A program made the translations under genes and the position numbers. A stretch of DNA of 64,000 bases from Isoetes taiwanensis. Its lineage: Eukaryota > Streptophyta > Lycopodiopsida > Isoetales > Isoetaceae. Below the pieces are notes generated by a model that did not search any database, was not told the origin of the DNA, and saw only the letters and a program-made list of their open reading frames with translations. Location of the stretch: assembly GCA_021234155.1 (NCBI GenBank), contig JAJEKV010000008.1, positions 10,782,740 through 10,846,739 of the forward strand, written 5' to 3'. Positions 1-64,000 of this stretch are shown one piece after another (positions within the stretch are counted from its first letter, which is position 1; each line of letters starts with the position of its first letter).

Positions 1-3000
1 TATAGGGGAACCTTCTAGAATATAATAGAAGGGAATCTAGGAGAATCTAAATGGAATCTTGAAGAAATCTAAAGGAATCTATGGAAATCACAGAGAATCT
101 AGGGGAATTCCTGTAAATCGTAAGCAATCTCGGGCAATATTCATAGAATCTTTATAAATCTTGGTTCGGTTCATCTAAAGGGAACCTACGGGAATCTCCC
201 TTGGAATCTCCATATAATGTTGGAAAATCTATGGAAATCTTTTTGGAATCTAAGAGAATCTTATGGGGATCTGTGGAAATCTAAGGGAACCTTAATGAAA
301 TCTCAGAAAATCTTGGAGGAATCTAGGAGAACCTTCAGGAATCTTAAAGAATGTAGGAAGTCTTTGCACAATCTTAGGAAATCTTTAGGAATCTTCATGT
401 AATCTTACGGAGTCTGAGGAAATATTAGGGGAATGTTGGAGAATCTAAGTAATTCTTTCTAAAATTTTAAAGAATCTAGAAGAATATTCATAGAATCCCA
501 AGGCACCTAGGAGAATCTAAAAAGAATCTTAAGGAAATCTAGAGGAGTTTTAGAGAATCTAGCAAAATATTAAAGGATCCAGGGGAATCTTGAAGAGCCC
601 AATGGAATCTTCATATAATACCAAAGAATCTAGCAGAATCTTTGTGAAAACCTAGGGAATTCCAGGAGGATGTTGAAGAATCTGAGGGAATCTAACGAAA
701 CCTTGACAGAATTTCAAGGAATCTACGAGGCTCTTGGAGTATCTAAGGGAATATGAAGGGGACCTTATATGAATCTGGACGTATCCTCGAAGATTTAATT
801 ACAAGGAAATCTAGATGAATCCTTCACACTTCGCAAGGACCTTTATGAAAGTCTATCAAAACCATGTTTACCTTTATGAAATGTTAATGGATATTCAAGA
901 AGTTTGCGAATCTTTATAAAATTGATAAAGTTAAAAAGCAAATTTTCATAATCTGATGGAATCTCACACGTACTCTCACGAATCTTAGCAACATTGGCTC
1001 ATACAATCGAAAGAAATAAAGATAGATAAAAGAAAATGATACTTTGGCACTACTTCATGTTTAGCATTGTCAGTTCAAACTTTAAATTAGACTATGAAGC
1101 AAATTATATATGAAATAATAACAACCAGCACTACACAAGTCTAATTTTATCGGGAACCTTCGCATGGAATGATACAACTCCAGTTTATTTCAAATTTAGC
1201 ATGACTTTTTTATTTGTCTGTACCCAATAGGATACAGTCTTCATTTTCTAACTTGATGAATCCTTCACACTTCGCAAGGACGATTGTGCATAGAAAGTCT
1301 ATCAAAACCATGTTTACCTTTATAAAATGTTAATGGATATTCAAGAAGTTTGCGAATCTTTATAAAATCTGGTGAATTAAAAAGCAAATTTTCAAGATCT
1401 GATGGAATCTCACACGTACTCTCACGAATCTTAGCGACATTGGCTCATACAATCGAAAGAAATAAAGATAGATAAAAGAAAATGATATAACTTTGGGACT
1501 ACTTCATGTTTAGCATTGTCAGTTCAAACTTTAAATTAGACTACGAAGCAAATTTATAAGAAATTTATAAAAAATAATAACAACCAGCATTACACAAGTC
1601 TAATTTTATCGGGAACCTTCGCATGGAATATACAACTCCAGTTTATTTCAAATTTAGCTTGGATTGGGGTAATCCCCACCAGGGTTCAAACCCCACTGGT
1701 TACCATCGGGTGGGAGACATGGGTGGGTGCAAGTCCCACCAACCATGCCTTCAATAATTAAAAAATAAAAAAAAAATAAAAAAAAATAACTTGACTTTTT
1801 TATTTGTCTGTAGCCAATAGGATACAGTCTTTATTTTCTAACTTCCTTGCTAAAAAGGCATCTTAAGGGATTTTGGGGAATCTAGTATTTCATAGAATGT
1901 TGAAAAATCTAGGGGAGCCTTCTAGATTACAATGGAATGGAATCTAGGGGAATCTTGAAGAAATCTTGACAAATCTATGGGAATCATAGAGAATCTAGGG
2001 GAATCTCTGTAAATCATAAGGAATCTCGGCAATATTCATAGAATCTTAGTGAATCTTGGACTTTGGTTCATCTAAAGGGAATCTACGGGAATCTCCATAT
2101 AATGTTGGCAAAATCTATGGGAATATTTTTGGAATCTAAGAGATTCTTATGGGGATCCGGGGAAATCTAAGGGAATCTTAATGAAATCTCAAAGAATCTT
2201 GAAGGAATGTAGGAAAACCTTTAGGAATCTTCTGGAATCCTAAAGAATTCAGGAAGTCTTTGCATAATCTTAGGGAATCTATAGGAATCTTCATGTAATC
2301 TTACGGAGCGTGAGGAAATCTTAGGGGAATGTTGGAGAATCTAAGGAATTCTTTCTAAAATATTAAAGAATCTTGGGGAATATTTATAAAATCCCAAGGC
2401 ATCTAGGAGACTCTAGAAAGAGCCTTAATGGAATCTAGAGGAGTCTTAGAGAATTTAGCACAATATTAAAGGATCAAGGGGAATCTTGAAGAGCCTTATG
2501 GAATCTTCATATAATACCAAAGAATCTAGCAGAATCTTTGTGGAAACCTAGGGAATCCCAGGAGGATGTTGGAGAATCTGAGGGAATCTAACGAAACCTT
2601 GACAGAATTTCAAGGAATCTACGAAGCTCTTGGAGTATCTAAGTGAATCTGAAGGGGACCTTTGCGAATCTTATATGAATCTAGAAGTATCCTTGAATAT
2701 CTAATTGCAAGGGAATCTAGGTGAATCCTTCACGCTTTGCAAGGACGATTGTGCATAGAAAGTCTATCAAAACCATGTTCACCTTTATGAAATGTCAATG
2801 GTTTTCAAGAAGTTTGCAAATCTTTATAAAATCTGGTGAAGTTAAAAAGAAAATTTTCAAAATCTGATGGAATCTCACACGTGCCCTCAAGAATCTTAGC
2901 GACATTGGCTCATACAATCGATAGAAAGATAAATAAAAAGAATGATATAATTTGACACTACTTCATGTTTAGCATTGTCAGTTCAAACATTAAATTAGAC

Positions 3001-5562
3001 TATGAAGCAAATTATATAAGAAATAATAACAACCAGCATTACACAAGTCTAATTTTATCGGGAACCTTCGCATGGAATGATATAACTCCAGTTTATTTCA
3101 AATTTAGCTTGACTTTTTCATTTGTCTGTACCAAATAGAATATGGTCTTTATTTTCTAACTTTCTTGCTAAGAGGCATCTTAATGGAATTTGGAGAATCT
3201 AGTATTTCATAGAATATTGAAAAATCTAGGGGAACCTTCTAGAATATAATAGAAGGGAATGTAGGGTAATCTAAATGGAATCTTGAAGAAATCTTAACGA
3301 ATCTATGGGAATCACATAGAATCTAGGGGAACTTTTGTAAATTGTAAGGAATCTCGGGCAATATTCATAGAATCTTTATAAATCATGGTTCGATTCATCT
3401 AAAGGGAACCTACAGGAATCTCCATATAATGTTGGAAAATCTATGGGAATCTTTTTGAAATCTAAGAGAATCGTATGGGGATCCGTGGAAATCTAAGGGA
3501 ACCTTAATGAAATCTCAGAAAATCTTGGAGGAATCTAGGAGAACCTTTAGGAATCTTTTGGAATCCTAAAGAATTCAGGATGTCTTTGCAAATCTATTGA
3601 ATCTTCATGTAATCTTACAGAGTGTGAGGAAATCTTAGGGGAATGTTGGAAAATCTAAGGAATTCTTTCTAAAATTTTAAAACATCTTGGGTAATATTCA
3701 TAAAATCCCAAGGCATCTAGAAGACTCTAGAAAGAGCCTTAAGGGAATCTAGAGGAGTCTTAGAGAATCCAGCAAAATATTATAAGTATCCAGGCGAATC
3801 TTGAAGAGCCCAATGGATCTTCATATAATACCAAAGAATCTAGCAGAATCTTTGTGGAAATCTAGGGAATCCCATGAAGATGTTGGAGAATCTGAGGGAA
3901 TCTAACGAAAACTTGACAGAATCTCAAGGAATCTACGAGGCTCTTGGAGTATCTAAGGGAATCTAAAGGGGACCTTTGCGAATCTTATATGAATCTAGAT
4001 GTATCCTCGAAGATTTAATTACAAGGGAATCTAGGTAAATCCTTCACACTTTGCAAGGACGATTGTGCATAGGAAGTCTATCAAAACCATGTTCACCTTT
4101 ATGAAATGTCAATGGATTTTCAAGAAGTTTGCGAATCTTTATAAAATCTGGTGAAGTTAAAAAGAAGATTTTCAAAATCTGATGGAATCTCACACGTACT
4201 CTCACGAATCTTAGCGACATTGGCTCATACAATCGAAAGAAATAAAGATAGATAAAAACAAATATGATATAATTTTGGCACTACTTCATGTTTAGTATTG
4301 TCAGTTCAAACTTTAAATTAGACTATGAAGCAAATTATATAAAAAATAATAACAACTAGCATTACACACGTCTAATTTTATGGGGAACCTTCGCATGAAT
4401 GATACAACTCCAGTTTATTTCAAATTTAGCTTGACTTTTTTGTTTGTCTGTACCCAATAGGATACAGTCTTTATTTTCTAACTTCCTTGCTAAAAGGCAT
4501 CTTAAGGGAATTTTGGGAAATCCAGTATTTCATAGAATGTTGAAAAATCTAGGAGAGCCTTTTAGAATATAATATAATGGAATCTAGGGGAATCTTGAAG
4601 AAATCTTGACAAATCTATGGGAATCACAGAGAATCTAGGGGAATCTCTGTAAATCATAAAGAATCTCAACAATATTCATAGAATCTTAATGAATCTTGGA
4701 CGTCGGTTCATCTAAAGGGAATCTACGAGAATCTCCATATATATTGAAAAACCTATGGGAATATTTTTGGAATCTAAGAGAATCTTATGGAGATCCGGGA
4801 AAATCTAAGGGAACCTTAATGAAATCTCAAAGAATCTTGAAGGAATGTAGGAGAACCTTCAGGAATCTTCTGGAATCCTAAAGAATTCAGGAAGTCTTTA
4901 CATAATCTTAGGGAATCTATAGGAATCTTCATGTAATCTTACGGAGTGTGAGGAAATCTTAGGGGAATGTTGGAGAATCTAAGGAATTATTTCTAAAGTT
5001 GTAAAGAATCTTGGGGTATATTCCCAAGGCATCTAGGAGACTCTAGAAAGAGCCTTAATGGAATCTAGAGGAGTCTTAGAGAATCTACAAAATATTAAAG
5101 GATCCAGGGGAATGTTGAAGAGCCCAATGGAATCTTCATATAATACCAAAGAATCTAGCAGAATCTTTGCGAAAACCTAGGGAATCCCAAGAGGATGTTG
5201 GAGAATCTGAGGGGATCTAACGAAACCTTGACAGAATTTCAAGGAATCTACGAGGCTCTTGGAGTATCTAAGGGAATTTGAAGGGGACCTTTGCGAATCT
5301 TATATGAATCTAGACGTATCCTCGATGATTTAATCACAAGGGAATCTAGGTGCATCCTTCACACTTCGCAAGAACGATTGTGTATAGAATGTCTATCAAA
5401 ACCATGTTCTCCATTATGAAATGTCAATGGATTTTCAAGAAGTTTGCTAATCTTTATAAAATCTGGTGAAGTTAAAAAGAAAATTTTCAAAATCTGATGG
5501 AATCTCACACATACTCGCACGAATCTTAGCGACATTGGCTCATACAATCGACTGGCTACAAT
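1..5562. repeat. Higher-order tandem array of a GAATCT minisatellite
   Basis: Two alternating parts are repeated. Part A, about 860 bp, is a degenerate short repeat built on GGAATCTA/GAATCTT with a period near 9 bp. Part B, about 450 bp, is well conserved, starts with CCTTCACAC and ends in a TTTGTCTGTACCCAATAGG segment. Part B begins at 821, 1262, 2727, 4041 and 5356, giving a composite period of about 1.31 kb. The exception is a tandem duplication of part B alone at 821-1855, whose second copy holds a SINE-like insert. The last part B is cut near 5562. The 9-bp period is a multiple of three, so accidental open frames rich in NLxES/LWKS appear (for example 217-402 and 4696-4881); these are not genes. 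Confidence 0.9.
1662..1793 (+). mobile_element. SINE-like insertion with A-rich tail
   Basis: This block interrupts the second part B copy; the copies near 3113 and 4434 read straight through the same point (TTTAGCTTGACTTTT). It contains GGTTCAAACC at 1683-1692, a good match to a polymerase III B box, and ends in a run of A with interspersed T. CTTG occurs on both sides, so any target duplication is short. The size (about 132 bp) and layout fit a truncated tRNA-derived SINE. A convincing A box was not found. Confidence 0.6.
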
Positions 5563-6505
5563 TCTCAAAACATGTACATTCAACTTCGTGCAGGCCCTAC
5601 ATAGTACAAAGACTTGTATATATAGAAACTCATGGGGGTGGTTACAAAATAGCACATTACGTATAAATCTTTGATCTTGGCCCTTCAATAAAAAGTTGGT
5701 GAGGTGGCATATCTGAAGCCCTTGAATTTTGATGGAGGCATGCATGGGCATGCATAGGGCATGCACCACATCCCTAGACCGTTGGATCAAAAGGGAAAGA
5801 GAAATCCTAGCCCTTGATTTTTGTAAGGAAGGTGCAAGGAAGGCCCCTTAAAGTGGATGTGGTGTAGCAAATCTTAGCCGTTAGATTAAAAAATGAGGAT
5901 ACATCCTAGCCATTAATCAAATTACAATTTTTTATTTTAACGAAGATAAGGTGGCACTCTCATTAATAAAAGGTTGAGGTGGCAAAGCAAGTATGAATGA
6001 ACTTTCGAGGAAGCTTCCTTTTCTTAAATCGCCTTCACAAGCTATAGCACTGCAAAACTTGATGAAATGCTAAATATATTTGGAAGCACACCTGTGAAGG
6101 ATTTGACAATGCAAGATCTCCTAGATGTTGCTTACAGCTAAGAACTTTTTTCGAGAGAAGTACATGTGGATTCCCTTGCTACTTCTCCGTCTGAAACTAT
6201 TAATGCTTGTAATCTTTGAATCCTTTTTCACTCCATTTTATAAGGAGTTTTGAGACAATTGGTGCCTCTCTATGTGCACCCTCTGATATGTATATAATTT
6301 TAATGAATAGAAAAACAACCTTGCCATAAAAAAAATAAAAATAAAAAAAGATAAATAAATAAATAAATCGCCCTCAAAGACATGTAACTTGCAGTAGAAG
6401 GGTCAGATGAAGATGGGACCTATGCCATTAGATTCCTCTCGTCGAGAACTTTCCAATGAATGGTGCTTTGGCATCATTCCGTTGCAGTTGAAGCCAATGT
6501 GGTCG
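5563..6505. other. Spacer with a retroelement 3' tail
   Basis: No gene is recognised. There are several GCATGC/CATGCATG motifs at 5740-5765. Plus-strand sequence at about 6190-6365 reads like the 3' end of a LINE or SINE: a TTTTAATGAATAG stretch followed by an A-rich tail with AAATAAATAAAT. No coding domain precedes it, so the family is not assigned. Confidence 0.4.
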
Positions 6506-7245
6506 AATTTTAAGAATCTTCTTAGAATCTTAGATTATTACTGAATCTATGGTAATCTATAAGTAATCTAGGGAATCTTCAAAGGATCTTAGAGAATCTA
6601 GAGGAAACCCAAGAGAATCTTAGGGAATCGAAAGAGAATCCATGGGAATTTAAAGAAATCTTCATAAAAACTAAGAGAATCTAGAGGAATCTTAGAGAAT
6701 CTAGGGGAATCTTCATAGGATCTTAGAGAATCTAAAAGAATCTCAAGAGATACTTAGGAGATCTATGGGAATCTCAAGAGAATCTTTTGGGAATATAAAG
6801 GAATCAAAAGGAATGTTTCTAAAATCTTTGAGTATCTAGGGTAATCTTGATGGAATTTTATAGTATCTTTGTAAAATCATAAGAATGTAGGGGAATCTTT
6901 GTAGAATCTTAAAGAATCTAAGGGAAGGCCAAGCGGGTCTAGAAGAATCTTCATAGAATATATAGGAATCTAGGAGATCTACGTAGAATCTTGGGGAATT
7001 TAGATGAATCTTGGGATAATTTATGAGAATCTAGGGGAATCTCATCAAAATCTGCGGAAATCTATGGGAATCTCAAGATAATCCTTCAAAATCTATGGGA
7101 ATCTAGGGAAAATCTAAGGGAATCTTCATAAAGCTTTGAGAATCTTAGAGAATCTAGAGGAATCTTAAGAGAATCTAATGGAATCTGAGAGAATTTTTTT
7201 AAAACCTCTGAGAATCTAGTAGAATTATGCAGAATCTTCATAAAA
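6506..7245. repeat. Second GAATCT minisatellite block
   Basis: This is the same GGAATCTA/GAATCTT short repeat as in 1-5350, more diverged and without the conserved part B. It lies about 1 kb from the main array. Confidence 0.85.
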
Positions 7246-8734
7246 AAGCACGAATTCATTAGTTAGAGAAATTTGGAATTCTCGTTGACCTCCAAATAGG
7301 TTGCAATGGCCATATAAAACGCAAAAAGTTCTTCATGAGAACCATATTGGTGACCCAAAAACATGCTAAAAAGGTTGCACAGATTGCGACCGCGATGTAT
7401 TTCAAAAATATTTGGTTTTTTAAGGCATATTCATCATATATGGCATGTTTTATGAGATATATATTGCACACCGTGAGCTCCCAAAGATCGCCATTGCGAT
7501 CTATTAAAACAAAACATGGGTGCAAAATACAATTTTTGAAAAGAAAAACATTTTATCTGCTCAACAGAATCGCTGTGGCGATTTGCTTGAGCAAGCATGA
7601 AGTTTGTGCTCATGAGGTTTGTGCTCATGGATTTCGCTACGGCGATTTAGTGGATCAAGAATAGAACCATAAAGGCAACCTTCTAGAATTCGTACGGAAA
7701 TGCTTTTCTGCATCAAGGACAGACTGCGAAGTTTTTTCCTATGGAGTTGATATGATGACAGACCTGGATAAGAAAGGAATCGATTAAAAACCTGAATAAT
7801 AGATCTGAATAAGAAAGAAATGGATTACAAACCTTAATTTTCAACAAGCTTGATCTTACTCAAATCAAAGAGATAATCAAGATTGTTTGCTGCGGAGAAA
7901 TCTTCGGTGACCAGATTAACAATACAAGCTGATCTAATATTTTTCTTAAAGTTCTCATCCATATTGTCATTCCCCTGCAACTCTGTCTGTATGAACTCAA
8001 TTTGATCTTCAATGTAATCAACGATCCTGAAACTTATTTTGACCAGAATTTCATAGTTGTCTTTCCTATTTGGTACTGCTCCCAAGCATCTTGTTCAATA
8101 GGCTTTGCCTTTTCCTCTGTGTCTAAATTGAAGTTAAAAGCATCATTCCTTTCAGCCAAACCAAGCCCATCATTTAGCCTGAAAAGCAGCCATAGATTCG
8201 TGGATTCTGAAGCGCAGCAGCTTCGTCAGAGTTTGATTTTGGTTGAAAACCTAGTTGAAGGGGATTTCGACTCAAAACCTTGTTCAAAACACTGCGGAAA
8301 TCCATGGCTTTTGCTTAAAACAGGGATCCCGAAAATTCTAATATACCTGCACAGCACTCAAAATAAACCTGTAGGGAATCACTCCCAGCGGAATCCTAAC
8401 TGCAAAGGAATCACTCACAATGTAAATCACTGTAAATCGCCAGAAGAGATGCTGGTTCCATGGGCGCTGGAGACATCTGCTGAAGGCACATCGAGCAGGG
8501 CATCCGGAGGTCCTGGCTTTTCGGCGTGCTGCTGCCCATTCAAATCCAGTAGTTTTTAGAATATTAATGGTCCTAAACCACGCTTTTATTTGAGTTGTAC
8601 CTTTATCCCGCCCACATTGGGCGGGACAAAAATTTGAATTAAAGGTGACCACTTTTGCTAGTGGTGGGCCTAAAGTGCTGCCCTTTAAATTCTCAAAATC
8701 CTGCTTTTTTCTCTATATAATGAATTCATGCTTT
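7246..8734. other. Spacer between minisatellite blocks, possible gene remnant
   Basis: A minus-strand open stretch at 7834-8085 encodes about 83 residues including EDFSAANNLDYLFDLS. An overlapping frame just upstream (about 8030-8160) also reads plausibly (EEKAKPIEQDAWEQY), which suggests a frameshifted remnant of an unrecognised gene. A perfect hairpin TCCCGCCCA-CAT-TGGGCGGGA lies at 8606-8626. Nothing else is recognised. Confidence 0.3.
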
Positions 8735-9465
8735 ATAATCTAAGAGAATTTTGGAGAATCTACATAGAATCTTAGGGAATCTAGAGGAACCATGGGATAA
8801 TCTTTGGGAATATAGGGGAATTTAAGGGAATCTCAACAGAATCTTTAGAAATCTAGGGGAATCTAAAGGAATGTTCATAAGATCTTTAAGAATTTAGGGG
8901 AATCTTGATGGAAGCTTGCAGAATCCAGGGAAATCTTCATAGAATCTAGGGGAATCTCTGTAGAATTTTGGAGAATCTAGGGGAATGTTTATAAAATTAT
9001 AAGGAACCTAGAGGAATCTCACGAGAATCTTAGGCAATCTATGGGAATATCAAGAGAATATCTAGGAATCTAGGGAAATCTAAGGGAATCTTTATAGAAT
9101 CTTAAAGGATCTTGGAAAATCTACATAGAATCTTGAAAAAGAAAAGGAATTTTGAGATAATCTTTAGGAATATAGGGGAATCTTAAAAGAATCTTTGTTA
9201 ATATAGAAGAATTTTAAGCATGTGTTTGTAAAATCTTTGAGAATCTAGGGGAATCTTGATAGAATCTTGAAGAATCTAGTGAAATAGAATCTAAGGAAAT
9301 CTAGTAGAATCTTCATAGAGAGTTATAGCATCTAGAGGAATCTTAGGGCAATCTTTGGGAAACTAGGGGACTCTCTAGAGAATCTTATGAATCTAGGGGA
9401 ATCTTTATAGAATCTTAGGGAATATGAGAGAAATCTAAGGGAATCTAGGGGAATCTTTCATGTTG
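8735..9465. repeat. Third GAATCT minisatellite block
   Basis: This is a diverged array of the same short repeat, again without part B. It ends about 150 bp before the stop codon of the 620-residue membrane protein gene. Confidence 0.85.
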
Positions 9466-9616
9466 CGTGTGTTTTGAAGGGTCAATTTCATACAATCCTT
9501 CATTTTACAAACACTTGTATATGTATAGAGATACAATAGACATATAAGGGAAAGCTCTTAGGATGTAAAGAGACACAGATTATTTAGATGATAAGCTATG
9601 GACACGGTCCTCTCAG

Positions 9617-11479
9617 TTAGGTTGGAGTAGAGATGTTAACCGAGTAGAGATGTTTATTTGGTAGTGTAGCATAAAGGATGCGGGCAACAATGAGAAAATA
9701 AGGGATAAATATAACTCCCATAATCCACATTGTTGTCCATACTGGGCTGACTTGAATGGTAGAAGTGGTGGTAATAAGAAAAGCCCGTTCTAGATTTGGC
9801 TGGTACTCAACGGTGTGAGTCCAACCTGCAGTTGGACCTGATTTGAGGGCTGTCAATGTCTCCCAAGTACTAAACATAAAACCGCCAATCACTGGGGCTA
9901 AAGCAAGAAGTCTGATAATACATCTAACATGGACTAACCATTGTGACGTCAATTCTGCCTGAGCATTTATGCGAAAAAATGCCTTCAAATTGACTCCGCC
10001 ACTGAAGTAGTTAGAAAGCCTTTGGACAAAGCCAACAATAATCTGTTCTATGGCCACCAATTTATCACTAAACACTATTCCTGTTGTTGTAAAAACAGCC
10101 AAGAATGCTGTGACAATATCCAAGTAGGCATCATGACGCTTTGAGGCCATGTCTTTCCATTGCTTTTGGGCATAGTCCTTCACTTCCTTCATTTCGCCGA
10201 AGTTTTCAACTATATTTTCTATCTCTTGTATTATTCCTTTTTCTATTATATGAGAAGAACATACCTTTTCCACCTCTGTTTTTTGAGTTTCCTGGCAATC
10301 ATCTCCCGTTGCCACAGCTTTTTCCACACTTTCCATAACTGAACCCATCCCAAATGCAATTGCAAAATCAGAAAACTTTTTCATTATTCTTCCAGCAAGT
10401 GGATTTTCACCACAAAAAGGTCCGAGATCAAATGTTGAGCTTGAGCTTCTGTTGGGCAATGGATCAACTTGTTGGCTGACTAACCAGTCCTGGAAGCAGG
10501 ACGAGAGATCCTCCATTTTATCCAGAGTACCACTGGTGATATTATCAGGAAAGGTGGCTGAGTTAAAAGTGGAGTTTAGAGCGTAGTAGGAGTCGAATTT
10601 GGAGCTGTAAATGTAAAGGTACACTCCATCATTCAGTGGAAACCAGTAGGAATTAGCACTTATGCATGGACCTGCGCCCAGAAACGCGCCTCTGCTGATC
10701 GAGAAACTAGAACCTTGAGCACATACATTTTTCACACATTTGCATACTCCAAAAGGCTCGCGTAAATAAGCAGCCATATCAGCTCTATAAAACACAGGGA
10801 TCATATGACTGCAGAGAGTGGCCAACTTAGGATTAGAATAGTACCAGAAGTTGTCATTCTTCATCCCAACAGTTTGATTTATGCCTACAGCCTCTGGAAT
10901 CCTAGCATTGCTAACCCAATTTGTGAGGTGCGTCATGTCACTATCATTATAATTTACTTCTGACAAGAGCATTTTGAACGTAATATTATTCTCCTCTTGC
11001 AGAGCAATTACCTGACCAGTAAAACGGCACATGTTTTGCCCCCTCTCCTGGAAAAAATAACCCAAGCAAATCCTGATGCTCAGGCCCCAGTTTACCGTCA
11101 TTCTGGCGATGATATTGTGGGGATGTGGACGATATAATCCTCCAAGGACGTGAGGCTCAGGTGCATTAAACATAAGCACTGAGGCATTGATGCTGCTAAA
11201 GCCTGCAACCCTCCATGCGCTTAGTTTCTTGTATGCTGAACCTGCTTCCTGAATAGTGATATTGTCATCCGTTTCAAAGCCCTCAATAAGGTAAGATCGA
11301 ATTACCCAATCGTAGAATGGATCATTGGTTGTTGCAAACTGTGTCTTCTCGGCACATGAACTGCCATTTTGGATTGACAAATCAGAATAATATAAGGGGT
11401 AAGCATGAACAGATGGTGGTGGTTTGGCACAGATTGTGAAGAGGATGACAGCAATAAGCTGGTAGATATGGATCGCCAT
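9617..11479 (-). CDS. Secreted/membrane protein of unknown function, 620 aa
   Basis: A single uninterrupted frame. The open frame extends upstream to 11698, but the ATG at 11479 is preferred because it starts a typical signal peptide (MAIHIYQLIAVILFT, cleavage near residues 22-26). The next 430 residues look extracellular: many N-glycosylation sequons (NIT, NAS, NDS, NQT, NST, NRS) and repeated cysteines, including a CKCVKNVC cluster. Three hydrophobic segments follow, at about residues 455-472, 519-536 and 582-605, so the protein probably sits in the plasma or an endomembrane with a large outer domain. I do not recognise the family. No frameshift or stop is present, so it is probably a working host gene. 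Its upstream region carries two G-box modules. Confidence 0.75.
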   Translation of the reverse strand: MAIHIYQLIAVILFTICAKPPPSVHAYPLYYSDLSIQNGSSCAEKTQFATTNDPFYDWVIRSYLIEGFETDDNITIQEAGSAYKKLSAWRVAGFSSINASVLMFNAPEPHVLGGLYRPHPHNIIARMTVNWGLSIRICLGYFFQERGQNMCRFTGQVIALQEENNITFKMLLSEVNYNDSDMTHLTNWVSNARIPEAVGINQTVGMKNDNFWYYSNPKLATLCSHMIPVFYRADMAAYLREPFGVCKCVKNVCAQGSSFSISRGAFLGAGPCISANSYWFPLNDGVYLYIYSSKFDSYYALNSTFNSATFPDNITSGTLDKMEDLSSCFQDWLVSQQVDPLPNRSSSSTFDLGPFCGENPLAGRIMKKFSDFAIAFGMGSVMESVEKAVATGDDCQETQKTEVEKVCSSHIIEKGIIQEIENIVENFGEMKEVKDYAQKQWKDMASKRHDAYLDIVTAFLAVFTTTGIVFSDKLVAIEQIIVGFVQRLSNYFSGGVNLKAFFRINAQAELTSQWLVHVRCIIRLLALAPVIGGFMFSTWETLTALKSGPTAGWTHTVEYQPNLERAFLITTTSTIQVSPVWTTMWIMGVIFIPYFLIVARILYATLPNKHLYSVNISTPT

Positions 11480-11589
11480 TTTGTATATGCAAAGATGGGG
11501 GAGATTATTGCCTGTTTTAAATATATGTTCTGCCCAGTGTTTCCTCTCCTCCGGCGCTTCCACCAAAATTGATAAATAACAAGCATGTT

Positions 11590-11720
11590 GGGTTTTTTTT
11601 TTTTTGATATGATGCCACGTGGCAAAAAAAAATCTCCCTCTTATGTTTACGTAAGATTGACAACAGGCAGGTTCGCTTTTTGATTGGTACGATGCCACGT
11701 GGGAAGAAATAACCTACCCC
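11590..11720 (-). promoter_or_regulatory. Duplicated G-box module upstream of the 620-aa gene
   Basis: Two imperfect tandem copies of about 79 bp each contain a G-box: TGCCACGTGGCA at 11613-11624 and TGCCACGTGGG at 11693-11703. On the minus strand the second is preceded by GGTTATTTCTT. CCACGTGG is the classic plant binding site for bZIP and bHLH factors (light and abscisic-acid response). The copies lie 130-220 bp upstream of the chosen start codon. A promoter role is inferred. Confidence 0.5.
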
Positions 11721-11756
11721 TTAACTTTATGTGAGGTTGATAACAGACATGTTCCC

Positions 11757-11940
11757 TTAAATTGGTTGGTGGAGCATCTTTGTCTGCATTTTGTATAAGC
11801 ACATGGAGTTGTTTGGGTCTTTGGCATTATGTACATATGCATGCTAAGTCCTTTACATTGATTGGTGGAGGGCCATACTCGTCTACAATTTTATATAAGC
11901 ACATGGAGTGGTTGGGATCTTTGGCCAATGGCCCCTATAT
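11757..11940. repeat. Imperfect duplication with TATA-like motifs
   Basis: Two copies about 100 bp apart share TTGGTTGGTGGAG, then TTTTRTATAAGC, ACATGGAGT and GGGTCTTTGGC. The TTTTATATAAGC core resembles a plus-strand TATA box, but no plus-strand gene is recognised downstream. Confidence 0.55.
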
Positions 11941-13842
11941 GTAGATATTATTTGGACCCCATGTGTTTTTTCTTGGAAGAATGAGTCACTGGTAACATCT
12001 GGCCCCAGGACTAAGAACAACGAGATGAAGGATGAGAGAGCATAAAAAGAACCATGTTGCACCCTCTTTGTGATTTGATGCCTTTGACAAGCACATAACA
12101 ATGTTCCATACAAATTAAAGTTGTCAGTTGACTCATGTAGACAACATGACTTTGGCATGTCCAATACACATTTGCCATGGAATTTCATGATCTATGTTGT
12201 ATAGCTAAAATCTTTGGCATGTTCACTGTATGTTTCCCTATTCAAAATGAACGCAGTATTAATGAAGAGGATAATTGTGTCTATTAAGAGATCTCTTTGT
12301 TTGTCTAGCTTCATTGGTTATATTGTCCATTCAATTATAGCTCGGTCCCTTCAATAACGTATTCAATTGTAATATGGTTTATCACGAATTTATAGCTTGC
12401 ACCTTATCATGGATGTATAGATTAAAGAATGTGGTATTTGAACAAGATAAATCTTTGAGGACTGAAATCTCAGGTCAATGCATGGCTTGCATATAAAGTG
12501 ATGCTTTTTAGGGTTCAATTCCCTTCATGTTTTTTTGGCAATATTTGCTACCACAAAAATGTTTTATCATAGATAAGATGGTAATAGCTAAATTACGAAA
12601 ATAAACAGGTACGTTCCAAATTAATCTCCAAAAATTGTTGTTGGTTCATTTCTACAAGTGGATCTGAGATAGGTAGATAGGGAGACCGATGTAATGTCCT
12701 CTAATTTATGCAATGACAAATGGTCTAACTGTATTTGCTTCTTCATGCAGGGTAACATTATTTTTTCATATAGGATAACCATGCCATAGAATTGCTTCCA
12801 TGGCATAAGGGTAAGAATTATGGTGGCATTTAACCAACTTAAATGGCTTGCGTAGTGATTGGAAAGTAGTGTGTCTTCCATCTCCATCACACTTGATCAT
12901 ACAGTCTCAAGAATGAATAAATTTAAATGCATGGATCTCTTTTTATTCAATAACAATTAGAATACGCCCAACAAAGTGGATGACATGGTGTTTGAAATGT
13001 TAAGCCTTGACAAAAGAATTTATACCATTCAATCTTACATCCACTAAATGTCTCTAGCCTTGATTCGTTGAATAAGTATCTCTAGCATATTGCCTAGTGA
13101 AAGGTTAGTTAAAGCAATGATGGCATGGGCATATTCTCAAAATTCTAGTGCCAGCTTGAGTCCAGATTATACAACACTACTCTAGGTTAAATTTCTTAGG
13201 TTTCAAACTAACACCAAATATGCTATTCACACCATTCCAAACTTGGTGTGTGCCGAGTGGATCCAATCTCTTAGGTTTGCAACCAAAGACATGTTTGCGG
13301 TGGTCAAAGATAGATTGCTTGTAGAAGTAACGATGAGGGAGGTTGGAAGAAAAAGAAGTTAACCACGTGAAGTTGTAATTTATTACACGAGACCTTATCT
13401 CATTTATGCTCACGATCTCCCTTCTCAAGTTAGCCTATAACTGTTGCGACTCTTGTTGCTAATTATCTTGTTGCACGTTGGCTTAACTTTGTTTGTACAA
13501 GAATCCATATAGATAGATAAATAATATTTTTTACGTCATATAGGGATATATGATAGTCATCCTAAGTAACATGATTGTACAGATATAATTTGCATGTTAG
13601 GAATGTGTTCTTTAGGACAATGTGAATCGAAGTGGTAAAATAGAACTTTACATATTTGAAAATCCAAAGACAAATACCAAGTCAAGATAGAAAACAATTT
13701 TCTGAGTCTATCTTTAAGGGAAAGGCATCTTTGGCAATGATTATTAGGTGTTGTCTAGAGCAATTGTAGTCGTCAAGTGTAGAGAAGAAAACAAAAATAG
13801 CTAGGACATGCATTTACTTATTGGAATCTTCATAGAGTGCAG
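11941..13842. other. Intergenic, no recognised gene
   Basis: AT-rich sequence. Short open stretches here (for example minus strand 12621-12890 and 13177-13428) have no recognisable domain and no convincing gene structure. Confidence 0.5.
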
Positions 13843-14633
13843 TTAGAATGCAATACTGCAAAGCAGCAAAAGCGAAACCAAAATAGATGGAAGATAGAAT
13901 TTGGAAAGAGCTGTACCACTGCAAAAAAGATTGAAAACAAAGGGAAGAGTTAGAAGTGAACAACCACGAAAAAAAAAAAAAAACAATTGAAGGACTAGGC
14001 ATACCTGTTTGGGTTATGGAATATAGGATCGGCATTGCCAGGGGGAGGAGGAGAGGAGGCAATAGGCGGGGAGGAGGAGGCGGAGGAGGCGGGGAGAACG
14101 TTAAGAGCTGAAGGCGGGGAGAAGGCAGGAGGAGGCAGGGAGGAGGCAGGAGGAGGCGGGGAGGAGGCAGGCGGAGCGGTGCCATTAGCCGAAACGAAAA
14201 TCAAAACCTCTCCGTCGTTCTCTAGGTAAATTTTGAGAGCATCCATGTGAGCAATCTCATAATCTGTGAGATTGTGGATGTTGAGATAGGAGTCATTGGT
14301 CCTCACTGCAATATACCCCCCGTCATCCAACGCAAGCTCACATACATCATCGAACAATCCTTGCATTGTCACCGGTCCCCAGAATTGAACAACTTGAGCA
14401 CTCGCGTTTGACTCTACCAGATAACAATTCATATCATATTCAGTATCATTGTATGTTATTTCCATATGCAGGTAATTAACTTTGTTTGCCGAAATTTGGA
14501 AAATGTCGAACTGTGGAAATGTGTCGCTAGCATTTGGTTTCATGGATGCAAAAACATTATATGTTTCTCCATGAACTAATACACTTAAACGACAGATTAA
14601 CGCCCCTAAGAGGAGAGCCTTCTTTGCATCCAT
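13843..14633 (-). CDS. GPI-anchored proline-rich cell-surface protein, two exons
   Basis: Exon 1 (14633 down to 14005) starts with MDAKKALLLGALICRL, a signal peptide. A domain of about 150 residues with several sequons (NAS, NDT, NDS, NLT, NGT) follows, then a linker of repeated PPPP, SSPPP and SPP. The exon ends at CAG before GTATGCC. A pyrimidine tract and TTTTTTGCAG allow splicing to 13918, an 86-bp intron. The join is in frame and adds a last exon ending at TAA 13845-13843 that encodes a small-residue stretch and then a hydrophobic tail (FYLPSILVSLLLLCSIAF), which is a GPI-attachment signal. Signal peptide, glycosylated domain, Pro/Ser linker and GPI signal is the layout of arabinogalactan-like chimeric proteins. 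The globular domain is not recognised. Upstream in-frame ATGs exist (14696, 14831) but would bury the signal peptide. Confidence 0.75.
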
Positions 14634-14721
14634 CTCTCCTCCTGTATTGGCCTCTACAAAATCGCTGCTTGCTTCTGCTCCACAAAGCTGCCCCATTTTA
14701 AGGGCACAAAGATAAAGGGGG

Positions 14722-14746
14722 GAGGTTATTTCTTGCCACGTGGCAC
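14722..14746. promoter_or_regulatory. G-box module upstream of the GPI-anchored protein gene
   Basis: TGCCACGTGGCA at 14734-14745 is preceded on the plus strand by GGAGGTTATTTCTT. The second module near 11700 has the same flank on its minus strand. It lies about 100 bp upstream of the ATG at 14633. The G-box core is palindromic; the flank is reversed relative to gene direction compared with the 620-aa gene. Confidence 0.5.
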
Positions 14747-14989
14747 TATATGAACCACGCCCCGTATCGACCTTGCTGGGAGGGAAGTTTGCCCTTAGCA
14801 AGAAAAGCGGCATGTAAGGGAGGGTGCCCACCTACGGTTTGCCAATGACTAAATCTTAATTAATATGGTCTGAAATATGCCAAATCTGAGATGTTTTTGA
14901 TGGAATTGCTTCCCTAGATCCCAATGCACATAAGCATTTTTTTTTTTCAAGAAAATCAGTAGCATCAGCAAGGAATTTGGACTTAAAAC

Positions 14990-15320
14990 AAGGTAGTTTT
15001 CTGCCCCTTATGGTGATTTGATGGCCCACATGGTGATAGGAGTTTGGTGACCTCCCTGCCCTTTGTGGTGAGCTACAAGACCTGTATGGTGCAACATACT
15101 GCCATTATGGTTTGTCACATGCCTTTAGATGGTGAAGGGCGTAGTATAGCACAGTTATAGTCTGGTCCCTTGAAGGTTAGATGCCCCAGCCTATTTGGTG
15201 CAGTCTGGTCCCTTGAAGGTTAGGTGCCCCAACCTATTTGGTGCACCTGTTACCATAATGGTGCAATGATTATCCAACACGGAGCAGCAACAGACTCGAT
15301 TGGTGATCCAACTACCTATA
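14990..15320 (+). repeat. Cluster of ATGGTG-type motifs
   Basis: TATGGTG, CATGGTG, TTGGTG or TGTGGTG occurs roughly every 20-35 bp, with a partly duplicated segment CTGGTCCCTTGAAGGTTAG at about 15160 and 15205. The density resembles subterminal binding sites of a DNA transposon, and the pogo-like gene lies 600 bp away. No matching end was found. Confidence 0.4.
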
Positions 15321-15911
15321 GAAGTTGACAACTTTTCCAATTCAGTGCATGTTCAAACCATTGGCTTATATTAAATACAATTGTAGCAGAACATTTACCT
15401 TCCATTGCATTGCAGGTTGGGACATGCTAACCACTTCCAGCACCTTGCACCCTTGTTAAAGGCCAAATTCTGCCTAAATCTTACCAACTGGAATGAGGGG
15501 AATTGAACCCCTGTAGCATTGGCAGCCACTTCCAAACATTCCAGCTGCAAAATCAACAAACATGTTAGTGGGGAATGGGCAGAGGATCACCTCTGCCCAT
15601 GCAAAAACTGGGATAGGGGGGTAAGTAATCTTACCTGATAACAATTGCATACTTCCCCAAATGTCTTTCAGCAAATAAAGTTCAATACAAACTATCATTT
15701 ACATCATAAACATGATTATTGCAGCAAATAACAATAAAAATTACAGTACACATGAATGATACCAAACTAGTTTATCTGATTCATTCATTTGTTGAGCCAC
15801 AAACGTGCTGCCCCTAACAATTACTGATGTTAATGCTTAACTCAAGCACTTACATGTATACAAAATTGATCTGAGTTATAAAACAAAATTGGAAGCATTG
15901 TCTTTGTCTGC
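15321..15911. other. Sequence downstream of the pogo-like gene
   Basis: No gene is recognised. It probably includes the 3' untranslated region of the transposase gene that ends at 15912. Confidence 0.4.
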
Positions 15912-18389
15912 TTACAACCCCAATTTCTTCAAGTGAGCTTCTGCTTCCTCCCTATATAAATCATCCAGGCATTTGGTTTTCTTCCCAATTCCAGTATCTT
16001 CAGAATCATCACTAAAACTAGGAGTGCTGGGCCTGGGACCACAATTGTTGATTTTGTCCCCAACATCCCTACCATGATAGGCATCAGGTTCAGTCCAAAA
16101 ATCAGCAACATTTTCAAAGGGTTTAGCCATCTCTACCTTTTGTTTCTTTCTTCTCTCATCCCATGAACAAATATGTGTCTCCTCAAGGCTACATGGCAAG
16201 CAAGTGTCGTCTTCTTCATATGGATCTTGGCTGTCCAAAAAGTTACTTGCCGGATCTTGATAGTGAATGTCATAGTCCTGTCCCTCCCCCTCATGGTCAT
16301 CAATGTGGTGGACAATTTGTGCTGGCACATCAGGAATAATATGTCCAGCAAGATCATGTACTTTAGGGGCATATCCCCTTCTCAACATTAGCCTCATCCT
16401 TGCCCTCCTCCTAGCCTTAATAACCTCCTTCGAGAAAGGCCTAGAAGGGCCAAAAATCTGATCAAGGCTTAATTTTCTCTTGCCATCTCCATTAAACAGT
16501 ACAGCCCTCATTTTCTTAGCATTCTCTTCTAGCCTTTTTTCAGCACACTTTTCTGCCTCCTTCAAGGCCTTGGCCTCCATCCTTACCTTCAGCGCATGCT
16601 CCTTGACAATCTTTTTTTGAGCTTGATGCTTTTCTTCCCTTAGTCTACTAGCCTCCACCTGCCTCTTATGCTCATCCAGCTTAGCTTTGATCATCTCATC
16701 TGAGGTAACCATGAGCTTATGAGCTAATACAATTGGCAACTTACTTCTCTTGGCTCTAGCAAGAGTGCTAGAACTTCCCCTTATATTGGCAGCCACTACA
16801 ACTGGAGCAGGTCCATTAACATGCATGTTTAGGACATGAGATGTGGCTGCACCAACATCTGCAACAACAGCAAGGCGTGGACCAGCAATGGGTGGAGGTG
16901 CAACAGCAGGGCTTGGACCAGAAACATTAGCAAGGCTTTGAGCAACAATAGGTGCAGCAGCATCACAAACAGTGGCAACATCATAAACATTAGCATCATG
17001 CACATTAGGCACATTAGCAAGATTCACATCTGCTCCCTCCTCTTCATCTACTCCCGCCTCTTCACCCTCATCCTCACTATCCCTTACAACCAAATTTTCA
17101 GCAATTGGGTCAGGTTGCACAACCATCTTCCATGGCCATATACCTGTTTTGGCAAATCCTGCTTTAATATTGTTAACACTCAATGATTGTCTAAGTGCAG
17201 CAGAGACCAATGCTGCCATGTCTTCTTTGGAAGGCTCAAGAATTTGGTCCTGATCCCTCATGTATTTGGATCTAAGATCCTTAAAAGCTCCTTTCATGGG
17301 GCCAAAGCATGATACATCAAGAGGTTGAAGTTTGTGAGACGTATGTGGTGGCAGTCTAAATATGTGCAAGCCAATTTCCTTGGCATGTTGAATGACTTTC
17401 AGATTCACATGTGATCCATGGCCATCACAGATCAGCAAGTGAGGATTTTCTGGACTGATTCCTCCAGGCACATTATTTTTGAAGTGTTCTAGCCATGCAT
17501 CAAAAAGATCATTCGTAATCCATGCCTTTGGCTGATATGACATGGCTGCTCTTGGCTCACATCCAGCAAGAAGGTCTCTGTCCCTTAGTTTCTTTCCCTT
17601 AAAGACATAAAGATTGGAAAGGCTTTGGCCTGCTGCATTTATGCAACACAAGACAGTTAGCCATTCCCTATTCTTAGGGATGGTTTGAGTAATATTTCTG
17701 TCTCCTTTTCTTGCAATAATCCTCATCCCTGATCTGCTACCAGCCTGCACCCCAATTTCATCACAATTCCATATTCTGGCTGGATCAAAATTAAATTCAT
17801 CATAAGCTTTCCTTAGGCCAGTGTAGAAGGCAGTTAAGTTGGCAGAATTAAGCGCCTTCACTCTTTGCACCTCCACACATTGTGTGGATCTAAGAGACAC
17901 CTCAGGATGTCTAACCTTGAAGCTTCTCCACCATTTGTCTCCAGGGATTCCATTCTTGAAGCAAGTGTTTCTATTGGCACACATATCTGCTGCCTTCTCT
18001 CTCATAACTCCAAGAGATACTCCTCTCCCTTCATCACACAACTGCAAGGCCCATTCAACCAACTGATTTTCTTCATCTATGGTCAGGCCTTTAGGTTTAG
18101 ATCCTCCCTTGACCTCACACTCACCATACACCCATCTGGTTAATGTGGTAGCAGGAATGCCATAATGCAAAGAGGCTTTTTTGATGGACATGCCATCATC
18201 TACAGAATCTAACGCTTCTTTCATTGCCTCCATAGTCCACGCTCCCCTCTTAACACATCTAATTCTTTTGCTACCAAGGGATGATGGAGGAACATGAGTA
18301 TGGATTAAGGGTCTGCTAGGCTTTCTCACTTTGTCACTCTTTGGATCAGTGGCTGGAGGAGGAACAATCTTCCTGCCTCGAAGATGCAT
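15912..18389 (-). CDS. Pogo/Tigger-like DDE transposase, 825 aa
   Basis: One open frame from ATG at 18389. Residues about 48-92 form a Psq-type helix-turn-helix (RGAWTMEAMKEAL, then SIKKASLHYGIP and TLTRW), and about 100-170 a CENP-B-like second DNA-binding part. The catalytic DDE_1 domain spans about 203-375, with D210 in WNCDE, D322 in LLICDGHGSH and D358 in LQPLD. D322 to D358 leaves 35 residues, within the range of pogo-type DDD enzymes. The C-terminal half has acidic and Val/Ala/Pro-rich linkers and a Lys/Glu-rich probable coiled coil (about 545-650). Such proteins cut and paste DNA at TA sites or survive as domesticated DNA-binding proteins. The frame and all three acidic residues are intact. 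I could not define terminal inverted repeats, so both an active element and a domesticated gene remain possible. Confidence 0.9.
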   Translation of the reverse strand: MHLRGRKIVPPPATDPKSDKVRKPSRPLIHTHVPPSSLGSKRIRCVKRGAWTMEAMKEALDSVDDGMSIKKASLHYGIPATTLTRWVYGECEVKGGSKPKGLTIDEENQLVEWALQLCDEGRGVSLGVMREKAADMCANRNTCFKNGIPGDKWWRSFKVRHPEVSLRSTQCVEVQRVKALNSANLTAFYTGLRKAYDEFNFDPARIWNCDEIGVQAGSRSGMRIIARKGDRNITQTIPKNREWLTVLCCINAAGQSLSNLYVFKGKKLRDRDLLAGCEPRAAMSYQPKAWITNDLFDAWLEHFKNNVPGGISPENPHLLICDGHGSHVNLKVIQHAKEIGLHIFRLPPHTSHKLQPLDVSCFGPMKGAFKDLRSKYMRDQDQILEPSKEDMAALVSAALRQSLSVNNIKAGFAKTGIWPWKMVVQPDPIAENLVVRDSEDEGEEAGVDEEEGADVNLANVPNVHDANVYDVATVCDAAAPIVAQSLANVSGPSPAVAPPPIAGPRLAVVADVGAATSHVLNMHVNGPAPVVVAANIRGSSSTLARAKRSKLPIVLAHKLMVTSDEMIKAKLDEHKRQVEASRLREEKHQAQKKIVKEHALKVRMEAKALKEAEKCAEKRLEENAKKMRAVLFNGDGKRKLSLDQIFGPSRPFSKEVIKARRRARMRLMLRRGYAPKVHDLAGHIIPDVPAQIVHHIDDHEGEGQDYDIHYQDPASNFLDSQDPYEEDDTCLPCSLEETHICSWDERRKKQKVEMAKPFENVADFWTEPDAYHGRDVGDKINNCGPRPSTPSFSDDSEDTGIGKKTKCLDDLYREEAEAHLKKLGL

Positions 18390-19490
18390 GATGAATAAAA
18401 TAAGCTCAAGTAGAAATTAAAGCCAGATATGGAAAAAGAGTGCAGAATCCTTACTGTTACTTGCTCATCCGATTCTTGAGGTTCCTTTAAATAAGAACTC
18501 AGAATCTGCAATGGAGGGAATTAATTTGGAGGGAATTATGGGAGGGAACTTAGATTATCACAAAACATTGGAGGGAAAATTAAACCTGTGGACGAGGATG
18601 AGGCCAGCATATCAATCCAATTTTCCATGCATCTTGACTGTCCATAACCACATGCATGCATGCAGTTCCTAAATAGAAAAAGAGAAAAAAAGCAACTGTA
18701 AGATTTTGTCAAATTTATGAAATACGAAATTCTAATGGCTAAACTTAGCTTCTGTGTTGATTCTGCATAGATTTGGCGCCTTATTTCCCTCCAAAATCGA
18801 TGATCCAGCTTCAAATGTCACCATTCAAGAGCTTTGGAGGTCGCCATTCAAAACCGTAAAGGCATTCTTGAGGATGTTTTCAGATTCGTTGCAGTCTAGC
18901 TAGGCGCCAATGGAATCATAGGATAATCCACTATGGTGTAGGCTAGCTCCATCACAGGACAGAAGGCATGGCGTCGTGCTCCTCCAAGAAACCCTAAAGC
19001 CTTCTCTCAAAACCCTAAAGAGAACGTCCCTGGTTCGTTGTGGCAGAGCGGGAACCCTAACGGTTGTTAGAGGTTACTGTCTCACGCGTGTGCAGGTTAC
19101 CGTCAATTGGGGGGTTAATTAGAAGAAATGGCTTTAGCCCACCTTCTAGGATCAATAGGATTGAATGGGGTCTAGGCCTAGAACAGTGTGGGATAAACTT
19201 TAAAAACCTAACAAGTATATTTCCTGTAAAATTTAAGTTAGGCAGAAGGAGCTTATGAAAATCTAGATTTCATCCGAAAAAATATAAAGAAACCCACAAT
19301 TGACCGGAAAACTTCTTGCAATTTTTTTTCCTTGTCAGAAATTTCGATTTGAGCAGGTAGGATGCTAGGTTTCCTAGGAATTTGGCATACACTGATCTAG
19401 AACACATCAAAACGATGCCCACATCCTCTTTAAAATCCCCCCATAAAAAAACCCTTGAAAATCCCTTTTTCGTGGAATGGACATGATTTT
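18390..19490. other. Upstream region of the pogo-like gene
   Basis: TTGGAGGGAA recurs at about 18513, 18528, 18541 and 18570, with its complement TTTCCCTCCA at about 18786. The GGAGGGAA cluster could be subterminal sites of the element, but this is not demonstrated. AAACCCTAAAG occurs twice near 18990-19020. No other gene is seen. Confidence 0.35.
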
Positions 19491-19545
19491 AAGAATAGAA
19501 TAGAATAGATTTTTTAACGTCCACGGAGACCAATAGGTCATGTTG
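19491..19545 (-). mobile_element. LINE/SINE 3' end fragment
   Basis: On the minus strand this reads GACCTATTGGTCTCCGTGG, ACGTTAAAAAA, then a (TCTAT)n-type tail. The same end is found near 35870, 62775 and, in variant form, 32120. Only the 3' tip is recognisable here. Confidence 0.6.
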
Positions 19546-19559
19546 GCCACAATCCGCCA

Positions 19560-20230
19560 TTGTCAAATTTATATCATTATTTCAAATTTCCTTTATATCC
19601 CCCATTGTCATATGCAAACTTCATACCCCTTTCTCGCAACTAATGTTCATAACCCCTTTTCTCACAATTAATATGCATACCCCTTTCTATCTACAATATC
19701 CCATTGAAGATTTCTTTATTTATACCCCGTTTCGACATATGCAATATTCGTACCCCATTTCTTGCAACCAATGTTCATACCCCTTTTCGCAACAATCCCT
19801 TTTTTTTTTTTTTGTAGTTTAATATCCCATTACTCCATTCATACACCTCTTCTCAACCATCCCCCTTTTGTGATCTTATAGTTTAATATCCCCTTTGTCA
19901 GTTAATACCTCTTTTCTCAACAATACTCCCTTTGTAATTATGTAGTTTAATACCCCCTTAAAAATCTTTTTATTTATACCCCCTTCCCATATGCAGTGTT
20001 CATACGCCTTTCCTCACAACCAGTGTCCATACCCCTTACGCAACACCCCCCTTCCCCCCTCTTATATGTGTTATAAATTGAAATCCTCCCATCGAAAATT
20101 CTTTCAGTTGTGCCTCGTTCCACATGCAATGTGTTCCGTTTCCATATGCAATGTGTATACTCGTTTCTGGCGCCAATCCCCCTTCCTATTTTTATAAATT
20201 AATATTCCCTTATCATGGCCTCCCGTTTTC
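19560..20230. repeat. Degenerate pyrimidine-rich repeat
   Basis: Phrases such as ATGCAATGTTCATACCCC, TTTCTCGCAACCAATG and GTAGTTTAATATCCCC recur many times with variation, including poly-T interruptions. It looks like a decayed tandem repeat with a unit of roughly 100 bp or less. There is no coding potential. Confidence 0.5.
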
Positions 20231-20958
20231 TAGTTTTTTTCACCATAGAGATGATAGAACTTCATAATCAAAACTGAAATATAGAAGAACTTACGCATGT
20301 GCAAAAAGAAGTACAATATTAAAAAAAAAAATCCAGTCCACACTAGCCATGGCATCAACCAACTAGTCGTGACATCAACACAGGTCAACCCCTTATGCAG
20401 TCTTATCAGTTCGTACTAGGATCAAGATCCATGATGACACTATCCGCCATGGAATACCAAGTATTTTGTTCAAAACACTAAATTATCCATACTATGGTTC
20501 AGATAAAGAATAAATAGGTCATAAGACCATTGGTCTACAACTAGTAGAAAATACAAGTACATAAATAGAGCCAAGTTCCATCTATATCTTTTGCAACTGG
20601 TATAACAGGGTAATAAAAGTGAGCCAGTGCCCCATGAAACCATATATGCTAATAAATCCTATGCAAAATGCCAATGTGGATACAAAGGATTATGCAGATC
20701 CTTAAGACCATGTTTCTTTTGGCCATAAGTCTTACTTCCTTAGATGTCGAAAATTTTAAGGTATATTCTGAAAAGACCTAAGGCCATCTTTTATTTTCCA
20801 CTAAAGTTACTTTTCAAACACAAGTTCGTGTAGACTACAGGAAACTAAAGTATCTTTCAGTTCCAAAAGTAAATAAAGCCACTTTAAACATTTGACAATG
20901 CATGCTAGGTACGCGTGAGCTCTGGGTTCCTAACCCAGTTGGGTGGGTCAGATCTCGC
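20231..20958. other. Intergenic, nothing recognised
   Basis: AT-rich sequence with no gene, repeat or structured element that I can support. Confidence 0.4.
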
Positions 20959-20959
20959 A

Positions 20960-20993
20960 GGGGAAGGGGAAGGGGAAGGGGAAGGGGAAGGGG
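20960..20993 (+). repeat. (GGGGAA)n tract, predicted G-quadruplex
   Basis: Six GGGG runs are separated by AA (starting at 20960, 20966, 20972, 20978, 20984 and 20990). Four such runs with 2-nt loops are enough for a very stable G-quadruplex on the plus strand. Confidence 0.8.
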
Positions 20994-21008
20994 TTAGGAA
21001 CCTAGGGG

Positions 21009-21049
21009 AAGGTTACTAGAGACATACTACTGTGGTCTCTAGTAACCTT
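21009..21049. repeat. Perfect inverted repeat (15-bp arms, 11-nt loop)
   Basis: AAGGTTACTAGAGAC at 21009-21023 is exactly complementary to GTCTCTAGTAACCTT at 21035-21049. It starts 16 bp after the G-quadruplex tract. No gene is adjacent. Confidence 0.8.
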
Positions 21050-21144
21050 TGCTATCTATCATACATATTGTATTTGGAAGTTGGTATATGATACTGTATT
21101 AATATGTCTTCTAAATATTCATGTAGTGTACACAACATATGTTT

Positions 21145-21240
21145 GATACATGGGTACTATACACGTGTATACAACCCCTGCATAAGGTCTATGATACACG
21201 GGTACTGTACACGTGTACACAACCCCTGCATAAGGTCTAC
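21145..21240 (+). repeat. Two-copy 48-bp tandem repeat with palindromes
   Basis: The copies start at 21145 and 21193 and differ at a few bases. Each contains a self-complementary core, TATACACGTGTATA in the first and TGTACACGTGTACA in the second; where the copies differ, each core stays palindromic. Confidence 0.75.
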
Positions 21241-22467
21241 AATAAGGAAATTCCAGTTTACTAAAATTTTTCCCATTATAATGAAATTGTGCTTCTTAGA
21301 ATATTTAAAAATACAGGCCATAAAGCATCCAAGAGCAGTTAGCTGAATATGTTGTAGCCGCATCTTTGGCTTCTTATGCCTTGCAAATGTATACATTGCT
21401 GCACTTTCATGTTTGCAGAAGTGTGTATAATGAATGTCAAACCCCTGCAGGCTGCTATATATTGTTAAAATACTTAGAAAAGCAAGCCTGTATCAACAGG
21501 ACCATAGAGTACTATGTTTTTTTTTTTTTTATGTTTATAGTCTTCTTTGATGTAAGATTTTAATTTTTGCACTAGGGGATCAATGTACAGATTATAGTAG
21601 TGAATACCCCCTTGGGTTGCAAATGGAATAAACTACTACCTTCACATGTTGGAGTATAGTAAAATAAATAATGGTTTATTTGGTTTAAATCATATATGTT
21701 AAACAATGCATCCCTATGCATGCATGTGTTCTCAGCCTATGCATGCATGCCATTCTTAGCCTATGCATGCAAGTGCTTATGCCCGTACATGTGTAAACAC
21801 CAATTATGAAGCAACATTTTAGCTCCTAGCCTATAGATGCCGCCATGTTCATTGACTATTAGATTCCGTATGTCAATAAAACCAAACAGAAACGACTTTT
21901 ATGCATTTAACCCATGGAATAGAACTCATCTAATAACATGCACGTCATTTCATTACTTGAAATATATTATAGAGTATTCCATCTAAACCACAATCCCTGA
22001 TATAATGATGTTTTAACACTGCTATGGTCAGCCTGTCTAGTTATGATATATCTGAATAACAGTGCACATCATCAGCCATATTTCATTATTTAAATAAGAT
22101 ACCATGAAAGATGAACATACTTCATAGTCTGTTGTAAGGAAAATAGTGGATTCATTCAGTAAAGATAGGTAAAACATTTAAATATGAAGAACTCTGCCAT
22201 TATAGTCATATGTGCAGAGTTGTCACCACAAAATGCTGGCCAAATAGAACTTAAAGCATGTCTTATATGACAGAACTCATAGAATTGTTAATCAACCATA
22301 GCATTGAGCCAAAATAGCATTGAGTATGGGCTAGTGAATCTTCCCTTTCATAAAAACCTTCTGTAAGCACCATATGAGTGAGAGTGTAAGAACTGCCACC
22401 AATATTATCCATATTATAGCCAGGACACGAACTTGACACCGAAAAAAGGAAACAATAGGAAGAGAAA
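21241..22467. other. Intergenic with CATGCATG clusters
   Basis: AGCCTATGCATGCA-type phrases repeat at about 21715-21775. No gene is recognised. Confidence 0.4.
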
Positions 22468-22470
22468 CTG

Positions 22471-22790
22471 CACAAGGCCCCCAAAAAATAGTTGTTATCA
22501 GTTTTTTACAATAGTTTTTATATTAAACTATCATAATAAATTAATGTCACTAAGTGGGTTAATATGTTGCATAACCACTACTAGTTACACAGTGTGGTTC
22601 TTGTGTATGTTTTATTTTGCTAGCTTATTATCATAGTTTACCATCATGGTTCTTTATGATAGTTTGTTTATTTGGTTTATTGCTATGTTTTAGGTATGGA
22701 GAGCCATAAACCACTAGTAATTTTAGCTTTCACTTTGTGCAACTTAGAGTGGTTTCATTATGAAGTCGTCTACTCTTTTTCATATGAACT
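22471..22790 (+). repeat. Left subterminal repeat region of the CACTA-like element
   Basis: Contains ACCACTACTAG, ACCATCATGG, AAACCACTAGTAA and complements such as GTGGTTT and ATAGTTT. The mirror region is at 34430-34725. Confidence 0.55.
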
Positions 22791-23371
22791 ATACAAGAAA
22801 ATGCTAACAATTATTATTACAAAATACTAGCTAACAAATAGCAGTTTTGTCATCAAAATAGTATAGGCTCGTGCCTTAAACTTATTGTGTATGGAGACAA
22901 AAACAATGGTGCCTTGGACAATGCACTTGGTATTGGTTTATTGTGATATTGTAGGACATACTCAACTTGAAAATTATTAATGCTTTGTGAGATCAATTGA
23001 TATTGGTTTCTACAACATATTAATAAATGTTCATTGAACGCCCCATTCTTATTGTAGAGTAGAAAGACTCGCGATTCTCTATTAAGGAAGTTATGCAAGT
23101 TTTTATCTTAAAACAGCCAGGATATTGTTCTTAAAGTAACGTGGAATTTAACAAACTATCGTTAACAGTGTTAACAGTCTACACATATACGAATGAAGAT
23201 CTAGGGATTTGAACTCTCATATTTCTAATTCTTCATAGGGCTAGCATTTCTTACAGATAACATTTTCAAAGTTACCATTTTGGATGGAGATAATGACTAA
23301 ACAAACCTTTCTTGGATGGCTTTTCAAGTAGGATAACTTCCAACTAAAATTTTGATCTATTGCTGAACACA
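22791..23371. other. CACTA-like element interior, nothing recognised
   Basis: No gene or repeat can be supported between the left subterminal region and the LINE target-site duplication. Confidence 0.4.
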
Positions 23372-24104
23372 GTCAGGCAGCAGTTGTTTTTTTTTTTTTT
23401 GAAGAACGTATTTTACTTCATATTATACACTCAAAATATTACAAAGTACTTCCAGAAGTAAGAAATGTCCCTGAAGCATCAATCACTTTTAGATGATCAC
23501 TCTATATTGGAATTTTAATACGATCAGGCCAATTGGAGATCTGAAAGCAATTATACAACTTCTTACGAATTTCTTGAAGCACCACCTGAGAAGAAATACG
23601 CTTATCATAAAAGACCTTTCTTCGCCTTCGCTTCCATACACTCCATATTAGCCAAGACTTTGCCATGTGAAACCCATCTACTGTGCTGGTTTCCTTGATG
23701 GGAAAAAATGTGTCTAGAAGTAAAATAATATTAAGATCCTATCAAGTTTTGGACCTCCAAGACTTTTGGCTGTTGCTAGGTCAACCTTTAGACCTTCAAT
23801 CTGACACACCTTAGGTTGGTGCATAATGGGAGAACACTGGGTTACACATGATCTTATATGAGATTGGAATGATGAGCGATGACAACCAAGGAAATAAAAG
23901 GAACCCAGCTGTAAGAGTGACAGTAACATAAGGCTCAGGTCTGAGAGCAACACATTGATTTTAAATGGTATATGAATGGAGACCTAGTCGGGTACAAAAA
24001 AACGCGAAAAAGCAAAGCAAAAAGCAAAGCAAAAGCAAACTTTTTCGGTTCACATTTCGGTTAGCTCCGGAATCAGAATTTTGGCGCCATAACTACCTCT
24101 GGCG

Positions 24105-25013
24105 ATGGCGATGAAGCTTTCTGACGAAGGAATGGTACCGCAGAAATGGATTAAATGGTTGGAGGATCAAATTATCGACGAGGATTGGGAATCGGCTCGG
24201 AATCATGGCTTCACCGACGGTAAAATTAAGAAATTTTATGTGAAGCCTCATTTAAAAGAACCGCTAGATTTTCTTATCTCGAGCTTTATCCTCATGGTCT
24301 CGGCTTAACAATGAGCTCAGGAAGAAATTTGCCTTTGCATTTACTTGGGAGAATTGTAGTCGAGCAGCTCTTAACCCGGACGAACACAAGATAAACTGGG
24401 TTTCATTTAAAGAACAAGTTGACAGGTACCCAAGGAAGCTAGTTAAGCTCGAACCAAAACATTCCCTGGCCGAAACAGCCTCTCCAGGCAGCAGCAGAAG
24501 AACCACACCAAATCCCACACCATTGAAGCCAAGTAATGCATCAGGTTTACTCTCGGGCAAGTCTTTGTTCCTTTGCTAAACAGAGGTAGCTTAATGTTTA
24601 ATGTTAGGGTCTTGGATGAAGAAGTGAATAGGTTGGAGGGTGAATTTGAATTGTGCAAGAAAGATCTGGCAGACATTGCAAGCAAGATCACCCTAAACAG
24701 ACATGTGAATGAGAGAGATATTGCCAGGATCGAAGCAAGCAGAGAAGACATAAGCAGGTTGCAGGCTGAGATCAATTTTTTGGAATCCAAAGTAGAAAAG
24801 TCTGATTCTGATAAGAAAAGAATTGAGGACTTGATGCAGGACTTGATGCAGGAGAAATTCTATTGCAGGAAATTAGAGAGCCTTATTGAAAAGGTGGATG
24901 ATCATCAAGTTGAGAAGAAGAATGAATTGGAAGCATTACATGGAGTGCTAGAAAGGGACCTGCTCAAATGGAAGAATTACAGGGCTAATTGCTATAACTT
25001 GAGTAGTGTAAAT
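24105..25013 (+). pseudogene. Coiled-coil protein remnant, family unknown
   Basis: From ATG at 24105 the frame reads MVPQKWIKWLEDQII and continues to about 24270. It then continues sensibly only in the next frame (SSWSRLNNELRKKF, then INWVSFKEQVDRYPRKLVKL, then a Ser/Thr/Pro-rich stretch), and from about 24560 in a third frame. The third part (RVLDEEVNRLEGEFEL to about 25000) is a strong heptad-rich coiled coil of roughly 130 residues. I do not recognise the family. Two frame changes imply either an unseen intron or a pseudogene. The 3' end runs into a duplicated 35-bp segment and then a transposase fragment on the other strand. Confidence 0.45.
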
Positions 25014-25048
25014 GCCTCCTGTATTCAGTTCAAGTTATTGCAAAGCAG

Positions 25049-25118
25049 GTTGCCATTGTGTTATGAAATACCATGTTCTGCAGGTTGCCATTGTGTTATG
25101 AAATACCATGTTCTACAA
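25049..25118 (+). repeat. 35-bp tandem duplication
   Basis: Two adjacent copies of TTGCCATTGTGTTATGAAAT plus 15 more bases start at 25049 and 25084. They mark the junction between the coiled-coil remnant and the minus-strand transposase fragment. Confidence 0.75.
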
Positions 25119-25965
25119 TAGTATTCTTTGGAAAGTTGGCTAAGCATTGCTTAAATTGCTTTGCCTGCCAATGTGCCGTGTAATTATGTGGAACAAATTG
25201 CACAAGTGTCTTGTTGGCATACTGAATAAACTCTTGTACTGGAGCAGACTTGTATGCTAATCTTGTGACTTTAGTTGGTTTTTTTCCTCCCCTCTTACGA
25301 ATTGAACTCTCCTTCAAATTACCAGGCTCTTGCTGCAATACAGCAGACAATTTGGTGATGTTAGGTCCTAAACAAGTTTCAGAAAAAGTAAATAACACTA
25401 AAACAAATTAATATACCTTCTCAAACTGTTTCCACTCAACAGAAATGTCTTTCATTGTCTTTTCCTTTGGATGATTGGCAAACTGAAAAGCTACAACGTT
25501 AGCTCATTTCCAAAATAGATATACATGAATGTTAAATGTACCTTTTCAAACCACAAGATTTACAAGCAACCATCGACAGAATGCTTGTGCCATTCTTCTA
25601 AGGGATCTTGCTTTTCACATACAAGTTCCCTCCACAACTCACTAGTAGACTTGTAAGTCATCAATTTAGCTTTGCATTCATCTCCTTCTCCACACACACC
25701 TTTGCAATTGCAGGGAACAATTTTCATGAACACCTCTAGGGTCCGTTCTTATTACATTGGGTGTTTGAAGAACAAATTCCAAATGGATGTGATACTGACA
25801 GCAGCAAGTTTCCCTCTCATGAAGTCTTCTAACAAATGAAGGCTTCAGCCTCTCAAATGTTTGTTGTGCAATGTTGATATGTGGATATTGTTGCTTGAAA
25901 GCCATATAGAACTGGAGCTGCAGACAACATGTAAAATTCATTTTGTAATGCATAAAGCAAAATCA
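25119..25965 (-). pseudogene. Truncated copy of the transposase-like family at 52.5-55.7 kb
   Basis: On the minus strand, in order: LKPSFVRRLHERETCCCQYH near 25820, a CKAK...STSELWRELV stretch near 25650, SVEWKQFEK before a GT donor near 25420, and FVPHNYTAHWQAKQFKQCL near 25180. Each block matches an exon of the gene at 52,561-55,690 in the same order (LKPLFVRRLKDRETCMCIYH, SVSELWRSTV, TIDWKNFEK, FIPHNYTARWQAEQFKNCL). The copy stops abruptly after FPKNTIV at about 25125 and lacks everything downstream. It is therefore a fragment, interrupted by frameshifts. Confidence 0.75.
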
Positions 25966-28539
25966 TGAAAGTACTGAAACAATGAAGCAAATCAATCATA
26001 ATAAGTAATTAATCAAAGATCTTTGGAGACATTGCGGAATGCAAATTTATAAAGCAATAGGGATTTCAAACAATGCACGGATAGCAAATTCATACATAAA
26101 ACATGTGAAGCATAAATTGTTCAACTTCAACATGAAAAGTTTTATCAAACACTACAAATTAACGGTGACGTAAACATTCCGGATATAAAAACACCGGGAG
26201 ACCTCAAGCAAATGGATTGGATGGTCAACTTTATTGCCATTTTACGTCTTAAACTTCCTCACATGTTTTTGTATGGAGAAACTCTTGTGTTTTCGGTCCG
26301 TAAACCTGCAGACAACCTTTTTCACTTCATCATGCGATTTAATCGGACCTTTTCTTCCTCAAAAACATAGACCGAGGGACCTGATTCCCTTTTCGCCATT
26401 ACTCTTCTTCTATAGGGCTGCACAAATAGATTTTCTAGGCACTTCAAGCAGCCCGGCTCTACCGCAGAATGATTAAGTTTATTCTCGTGGATGTAACCAT
26501 TTGTAAAGTTGACCTTTTGCTTTGCCGAGAATGTCAATCTTTCGGTTCGTTTGTGCAAATTTGCATAGTTTCCTTCACATTAGCAATCACTTTTTGCATC
26601 TAACCTTTGTCTCTCTTTTTTGTCTGCAACGCTTACTTGTAAAGGTACATTTGGTTTTATCTTTCTTACAAATCTGTCCACAATAGCGACCTTATCTAAA
26701 GCATTGGCATGTTTTGTCGATCCTCAAAATAATCATGCATATCCTTTGAAATCTCTGAATTCTTCTCACCGAGGCTTAATTCTTTGGAATTAGCGGCGCT
26801 TCCATCAATTCCCTTTTGCGTTTCCTTGATTCCCTCTTTCTGGCAGCATCAATTTCACGAAAAATCAGTCTCTTCTCATCTTCATCCATTCAAATTATGA
26901 ATATGAGAAACTCCAATCCGCTGATTCTCCACCGTAACCAAATTCTGAGAATGGCAAGAGAGACAGAGTTCCGCCAACCTGCCTCCTTCAATTTCGCAAT
27001 TACACTCCATCATTCCTCCCGCCAAAGCCAACCGTAACTGATTCCCCAATAATCGGACAGCCATGTCATCGATCCGTAGGAGTGATCGAGTTTGGGGGGA
27101 ATTCACAGTTCGCTGTGTGCTGAGAAGAACGAGCAAAGCAATTCGATAAAGCAAAAGCAAAGCAAAGCAAGCAGACGTCCGGACACTACTTTTTCAACCC
27201 CACGAGTGATTTTATACCCAACCACGGAACATTAAAGTAAAAGTTCACTTCATCACCTTATTAGGCAAGATGACAAACCTGTTATAAAGCACTCGCAATA
27301 GATTCTTGAAAGGATATGAGATAGAAAGCGCATCAAATCATTGGCATCAATCGATGGAAGTACTTCGATGTAGTCATCAACAGCCATCGCTGGTGTTCGA
27401 TGGTCATTGCTTGCTGATATGACTGCTGGAATTTAAAGTTCAGGTAGTCCTTCATCAACTTTTGCTAAGGACAGGAGAAGAAGAAATGGCTAAAGTTAAC
27501 AAAAATGACCAAAGTTAGCAGAAATTTGGGACATGTATTAGCTGCACCACATTATCCATGCACATACATTTTAACTCTGGAAACATGGCTAGAGATAGTA
27601 TGCACCCATAGAAAAAGGTAGAAAAACCTAGAAAGTCCACGCAAAATGTAAGTATTACCTACTAATATGTCATGAGCTTTTTTATATGACATCATGGAGA
27701 TCCCTGTCACCTCTAATTTGCAAGATAGATTTAATGCGGTTGAGTTTTACAACTCCACTCTCAAGATGTTCTTTTTCATAAAACGGACTTGAGGCCGGGC
27801 CGGATGCCACTTCTCATCCCCCGATCGGGTCAATTGTACCAACCTATCACCATACAACAGGATCAAATGGAATGATGTATAAGCCCCGACATCTCTAGAT
27901 GCTTCCATCTCTGCCTCGCCATGGAACTCATACGTTGTAAGTCTGTTCTTCGATGCTCAACTACAAATACTGTCCCTTAACCTTGAAATACATCATGTTG
28001 TTGATTTTCTACAACTGTCAGTTTCAGCAAAGCCATCACTATTTGCAACTGCAAAGGGAACTGCTCAAATGCGTCTTTCACGTTGAAGTAAAAAAATTGC
28101 ATGTTCTACACCTAAGGAATCCCCGAGCCATTACACCTAGAAGCACGCTTTATGCCATAAAAACTTCTAGAAAACTTGCATACTAGATGATCCGGCCCTA
28201 ATAAACCCTTAAGATGTAATAGATGCACTTCTTCTAACGCCAAAAGATAGTGAGTTGGGTTCTCCTATAGACCTGAACCGGACTCTGTTTTCTGCTGTGA
28301 CATTTTAGAGATGCCAGTTACTGGATTTTTACCAGAAGATCAACACAAGTACAATAAAAATTGGGGGATCTGCCATTATTTACCATCATAGCATGTGCTT
28401 CCACCTTCTGCCTCTGTTTCATCTGCCAAAACCGTCGTCTGCTTGAAAAAACCTGCAATGCAAAAACACAGAGGAGAGGAGACAAATCCTTGCACTGACC
28501 TCTGCCATTTTTGCATAACCCAACAAGGTCCACCCTTGT
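25966..28539. other. Interior of the 5.4-kb insertion, no recognised gene
   Basis: Short open stretches occur on both strands (for example minus 26322-26558 and 26882-27160), but none has a recognisable domain. AAAGCAAAGCAAAGC-like sequence lies near 27150. Confidence 0.4.
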
Positions 28540-28752
28540 TTGCATTCCACAATGCCCTGAAGGCTCTCTGCTTCTGTTCCGGAATGAACACCGCCCTAAT
28601 CCGCCATACCCTAACGGATCTTGCTGGCCCATACTAGGCACGGCTTGGGGCATCAAATCCAACATTTCAGGGGCATTTTCACTATATGCTATCACCTTAA
28701 AACTACCCTCCTCCACAGCCAACATACAGTCCAATGGTTGAATCAATCCAAT
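28540..28752 (-). pseudogene. Phytochrome N-terminal PAS-domain fragment
   Basis: The minus-strand frame from 28752 reads [31 protein letters not shown] and [10 protein letters not shown]. This is the start of the phytochrome PAS domain, whose usual form is G-LIQPFGCMLAVEE followed by [12 protein letters not shown] and AVPSMGQQ. After about 28603 the similarity seems to continue in another frame ([16 protein letters not shown], placed like the RTLFTP segment) and then fades. The chromophore-binding GAF domain, PHY domain and kinase-like region are absent. It is a broken, out-of-context fragment inside a transposon insertion and cannot act as a photoreceptor. Confidence 0.75.
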
Positions 28753-28819
28753 AGAAACTTTGAATAGTATGGCACAAACTGCTGAAGCAAGCATCCGGCC
28801 GCATCATCCTGTGCACTAA

Positions 28820-28880
28820 AGCACCAACGCTTCCACTCCAAATCTGTTTCCACTCCCACTCCAAATCTGTTTCCACTCTG
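28820..28880 (+). repeat. Short direct repeat
   Basis: CCACTCCAAATCTGTTTCCA occurs twice in tandem with a spacing of about 22 bp, beside the phytochrome fragment. Confidence 0.6.
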
Positions 28881-29472
28881 ATCACAAAGAACATTAATTT
28901 TTTTGCAAGAATGCCCCTGAAATGCTATCCACTAGGCTTGCATGTTCAGCCCCTAAAATAAAAAGAGGGCTTTTGTTGTGAGCCCTTGGATATTGGACCA
29001 TGGAAAAAAAAAAGCTAAATCAACGACTAAGAAATGGTGCACTCTATGTACACATTAGTACATCCATTTGAATACGTCATGAAATCTTAGGAAAACCTTT
29101 GTGAAAAGCGTACAAAAACACAAACAAAACCCCCTGTTATTATGCTACATATTAGAAGCAGTCCACTGATTTGGATAAATACCCAAAAGAAAGTGCTGAC
29201 TATCCAAAGATACTCCAAAAAGAGAATGCAGCCAGGACCTAAGACTACTCAGCTCTGCACACAAATATAAACAGTGCTCCAATGTTTCAATGCACCGCTC
29301 ACACATTGGGCAAAGTGGGCTTACTCCTAGCTTAAAGCGATGAACCATCTCATTAACTCTCAAAGAGCGATGAATCACCTGCCAAAGTAGAACATTTACC
29401 TTTGGAGGATTATATTTAGACCAAACAAGGTTCCAGGTGGATTGCAGCAGTTCAAGGTCAGGCAGCAGTTGT

Positions 29473-32078
29473 TGTGGGCAAATCATTTGATAAGCCCATC
29501 CTTCTTAGCATTTATTAAGAGATCACACCTTGCAATCTTGTTGTATAAAGACAACCACCATGCATTCATGAGGCATTTTGCATGCCATCTTGGTACTGTT
29601 GCAAAACATAGATTCAGTCTTAATTAAACAGGTCATCTTATTGACACATTTCTAGGCAAGAACAAGGTCCCTGCTGTCATAGTCCACAAATGCTTTACCG
29701 TGCACATAGTGGATCATGATTGTATTTAGAAACGAATCATGACACTATAAACTTACCCTTAGGGAATACATCTCTCTCTCTCTCTCCTATAAGCATCGGA
29801 TCTCCATCCTTGTCTCATACATTCGAATATAATTAGAGCCATAAGCAAAGTTCAGCTTTTCTATTTCATTTGTTGCCCTATAAAAAAACATAAGAAAGAC
29901 GTTATAGTCATAGTGTCACTAAAATAATTAAGAAACAATAGAATGCGTTGAGCATGCCATCTATGGAACATCTCTTCCAGCCGTCCATACAGCTTATTCT
30001 GAACTTTCAAGTTCACCTAACAGCTCCATCAACATACACTTTAACAAAGAAAAAAATGGTTGAGAAGAGCAGTTGATGCAGCTGTAGAACTCCAGTCCGG
30101 AATTCCGTTGCATGCATTGCGCTTCATGCATTTTTGAAGGACTTTTTACTGGCCATCCCATTGGTGCTGTGTTGCAAAGACATGCAAGATTATTTCAACT
30201 TCTAATAAAAAAACAAGGAGCAACTGAGACACCATTCTATGCAAGGAATGCAACAGAAACATCATGACTAACATCAGTTTAGATATGATCATACATTTTC
30301 TTTACACTACAGATTCCAGAATTGTGTATAAAGACATCAAAAGTTTTAGCATAAATTAAAAGAAGCATCATGAGAAACTGCGATTTCACAGAGTTCTTTA
30401 TTCTATTTTTCATAATGGTAGAATAACAAGACAATACCCAAGAGGAGTTTTCGAACATTTCTCACGTTTATAACTAGGCTGTGGGAGTTTTGATTGAGCT
30501 TCGTGTTGTTTGAAGCTATACTCGAAACCTTGCTCTGCTCCTGCATGTGCCCCAAAGACGAGCATTCCAACCAAATGCACATACCGGTGGTCGATGAGGA
30601 TCCGCCATTGCATAGAGATTGTCCAAGCCTAACTCCGACGCATAAAACCTAACCTAACCCTAGAATCCTGTCTTTAAAAAAATGCATTGCCGCATTTTTC
30701 CCACGTTTTTTTTTTCCTTAATCTTTTGAAACATTATGTTTTTTCTGAACATGCATAATTGTTTTAGGAGGATGATATTGAGATATTCTCCTTATGATTC
30801 CTTAAAAGTACGACACCTATGGTGTTTAAGGCAAAAAAAATAACTAGATTGAGGCAAGGAAAAACAGAGGTTGAAAAAAATTAACCGGTGTTGCCACGTT
30901 ATCGTGTCTGAAAGCATTTGCTGGCGAATTGTAGAGGTGATTGTGGCACTTAGTTAGTCTTAGTTGAGACAGATGCAGATTTGAAACATTTAGCCATGAA
31001 AGATATTGAGAGGATAATGCGGGTATGCACTATTGGTACAAAATTATACAAATTCCCCGAGTCAAATGTGAGAGTTTGTGTGAATACCTGTCAATGTCAT
31101 TGCAAATAATACGCACATGTATACATGATCTATGACTCCATATGGAAGGGCGCATGCAATGAAGTTGTCTTGATCATCAATAATGTAAAGATGGCCTTTA
31201 TATTCGATCCTTAAAGATGTATGGTGGCATGGAATCTGGGGAGCAGATTCCAGGAGCCCCGCAACTGGCAAAATCTGGGAGTGGGTCTGGAATTGCGACC
31301 CAGTTCCAGGCCGCCACAATATGGAAACTGGGTCGGACTTACCTGCTGATCACCGGCACACGACTGCTTGAGCGGAATTGTTGAGCCCTTTTCCATTCCG
31401 GAGGCGGAACAAGAAACCCAATTGCAATGTTGTCATTTTCTATGTATCTATCTATCTTATAATGTCTTATACAACTTGTGGCGCAACTCCAAAATCAAAT
31501 GTTGAGCAAATGTTCTACACCTTGAACTTTTTTTGTATGTCGTACCTTTTAAACAAGCCATAATACATGCAATAAATGGTTTCTTGCCATCTAGTTGTCT
31601 TAATTGGTTGCCTAGATAACCCAATTTTTATTTTAGAAAAATGGTGTAATGCATGAATTCTTATCTCATTATGTTTGAAGAAGCTTTTATTTTGAAGGAT
31701 AATCCCTCTCATTCTCATTCTCATTCTCTTTTTAATTCTTGAAGAGAGTAAATAAAATCCTTCTTGAAGATATAAATCTTGTCTAAAGTGTGGACCTTTT
31801 CGAGGTCCCATAAGCCAATTTGGTTTTCAAGTACATTAAATCCAATTATTTCAAATTTTTAAAAACATCCACTTAATATTGTAATGCTATACATGAAACA
31901 AGATGAATGTATGGATAGTCCTCTTTTTGGACACTCTAAGTATAGAAACCAAAAGATAATTCAATCAGGGACTACTTATTATTCATTCCACCTATACCAT
32001 ATAATAAATCAATTATTTTAGCAAATCCATGCATCAACAAAGAACCGTGTCATATTCATTAATTAATAGATGGGCACA
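29473..32078. other. CACTA-like element interior, no recognised gene
   Basis: Contains a (CT)n microsatellite near 29770. A minus-strand open stretch at 30410-30613 (67 codons, GMLVFGAHAGAEQGFEY) could be an exon of an unidentified captured gene. No domain is recognised. Confidence 0.35.
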
Positions 32079-34425
32079 ATAGAAGGAAGGAAGGAAGGAA
32101 GTTTATTTTAACGTCCACGGAGGCCAGAGGCCTATGAGACGGTACATGCAGAGAAAAGGCAAAGAAGCCAAAAACCCCAACACCAAAAACAAACAATGTA
32201 ACTGTACAGTAGAACCCTACTACCGGGATGAAAAAACCCCCACTTGGGAGGAAAACCCTAACAAGTAGGCTCTCAAATACCATGCCCCGAAGAGCAAGTC
32301 CGACGGCCGAAATCGGCAGGATGTAAGCTCCCAACAAGGCTACCATAGGTGATGCGAGTAATCGATGTAGCGGTGTGTGTCGAGCATCTAAGATCGGTGT
32401 GCACCGCTGGGACACGGGCATAGGCCGGGTAATCGGCTGGAGGGCATGGTGCTCATCCTCTATCACGTGCATCTCACAACACTGACATATCCTCTCCTCC
32501 CTGGGGATCCCGTGCCCGCCATTCACCCCCCAGCGACCTGTTTCAATTCTGAGGTAATGGGAACCCGTCCTTATGGCAGCAATAGCTCTCCGTTTCTTCA
32601 CAGAGATGTGTGCTTTCTGGCACCGATGGGGTCCATGCTCAAGGCGGGATTAACTCGAGCGTGATAGTGCTCGTCTTGGGCTTTGCAAGAGTAGAGGCAT
32701 CCCACTGTGGTGGCAGCATAGCCCGCATCCAATTGCCCATTCTCACGCGATCGGGACCGCCCGGTGCCACCATCATTTGGTAATCCATAGACCACCTCCT
32801 AAACCATCCCTTACAGTGCTCGTGCCATACCCTCTTGAGCCGCTGAGGGCCCTGCGTTAACAACACGGCCTGTGGGGGCAAGCGATGCTCATCCATCCCA
32901 TCCACCTTATGGAAGCACTTAAGATGCCCTCTCGCGAGATAGCGTATCGTGTAAAGGCCGTAACCCCGCCTCATACAACAAAAATCGATACGGCACGGTG
33001 TCCTTCACTCCCAAGCTATATGTCAAGAAAGCTCGCACCCTTTCCAACCTATCCCACGTGTTTTTTTGCTAATCATTGGCCCCAAACCTCTACCCCATAT
33101 AGCAAAGACCGCTCGACCAAAGCCCTAAAGAGGTGTGCTCTCCTCCCGATCCACAGAGATCTATCCGCAACAGCGTTTTTGCCTTCGCATATAAAGCCTT
33201 CCAAACTGCACTAGCTCTCCTCTCCACACACAAAGATGTTAGTAGTGAAATCAATTCCCGGATACTTGAAGCTCCTCACCATCTCCACTTCACGCCCCCG
33301 TAATATAACTCAGGGATAGGGTGTTGCGAGGGACAGGATCGGAGAAGCTTAGTTTTGTGCAAGTTCACTTTGTCATTCCGTTGCCCCACGTAACCCACCG
33401 AGGGCATCCAAATCTTGCCTGCATACCGCTGGCCGTATGGGCTAGCAAAGCTACATCATCCGCGATATAGTAATCGGCTCACGAGGTCGCCTCGCCTAAT
33501 TGCACCCCGGCTCCCCATGGTGCCGCATCCACGTCTCCAAGCTATCAATGTACAACCCAAAAGCGTTGGAGACAATGGGCAGCCCCGCTTAACTCCCATA
33601 GTGCTAGCTACCCGCCGATCTTCATAAGGCGGTGCAAAGATAAATCCCATCATAAAGCTGGTGCACCACATTCGCAACTCCTCGTGGAACTCGCAATTCT
33701 TGCAACCTACGCCACAAAGATGTCTCGGGGCGGTATCATATGCGATCTTAAAATCTACAAAGCGGCAATACAAGTCCGTCACAGCATTCCGGCTTGCCTC
33801 CATCAATACTCTCAAAGTGAAGATATGGCCTGGCCGTGGAGTGAGCCGGGCTTAAAGCCCGCCCGCCAATTGCCCCCACCCCCCGCCTCCTCGGCCCACT
33901 TAGTGAGTTTCTTCTCCACCACCCCCGCGGGAGCTTTGCAAACAATGAAGCTTACCATAATCATCCGTGGTAATTGGGCTCATCCAGATATTACCCGGCT
34001 TTATGCACGGGAACCACCTTACTAACCATCCACTCGAGGGAGCCCCTCGCATTTCGAGCTTGGTTAATGATCACCGCCGGGGGCCCTACCACAGATGGGC
34101 CACCCCATTTTCAACGGCTTCCGCCTGCCCCCTGTAAATCCTTTGCCTTGCCATTCGCCGGATGCCCGAGACCCTCCCGGACATCCTCCCGTGTGAGCTG
34201 CAAGCACCTCTCCTACCTCGATCCGGGACCACGGCATTAGCTCACGGGGGTCATATAACTCCCCGCAAGCGGTGCATCCATTGCTCCACACTTACATTAC
34301 CGACCACCGGTACGGTATAACACCTTACGCCAAAAAGCTTTTGGCTCTGCCATGAGCATGTCAAACAGGCGCTCCTGGGTTTCTGCCATGTATCTCCCCT
34401 TCTTGGCTTTTAGGCAATAGAACTA
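32079..34425 (-). pseudogene. LINE reverse-transcriptase pseudogene with microsatellite tail
   Basis: Minus-strand fragments run in LINE order. Near 34150-34200 is the region before the RT core (EDVREGLGH, then ANGKAKDLQG). At 33815-33456 is the RT core, with VDFKIAYDTAPR and GVKRGCPLSPTLLG. C-terminal sequences follow at 32974-32639, and near 32500 a zinc-binding end (RICQCCEMHVIEDEHH). The 3' end carries GGCCTCCGTGGACGTTAAAA followed by a (TTCC)n tail at 32080-32100. Many stops and frame changes show it is dead. The region is noticeably more GC-rich than its surroundings. Confidence 0.8.
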
Positions 34426-34429
34426 GCCC

Positions 34430-34725
34430 CCAAATTATATATCATGATTCACAAAGTGATTTTACCAAACCATTACTAGCTTTATTGAATTATCATAACA
34501 TGCATGAAACTATCACATAAACCATCACTAGTTTTAACAAGCCATTATAATATTAAAAAACAACATTAATAACCATATGACGAACCACTACCGTTTTCAA
34601 CAAACCACTATGACATGTGGTTTTCTTCTATCAAATAAATTCGTGCATAAGAAACTACATATATCATGGTTTTAGTATGAATTAATACTGGTTAATTATA
34701 ATAGTTTATTTTTGGAGGCCTTGTG
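34430..34725 (-). repeat. Right subterminal repeat region of the CACTA-like element
   Basis: AAACCATTACTAG, AAACCATCACTAG, ACGAACCACTACC and AAACCACTATGAC recur every 25-45 bp up to the terminal inverted repeat. They match the motif seen at the left end. Confidence 0.6.
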
Positions 34726-34728
34726 CTG

Positions 34729-35754
34729 GTACCTGCAGCCAACCAACGCAACATTAGCAAGATTTTGGTAATGAGTGAGGGGCCAAAAGGTACATTAGGT
34801 TTCTTAGCTCTTCGCTGGTCATCTATTGTCACCTTTTTCCCTCAAATTCATTCCAAGCAATAAAATATGAATATAAGACCCAATAAACAATAAAGATAAC
34901 CGAAATACAGTTCTGAATCCTATGTATTGATGTTAAAATTCAGGCAATATCTAATGCATCACTGGATTACAAAGGACATAACTATTAAACCTGTAATATG
35001 ATCAGATCTTAACAGTTTGTATGCAGAGTCAAGCATTAATATATCCAAATCAAACTCAAGTATTGATTGATCCAAAATCAACTAGGTTTATTGTAAAATC
35101 TGTAAGAGTAGATTAGGGACCAGCACACGCTAAATAATGTGTTAAAATCCTAAACGCATGGCATTATCAGATCTGAGAGTCATCGGGTTCAAACTCATTG
35201 TCCCCTTCTTGTGTATCTGGGACAGTATTTCTGAAGCTGGAACTACCCTGCTTTCCAGTGTCACGACTCTACCTTCCAACATAATTTTGCTTGTGAGCAT
35301 CATTGCTCTGATGGTTAATCCAGGGACGCTTAATCCCAGTGTTCCTCCCGGCCTCCATGACTATGTTATCAGACCTGTTATCCTCAATACAAGCTTGGAA
35401 TTCCGCTTCAAGCCCCCAAGTCAGGGAAATGGCCATCAAGAGGCTGAACAGTCATGACTTTCAGATTATTCTCAGCCCACACAAGGAGATCCAATGTCTA
35501 ATCAAGGAAGATATACAAAACATTATGGCTTGTATTGGCTGTGAATTAGAAAGATTGCCATACCTACTCGAAGTGTATAAGGCCCATAAGAGTGACTATA
35601 GGTGGATTACTAACGCCCACAATACAATTTACACTGAGATATCAGAAATTATCACTTCTCAGAGCACCATCTGTGCATGACTTGGCATTATACATACTTG
35701 AGGTTCTAGATAAACGTCTGCAATTACTGAGCCCCCAGTAGTCATTATCTCTGT
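34729..35754. other. Flank of the CACTA-like element, no recognised gene
   Basis: Overlapping plus-strand open stretches at 35158-35457 and 35339-35680 have no recognisable domain. They may belong to the retroelement whose 3' end follows. Confidence 0.3.
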
Positions 35755-35774
35755 TTGTCTAGTATCATCATTAC

Positions 35775-35925
35775 TGCAAAGGTTTTTCCCTTGAAAACCT
35801 TTCGAGGCAGGGGTTTTTTAATCCTAGTAGTAATGATTGTACTAGCCCATTGTATGGGTCCCATGACCTATTGGTCTCCGTGGACGTTAAAAAAACTATT
35901 CTATTCTATTCTATTCTTAATGACA
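35775..35925 (+). mobile_element. LINE/SINE 3' end with (TTCTA)n tail
   Basis: A TTTTTCCCTTGAAAACC...GGGGTTTTTT imperfect hairpin is followed by GGGTCCCATGACC, ATTGGTCTCCGTGGACG, TTAAAAAAA and a (CTATT)n microsatellite. The copies at 62690-62825 and, complemented, 32079-32260 have the same order of parts. Confidence 0.65.
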
Positions 35926-38105
35926 TATTATCTAACTGGCCAGAAATAGCCAAAATGCTAAGTGCTAGTGTACATACCATGCTCCCAGGCAAAGTGAATT
36001 CCTGCTGGGTAGTGAATTTTGCTTTTAGTGGCGAATTTTCGTGAAGTACGAATTTATAGTGTTTTTTGAATTTTGTCCACGAATGTTAGGTAGGCTACGT
36101 GGCCTTAAAAAATAGGGAGATATTCGCCCGGAGTTGATGGAAAATAAACCCCACAAATTCGTCGGTTGATCTACGGTGGAAGAGGTCTATATTCGCCCCA
36201 AATTTATAGGTTCTTGCATCTGGTCTCTACGATTCGCCGTGAGATGTGCACCTTTTGCAACTGAACACCTACGAGTTGCTGTCAGGTAAGCGCCATTGGC
36301 GCAAATCTTTTGCTCTATCGATTCATATTACCTATTTGCTAGACATTTTGTAATGCTCTTTTGAATTCGAATTTCATTCTTCTCACATTTGCTTGCTTGA
36401 ACAGCTTTCTTATATGGATTGCATTGCAAAATAATTTAGCCAGCTCTTTGGTCTTGAACAAGACCAACGATACAGCAGAATAGGTGGCCTCCAATGGCCT
36501 TTAAATGAGCATTCGGTTTTGGAAGGCTTACATAATCTCGAGCCACTTTGTTTTGAAGAGCAAGCCATGAGCCTGAAATTTGAGGTACTGTTAAACGCAT
36601 TTTGCCATTATACAGTATATTGAATGCTTCCATTTGCTTGGAATGTGGTGAATTTCTTCAGTTTGGTATTGTTCAGTTTGCTTGCAACATGGTTTATTGA
36701 TTTTGAAATTGGATGTCAACATGTTGCAAATTTCTACAAATAACTTCTAGGTGGAATCGGGCTTTAAATCCAGAACTAGTACTGACTGAGCTTAAGTATC
36801 AGAAAATTTTGTAGCATTGCCATGGCAGAAAAATCTGTGCAGCAGAACTCTGCCAGTATTGCTAATCTGCCTATGAATTAGTGGTGAATTAGCAATGTTT
36901 ATTTGCTTGATTCTTGTGATTCATTAGCAAGTTCTTATGATGTTCTGTATTTGGTTTTTGTTTTCAGATTCTATGTTGGTGCTGCAAAGCTGTTGTAGGA
37001 TATATGTTCTTGCAAATGGTCCTCAACATTTTGTCTCTTGTAGCAGGCCCTTGCAAGAAAGAGAGCTCTAAAATGAGATGGGTTGTGTTTCTGTTTGACC
37101 AAGTAAGAGTTACTAGATGCAGTTCGAATCCGTCCAAAATTGCCAGTCCTTTGCATAATTCGAATTGTTGGTTTTCTGCATATGTGAAATTGCAATTTGA
37201 ATCATAGATTGACATACATGGACTCAAAAAAGCTCCCTGAATTACCTCTTAAAGCTCCCTGAATTACCTTTTAGAGGAAAGTACATATGTGATCCTGATT
37301 CCAAAATTGTAGACCTCATTCTTCTCTGATTCTCTCCCTCTCCTTTGCACTTTGGGACTCTTGCAAATAGTGCATGTTTTTTGTAGATCTGATTTTTGAC
37401 AGGATTTTCAGTTATTAGAAATTTGAGGCCCATAAGGATATTCCAATCATGTTTGAGGATTCCATAAGGATATTTGAGGCAGTCTGGGCATTCTCAAGTT
37501 TCTAGCAGCAGGGACAAACTTGTGGTACAACAACGGGTAAACTTTCAGCTGGGATTTAAAGAACACTGAGTTTCTAAATATGAATGTTATGTATTGGTAT
37601 CTTTGTGCAAAACCATCAGGAAGTGTTGGTGGCCTGGGAACCAAGCAAAAAGTCATATAGAAGTACAAACACTGCACCAGCTTCTTATGCTTCAAGCATC
37701 TTATGCTGTTTACAGTAGGAAATGCGATTGAATGCTGATTTGCAGCTGATTTACAGTTTAAGTTTACAGTGCAGCTGATTGAATGCTGATTTGCATCGCT
37801 GATTTACAGTTTACAGTGCGAATTGAAGCCTTTGGATGTATTTCAGCTCAGATATTGCATATTATCTTGAGGTAACTTTTTAGCATTAACCGTTAACTTC
37901 TTTGAATACATTGCATTCAATTTTTTTCCTCGTTTATTGAAGAGATAGAATGTATTTAAATCTGGCAATTGCAGCAGATTGATGTATAAGACTGCATCAT
38001 TATTGCTCAAGCAACTAGATACCAATTTCTGTTTTTTTTCTTGCTTATCTCTCTATGTGCAATAACATAATATTTTCATGATCAACTGACCCATTCATTT
38101 AAGTA
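35926..38105 (+). other. Upstream region of the hAT gene
   Basis: A possible non-coding leader ends at a consensus donor CAG/GTAAGC near 36276. The rest is AT-rich with a local duplication (GCTGATTTACAGTTTA) near 37745-37815. The 5' end of the hAT element was not resolved. Confidence 0.35.
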
Positions 38106-40459
38106 ATGGACAAAGCAAATCAAACGCGAGATATACGTTCCTTTTTTGGTGGTATCCAAATAGTATCAAGCAGCAGTAGAGACGATGAAGCACCATCTCA
38201 TCATGTAGGTGGAAATGACACAACAGACTTTCCTCCTTACTCAAATGCAAATCATGTTCCAGTGCCTTTGGATGTACCCTCTACAGCAATAGATAGTCAA
38301 GAGACCTCTCCAGTGAATGTAGCCACAAAGAAGGGGAAGAAGAGGAAACACCAAGATAGTACTCTTGAGAATGTGACAGTGAAAAAAGGGAAGAAGAGAA
38401 AAAGCTTTGAATGGGATGAGGGAAGAACTTTTCAAATAGATTGGGTTAAAAGGTTTCCATTCATAGAGCCCGTGTATCCACAAAATGGTGAGATGCCTAA
38501 AGTTGCTCATTGCACAGTCTGCTCTTGGAAACGTGGAGCTGATTGTGAAGCTGGACACAATTGAAAAGCATACTGGGAAGGTGTATGAAAAGAAAGTTGT
38601 CGATGGCAAGGAGGAACGTGTAACAAGATGGAAATCAGCAGAAGAGTGCTTTCATCTTAAGAATGTGGAATTATATGAGAAGAATGTGTTGTATAAGGAG
38701 CAAGCTGCAGGTCCAACAATTGTAAGCTTTGTTGAGCAATTCGTGGACAAGAGTTTGAAAATGAAATTGGTGCAATTGCAATCCGTGTTTGATATTCTGA
38801 AACGTGGAAGACCCATGATGGACTACCCAAAACTAAAGGATCTCTTTTCACCAAGGTATTCCAAATTTTCCTCAATCTCATTGGTCTAGGAGTAGTGGCT
38901 GGGAATTTGCTAAAGTGTTGGATCAAGTAATTAGAGATAATTTACGTGAAGCTATAAGTAATTGTGATTATTTTGCAATATCATTGGATGAAGCTAGTGC
39001 TAATGATCACACAGCATGGGTTTGTATGACTATTTACCATGTGAAGGCACATGTGAGACAAGCGGAATTTGTTTATCTCACAAGATTAGAATCAGAGGCT
39101 ACAGCCGAGACCTTATTTGAAGTTGTTAAAGAGAACTTGTTTACTTTTTTGGGATTGTCTATTGATGATGTTGCTAGAAAGTTGGTTTGTATTGGGGTAG
39201 ATGGAGCACCAGTCATGCAAGGAAACCGCAATGGATTATGCATAAAAATTCAAATGGCTCTTGCTCCATACATGCTGGCAATCCATTGCATGGTGCACAG
39301 ATTGAACCTTGCTTTTCATGTTATTGACAATTATGATTGTGTGGCAAAGGTGGAAGATCTTGTAAATACAACCAATGAATTCTTTTGTCGCAGCAACAAA
39401 AGGTAAAGTCGAAAGTGATCTTCATGACATTATCATTATTTTCTTATGTTGTTGTGGTGTCTTTCAGATATAATCTATTCAAATAAAGATAGCCAAGGGG
39501 CTCACAAAAGGAAATAAGATTCTAAAAAACGTGGAAACAAGATGGATCTCTTTATATTCCCCAGCAAAATGTTTATTGGAGGAGTACCCAGCATTGGTTG
39601 CGCTTATGGAGCAATTAGCATCACAAAAATCCAGTGAAGCAGACAAGCCAATTGAAATGCTTGCTCGTCTGACAAATATTGAGACATTGCTAACTTTAGC
39701 AGGTATTTTTTATTTTCTTGTTTATTTATGTTTGAGAATTTATTTGGTGACTTTAATGAATGTGGAATTTTTCAAAATATATGTTGGAATATAGGCATTC
39801 TGCCTATGCTGGCTGAAATTAACAAGCTCACCAAGTTTGCACAAGAAAGAACTTTGTATACTGAGGAATATGCAAGAGCAAGGAAGTTATCATGTTCGGC
39901 TCTTGATGGTTTGTACTCTTCTTGTACTGAAGTACCATATTGCAAGGAGAAGTTCCACTTGTGGCACAAGCTAGTCAATATAGACAGTGCAAATAGTAGT
40001 AGTTTTTTGACATACGATGACAAGGATACAATTTGCGTGAAAGCACGTTCCCAACTTGTGCAGGTAAAGTCAATTAACACTTTTTTTGTTTATTTGCTTA
40101 TGCTTATGTCTAATTTATCCTATATTATAAAATTTTAATGTATGTCTGTCTTCAACGATGCCCTAAATTGGATGGTTTGGATTTTTTTGGCCACGTGGCA
40201 TCATCTCCACTTTTCTATTCTATTCTATTCTATTCCAACTTACCTTTCTTTAGGGTTTCTCCTTGACGGCAGCAGGTGCTTCCGAGGGGAGCTATCGGGC
40301 AAAGTTTTTAGCTATGGATACCAGACATTGAAGATGGTTGTGTTGGCTTTAGGGTGTTGAATCAAATCAGAAGAACCATGATCTCGCAGCATCTTCCGGC
40401 ATTGAAATCTCAGCTTTAGCATTCTGGAAGCGGCCAAGAACGATCTGTAAAGGAGGGTT

Positions 40460-40983
40460 GCATGTTACTTATGGAGATGATATTTTGTAGCTTTTGCAAC
40501 CAAGAGCATGCAAGATCTATGTTAAATGGGTATGTGATGATATTTTTCGTTCATTCTTTTGTACAGAGTTAGCCTTTGGGAATAATCATCTATTGAACTA
40601 TTTCGGTTGTCCCTTAAGCAGATCAGCTAAGTAATATGTTGAGATATATTGAGACCTCATTGCAATCACCTGACACCAAATATACATCGCTTAAAAATGA
40701 TGGGAAATCTAAATTGGTCAATTCATCTATTGCTGGTAGAAACTCAGCACGCAGTACCAGTAAGAGGAAAAAAGTCTGTGGCATCAAAGCATGCCCCCAC
40801 CTAGCATGGTAGGTACAATGAAGTTTGATCTGTCTACTTTTGGTGAGCTTGATCCTCTGTATTTGCAATTTTGAAGGTGCTTATATTCTCTCCATGTCTG
40901 GTTGCTATTGTGCAATGCATTGACCATAAATTGAGCTTTTATTTTCCAGCCAATGAGTTTAAAGACATGGCAAATTGGGGTAA
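40460..40983 (+). pseudogene. Possible TIFY/JAZ gene fragment captured by the Helitron
   Basis: Near 40468 a frame reads GLHVTYGDDIL, which could be a decayed TIFY motif (usual form TIFYGG.V). At 40951, after a TTTATTTTCCAG acceptor, an exon reads PANEFKDMANW up to a GTAAG donor at 40980. JAZ genes often have an exon boundary just before a PADKAK segment. Plus-strand sequence at about 50022-50173, on the other side of the nested element, reads RARLASFLHGKEA and then PPYR, resembling the Jas motif (SLARFLEKRKER then PY). Each match is weak; the order and spacing make it worth recording. Confidence 0.3.
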
Positions 40984-41084
40984 GCTTGCTTTTAAAACAA
41001 GGTTTAAAATGAAACGCACTTATTTAAGAAGTGCGTTTGAAAGATTCCTTTATAAAAATTGGAAACTTGAAAAAAATGGACAAA

Positions 41085-42229
41085 ATAGGGAGCAAAATAG
41101 ATTGTTGAGCAAATAGCATTCGAAATACCCCAAAAAAAGCAACATTTTTGAAGCCTTTTCATTTTTTAAGAAGGGCAAAAAAAAAAAAAGCTTGTTTTAA
41201 GGAGAAAGACATTACATTTAAAAACTCATTAAGTATTTGTTGTTGAAAATAGAAGGAAATATAGTTTTGTGTTTTTGCAAGCTTAATATAAGTACTAAGA
41301 AAATCAAACATAGAAAAGAGAAAGAGTCTGAAATCATGAATCAAAAAAAGAATTGTTCTAATTAAGCATTGTTGAAGAGACAAAGTTTTCAGTTGAGAAA
41401 TCTTCATCAAAATATATTAAAATTCGTAACACATAGATTACAATGAAAGATAGTTTAAAATGCTGTCTGTATAAATTTATACGGGAGGTGGCTCTTCCCA
41501 TCCACGGGACTCTCTCTCCCCTTAGGATGGGTCTCTTGCGAGGTTATAATAGCGAGACGCCCCTTCCTCGATTCCAATGGTGGCAGTGCAGTGTCACGCT
41601 TTTTCTCGCTCGGGCACCACAGGGCTCAGATCGGCGAACTCCACCTCCTCATTTCTTCTTCCCCGTAAGTGGAGGGCTGGATTTCAGATATGTGCCTTTT
41701 ACATCGCCAAACACCATTTTTGCTCCCAATTCCTCGCGTTTTCATCAGGAAAGGATTCACAAGAGCTTATCCCGGTCCCCGATGAAACTTATTTTGTCCG
41801 GGTCTATGTCGACGGAGACAACATTGCGCCCGCTTAAGGGCTTAAACTGGCCGGGTGCTCGAGCCGGAAAATGCGTCTAAGATCCGGTCCCGTCGGCGAA
41901 AACCATGTATCAAATTATTTATAAGTATTTTGTGGCCGATAATGGGACACCCGCGGCCTTGTCATTGTGTGGGTCTCTTAATTTTTGCAAAACCGCCGGG
42001 AACTGAAACGCATTGCAGGGAGGAGTCTTTTCATTCTGCGTATTAAAGTGAACCATGGTTTTTTTGGCGTCTGCGCTGTAAAACCCTATGTGAAAGTGCT
42101 CGAAACAACTTACTAAGCGCGGACCACCACCATGACCTTTAACGTTTGTTTTAAGCCCGCCAAAAAAGACACAACAATGAAATATTAGTAAAATAAAAAC
42201 AAGGAAAATAAGTTAGCTCAGTAGTGTGG
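41085..42229. other. Left interior of the TIR element
   Basis: A single copy of the palindrome (CTGTATAAATTTATACGG) lies at 41467-41484. Overlapping plus-strand open stretches at 41443-41880 and 41577-41837 (the latter with ETYFVRVYVDGDN) have no recognised family. Confidence 0.4.
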
Positions 42230-42391
42230 CGGTATAAATTTATACCAGGGTTGCCTTGCGGTATAAATTTATACCAGGGTTGCCTTGCGGTATAAATTTA
42301 TACCGCTGGCCGCAGTCGTATAAATTTATCTGAACATTGCCTTGCTATATAAATTTAAACCTTAGGGCGGTTGTGGTATAAATTTATACCG
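42230..42391. repeat. Palindrome array 1 (6 sites)
   Basis: Perfect or near copies of CGGTATAAATTTATACCG begin at 42230, 42259 and 42288 (period 29, spacer close to AGGGTTGCCTTG); degenerate copies lie at about 42317, 42344 and 42374. The array lies just past a minus-strand donor GGTAAGCTT at 42431, in a presumed intron or 3' region of the minus-strand gene. Confidence 0.9.
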
Positions 42392-43487
42392 TGGAGTTAC
42401 TAAAAAGAAAAGCGTTAAATGTTAAGCTTACCAAATGCAGTTTTCAAAGCCGGCATTACAGACAGCTCCCATAGGTTTAAGCACCGACATTGTTTGTAGG
42501 TCCGAATGGAAAATAATGACCCTCCGGTTAGCGAGATAAGGTGACTTCCTTTTAGGCCTTCCAAAAAGAGTGGACTTGCACGCGTGCGTGAAAGCCTCCT
42601 CGTCAAAAGCTACCGTCCTTAATTTTGAAACCATAGGGAATATCGCAATGCATAATGTGAAGTTACGCTTCTCCAAAAGTGTCCCCAGCCCTGCGGCAGT
42701 CACCCTCAACAACTCAGTACATGCAAATCCTGACCAAACGTTGTAAATCTTTCATAAGAAGTGTCAAAGTCGCTTAGTGGCGACCTCCTTTCCCCTCGCT
42801 CGATTGCCTTAAGTCTTTGCCTCTCTTCCTTGGCCCTACTGAACCGGGTTTAAAAATCCAAATGGGAGCCCCTTTTTTGTTGTTCAGAAGAATATTGTGA
42901 GAAAAAAGGCACAAACACGTAACATATTTTTAGCAAAACTTACCCGACCACTAAAGTTAACAAATAAGTGCTCTCTAATAATACTATCGGTGGTACAACT
43001 TGGGTAGAGAAGCTTGCACTCCTCCCAGTCCTCAAGGTTTAGTTTGCTTCATTAACTTCGGCTACCGGTGTAACAATGTCTTTCTCGACCGCAAAGAGAA
43101 ACATGTTGTAAGACCGAGAAAATGTAGAAGAAAGACGGCATTGCAAATGTGGCTTACGCCTTAGCTTCCTTGGCCATTTCGTCTAATGTAAATTCCTTTG
43201 GCCACGACTTTTTCCAAAAGGCTTAACAAAAATTTCTTTGCTTTTTAATCCCTCAGAATCGCGTCCGTGGTACAATGCTCATATTTTTCTGTTTTAATTC
43301 TCCACCCTTTTTTGGTTTTTTCCCTGCGGAGCTGGCTTGCTCTTTAAGCTCACCATCTTCGAACATACAAAAAATTCTTTCTTGAAGATCCCACACCTGT
43401 AAATGGACAAACGCCATTAGTTTAGTGTTGCTTAGCGTAAGAGAATATGTTGCAGTCTACTTTCTAAACACGCATGGTGTGTAGTCA

Positions 43488-43758
43488 CGGTATAAATTTA
43501 TACCGTCCCTAGTCGCGGTATAAATTTATACCGTGCCTAGTCGCGGTATAAATTTATACCGTGCCCGGCCACGGTATAAATTTATACCGTGCCCGGCCAC
43601 GGTATAAATTTATACCGCGATTCAGGCACGCGGTATAAATTTATACCGCGATTAGGGGGTATAAATTTATACTGCGTCGCCACCAGTATAAATTTATACA
43701 GCGACTAGGCACGGTATAAATTTATACAGTGGCCCCAAGACAATATAAATTTATACCG
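43488..43758. repeat. Palindrome array 2 (10 sites)
   Basis: Sites begin at 43488, 43516, 43544, 43572, 43600, 43631, about 43658, 43684, 43712 and 43741. The first five are perfect with an exact 28-bp period and 10-bp spacers (TCCCTAGTCG, TGCCTAGTCG, TGCCCGGCCA twice). The later ones are looser and some end in CAG instead of CCG. The array lies wholly inside a minus-strand intron bounded by GTAAGA (43822) and TTTACAG (43397). Confidence 0.95.
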
Positions 43759-44820
43759 TAGGGTAAGGCACTTGTAAACACGCTAAACACTACAAAACAT
43801 AGAAAGAAGAGCGACTTCTTACTTGACCATCTCTCGAATGCCGGTGAAAAGTAGTTATCGTATTGTTTTACCGCCATAATGGGCTTCTTATCATAGTCAT
43901 AGCTGAGGCAAAGACTCTGTCACGCTTGGGCTTCTCGAAGCCCCGCAGCTTGTTCTTTTGCTTTTTTAAAATCCTCTCCATACATTTGTTTAAATTCCAT
44001 ACTCACTCGCGCATGAAACGGATCTTGTCTATTAAACTCATTTTTAATCAAGTCATTGTCGCCGAGATTATGACTCACGGCAATGACTTTTGCTTCTTCA
44101 TCCTGTTACACCAACGTATATATGTGCTTCTACGCTCTTCCACACGCCGTTCGGCTTTCCTCTTTTGCTAGTTCTTTCCCTTGCCTTGTAACTATGTGTG
44201 CCTCCAAGAACGTAGTATGTGTAATCTTCAAGTCGACCTTCTTGTAATCTTTTAGTTGGTTGCATCGACTGGCGTCCACCATAACAACTAGTGGCGACAC
44301 ATGGGCATGAGGATTTCTTCTCATTCTTTGTTTCAGTATAGCCACATGTGCCGCATACAGCTTCCGGACCTGTAGCACTCTGACCCCATCTTCATTTTTA
44401 GGTGGCCTCTTAATGGTGCTCAATGTCAAAGAAATAGTTTGCTTTAGCAGTTTAGTGTCATTCACCCGCTTGAGAATAGCACTTGATTTATCTGCAGGCT
44501 TCACAACAATATCTGCTCCAGGGGCCTTCTGAAGAGCTTCTGTTGACTCCTCTATAGTCAAAGCCTTTGTGCCTCTAGATTTCTTTTTTGTAGGAGCCTG
44601 TGTATCTACTACGAGGGAATGCTTTCTACCCTTTCCCTTTGTTACCACTGGTTCCTCTTCCTCTTCTTCTTCTACTTCCTCGTCCTTCTCTTCAAACTCT
44701 TCGATAGGAGTCGGGTACCAGAGACCTTTGACCAACTTTGTTTCTTTCAAGAAAGCACAACCCGACATTAAAATGTCCACTATATCCTCGTGAATGCGAG
44801 GGGTTAAGTTAGGAAGATGA

Positions 44821-44837
44821 CGGTATAAATTTATACG
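44821..44837. repeat. Solitary palindrome site
   Basis: CGGTATAAATTTATACG lies just past a minus-strand donor GTAAGTATT at 44860. In the minus-strand reading frame it also reads through as RINLYR, so it may be intronic or coding. Confidence 0.85.
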
Positions 44838-45457
44838 TAAAGACACTAAACAATACTTACATGGCCACTCTTGTAATTGTCGACCCACGTACTCTTGCAC
44901 ATCTTTGGGTTTGCACATGCTTATTCGAAGCATTTTACTTTCAAGAACGTAGAAGACTTCCCCCTTGTCATGCATGCACTTCATTAAGATTTCATCATCG
45001 ACCTCTGTAGCAATAAGGTTGATAATTTCGCCGGCAGGGTAATAATCGTCACTCTTGTACTTGCCCTTCCCTGATTGATGACACAAGTAAAGGTACGCCT
45101 CAGAGTGGGTTTGCTCTCTCTTGCACCCCCGTGGACGCATACCACGCCCCGGTCTTTCGGCCAGTATGTTCGTGGCTCTATTGGTGCGCCTTTGATGACC
45201 GGCCCTTGTTTACAAACTTGATCCCGGGGCTGGAAAAAGCGTAAAGAAGGCCATTTTATGCAAGAAACAGAACCCTTTTTCGACCTTTTGTACCATAAAA
45301 ACAAGTAAAATAGAGGCTAAAAAGAGCATAAAATCTACACTAAATTATCACTTTATTTGTGTTATTTAAGCTTAAAACGCAAGAATATTACTGAAATTTT
45401 AAGGTTTGCGACACTTCTTTAAGCACTAGACACCAAGATTCCAAAATGGTTCTGGAT

Positions 45458-45911
45458 CGGTATAAATTTATACCGCTCGAGCACGAGCGGTATAAATTTA
45501 TACCGAACCAGAACACAGTCGGTATAAATTTATACCGCAGGTGCTCGAGCGGTATAAATTTATACCGTTCCAGAACACAGTCGGTATAAATTTATACCGC
45601 AGGTGCTCGAGCGGTATAAATTTATACCGTTCCAGAACACAGTCGGTATAAATTTATACCGCAGGTGCTCGAGCGGTATAAATTTATACCGACTGTGTTC
45701 TGGAACGGTATAAATTTATACCGCTCGAGCACCTGCGGTATAAATTTATACCGATCCAGAACTATATCGGTATAAATTTATACCGACTGTGTTCTGGAAC
45801 GGTATAAATTTATACCGCTCGTGCTCGAGCGGTATAAATTTATACCGTTCCAGAACACAGTCGGTATAAATTTATACCGATCCAGAACCATATCGGTATA
45901 AAGTTATACCG
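45458..45911. repeat. Palindrome array 3 (15 sites, two alternating spacers)
   Basis: Fifteen 18-mers begin at 45458, 45488, 45520, 45550, 45582, 45612, 45644, 45674, 45706, 45736, 45768, 45800, 45830, 45862 and 45894; all are perfect except the last (one mismatch). Steps are 30 or 32 bp. The 12-bp spacer is CAGGTGCTCGAG and variants; the 14-bp spacer is TTCCAGAACACAGT and variants. Spacers left of 45674 read mainly in one orientation; to the right several read as their complements, so the array is a large imperfect mirror. It lies within the intron 45230-45977 of the minus-strand gene. Confidence 0.97.
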
Positions 45912-46181
45912 TAAGCGCTTACACTCTAGCAGATTAAAACAAAAGAGAAACTAGAACAGTACGGGTAGTAGACTTACGTGGCCATGACAGTATAGACCCG
46001 CGTATAGACGTTCCAGAGAGCAAATAAGGGGGGGTATATAAGCCGCACCGCGAGCGCCTTCGACTCCGAGCTGCGTATATAGAAAATAGGGTGGCCGGCG
46101 CCCGGCTTAAGTACCTCTGCTAAGTGCCGCTTCATATAGCGCTTCTCCATAAAGTTTTCAATACAAGTGTCTGTGAGTTTT

Positions 46182-46322
46182 CGTATAAATTTATACCGCT
46201 CTGTTCTATGTTGCCCTCCTCTGTATAAATTTATACCATCTCCCAGATAAATTTATATCTGACCGCGCCTTTAAGTTTTTCTTCCCAGTATAAATTTAAA
46301 CCCACTGTATAAATTTATACCG
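46182..46322. repeat. Palindrome array 4 (5 sites)
   Basis: Sites near 46182, 46221, 46244, 46286 and 46305 include the variants CTGTATAAATTTATACCG and CAGATAAATTTATATCTG. All lie in or at the edge of the first predicted intron (46320-46171). The rightmost site itself supplies the donor G/GTATAAA. Confidence 0.85.
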
Positions 46323-46599
46323 TATGGCTCGAGAGAAAAGAACCGCAGAGCCTCAACTCCTCGTTCGCGGGCTTCCTCCCCGCAATGGCTTTCACACCTC
46401 CTCACCGGACACCGTGAAGTAGCCACGTAATATTCTACATCCGACATTCCAACACCCAGCTCTGTTGAGTTTGCTCCAGCAAGACCACCTCGGCTTCCAC
46501 CACGGTTCAATTTACTCCACCACAACCTTGCTCACGAGCGCCGTCCGCCCCCACCAATGCGTTTCACCCCGCCTCGGGCTAGAGAGGTCGGGACTACCT

Positions 46600-48950
46600 C
46601 CTCCAATTCATTTTAGCACGCCCATAGTCCACCAGAGGCTCCCTCCCGAGGCAAATCACACCAACTCCATCCATTTCGCTAAATGGTACTACAACAAGTG
46701 GGGAGTCGCCAATGACACGCAACTCCCCGTGGTTCTCGACGACACTTCGGGAGCTGGTCAACTACGCCACCAGCCTCGATTATTTTTCCCGCAGAGAGGG
46801 AAAGCACCTCCCCCGTGCCTTGCCCACATCAAACCTCTCAAAGATCTACAAGTACACCTCATGTTGATCTCTCGGGACTTAAGAAACACCTCATGTTGAT
46901 GTCTCGGGACGAGGACCTACCAAAGCCACAAGACTCCATGTTCAATTCAAAGCCCCCCCGCAAGTAAAAATCTTGCGTAACTTACACAAGACAAAGATGT
47001 ACAACCGTTAGAAGAAAGAAACTCATGGACGAGGCTCACTTGCGGGCAACACATACAAAGCAATTGTTGTTCTCAACGTTGTTTGCTTAAGATTGGACTA
47101 AAGGAATTGAGGTTGCTTCGTGATAGTTACTGGTTCAATGACTCGCTAGACCAAAGGGGCTACTTAGCCTTCAATATTAGGCCGGATGATGGTGAGAAGT
47201 TTACTTACACAACTGGTGGCCACACCGCCCCGTCAAACGGCCTTCAAATTGATTCATGCTTTAGGCACAGACGACTTGACCGCTTTGAAGAAAAGGTTTG
47301 ACAAGAATCCGTGCATCAATGACTACCGCCATTCGGGAGGCATAACCGTAATTCATGCTCTTCAATGTGTTTCTGGATGGAAGGTTTCTTTAAGGAGTCT
47401 TGTGAGAAACTCCCTAACAGCCCTATGTACCACTTGAGTGACAATTTCACCTAAAACAAGAAGTCTACGATAATTATAAGGAGATGTGTGTTGAGGTTGG
47501 AGAACGCTTTGTTCCGCTACTCTTACTTTAATCGTGGTTCGGAAAAAAAGAGTTTTCTCGTGTGGCCATTCCTAGAAAGCATAGGATGTCTGTTTGTGCT
47601 ACATGCTCAATTAAAAGCTCAGAGACAAAATGCAAGGACACTTCACACTAAAAAGTAAGCTTCCGGGACGTGTTCTTGCCTAGTTCTACTTAAAAGTAGG
47701 TTCTTTCCTAAACATGTTTTCCTTTCGGATGCATTGAAGGAGAAACCGAACAAGCAATGAGAACAACAATCTTTGGAAAGGAGAAAATTGACAAAACATA
47801 GGAAGAAAGTAACTGGAACAACCACTCAACTACATATCGGTTGTTATTGATGGAATGGACCGTAAGAAGACCACCCTACCACATTTTGTCAATGTGCCTA
47901 AGGATCTTCTTGAAGAAGATTTCATACATCCGCATGTTGTTGGTGCTATGGTATTTAATGGAAAACTATCTTGCAAGGCATTTTTGAATTATCCAAACAT
48001 TCATGCTGATCCAAATCTCACTATCACAATATTGAATAAGCTTCTTTCCAATCTAGAACATATACGCGGCCGGTTCAGATCTTGACTAGATAACACGACA
48101 AGGGAAAATAAGAATCAGGCGTTGTTTGCTTACTGTGCTATGCTAGTAGAGAAACAAATCTTCAAGAAGGTGAAGATTGGTTTCCTGCTTGTTGGTCATA
48201 CACACGACCAAATTGATCAGATGTTCAGTAGGTTCTCTAAACGCCTTGCTCGAAAAAAAAGCTCTAAGCCCCGCCAGCCATGATTGAGGTCATCCAAGAT
48301 TCCTACAATCCCTCGCCCGGACATCGAAGTTATTGGAAGAAACTTATGATTTCAAGGAATGGATTTTTCAAGAGATCAACTAGGTCACCGTGCTATTGAG
48401 CCCTTGAGAAACATTACATTCCAAAGATCGATCAAAATTTCACTTGTAGATGGCAAGGCCATCTTACAAGGAAAGAAATATGCCACATCCTTGCAGTGGC
48501 GACCAAGCAGTTGTGTATTCAATTCATTCGCAACATCCCCAATACTAGTTCCATGCTCTCTGCAGAGCAAATGCCTCTAAAAAGCTTGAAAGAAATCACA
48601 AAGAGTAAAAAGGAGGGAAGAGCATTTGACTCAAATAAATCATTGGATTGTATTGAGACAAGTATTCAAGTCTGCTCTAACCACTTTGGGGAGGCAGATG
48701 CTTTATGGTGGCCTCAATTTTTTTCGAAGAACGTGACATGTTGCAAGCTTCATTACAAGGTCGAAGACCAGTTACATTCAACTGGCCATCTAGGCAAACC
48801 CTCCCTGTGCAAGTTGAGAATCAAGAGGAACATGTAGAGATATTGGCTAGCTCGGATGAAGATGACAGAGTCATGTACACCGCCCTAGACGCACAAACAC
48901 AACAAGTTGCTTTCGAGTATCCGTTCGATCTCCGAGATTGAGAAAAGGAA
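46600..48950 (+). pseudogene. DUF7869-like transposase remnant
   Basis: The clearest part is 47850-48260: VIDGMDRKKTTLPHF, FNGKLSCKAFLNYP, a stop, LDNTTRENKNQALFAYCAML and GFLLVGHTHDQIDQMFSRF. Widespread eukaryotic transposon proteins, known to me from memory as DUF7869-type, share DGMD, DN..RENKN and the GHTHEDIDQMFSRF block, which may hold the acidic catalytic residues. Upstream fragments (NDYRHSGG near 47310, SDALKEKPNKQ near 47730) and downstream ones (DGKAILQGKKYATS near 48450, YGGLNFFEERD near 48700) fit the same protein. Several stops and frame changes make it non-functional. It points away from the minus-strand gene. Confidence 0.65.
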
Positions 48951-49794
48951 TGCTCATAGCTGTCCCGGTGATAATGATGAGTCCGGGAAGCCGCTCGCTA
49001 GCTAAAGTACTGGAGGTAACAAGAGAGGATGGAATTCCCACTCAATTAAAAGTGCAATTGGATGAGAACGATCGCGCCAATGCTTTCAAAGTGGGAGTTA
49101 TACTTTGGAGATGGTAAAACAGAGTGGGAAAGAGAGCAAAGTCCAAAGCAAGTAATGCTTTGTCATAGATCTATCTGAAGTGAAGGTTCTTGCATATGAC
49201 TTTGTTCGACCGCCGCTAATAAGTTACGTATGGTCACTCAAACTTTAATAAGGTCAAGATGTGGATTAGACAAACAAGCCAAAAGGTGGCCAAAAAGATG
49301 ATGATGAAGACTCACTTGTAGACAAGTGAGGAAGAAGATCGTTCGAAAGTACATCCGGTCTTTGAGAGTGAAGCTGAGGATGAAGGCTCGAGTGATCAGG
49401 GAATAAATGAGTCAGAGGATGAGATGCATCCTGATCTTGCTGCAAAATGTAAGTTTGTCCGATGACTCGAACATGTAAAGAACAGAAAGTGCAGGTGATG
49501 ATTGTCTGTCAAAATATCCTATATTTTTGACAATTTTGTTCATAATTTTGTACAATTTTCACAACCTTGAATATATCACTTCTTTGTCACTCTACTACCC
49601 TTGCTATTTTTTTTATTGCCCCTTTTTTGCTACACTTTATAAAAGTAACTATTTTTTGTTCTAGTTTAGGAGGATGAAAATTGCTATTTAAAATTTTTGC
49701 ACGAAAGTTATGTTCAATCAACCCCTCAAAAATGGTACCTAAATTACTTAAATTGTCACACCTGTCACAAAAAAATCTTAAAAATGGACTTTTT
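48951..49794. other. Right interior of the TIR element
   Basis: Degenerate sequence follows the transposase remnant, with no intact open frame. Acidic-residue codons (GAGGATGAG) near 49380-49430 may be its C-terminus. Confidence 0.35.
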
Positions 49795-50434
49795 TAAGGG
49801 AATTTTAGGGAATCTTTCAAAGATTCCCTTTGAAGTGCGTTTCCAGCAAATAAGTGCGTTTCATTTTAAACTTTGTTTTAAATTTGTTGCTGGGCAATTT
49901 TCTTTACCATGCAGCTAGATGTTTTTTTCTAAGTCTTCCTTTTTGGATGGATGTAGGATGGATGGATGGATGGATATCCAATTGAACTCATCATTCTTCT
50001 TGCATAACAAAGTTTTACATGCAACCCCTATGCCCCTGCGGCCCACATCTAGAGCTAGGTTAGCATCATTTCTCCACGGTAAAGAAGCCATGGAAATGAT
50101 TATGGTCGTGCTTCCACCTTATCGAATATTGCTACAAATTGGAGAAGATAGAACCAGAATTGTCTACCAGTGATGTAAGAAGACAATAAAGCTTCACATC
50201 AGGTTAGCATTTGCTGCAGTTCGAAAAGCTGAGCTAACCAATAACAAATGAGATAATATGTTGTAATATATATGATATAATGAATGATGGTATAGCACTT
50301 TATCATTCTCTTATGATGTATCTTAATACAACAGAGTCAAAATCAATCCTTTGTTATGCGAACAAACTAACAATGAATGTACTACCAATGAGTGTGCTGC
50401 CAAGAAATCTATTTGTATATCTTATTTCCGCTTT

Positions 50435-50576
50435 CATTTCTTTTCTATGCAAGCAGAGAGTCGATTGGAATTGATAGGCGAAATGAACAATTTAAGTAGC
50501 TAATTCATTTCTTTTCTATACAAGTAGAGAATCGATTGGAATTGATAGGCGAAATGAACAATTTAAGTAGCTAATA
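50435..50576 (+). repeat. 71-bp tandem duplication in the Helitron
   Basis: Copies start at 50435 and 50506, with only a few differences. They include GTCGATTGGAATTGATAGGC-type sequence. Confidence 0.8.
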
Positions 50577-51594
50577 CATGGCAGAAGAAATAAAGATTTC
50601 TACCTTGGTACTAAGAGCTTCTAAAAGAATTACATTGCAGTCCTCTGCGGAGACCTTAAGACGTTCTGGCAAAGGTCCCTTCTTTTGTTCAAATACATAC
50701 TCTACTTTTCCTTTCCAGGAACTTGACTTTGCAATTTACGGAAGAATATCCTAACAAGCCCCTACAGTGCAGTTTATCTCAAAGATTCACTCGAATAGTA
50801 AGTTATATTAGGGCTTTTGATGCATGAGCATTTGACACTATATGGAAGCATTCCTAGAGGACGAAATTGCCTCTTTATCAGTACTACAAGCTATTCTTTG
50901 AGTACTTTTGCATTATTAATGTTCTCTTTTCTTATCATTGGCTTATCATTTACAAGTTCCACACCACATGCCCATCAAGCTTAGCAAACTTAACTTCTAA
51001 CATGTTACAAAACACTACAGACATGTACATGAAATTCATTTAGCGGCTTCCAACGATTATAGAACCCACATCTCTATATTTTTAGATGGGCAGACTCTTA
51101 ACAATAGAGCAAGGATGCACCATAAAACAAATGGGCATATATAGGCAACTTTAATGCCCCTTCAACGCAGTTTCATATCAACGAAAAAAAGCACATAGAA
51201 CATAAGGGGATAAAAATTAATCACAAAATGGATATACAACAAACCCATTGCACAACAAACATAACAATTTTTTGCTTTTTACATGAACTTCGCAATCATC
51301 TCACTATGTTTTTATGCCCTAGAGGAAGAAAATGCTGATTTTAAAAATGTTATTTGAACAAAGAGTGAGCTGAGGTTGAAGTTTCCTTTATCTTTGGGAC
51401 TTCTTGCCACAATAAAATTTTTGCCATTGTTGTTCTTCATTTATTGTGCGTACCATTCTATTCAATTGCATTCTTTCAAACTGCCAAAAAATTTGGCCAA
51501 TAAGACATACACTAATATCTATAGTGCAGCTTTCTCAGGACAACGTCTCAACATATGGTCATCGTTAATATAGATTTTTTTTTTAGAATATTTC
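50577..51594. other. Helitron interior, nothing recognised
   Basis: AT-rich sequence with no supported gene. Confidence 0.4.
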
Positions 51595-51745
51595 AATGAT
51601 TAACAACCACTTATAGCTCTGCAATCTTCCTCCTCCTTGGGTATTGCAATGATCAAGAACCGCCTATAGCTCTGCAACCTTCTTTCTTCTTGGGTTTACG
51701 AATGACTCTCAACTTATGCCCAGCAACGCTGGGCACCATTACTAG
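51595..51745 (+). other. Helitron 3' end: tandem repeat, hairpin and CTAG
   Basis: Two copies of about 53 bp containing TATAGCTCTGCAAYCTTC are followed by the hairpin at 51717-51735 and the terminal CTAG. In Helitrons this hairpin is the transposition termination signal. Confidence 0.8.
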
Positions 51746-52335
51746 TAATTTATTTAAAATAGATGTATTGTACAAAGCGTCGTGTTCGTAGGCGTCTGCC
51801 TCGTCAGGTGCCTGTCAACAGGTCTAATTTTGATGCCATAATGTTGATAGTAAGAGAGAACTTAGCAAAGATTGCAAAGGAATTGTCAACGAAAATTCGT
51901 AACCACTTTCCTAGGGATGAGCTTATAGAAGCTATGGCAATTGTTTATCCACAGTTTTGGGATAAGGATTTAGGAGTGGAGCGTGTTCAAGCTGAGTTCA
52001 AGCGTAGACGTGGAGTGCTAATAGAACACTTTTGTGCTACCAAAATTGTAGATGGTAAGGAAGTTTGTGGTGTTCTTAATGATACTCTTTTGCTTGAACA
52101 GTCACAGTGCTTTGGAGAGACTATGTGGGAGCAATGTTTCCAGATTGAATATCAGAATTTGGTGCAATAACAAAACTATGGAGGACCATTGGAACCAGTC
52201 AACTTCTTCGTGAGCATATGTCAGAATATTTCAAATTGGCAGATTTATGTCAAACCATGATTCTGGGTTCTGTTGAAGATGAGAGAACCTTTAGTTGGAT
52301 GGGTTGGCTAAAAAACAAGGTGCGGGTCTAAGCAC

Positions 52336-52560
52336 AATATTGGGGGACAATTTTTTTGTCGCCGACATAGGGTGCTGGGGGGGTGCTTTATGCCTTTTTT
52401 GGGTCCATTAATGAAGAACAGCATCGAGCGCGAAAAAACTCGAGCAAATTAAGGAGAGATCGGTAGCCCGCCAAGAATCTCTTCCCAAAATATGGCTATC
52501 CCTCCAAATTCCAGTTTGCATTTGCTGTATTTTCTTTCCTTCTTTTTTTTTCAAGAATAG
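52336..52560. other. Junction between the hAT gene and the next transposase-like gene
   Basis: Short spacer with GGGTGCTGGGGGGGTGC near 52370. It probably holds the hAT 3' end and the next gene's leader; neither boundary is resolved. Confidence 0.35.
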
Positions 52561-55500
52561 ATGGATTTGGTTGAGCGGTATGCTGCCGAATTTCAAGCAA
52601 AGTTTGGGGATTCAGATCCGGAACTTATAGCAAAAGAGCTGGGATTCGATCTTGAAGCTGATATACCAGAAATCTTGTTACCAGAAATTGAGGCATCGAG
52701 TGTTGTGGTTGGAAAAGAATTTTCAATTTTAGGAGAGCAGCCCTTGGTTCTTCCTTGTGATAATGTAGTTTCCCTCAGAATTGCAAAAGAAAGTCCTCAC
52801 TGGCCATAATCAAGTTGTCCATGTATTCAAGTGAAATGCAAATGTATCTCACCAAATACGACTTTGCGGTGAAAATAATGTCTGCCAAAAGAAGGATGCA
52901 GAGGAAAAGAAGAGCAGAAAGATTAGCACTTGAATCTGCATCTAGTCCTCACAGATTGACCACTCGAACCAAACAAAAGTTGGCAAAAGGTATTTTGGAT
53001 AATATTCATAGTGTATGCAAGAATTTATTTCAAGATGATAGGGATGAAATCTTGGCAAGAACAGGTCAGGGATTGCCAAAAATTGGCATAATGGGACACA
53101 AGGAATTGTTTGCAGTTAGGCAAGTTGTTGATAATGTGAAGAGCAGTCTTCAAACTAACAAACTAAGAAGGAACCAGGATATGACACAAGCGAGGTCATC
53201 TACTCTTGTAATGGCTGTTAATAATGCTAGCAATAAGTCTGGAGTTGCAAAGACTTTAAACATAAAGAGAAGGACTGTGTATGCTGCTTTGGACAAGAGG
53301 AAAGCAGCTGCAATTGGTGGGCCCTGGTCCATGTTTAAGGGAAAGGATAGAAGTGATAAGCTCTCTTTTAAAGATCGAGAGAAGATATATAGTTACCGAG
53401 TTTGTAACACAAGAGTATCTCCCAACAAGAAACAAGTTGTGAAGCTTAGGAGAACCAATGAAGGAGTCAAGAATTTCAAGCCATATAGGTTGCATCCCAT
53501 CCACTTTTTGGAAGAATCTCAGGTTAGTGAACTTTGATATTAGTTTTGAAGTTCCTAGTATTGTCAATTAACTGCTATATTTGAAGATTTGAAGTGCAAA
53601 TGTTATAAAAGTTTTTTTTGTGTTGGCTTGACGTGCAGGTTGTCTTCTACAAAAAGTTTCAGAAACAGAATCCTGACATCAAAGTAGGTTTGAGAAGGTT
53701 TGAGTGCTTGAAACCTTTGTTTGTTAGGAGACTAAAAGATCGTGAAACTTGCATGTGCATTTATCACATGAAGATGGAATTTGTGAGACAGGCATTGAAT
53801 AGAATTAGAAGAGACATAAACACACATGGAACAAATTGTAAGTGCAAGTGTTCAATTTGTGGTGCTGGAGATCTTTGTGAAGCAAAGGAGAAGACTTTCA
53901 ATAGTGTTAGTGAATTATGGAGGTCAACGGTGAAGGCAGATGAGGATCTTTGGCACAAAGCAAATTGTCTACAACTTGATTGCAGCTCATGTGGAATAAG
54001 AAAATTCAAAAGATGTCCAAGGGAGAAGAGTGCTATTCGGACAATCGATTGGAAGAATTTTGAGAAGGTATGTACATGTTTAATTCATTGTTTTTGCATT
54101 TGTATTCAATATTTGAAATAACATGTAACTTATTTCAACTAAATCTGAAACTATGAATCTGAGACAATAAAAAGGAATGTGGGAAAGGATGGCTCCATCA
54201 AAGAGAAGACCAAGGATATCATGAGGCTAGTCTACAAAACAACAACATTGAAAGAATTCATGTCATGCTGAATCTGTCATGAAGCAGTTCATTCCACATA
54301 ATTACACAGCTAGGTGGCAAGCAGAACAATTTAAAAACTGTCTTCAAACATTTCCAAAAGGTACTGTGGTTTCTGTTATAGATTTTGCCGAGAATTTCTC
54401 CTTCAAAGTTCAACAGGAAGTCCAAAGTATGCATTGGCATAATGACCAATGTTCCATCCTAGTTCATATCACTTACAGACATGACCAAGAATCTGAAATC
54501 CCACACATCAAGATTGGTGACAGAAAAATAGTGAAAGAGACACATTTCTACATATCGGACGATAAGAAACATGACAGTTTATTTGTCCAGCATTGTTTGC
54601 AAAACCATCACGAGTTTTTGTTGAGCAGGGGAGTTAATTTGGCAAAACATGTGTTCTGGTCTGATGGATGTGCCTCCCAGTTCAAATCTTCTAGAGCTTT
54701 CTACTTCTTAGGAAGATTCTACAAGCTCAAGGGGATTAAGTTGCAGTGGAACTTTTTTGCCACATCACATGGTAAAGGGGAGCATGACGGGGCTGGAGCT
54801 GTCATCAAAAGAATATTGACGAGTGAAATGCTTAAAAGGGACAGCACACCCTTAAGGAATTCTGAAGATGTTGTCAACTTTCTCAATTCTTATTTCAGCT
54901 GCAAACAAACTTCAAAGGAATGCAACTATTAGTTTTATTCCATATTGTTGAGTAATTTTATATTGAAATTATTTCTTACACTCAAAACCGTTTATTTTAG
55001 GTTCTTCTGGCTTGTTAAGTTGGGTGATGTGAACAGAGATTTGCCATATGAATGTGATACTTTAGCAGGTACAAAAAAGATTCACACAATTAGGCCTTAC
55101 TGCCAAGACAAGCCAACTGAAATGGCACATAGGCATCTATCATGCTTTTGTAGATTTTGTTGGAGAGAATTATGGTCTAAATGTAGACATGCATCTCGGC
55201 TTGGAGATTATTCATTGTCAACCCTGATTCCTATGGTTTTTGAGCAGGAATCTCCTGTCCACCATGTACAGTATGAGGGGGACAATCAATGGAAAGCAGA
55301 AATGGTTGAAGTAGGTGATAACTTTGTTGTGAATGCAGAGGAAGGAAATGATGAGAATGTGGATTTCTGGATAATCAAGTGCACTGAACCTAAACACATT
55401 GTCCAGCATGCATTTAAGAACTATTGGGGCTCTAAGTTCAACAGGCTGGAGGTTGTCTTATCAGGTAAGTATTACAAGTTCATCGGAGATGGTAAGTATG

Positions 55501-55690
55501 AGTTGTTAGACAATATGCCTGATGTAACTTGCTATACACACCTTGTAGTTTGTGCAAAGGTTGAATTGCAGGCTGCACATGGTGAGAAGGGTGTGTTCTG
55601 CCTCTCAGATGATGCACATTAGCAGATTATTGAGTATTTGCCTCCTCCCTCATCCGAGGCACTCGCTGCCAGCTCTAGTACAGAGGAGGA
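52561..55690 (+). pseudogene. Multi-exon transposase-like gene, probably one frameshift from intact
   Basis: An acidic N-terminus (MDLVERYAAEFQAKFGD) ends near 52809. A basic helical part follows (52815-53524) with SNKSGVAKTLNIKRRTVYAAL, a helix-turn-helix-like segment, ending at a GT donor. The next exon (53639-54066) has LKPLFVRRLKDRETC and cysteine pairs (CKCKCSICGAGDLC, CLQLDCSSCG). Then comes the probable core (54279-54920): FIPHNYTARWQAEQF, HVFWSDGCASQFKSSRAFYF and TSHGKGEHDGAGAVIKR. After a TTTATTTTAG acceptor the C-terminal part (55010-55690) begins RFFWLVKLGD. Near 54265 a single-base change breaks the LKEFMS...ESVMKQF region, as the copy at 25 kb shows. The family occurs as uncharacterised proteins in plants; its SDG/GKGE.DGAGA blocks suggest an RNase H-like nuclease, which is an inference. 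Confidence 0.6.
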
Positions 55691-56723
55691 TTGATGCAGT
55701 GAAGTGAATCCATGCATAAATGTTAATATAACATTGTAAACTTGGGCATGTAACAGCCTTGTAAACTTGGGCATGTAACTTGTTCATGTGTTATTTCAGA
55801 CATTTTCTTCTATCAGTAGTAGCAGAACCATATTGTAACCATTGGTTCAACCATATTGTAACCATATTGTCAACAAAATTCAAAGTGTTTTAATACCAAG
55901 TGTCTTCTTTCTCTTGTTTTTCTTGTTGGGTGCCCGGATTGTCAACTGTCTGTATGGAACAGCTGTTCAATGAATTGAACAAGTGTTTAAGTAATGAAGT
56001 TTTACAAGTAAACAAGTCCATTATTTCCTATCATCTTTGATCACTTGTATAATGTTTAAGTGTGTTGGTAGATAATGTTTATGTGTCTTCATTATTTCAT
56101 GAAGTGATGATGCTTAAATATTTCGAGTTCAATAACTTGTACTTTTGTATTGAGTTCAATAAGTTGTGTGTTTCTATTGTCTTCTTTGTGTTTGTAATTT
56201 AAACACTTCATAACTTGTGTACTTGTGTTCAATATTCAGTAAAGTTTTAATTGCATTTTCAAAGTGTTCAATTCAGTATTTGTCTGGTTTCGTGTTTCAA
56301 GTATTCCATTGTAAACAAGTATTGAAGTATTCAAGTGTTGCTAACCCTCAAAGTTTCAGTACATTTAGCCGGTTGCAAACCACATTTTCATGAAGAAGAC
56401 TGCTCACAATTTGCTAAAAGCTCAAATATTCCATTGTAAACAAGTATTGAAGTATTCAACTGAGTTTCAGTACATTTAACCTGTTGCAAACCACATATTC
56501 ATGAAAAAAAATGCTCATAAATTTGACAACCATAAATATTTCATTCATTTGGAAGGCATTTACATTGTGAGAGGTTCAATCTTTCTGCCTTTACAAAATA
56601 GGCAGTACAAAATCATTGACATAGTGTCAATGGATTGACATACATCCTGTACAAAATAAACATTGTAGTTCATGTAATTTGAAAAGGGATTTTCACTCTG
56701 CATAATAGAAACATGAAACTGAA
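55691..56723. repeat. AT-rich spacer with tandem duplications
   Basis: TTGTAAACTTGGGCATGTAAC is duplicated near 55735-55780. A segment of about 110-130 bp starting CCATTGTAAACAAGTATTGA occurs at about 56306 and 56432. No gene is recognised. Confidence 0.55.
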
Positions 56724-57251
56724 TTAACATACACATAGATGTAGTAGCAAGATCAATAAGTTACAAACTGGCAAGTGTAAAGAGATCTTATGTTTAACAA
56801 ACTGTTCCAGTGTCATGGCTTCTTCATCACTGTCATCATCACGAGCATCAACATCTTTGGCAGCAACAGATGGAATTGAAGATACTGCAACTTGGACAAG
56901 AACAGGAAGAGATGGAATTGGAGGTGCTTGAGCTGAAGGGGCTTCAACTAATGGTATTACAACTTCAAGAGGAACATGAGGAGATTCAAATGAAGGAGCC
57001 TGCACTATAGGTACATTGGCTTCCACCTGTGCTGAAAATAAAGGAGCTGGAACTAGAGGTGCTGCAGTTACAGGGGCTTCAAAAGGTGCTGGAACTAGAG
57101 GTGCTGCAGTTACAGGGGCTTCAAAAGGTGCTGTAGTTACAGGGGCATCAGCAATTGAAGGTTGTATAGCAGCAATTGTAGATGCTGCTGGTTCAAACCA
57201 CAAATTTGCAATCTGGCTAGAGTTGAAGGACTCAGCTTGGTTGCTTAAAGT
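56724..57251 (-). CDS. Partial low-complexity protein, cut by the LTR element
   Basis: The minus-strand frame entering from the LTR boundary encodes NQAESFNSSQIANLWF, an Ala/Pro/Val-rich part with a repeated unit (APVTAAPLVPAPFE, at least two copies), then an acidic DVDARDDDSDEEAMTLEQF stretch. A donor-like or stop region follows near 56770. The upstream part is missing because an LTR retrotransposon begins at 57252. No family is recognised; the composition suggests an intrinsically disordered protein, and it could itself be transposon-encoded. Confidence 0.35.
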   Translation of the reverse strand, partial: TLSNQAESFNSSQIANLWFEPAASTIAAIQPSIADAPVTTAPFEAPVTAAPLVPAPFEAPVTAAPLVPAPLFSAQVEANVPIVQAPSFESPHVPLEVVIPLVEAPSAQAPPIPSLPVLVQVAVSSIPSVAAKDVDARDDDSDEEAMTLEQFVKHKISLHLPVCNLLILLLHLCVC

Positions 57252-57602
57252 TGTTGGGGTCGTCACCACTCACCACACCATTCACCACTCACCACATTCG
57301 TCACCACTCACCACACTTGTCACCACTCACCACACTCATCATATACCGTATATAGAGTGATATACGCGCATGCACGCGTGCAGGATATTTGCACGTACGC
57401 ATTGTGGAGCCATTATGAGCATGGTATTATCTGAGTAGAGAGAGAAGAACAGAGGGAGACAGTGTATTGAGAGAGTGTTTTTGCTTGATCTAGCTATGGA
57501 GATGAGGATTCTTTGTGTTGTGCATTGCCTTGTGCTGATAGATTGAGCTTGGATTGTTGGGTTTTCCATCCTTCTTGCAAGGTTAGAGTTCAGGCTCTAA
57601 CA
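57252..57602 (+). mobile_element. 5' LTR of an LTR retrotransposon
   Basis: Starts TGTTGGGG and ends GCTCTAACA (TG...CA ends) and is 351 bp long. Inside are four CACCACTCACCACA-type repeats (57264-57340) and a TATA-rich stretch (CCGTATATAGAG near 57348). A primer-binding site follows three bases later. The 3' LTR lies beyond the window. Confidence 0.75.
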
Positions 57603-57605
57603 ATT

Positions 57606-57623
57606 TGGCGACCACGGTGCTCG
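57606..57623 (+). other. Primer-binding site
   Basis: TGGCGACCACGGTGCTCG begins three bases after the LTR. The initial TGG pairs with the CCA end of a tRNA, as expected for a minus-strand primer site. The tRNA identity was not determined. Confidence 0.6.
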
Positions 57624-57792
57624 ACAGACCATTGATCGGCAAGAATTTCCATTGGAAAAGGAGTTGTTACCATTGGTATTGGTGATCGTCGGTAAAGAAC
57701 GGCACCATTGTGAAAGGAGCAATTTCTTGTGTGAAGGGGATTTTGCCGTAATTGATTTGTGGAGTAAAATTTGACAAGGGGAGCATAGTTTT

Positions 57793-58959
57793 ATGCCCAA
57801 GAGAAGTAAGAAGGAGATCCCACTAAGCTCTATCGTAACAAGAAGGGGACCGGTGAGTCAATCTTTGGGCTCAAAATTGCATCAAGATTCAATTTCGTTT
57901 TCAGATTTGGGAGCAGATCTGGGGTCTAATTCTCAGATCCAGGAGGTTTTGATTCCATTTACTGATTTAGAAGAAACCCAAGAAGAGGCAGAGATGGCTG
58001 TAATACCACCTATGGTATGGGGTTTTCAGACAATGGGGATTCCAAAGTTTGATGATCTGGTGGATCGGGATCCTTTGAAGCATATTGTGAAGTTTGAGAG
58101 GTATTGCCCAAGAATGTAAGTTACCTACCTGGTGATTATTTGCTTTGGTTTCATAGTTCTTTGCAAGATTCAGTGGAGGAATGGGCACAAACTCAGCCAG
58201 ATACCATGACATATCAGGAATTAAAGGAAGCATTCATTGCTAATTATCAAGAAGTCCATGGTAAGGATAAGACGATGGAAAGGTGGACAAATTTCACACA
58301 AAAGGAAGATGAATCAATTAGAGAGTATAATCAGAGGTACATTGCGGTTCTCAAAGCCGTGGTTCATTGGAAGATTGCAAGGAATGATGAAATGGATATC
58401 CAATGGTATGTGAAGGGGCTGAAACGAGCTATTGCTCATAAGGTGAAGGCTAAACAGCCTACAACATTACTAGAGGCACAAAAGTATGCTCTCAAGGCTG
58501 AAGATAAGCTGGGATACATTCATGAAGTTGCTGCTCCAGAGCATAAAACAGAGGATGTTGCAGCCAAGATTTCTAAGCTTACAATTGGTGAGAAGCCAAG
58601 GGAGGTTCAGTTTCTTACTTGTGAGTATTGTGGGTCTATTGGGCATTCTGATACTACATGTAGATTGCTGAAATTCTGCTCAAGATGCCAAATAAAGGGC
58701 CATAATGATCAAGAATGTAGGGAGAAGAGATTCTTTGAGAGGGCCAATCCGGTATTTGTTGTTATGCAACAAGCACCATATTCCTATTCAACCAATGCAA
58801 GCAGCACCTATCATACCACAAGTTCCAATGATGCCACAAGCTCCAATTGCCCAACAAGTTCCAATGGGTTCCACACCAATGGTGCAGCCAAAACAGGGAT
58901 GGTATCCAAGTAAGGCTCATTTATATTGCAAGTTATGTGATAAATTCAAGCATGATGAG
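57793..58959 (+). pseudogene. Retrotransposon gag, frameshifted and split by a CACTA element
   Basis: ATG at 57793 opens a frame that ends early near 58117; the gag fold continues in the next frame with SYLPGDYLLWFHSSL, VEEWAQTQPDTMTY and ESIREYNQRY (retrotransposon gag domain). A zinc-knuckle pair follows at 58618-58717 (CEYCGSIGHSDTTC and CSRCQIKGHNDQEC, CX2CX4HX4C). A second frame change near 58765 leads to a Pro/Gln/Met-rich linker and a third knuckle, CKLC....H, which is cut after KHDE by the CACTA insertion at 58960. The layout is typical of Ty3-type elements. Frame changes show this copy cannot make normal Gag. Confidence 0.8.
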
Positions 58960-58974
58960 CACTACTACAGAACG

Positions 58975-59450
58975 GGCTATTAGCGACGTCGTTAGCAACG
59001 TCACATGGACGTATTAGAGACGTCAGACGTCGCATGAGGACGTCTTGCAAATGTTGCACGGACGTTGCAAATGACGTCGCCTAGGATTCGTCGCAGGGCG
59101 ACGTCACGTCGCAGGTGAAACGTCATGTTTGCGACGTTCGTGACGTCGCTGTGACGTTGTTAATACGTCGCTAAGACGTTCTAATCTCGTTCTTTTTACG
59201 TCATTCATGAAACGTTGTTTTCGACGTGCGTGCAACATATTTGCAACGTCTAGAACGTCCTCCACATGTCGTAAACGCGTTCTTATCTCGTTGCTTACAC
59301 GCCGCAGCGTAGACGTTGGTTACGACGTGATTTGGCAACGTGTCTTGCACCGCAAATGAAACGCGTTTGTTACGACGTAATTTGCAACATGTTGTGACGT
59401 CTTTTAAGGCGTTGTTCTTTACGTTACAAAACACGTTGTTTTGATGTTTC
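58975..59450 (+). repeat. Left subterminal repeats of the CACTA element
   Basis: Dense GCGACGT, GACGTCGC, AACGTCGC and TACGACGT motifs in both orientations, about every 10-20 bp. This is typical of CACTA transposase-binding regions. Confidence 0.85.
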
Positions 59451-62239
59451 AAATGGCATTTTCATTGTGACATCTTATTTTAGCATGTTTTTGTTGCGAC
59501 GTGTAACCATTTTAATAAAAAAAAAAATGTAAGAAGCTTGAAAGTCATTTTCTAAAGAATATTGAATAAGAAGAAACGAAAATAGAATAGAATAGAGTAT
59601 ATATTAATGTGTCATGAAACAAGAAGAGTAAAAAAAAATCGTGTCAAAAAGAATCCAAGACCCAAGATACAATTCTTTTCTCGAAAGAGTCGGCAAAGAT
59701 CTCCAAGTAGCCTTAAGGACCTGCAAATTTCAGTTTTTCACATCGATGAATGAACTTTGAAACCCTCCTCTATTAAAGCACAATTTTTGTACCTGTAGCA
59801 AGTTATCAGCGAGAAGTGGTTTAAAAACATTGAGCTCAAAGTGGCCACTAAGGCCACCAATGGTTATTCCTACATTGTTGCCCATTATCTGCATGCATAA
59901 AATGCACATTAGAATGATGAAGATTATGTGGCAAGTTTCAATGCCTCACACCGAAGTTGGATTGACCTTGCCCCCGAAGAAGCCAAGAGAGGCCATTGCC
60001 TTAAGTTAGTACAAGACAACCACGTTTATTTTGTTAGGAGGCTTACGGGCATAATATCTTGCTTAGGCATAATATCGCTTCTGGTTCATTTTACGGCAAG
60101 ATTAACTCTCCCAGCCGCAATGAGGTCCACTAAAAACAAGAACTGCACCATTATCCATAAGCCATATCAACATCTAGTTCTAAATATACCTTCCAAGGAG
60201 GCGGATATCATTAGCTATCTTGAACAATGATATCTTTAATGGTGTTGAGCCTAATCGACCTCAACAAATGCATCATGGGCTGCCTGCAAAATTCAGCTAT
60301 CGCAGAAGTTGTAAGACAACAAGGCACGCGTTTAAAAGTATATCATACACAATGTATGTATGAAATAGAAATAGACCACATCGAGAAAATATTGTTGCAC
60401 ACAGTGTAGACAAACATCAGGTTTATTTCATGCACGAGAAAATATTGCATGCACAGTTCCATTCTTACACCACTACAAAGAAGCAATCTACAAATAGAAA
60501 AGCAAAGATATACCGCACTTTAAAATACGTTTAAAGCCTAAGCAAGTCTACCTATGTAAACACACACCTCTGTTTTAAACAGACCAAATGGGTTGTTAGT
60601 TTTGGTTTCTTGGTATCTTTTCTGGCTTTGAAAGACAAGGGCGTAAAGAAGAGCCCACGACTTCACATGGATCAAGATCCATCGGTTGATTGCCAAAAGG
60701 CACTCTGTGGCTATCAACTCATCTCCACTATTTATTTCAAGCAAAGACGCCCTTTCATCCGAACAATCAACTCAAAGATCGTCATGACCAACTTCACGCA
60801 ACACATTCATCCGCAAGCCATGACATAGCATTAGCATAATAAAATAATTCTCGAGAAATTAGAAAACAAAGTGAATCTGGTTGTCGAATACATATACGGG
60901 AATTGAAGTCGGCATTTCTTTGTAAAGAAGCATCGATATTTGAAACCTCGGCTTCCTAACTGCCTCTTTTAGCGGTGATGATTTTGTATCATCAGATAAT
61001 GTTCTTGGAGCCTAGGACACCGGCTGCACCGATTTTGGGAAAGCCTCTCCATGGGCCTTTGTCTTTTTGGTATTTATCCACGGTATTTATATCCAACAAT
61101 CTTAAACGGAAAGCAAACAAGTTATTACTATGTGACTTTCAGCGTGGATTCCAGCTTAAAAATACCTTTCGTTGGGTCCACTACTGGGCTCCTTCCGTGG
61201 AATTTGTCTTCCAATCAGAAGTTGTTCTTTGACCGCTTGGCAGAATAGGCAGCCGGATTCACATCCTCTAAGATGCCTACGGGATCAATAACATTTTTTT
61301 CTTTCCATATGCTTATAGAATCTTGTTATGCAACTCCATCACAACATAATTAGCTCCAAGAACCGTTCCATAATGTGGAAGGGATATTTTGACAACAATG
61401 CCCCTTTGCGTGATCCCACGACAAAGTATAGTCATCATCAACCTCCCCTGTTCCCTTGTTAGAAATGAAATATCCTTCTCCGAATTTTTGTATGTTTGAA
61501 GTCCTTGGAGGTTATTTGGAAAGAAGTGGAAGTGCATTCCTATACGAGAACAAGGACTATGGGAAGTCCTTGACATGTCCATATTCACATTGAATTAGCC
61601 AAAAAACCCGATTGAACTTTTAAGTGATACAAACCTACTCAAAGTGAGACCTACTCGGCGAGTCCAAGTGAAGGTTTATTACTGTGAAGTTATGCATTCG
61701 GTGAAGCCATGTATTCCAATGAGTCCAAGTGAAGCCATGTATTCCACAACCTTCGATTTAAGCCTAAGATTCAAATACAAAACAACTCTATTTTGCATTA
61801 TTCAAGTAGAAAATATCGTGGTTGATGCAAAGTTGAAGGTTTCCCGGTAGATCCAAGAATCATAAATCAAGCTCAATCCCCGTAATGAAGCCAAGTATTC
61901 CATTGAGAGAACAACTAAAAGCTCGAATCGAAAACCATCGGGCAAACTTACATGGCTCGTTGGAGATCAGTGCACACGATCGAGTAGCAGAGGCGTCATC
62001 GGAGTAGCTTCCGCTTCTTTTCTCCGTCCGAGGCCGAAAATTCAGTCTTTCAGATTTGCACCAACAACCTTCGACCATTGCAAAACAAATCAGAAATCTA
62101 GATCATTTCGACCATTACAAACAATTCAAAAATTTGAACCATTTTCGACCATTACAAAACATCCGAAAATTTTTGTGTTTCCTATTTCCACATACACCGG
62201 CCAGGTCAAAATGGCCCATTACAAGGAGCACATCAACCC
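59451..62239. other. CACTA element interior, no recognised gene
   Basis: Short open stretches (59928-60230, 60610-60828 and others) have no recognisable domain. GAATAGAATAGAATAG occurs near 59582. A short tandem repeat of CGACCATTACAAA lies at 62050-62160. Confidence 0.4.
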
Positions 62240-62825
62240 GTGTTAGCCCGGGGCCCACAGCTCTACCTGCGTTCCAAATGCCCCGAAAAGCGCGGGCTCA
62301 TTGCCTCCATTTCGCGACAGTGCCCACCATCTTCGCGATCGAGGCGGGCGGGGTGGATTGGGAGCCCCGCCAGACGAGCTCTGTCGGTCTTTGTCAAGCG
62401 GGTGCCGTTGAGGATGAGTCTCACACTTTCGAGTTGCCCGCCGTTGGTCGGTTCGGGCCGATCACGCCTCCCTTAAATGCGGCCGGGCGTGCCCTTGCAT
62501 TTGCCGATGAACACACCGCCAAGACGCGTGCCACGGGGTCATACATCCAGAGGTACGGACCGCGAGGTCACCTTTTGCCCCCTGGGTCGCTGTCCGTGAC
62601 TAGGCACGGGGGTGGTGCATGATTGTATATATTGGGATGTTTCGCATTTTATATGATTAGCACGGTTTGTCGTGAGGTGATTGTTGCCGCGGTTTTTCCC
62701 TCGAAAACCCGCCGGGCGGGGTTTTAAATCGAGGCGCAAGAATCCGCTTGTCGTTTTGTATTGGGTCCCATAGACCCATTGGTCTCCGTGGACGATAAAA
62801 GTAACTTCCTTCCTTCCTTCCTTTC
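62240..62825 (+). pseudogene. LINE 3' fragment with (TTCC)n tail
   Basis: Near 62330-62430 the plus strand reads FAIEAGGVDWEPRQT, then CQAGAVEDESHTFE. This corresponds to the zinc-binding C-terminus of the LINE at 32-34 kb (RIETGRWGVNGGHG, then CEMHVIEDEHH). The 3' part carries a TTTTTCCCTCGAAAACCC hairpin region, GGGTCCCATAGACC, ATTGGTCTCCGTGGACG and (TTCC)n. It is GC-rich, heavily truncated and dead. Confidence 0.7.
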
Positions 62826-62826
62826 G

Positions 62827-63319
62827 ACCATTCCAAGACATCAAAAATTAATTTAGACCATTGCTTCTTTATAAGGGTCAAGGTGGAGGTTTGGAGGCAA
62901 AGCTATTTGAAATAGCAAGTGCCCAACATATTTAACCTTCGTATTTTCACCAACATTGCAAAACATAGAAAAGAAATGGTGGCATACCTCTCATACACAA
63001 AATGAGGCATCGTCTCGTACACAAAAATGCGGCCCTTAAAAAAAGCTCAAGATACATGGTTGTTCTTATACTTCTTGGTAAGAGTATACTAGGGGCGATT
63101 ATAGATTATGGCTAAGATTGCTTTGCCTAGGGGGTGCAATCATCCCAAAATGCATGTGATTGTGCGCAAAGTTATTGTTAAATATAGAATTGTTCATATA
63201 AATTGTTCATAAAATTGCTAAATGTATTTTATTCTCCATGGTCAGGGGCATTCTCATAGTGCCAAACTTCTATATGATCTTTCTAGAACTTAATTTCTAG
63301 ATGCATTAGAACTTACATT
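62827..63319. other. CACTA element interior, nothing recognised
   Basis: AT-rich sequence between the LINE tail and the right subterminal repeats. Confidence 0.4.
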
Positions 63320-63640
63320 AGACGTTGACCATACAACGTGTCACGTCGCACATGCAATGTGGCGTCGCATGAACTACGTCGGACGTTTCATATGCGACGT
63401 CGCGTTGTATAAACGACGTTACACGTTGCCCATACGACGTGGCGCGTTGCAGTTCCGACGTGGTGCGTTGCTGTTGCAACATAGGCCATTGCGACGTCTG
63501 CTTGAACGTTTGTAATGCGACGTGGCACGTCGCACATGCGACGTCGTGAAAAAATCTTAGCGACCTTTTAAGAACGCGCGATTATTTTGCGACGTCGACG
63601 TTTGCCATACGTCGCAAACCGACGTCGCTAATAGCCCGTT
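63320..63640 (-). repeat. Right subterminal repeats of the CACTA element
   Basis: The same GCGACGT/ACGTCGC family of motifs as at 58975-59450, here mostly in mirror orientation towards the right end. Confidence 0.85.
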
Positions 63641-63651
63641 CTCTAGTAGTG

Positions 63652-64000
63652 GAGACTACTTGTTGGAAAATCCATGGGAAACCAGAATGGGCAACCAACA
63701 AGTATCCACCAAAGCAACAAGTGTTTGAATCAGTACCTCTTCCTAATAATGATGTTCGCATTCAAGATGCAAAGTACATTGATAATCCTCAAGTTAAGGC
63801 TCTTATTGAGGAGCTTAAGACGCAAGACAGAGCAAAATCAGTAGTAAATTGTGGATTTGTTGAGGTGGAGCATGACCCATTTCAGCAAGAAGAGGAGATT
63901 GGAGAAGTAAATGCGGTTACAAGATCACAAAAGGTGGTGCAAGAACCAAGAGTAGTGCCGATAGCAGAGAAGACTAAGAGTTCTTTGCCAAAGGCTTTGA
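63652..64000 (+). CDS. Continuation of the retrotransposon gag/pol frame
   Basis: Starting with the duplicated GAG codon, the frame TTCWKIHGKPEWA supplies the missing cysteine of the split third zinc knuckle (CX2CX4HX4C) and runs without a stop to the window edge. It encodes a charged linker (IEELKTQDRA, then FQQEEEIGEVNAVTRSQ), which usually precedes the protease in Ty3-type polyproteins. Protease, reverse transcriptase and integrase would lie beyond the window. Confidence 0.7.

Follow-up and report, generated by a model that had tools for sequence, protein, structure and literature searches.

The element and its two genes

The window, a 64,000-nucleotide stretch of the Isoetes taiwanensis genome, contains a DNA transposon (here family A) with inverted ends at 40996 and 49877 and TTAA on both sides, so that the transposon with inverted ends proposed in the initial annotation is real (Table 1). 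Family A ends begin AACAA and occur 955 and 974 times in the genome at up to two mismatches, and a 4-bp duplication was seen at 12 of 13 loci with both ends as well as at locus L019, L015 being without one. An Rfam search of the window returned nothing at gathering score.

Table 1. Features of the family A element in the window (positions are those of the window; exons belong to the methyltransferase gene).
Feature	Position	Strand	Basis and remarks
Left target-site duplication TTAA	40992..40995	.	By eye
Whole DNA transposon, family A	40996..49877	.	8,882 bp, ends AACAARGTTTAAAATGAAACGCACTTATTT; limits by eye from 4-bp duplication
Lone palindrome, 3' end of methyltransferase gene	41467..41484	.	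18-mer search
Last exon region, methyltransferase motifs VIII to I and acidic tail	41500..42170	-	Degraded in window copy; approximate limits
Palindrome cluster, intron between motif-IV and motif-VIII exons	42230..42391	.	4 sites (18-mer, ≤3 mismatches), 6 (14-mer, ≤2)
Exon region, WDLQE to methyltransferase motif IV	42432..43396	-	Limits by hand; may hold further small introns
10-palindrome array, intron after ParB-like exon	43488..43758	.	18-mer search, exon mapping
Predicted exon 3, acidic stretch and ParB-like region	43823..44786	-	Frame broken in window copy; limits by hand
Lone palindrome, intron 2	44821..44838	.	18-mer search
Predicted exon 2, N-terminal domain	44861..45229	-	Limits by hand; corresponding L020 frame without Pfam match
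15-palindrome array, intron 1, spacing 30-32 bp	45458..45911	.	18-mer and tandem-repeat search
Predicted exon 1	45978..46150	-	ATG at 46150, GTAAGT donor at 45977; coordinates by hand
Palindrome cluster, divergent promoter, non-repetitive spacers	46181..46322	.	18-mer search, spacer comparison
DUF7869 gene, candidate transposase	46323..49450	+	Broken in window copy; DUF7869 matches within 47813-48283, E 4.6e-05 and 2.6e-27
Right target-site duplication TTAA	49878..49881	.	By eye

The longer open frame of the plus-strand gene in L014 matched DUF7869 (PF25273) with an E-value of 1.9e-52 (178 bits against a cut-off of 26), and each of 150 genomic DUF7869 candidates scored above the curated cut-off. 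The DUF7869 profile had no match among solved structures and a search of the open-access literature found no paper on this domain; judged from sequence, the protein is probably the transposase.

The minus-strand gene encodes a predicted beta-class DNA methyltransferase of bacterial type. PF01555 (N6_N4_Mtase) was matched by L019 (E 1.5e-15), L020 (E 1.3e-15) and exon-joined L019 (E 3e-16), with scores of 58-60 bits against a curated cut-off of 26.7, whilst CcrM was the best solved relative (E 6.5e-10). In beta-class enzymes motif IV, (D/N/S)PP(Y/F), precedes motif I, FxGxG, and the element enzyme has the same order, IV then I, with motif IV reading D[IL]PY, the second position of which is not P; DLPY is also found in phage enzymes. 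Both D[IL]PYGF and DAFSG[ST]GTT are present in family A and in two of its sister families, B and C (see below). When compared by hhalign with seven phage ParB-methyltransferases, the methyltransferase part aligned at 98.4% (E 1e-14). The ParB-like region of the protein is weakly supported: hhalign gave it a probability of 0.1% when a single phage protein was used and of 6% with seven, Pfam gave no ParB match in the element proteins, no ParB chain was matched among solved structures, and of two proteins tried against PHROG the family C protein matched phrog_1033 (ParB-like) at E 6.7e-6 and the family B protein was unlisted there. Searches of viral contigs gave no confirmed relatives of the ParB-like exon or of DUF7869. 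Phage ParB-methyltransferase fusions (such as XPP58267.1 and QBX13764.1) likewise place a beta-class methyltransferase behind a ParB-like part, but identity is ~24-27% in the best rows, the ParB part is weakly alignable and the phage fusions come with no transposon.

The family A palindrome: copies, positions and conservation

The initial annotation had described about 38 copies of an 18-bp palindrome confined to one transposon. Using the 18-mer CGGTATAAATTTATACCG we found 35 matches at up to three mismatches in the 64 kb searched, 21 of them exact and all within 41467-46322, where 0.01 were expected by chance and none of 100 shuffles reached 35; between 40001 and 51000 there were 36 18-mer matches at up to four mismatches and 38 inner 12-mers, TATAAATTTATA, at up to one, in agreement with the reported number. 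The listed positions were correct, save that 46182 should read 46181. The palindrome itself is real, but its conserved part is the inner 14 bp, GTAT-AAATTT-ATAC, rather than the 18-bp unit: in arrays the palindrome is often bounded by an outer CG pair (of 544 outer dinucleotides 310 are CG and, next in number, 60 are TG), a feature that is weaker at lone sites (11 copies). No report of TATAAATTTATA was found in the open-access literature.

Confinement to one transposon holds in the window but not in the genome, which has 4,415 exact sites. All seven palindrome clusters fetched from the genome list lay inside a family A element or its 2.2-kb non-autonomous derivative; among the clusters read, the palindrome is therefore not the unrelated dispersed satellite that the initial annotation had named as its possible refutation. 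The derivatives, without genes, retain the ends and 7-10 palindromes with little other element sequence. As to absence from other copies, the second such possibility, every full-length family A copy read has the palindrome, with 19-36 sites each at up to four mismatches, although the 1.4-kb slices examined of L027 and L030, which belong to the family A DUF7869 clade, held none.

The sites of the window element are restricted to its left 60%, the right part (46323-49877) having zero at up to three mismatches, and introns of the methyltransferase gene contain most of them. The same non-coding slots before, between or after coding anchors are occupied in the window copy and in four other mapped copies (L018-L021), and wherever introns were read out the sites fell inside GT..AG introns. 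The window arrays register as tandem repeats and are strongly inverted-repetitive.

Conservation was assessed at the two lone sites, which were located by their anchored flanks alone and then scored for intactness. The 3' site was present in all 10 of the other copies that could be anchored, its 14-mer 97.1% intact between flanks 83.8% identical (means omit 4 of 14 copies without an anchored pair, two of these slices stopping short of the 3' end), and the intron-2 site in 13 of 13, 96.7% intact between flanks 78.6% identical (1 of 14 omitted). L019 and L020 share an identical 14-mer despite synonymous sites near saturation in the methyltransferase half (pS 0.74-0.87, dN 0.11-0.13).

Sister families carry different palindromes

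Three sister DUF7869 families, B, C and D, carry TAT-TCCGGA-ATA, TAT-GAATTC-ATA and TAT-GCGCGC-ATA respectively, and thus share with family A, whose centre is AAATTT, the frame TAT-N6-ATA. These family-specific 6-bp centres (AAATTT, GAATTC, TCCGGA, GCGCGC) resemble restriction sites. Exact matches to palindromes across the genome numbered 4415 and 2585 for 18-mers and 1551 and 64 for 14-mers, compared with 4 for a control 14-mer palindrome.

In families B and D, TATTCCGGAATA and TATGCGCGCATA occupy regions corresponding to those of family A. Three of the four families have palindromes in the intron that follows the ParB-like exon, those of B and C being their own: after FQLAFR(D/S)G, AAATTT sites are found in L018 and L020, TCCGGA in L023 and GAATTC in L024. 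The motif IV-VIII intron of family C holds no palindrome, and this family has half-changed sites such as GTATGAATTTATAC beside whole ones. Family D has sites in its DUF7869 half also (L046, at 6766, 6870, 8694 and 9078), and the sole family D methyltransferase read, that of L046, is frame-broken. Three of 24 surveyed sister loci had no family palindrome in the stretch examined. A fifth palindrome suspected in L038 proved to be a degenerate repeat, the full locus, L047, having a family B array elsewhere.

When 27 DUF7869 domains were placed on a tree, none of the rows bore the main palindrome of a clade other than its own, and palindrome labels changed six times compared with 13.9 in shuffles, a test that is inflated by near-copies in the tree. 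That palindrome type follows the tree is also expected from co-inheritance alone.

Candidate roles of the palindromes

Our preferred reading, to which we assign a probability of about 0.55, is that the palindromes are putative self-recognition sites of an element-encoded protein, which is likeliest to be the methyltransferase and would serve to activate the element specifically or to counter its silencing. Three roles had been suggested in the initial annotation, namely binding sites for an element-encoded protein, bidirectional TATA-like sites, and recombination or cruciform sites; the first fits best with the conservation of the lone sites, the fixed slots, the derivatives and the sister families. 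A dimeric element-encoded protein would bind the 14-bp palindrome and so locate its own copies and their non-autonomous relatives. The minus-strand ParB-like/beta-class methyltransferase is the likeliest candidate binder because family A sites lie in its introns, its promoter and its 3' end. Clustering of sites would give cooperative, element-specific binding and the divergent promoter would stay active, either through methylation of the sites by the bound enzyme, with N6-adenine the likelier product, or through binding that blocks host silencing. The family D centre, GCGCGC, is without adenine, so that a methylated adenine would there have to be in the TAT/ATA arms.

The palindromes might instead be bound by the DUF7869 transposase and be required in cis when the element moves, as TNPA motifs are in CACTA elements, with the methyltransferase serving another purpose. 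Non-autonomous derivatives, which retain ends and palindromes and little else, would suit this, and so would the match of palindrome type to the DUF7869 tree, although the tree is unable to separate the two proteins because the methyltransferase gene is in the same families; the presence of sites in both halves of family D, including the DUF7869 half, is as expected if the transposase binds palindromes. We nevertheless consider such a role unlikely, since family A sites show neither a subterminal nor a symmetric placement (in the window element the leftmost is 471 bp away from the left end and the rightmost ~3.5 kb away from the right) and mostly lie in methyltransferase introns. That same intronic location, together with the finding of all seven fetched clusters in elements, makes it improbable that these are host transcription-factor or TATA-type promoter/enhancer sites used for element expression, even with a cluster in the divergent promoter and TATAAAT on both strands of the family A core; with non-TATA palindromes at the equivalent places of families B and D, no single host factor could account for all of them, and the TATA reading, being absent from these two families, is ruled out as a general one.

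Functionless slippage of neutral intronic tandem repeats would account for the tandem-repeat score of the window arrays and for the variable copy number, but we find it very hard to credit, given that the spacers of the promoter sites are unrelated, that the intron-2 and 3' lone sites outlast their flanks, and that four palindromes in four families share one frame, with one intron occupied in three. If what mattered were self-complementarity and not sequence, as it would for cruciforms, for recombination sites or for RNA hairpins (inverted intronic arrays could, for instance, yield dsRNA), strongly inverted-repetitive arrays would be expected, and the role is to that extent compatible with the data; it leaves unexplained why the sequence itself, beyond its symmetry, is conserved within family A, and half-changed GTATGAATTTATAC neighbours whole sites in family C. 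Loopless short perfect palindromes extrude poorly, which counts against cruciforms, and sites in a promoter may well go untranscribed, which counts against RNA hairpins, so that we rate this group of roles as poor candidates too.

Known elements offer partial parallels for the preferred reading, self-recognition by an element-encoded protein. CACTA (En/Spm) elements have many short motifs bound by the element-encoded TNPA, which also affects promoter methylation; these TNPA sites lie subterminally at either end of the element and are not palindromes of 14 bp, and CACTA elements have a 3-bp duplication and CACTA termini. The family A element resembles them in its many copies of a short motif, a putative element-protein site, but differs in its 4-bp duplication, AACAA ends and mostly intronic sites; CACTA-like subterminal repeats were rejected as the main reading, with the sites mostly intronic and the right 3.5 kb of the window element without any. 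Sola DNA transposons also have a 4-bp duplication, the one trait on which they were compared. In VANDAL elements of Arabidopsis, the available portions of two papers describe family-specific short motifs, tandem in introns of the elements' own genes and upstream of one, with a family-peculiar density and a motif and element protein that change together (PMC5735166, PMC10398659). The family A element is similar in that its motif is repeated within introns of element genes and upstream of them (PMC5735166), but its sites are 14-bp palindromes whilst the VANC21 motif is given there as 9 bp, of single orientation and not palindromic, and those portions do not describe VANC as a DNA methyltransferase (PMC5735166, PMC10398659). 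Pfam hits of the element proteins (DUF7869, PF01555) included no MULE transposase and no VANC-type family. By analogy with VANC for VANDAL, we infer that a palindrome-binding protein may provide element-specific activation or anti-silencing.

Transposons that carry a DNA methyltransferase are already known: cytosine-C5 methyltransferases occur in retrotransposons of Symbiodinium and charophytes and, as cited in the same paper, DNMT-bearing DNA transposons occur in marine viruses, the C5 enzymes being CG-specific where activity was seen (PMC5890265). Family A is likewise a mobile element with a predicted DNA methyltransferase, but where those enzymes are of the C5 type (PMC5890265), its own is a predicted beta-class N6A/N4C enzyme of bacterial type, in a DNA transposon with candidate cognate sites. 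Searches of the open-access literature found no transposon-encoded DNA methyltransferase with ParB and nothing on transposons with an N6-adenine methyltransferase.

A more far-reaching and tentative possibility is that the elements are self-addressed DNA-modification systems, in which each family would have re-specialised a captured phage-type methyltransferase with the palindrome as its specificity. The arrays would be marked with 6mA or 4mC, bacterial-type bases that host silencing would not write, own DNA thereby tagged and the element as well as its gene-less derivatives kept active, and new families would arise by a joint switch of enzyme and palindrome.

One genome thus offers several natural versions of a putative self-recognition code, with a shared intron and protein architecture and different palindromes, which makes it possible to test directly how a transposon-encoded protein and the motif it targets change specificity jointly, a question already posed by VANDAL/VANC. 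If the methyltransferase is active, this would be a DNA transposon that, in a eukaryote, marks its own addresses with a base of bacterial type; that would bear on real functions of 6mA or 4mC in eukaryotes, and the families may provide a source of methyltransferases adapted to eukaryotes, with a candidate specificity of 14 bp.

The carrier element and its relatives

Within the window the palindrome CGGTATAAATTTATACCG proved to be held by one transposon, as the initial annotation had claimed, with 35 copies at ≤3 mismatches, 21 of them exact, against 0.01 expected, whilst the exact 18-mer was found 4,415 times in the genome (1.66 Gb; reversed control 0). This single genome supplies all the evidence on the element. 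The carrier is a DNA transposon, here termed family A (centre AAATTT), with inverted ends AACAARGTTTAAAATGAAACGCACTTATTT and TTAA at either side. A 4-bp target duplication was read by eye in 12 of the 13 two-ended loci compared (TTAA, ACAA, TTCA, TGCA, TGAA, TATA, TCTA twice, TGTA, AAAT, ATAG and AATC) and additionally at locus L019 (TTAA); L015, one of the 13, was without one. Element ends at ≤2 mismatches number 955 and 974 genome-wide.

Co-location of palindrome and element also held in a sample of seven regions from the palindrome list, taken from contigs for which no exact element end was listed and leaving out the C4 and C18 clusters: all seven fetched clusters lay inside a family A element or its derivative. 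L014 and L017 are family A elements by similarity over kilobases, their ends lying beyond the slice; L011, L013, L015 and L016 are non-autonomous derivatives of 2.17-2.2 kb with ends as in the window element, and L012 is a derivative with a single end and palindromes at matching distances. At ≤4 mismatches, the full-length family A copies read hold 19-36 sites each and complete derivatives (L010 included) keep 7-10. L013 shares with the window element ~65 bp of left end, ~180 bp of right end, the palindromes and short pieces, among them 58 bp of exon 1. Derivatives diverge by 11-26% in the pairs compared, and exact palindromes are kept nonetheless.

The 834-residue frame elsewhere in the window reads like a putative pogo/Tigger-type transposase.

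Coordinates and slots of the features discussed (window positions unless a locus is given)
Feature	Position	Strand	Content
Family A transposon	40996-49877		carrier of the window palindromes
Palindrome copies	41467-46322		all 35 copies in the window
Slot	promoter and intron 1, methyltransferase gene, family A		palindromes
Slot	intron 2, methyltransferase gene, family A		one palindrome
Slot	intron after ParB-like exon, methyltransferase gene, family A		palindrome array
Slot	between methyltransferase motifs IV and VIII, family A		palindrome cluster
Slot	3' of methyltransferase gene, family A		one or two palindromes
834-residue open frame	15915-18416	-	helix-turn-helix, then DDE-like region
Open frames just left of the family A element	38103-40135	+	look like a putative hAT-type transposase
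Several consecutive open frames	52764-55619	+	HGKGEHDGAGAVIKRIL stretch; perhaps another DNA-transposon protein
280-residue open frame adjoining the element	L003, 7685-8524	+	weak N6_N4_Mtase-like stretch, E 0.014

Conservation of the family A sites

When mapped with coding anchors, the site slots were identical in the window element and in L018-L021, and palindrome clusters stand at corresponding positions in L001-L003. GT..AG boundaries flank these slots in the copies read out, the introns being predicted from sequence; in the window copy the acceptor before the motif-VIII exon was unrecognisable. Conservation was assessed by finding each place from its flanks alone and counting the anchored copies. 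All 10 anchored copies had the 3' site, with the 14-mer GTAT-AAATTT-ATAC 97.1% intact versus a flank identity of 83.8%; for the intron-2 site it was all 13 (96.7% versus 78.6%). In the promoter the cores are constant and the spacers unrelated and of varying length. Information in an extended site profile falls off beyond GTAT..ATAC, the sites having been picked by their core and the profile hence being biased there.

In an alignment of 15 promoter copies, the near-palindrome GTAAACTTTTAC replaces one site in L003, L006, L007 and L019, and L008 has ATAAACTTTTAC at its position; AGATAAATTTAT, in the L002 promoter, is a recurring palindrome variant. These three variants are possible sub-specificities.

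Sister families with other palindromic centres

The genome holds ~9,900 DUF7869 candidates by a rough count. We surveyed 24 DUF7869 loci, hand-picked for spread with the loci of another listing excluded, using four loci at 10 kb, twenty 1.4-kb slices and two full loci behind slices. A family palindrome was present in 21, with the centre AAATTT in 8, TCCGGA (family B) in 6 (L022, L023, L025, L037, L043 and L038, the last via its full locus L047), GCGCGC (family D) in 5, L039 having near copies only, and GAATTC (family C) in 2, intermixed with AAATTT and half-changed sites. This family C mixture (L024 and L026) is perhaps an intermediate of a specificity switch. At L027, L030 and L045 a family palindrome was not found within the slice read. 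Common to the families is the frame TAT-N6-ATA around a palindromic centre, the next base outward being G..C in three of them and C..G in the other. Exact matches in the genome numbered 2585 for GTGTATTCCGGAATACAC and 1551 for CTATGCGCGCATAG (reversed controls 0), 64 for GTATGAATTCATAC (reversed 11) and 4 for the control palindrome GTATCAATTGATAC (reversed 4). Family C is low-copy, and a fixed arrangement of its exact palindromes, three ~115 bp apart, a fourth ~2.3 kb further along and a fifth 0.58 kb beyond that, recurs in at least four copies (L024; contigs C919, C1034, C1037 and C1060).

On a tree built from 27 DUF7869 domains, the GCGCGC loci formed one clade and the GAATTC loci another. 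The AAATTT and TCCGGA loci each fill a clade as well, in which some further loci (two in A, one in B) had no palindrome within the slice. Palindrome labels required 6 changes on this tree versus 13.9 when shuffled, a clustering that near-copies make easy. The intron between FQLAFR(D/S)G and (V/I)W(D/E)LQ carries AAATTT in L018 and L020, TCCGGA in L023 and GAATTC in L024.

The element genes and the candidate site reader

The plus-strand gene encodes DUF7869 (PF25273; E 1.9e-52 in L014, 2.6e-27 and 4.6e-05 for the window pieces), in which IDGMDQKK, QLDNTTRENKNQ and GHTHDQIDQMFSRFS are invariant among six sequences from four families; its protein is a candidate transposase, and comparison with solved structures gave no match. 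The C-terminal part of the minus-strand gene is a beta-class DNA methyltransferase (PF01555, E 3e-16), with CcrM as the best solved relative (E 6.5e-10; 6.5e-11 using a profile) and an hhalign probability of 98.4% against seven phage ParB-methyltransferases. Phage and viral collections searched for relatives yielded distant methyltransferases only. The region upstream of the methyltransferase part gave a weak match, making its ParB-like assignment a tentative one. Neither gene is intact in the window copy; copies with more open frames are found at other places in the genome. Coding constraint is strong, judging from the last methyltransferase exon in L019 versus L020 (dN 0.114, dS ~3). For the same pair the DUF7869 dS is 0.16 versus near saturation in the methyltransferase half (pS 0.74-0.87), which suggests halves of different history, recombined between lineages sharing one palindrome. 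The frame adjoining the element in L003 perhaps comes from another methyltransferase-bearing element. Transposons with a methyltransferase, as such, have been described before (PMC5890265).

The palindromes look as sites of an element-encoded dimeric DNA-binding protein should, and we regard them as candidate sites since they are conserved as sequence, arrayed and alone, in several non-coding slots, and since they change with the DUF7869 clades and are kept by gene-less derivatives. The reader would be one of two element proteins, the methyltransferase or the DUF7869 protein. The DUF7869 tree cannot separate these, as the palindrome and both proteins are co-inherited. We favour the methyltransferase as candidate reader because the slots are its own introns, promoter and 3' end, because the right 3.5 kb of the window copy is without sites, and because beta-class methyltransferases, e.g. 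RsrI and CcrM, recognise short palindromes. Against it count the family D sites, which also occur in the DUF7869 half, and the family C motif IV-VIII intron, in which the palindrome was not found; the only family D methyltransferase read is broken. The protein reading the sites may also write a base there: the D[IL]PY motif suggests adenine as the base methylated by the putative activity, but the family D centre GCGCGC has none, and there the target adenine would have to sit in the arms.

Among working models the nearest is VANC: it binds repeated motifs located in the introns and upstream regions of VANDAL elements, and lifts silencing (PMC5735166, PMC10398659). The present element likewise has its motif repeats in introns and upstream of an element gene, and the reader protein proposed here may additionally write a base.
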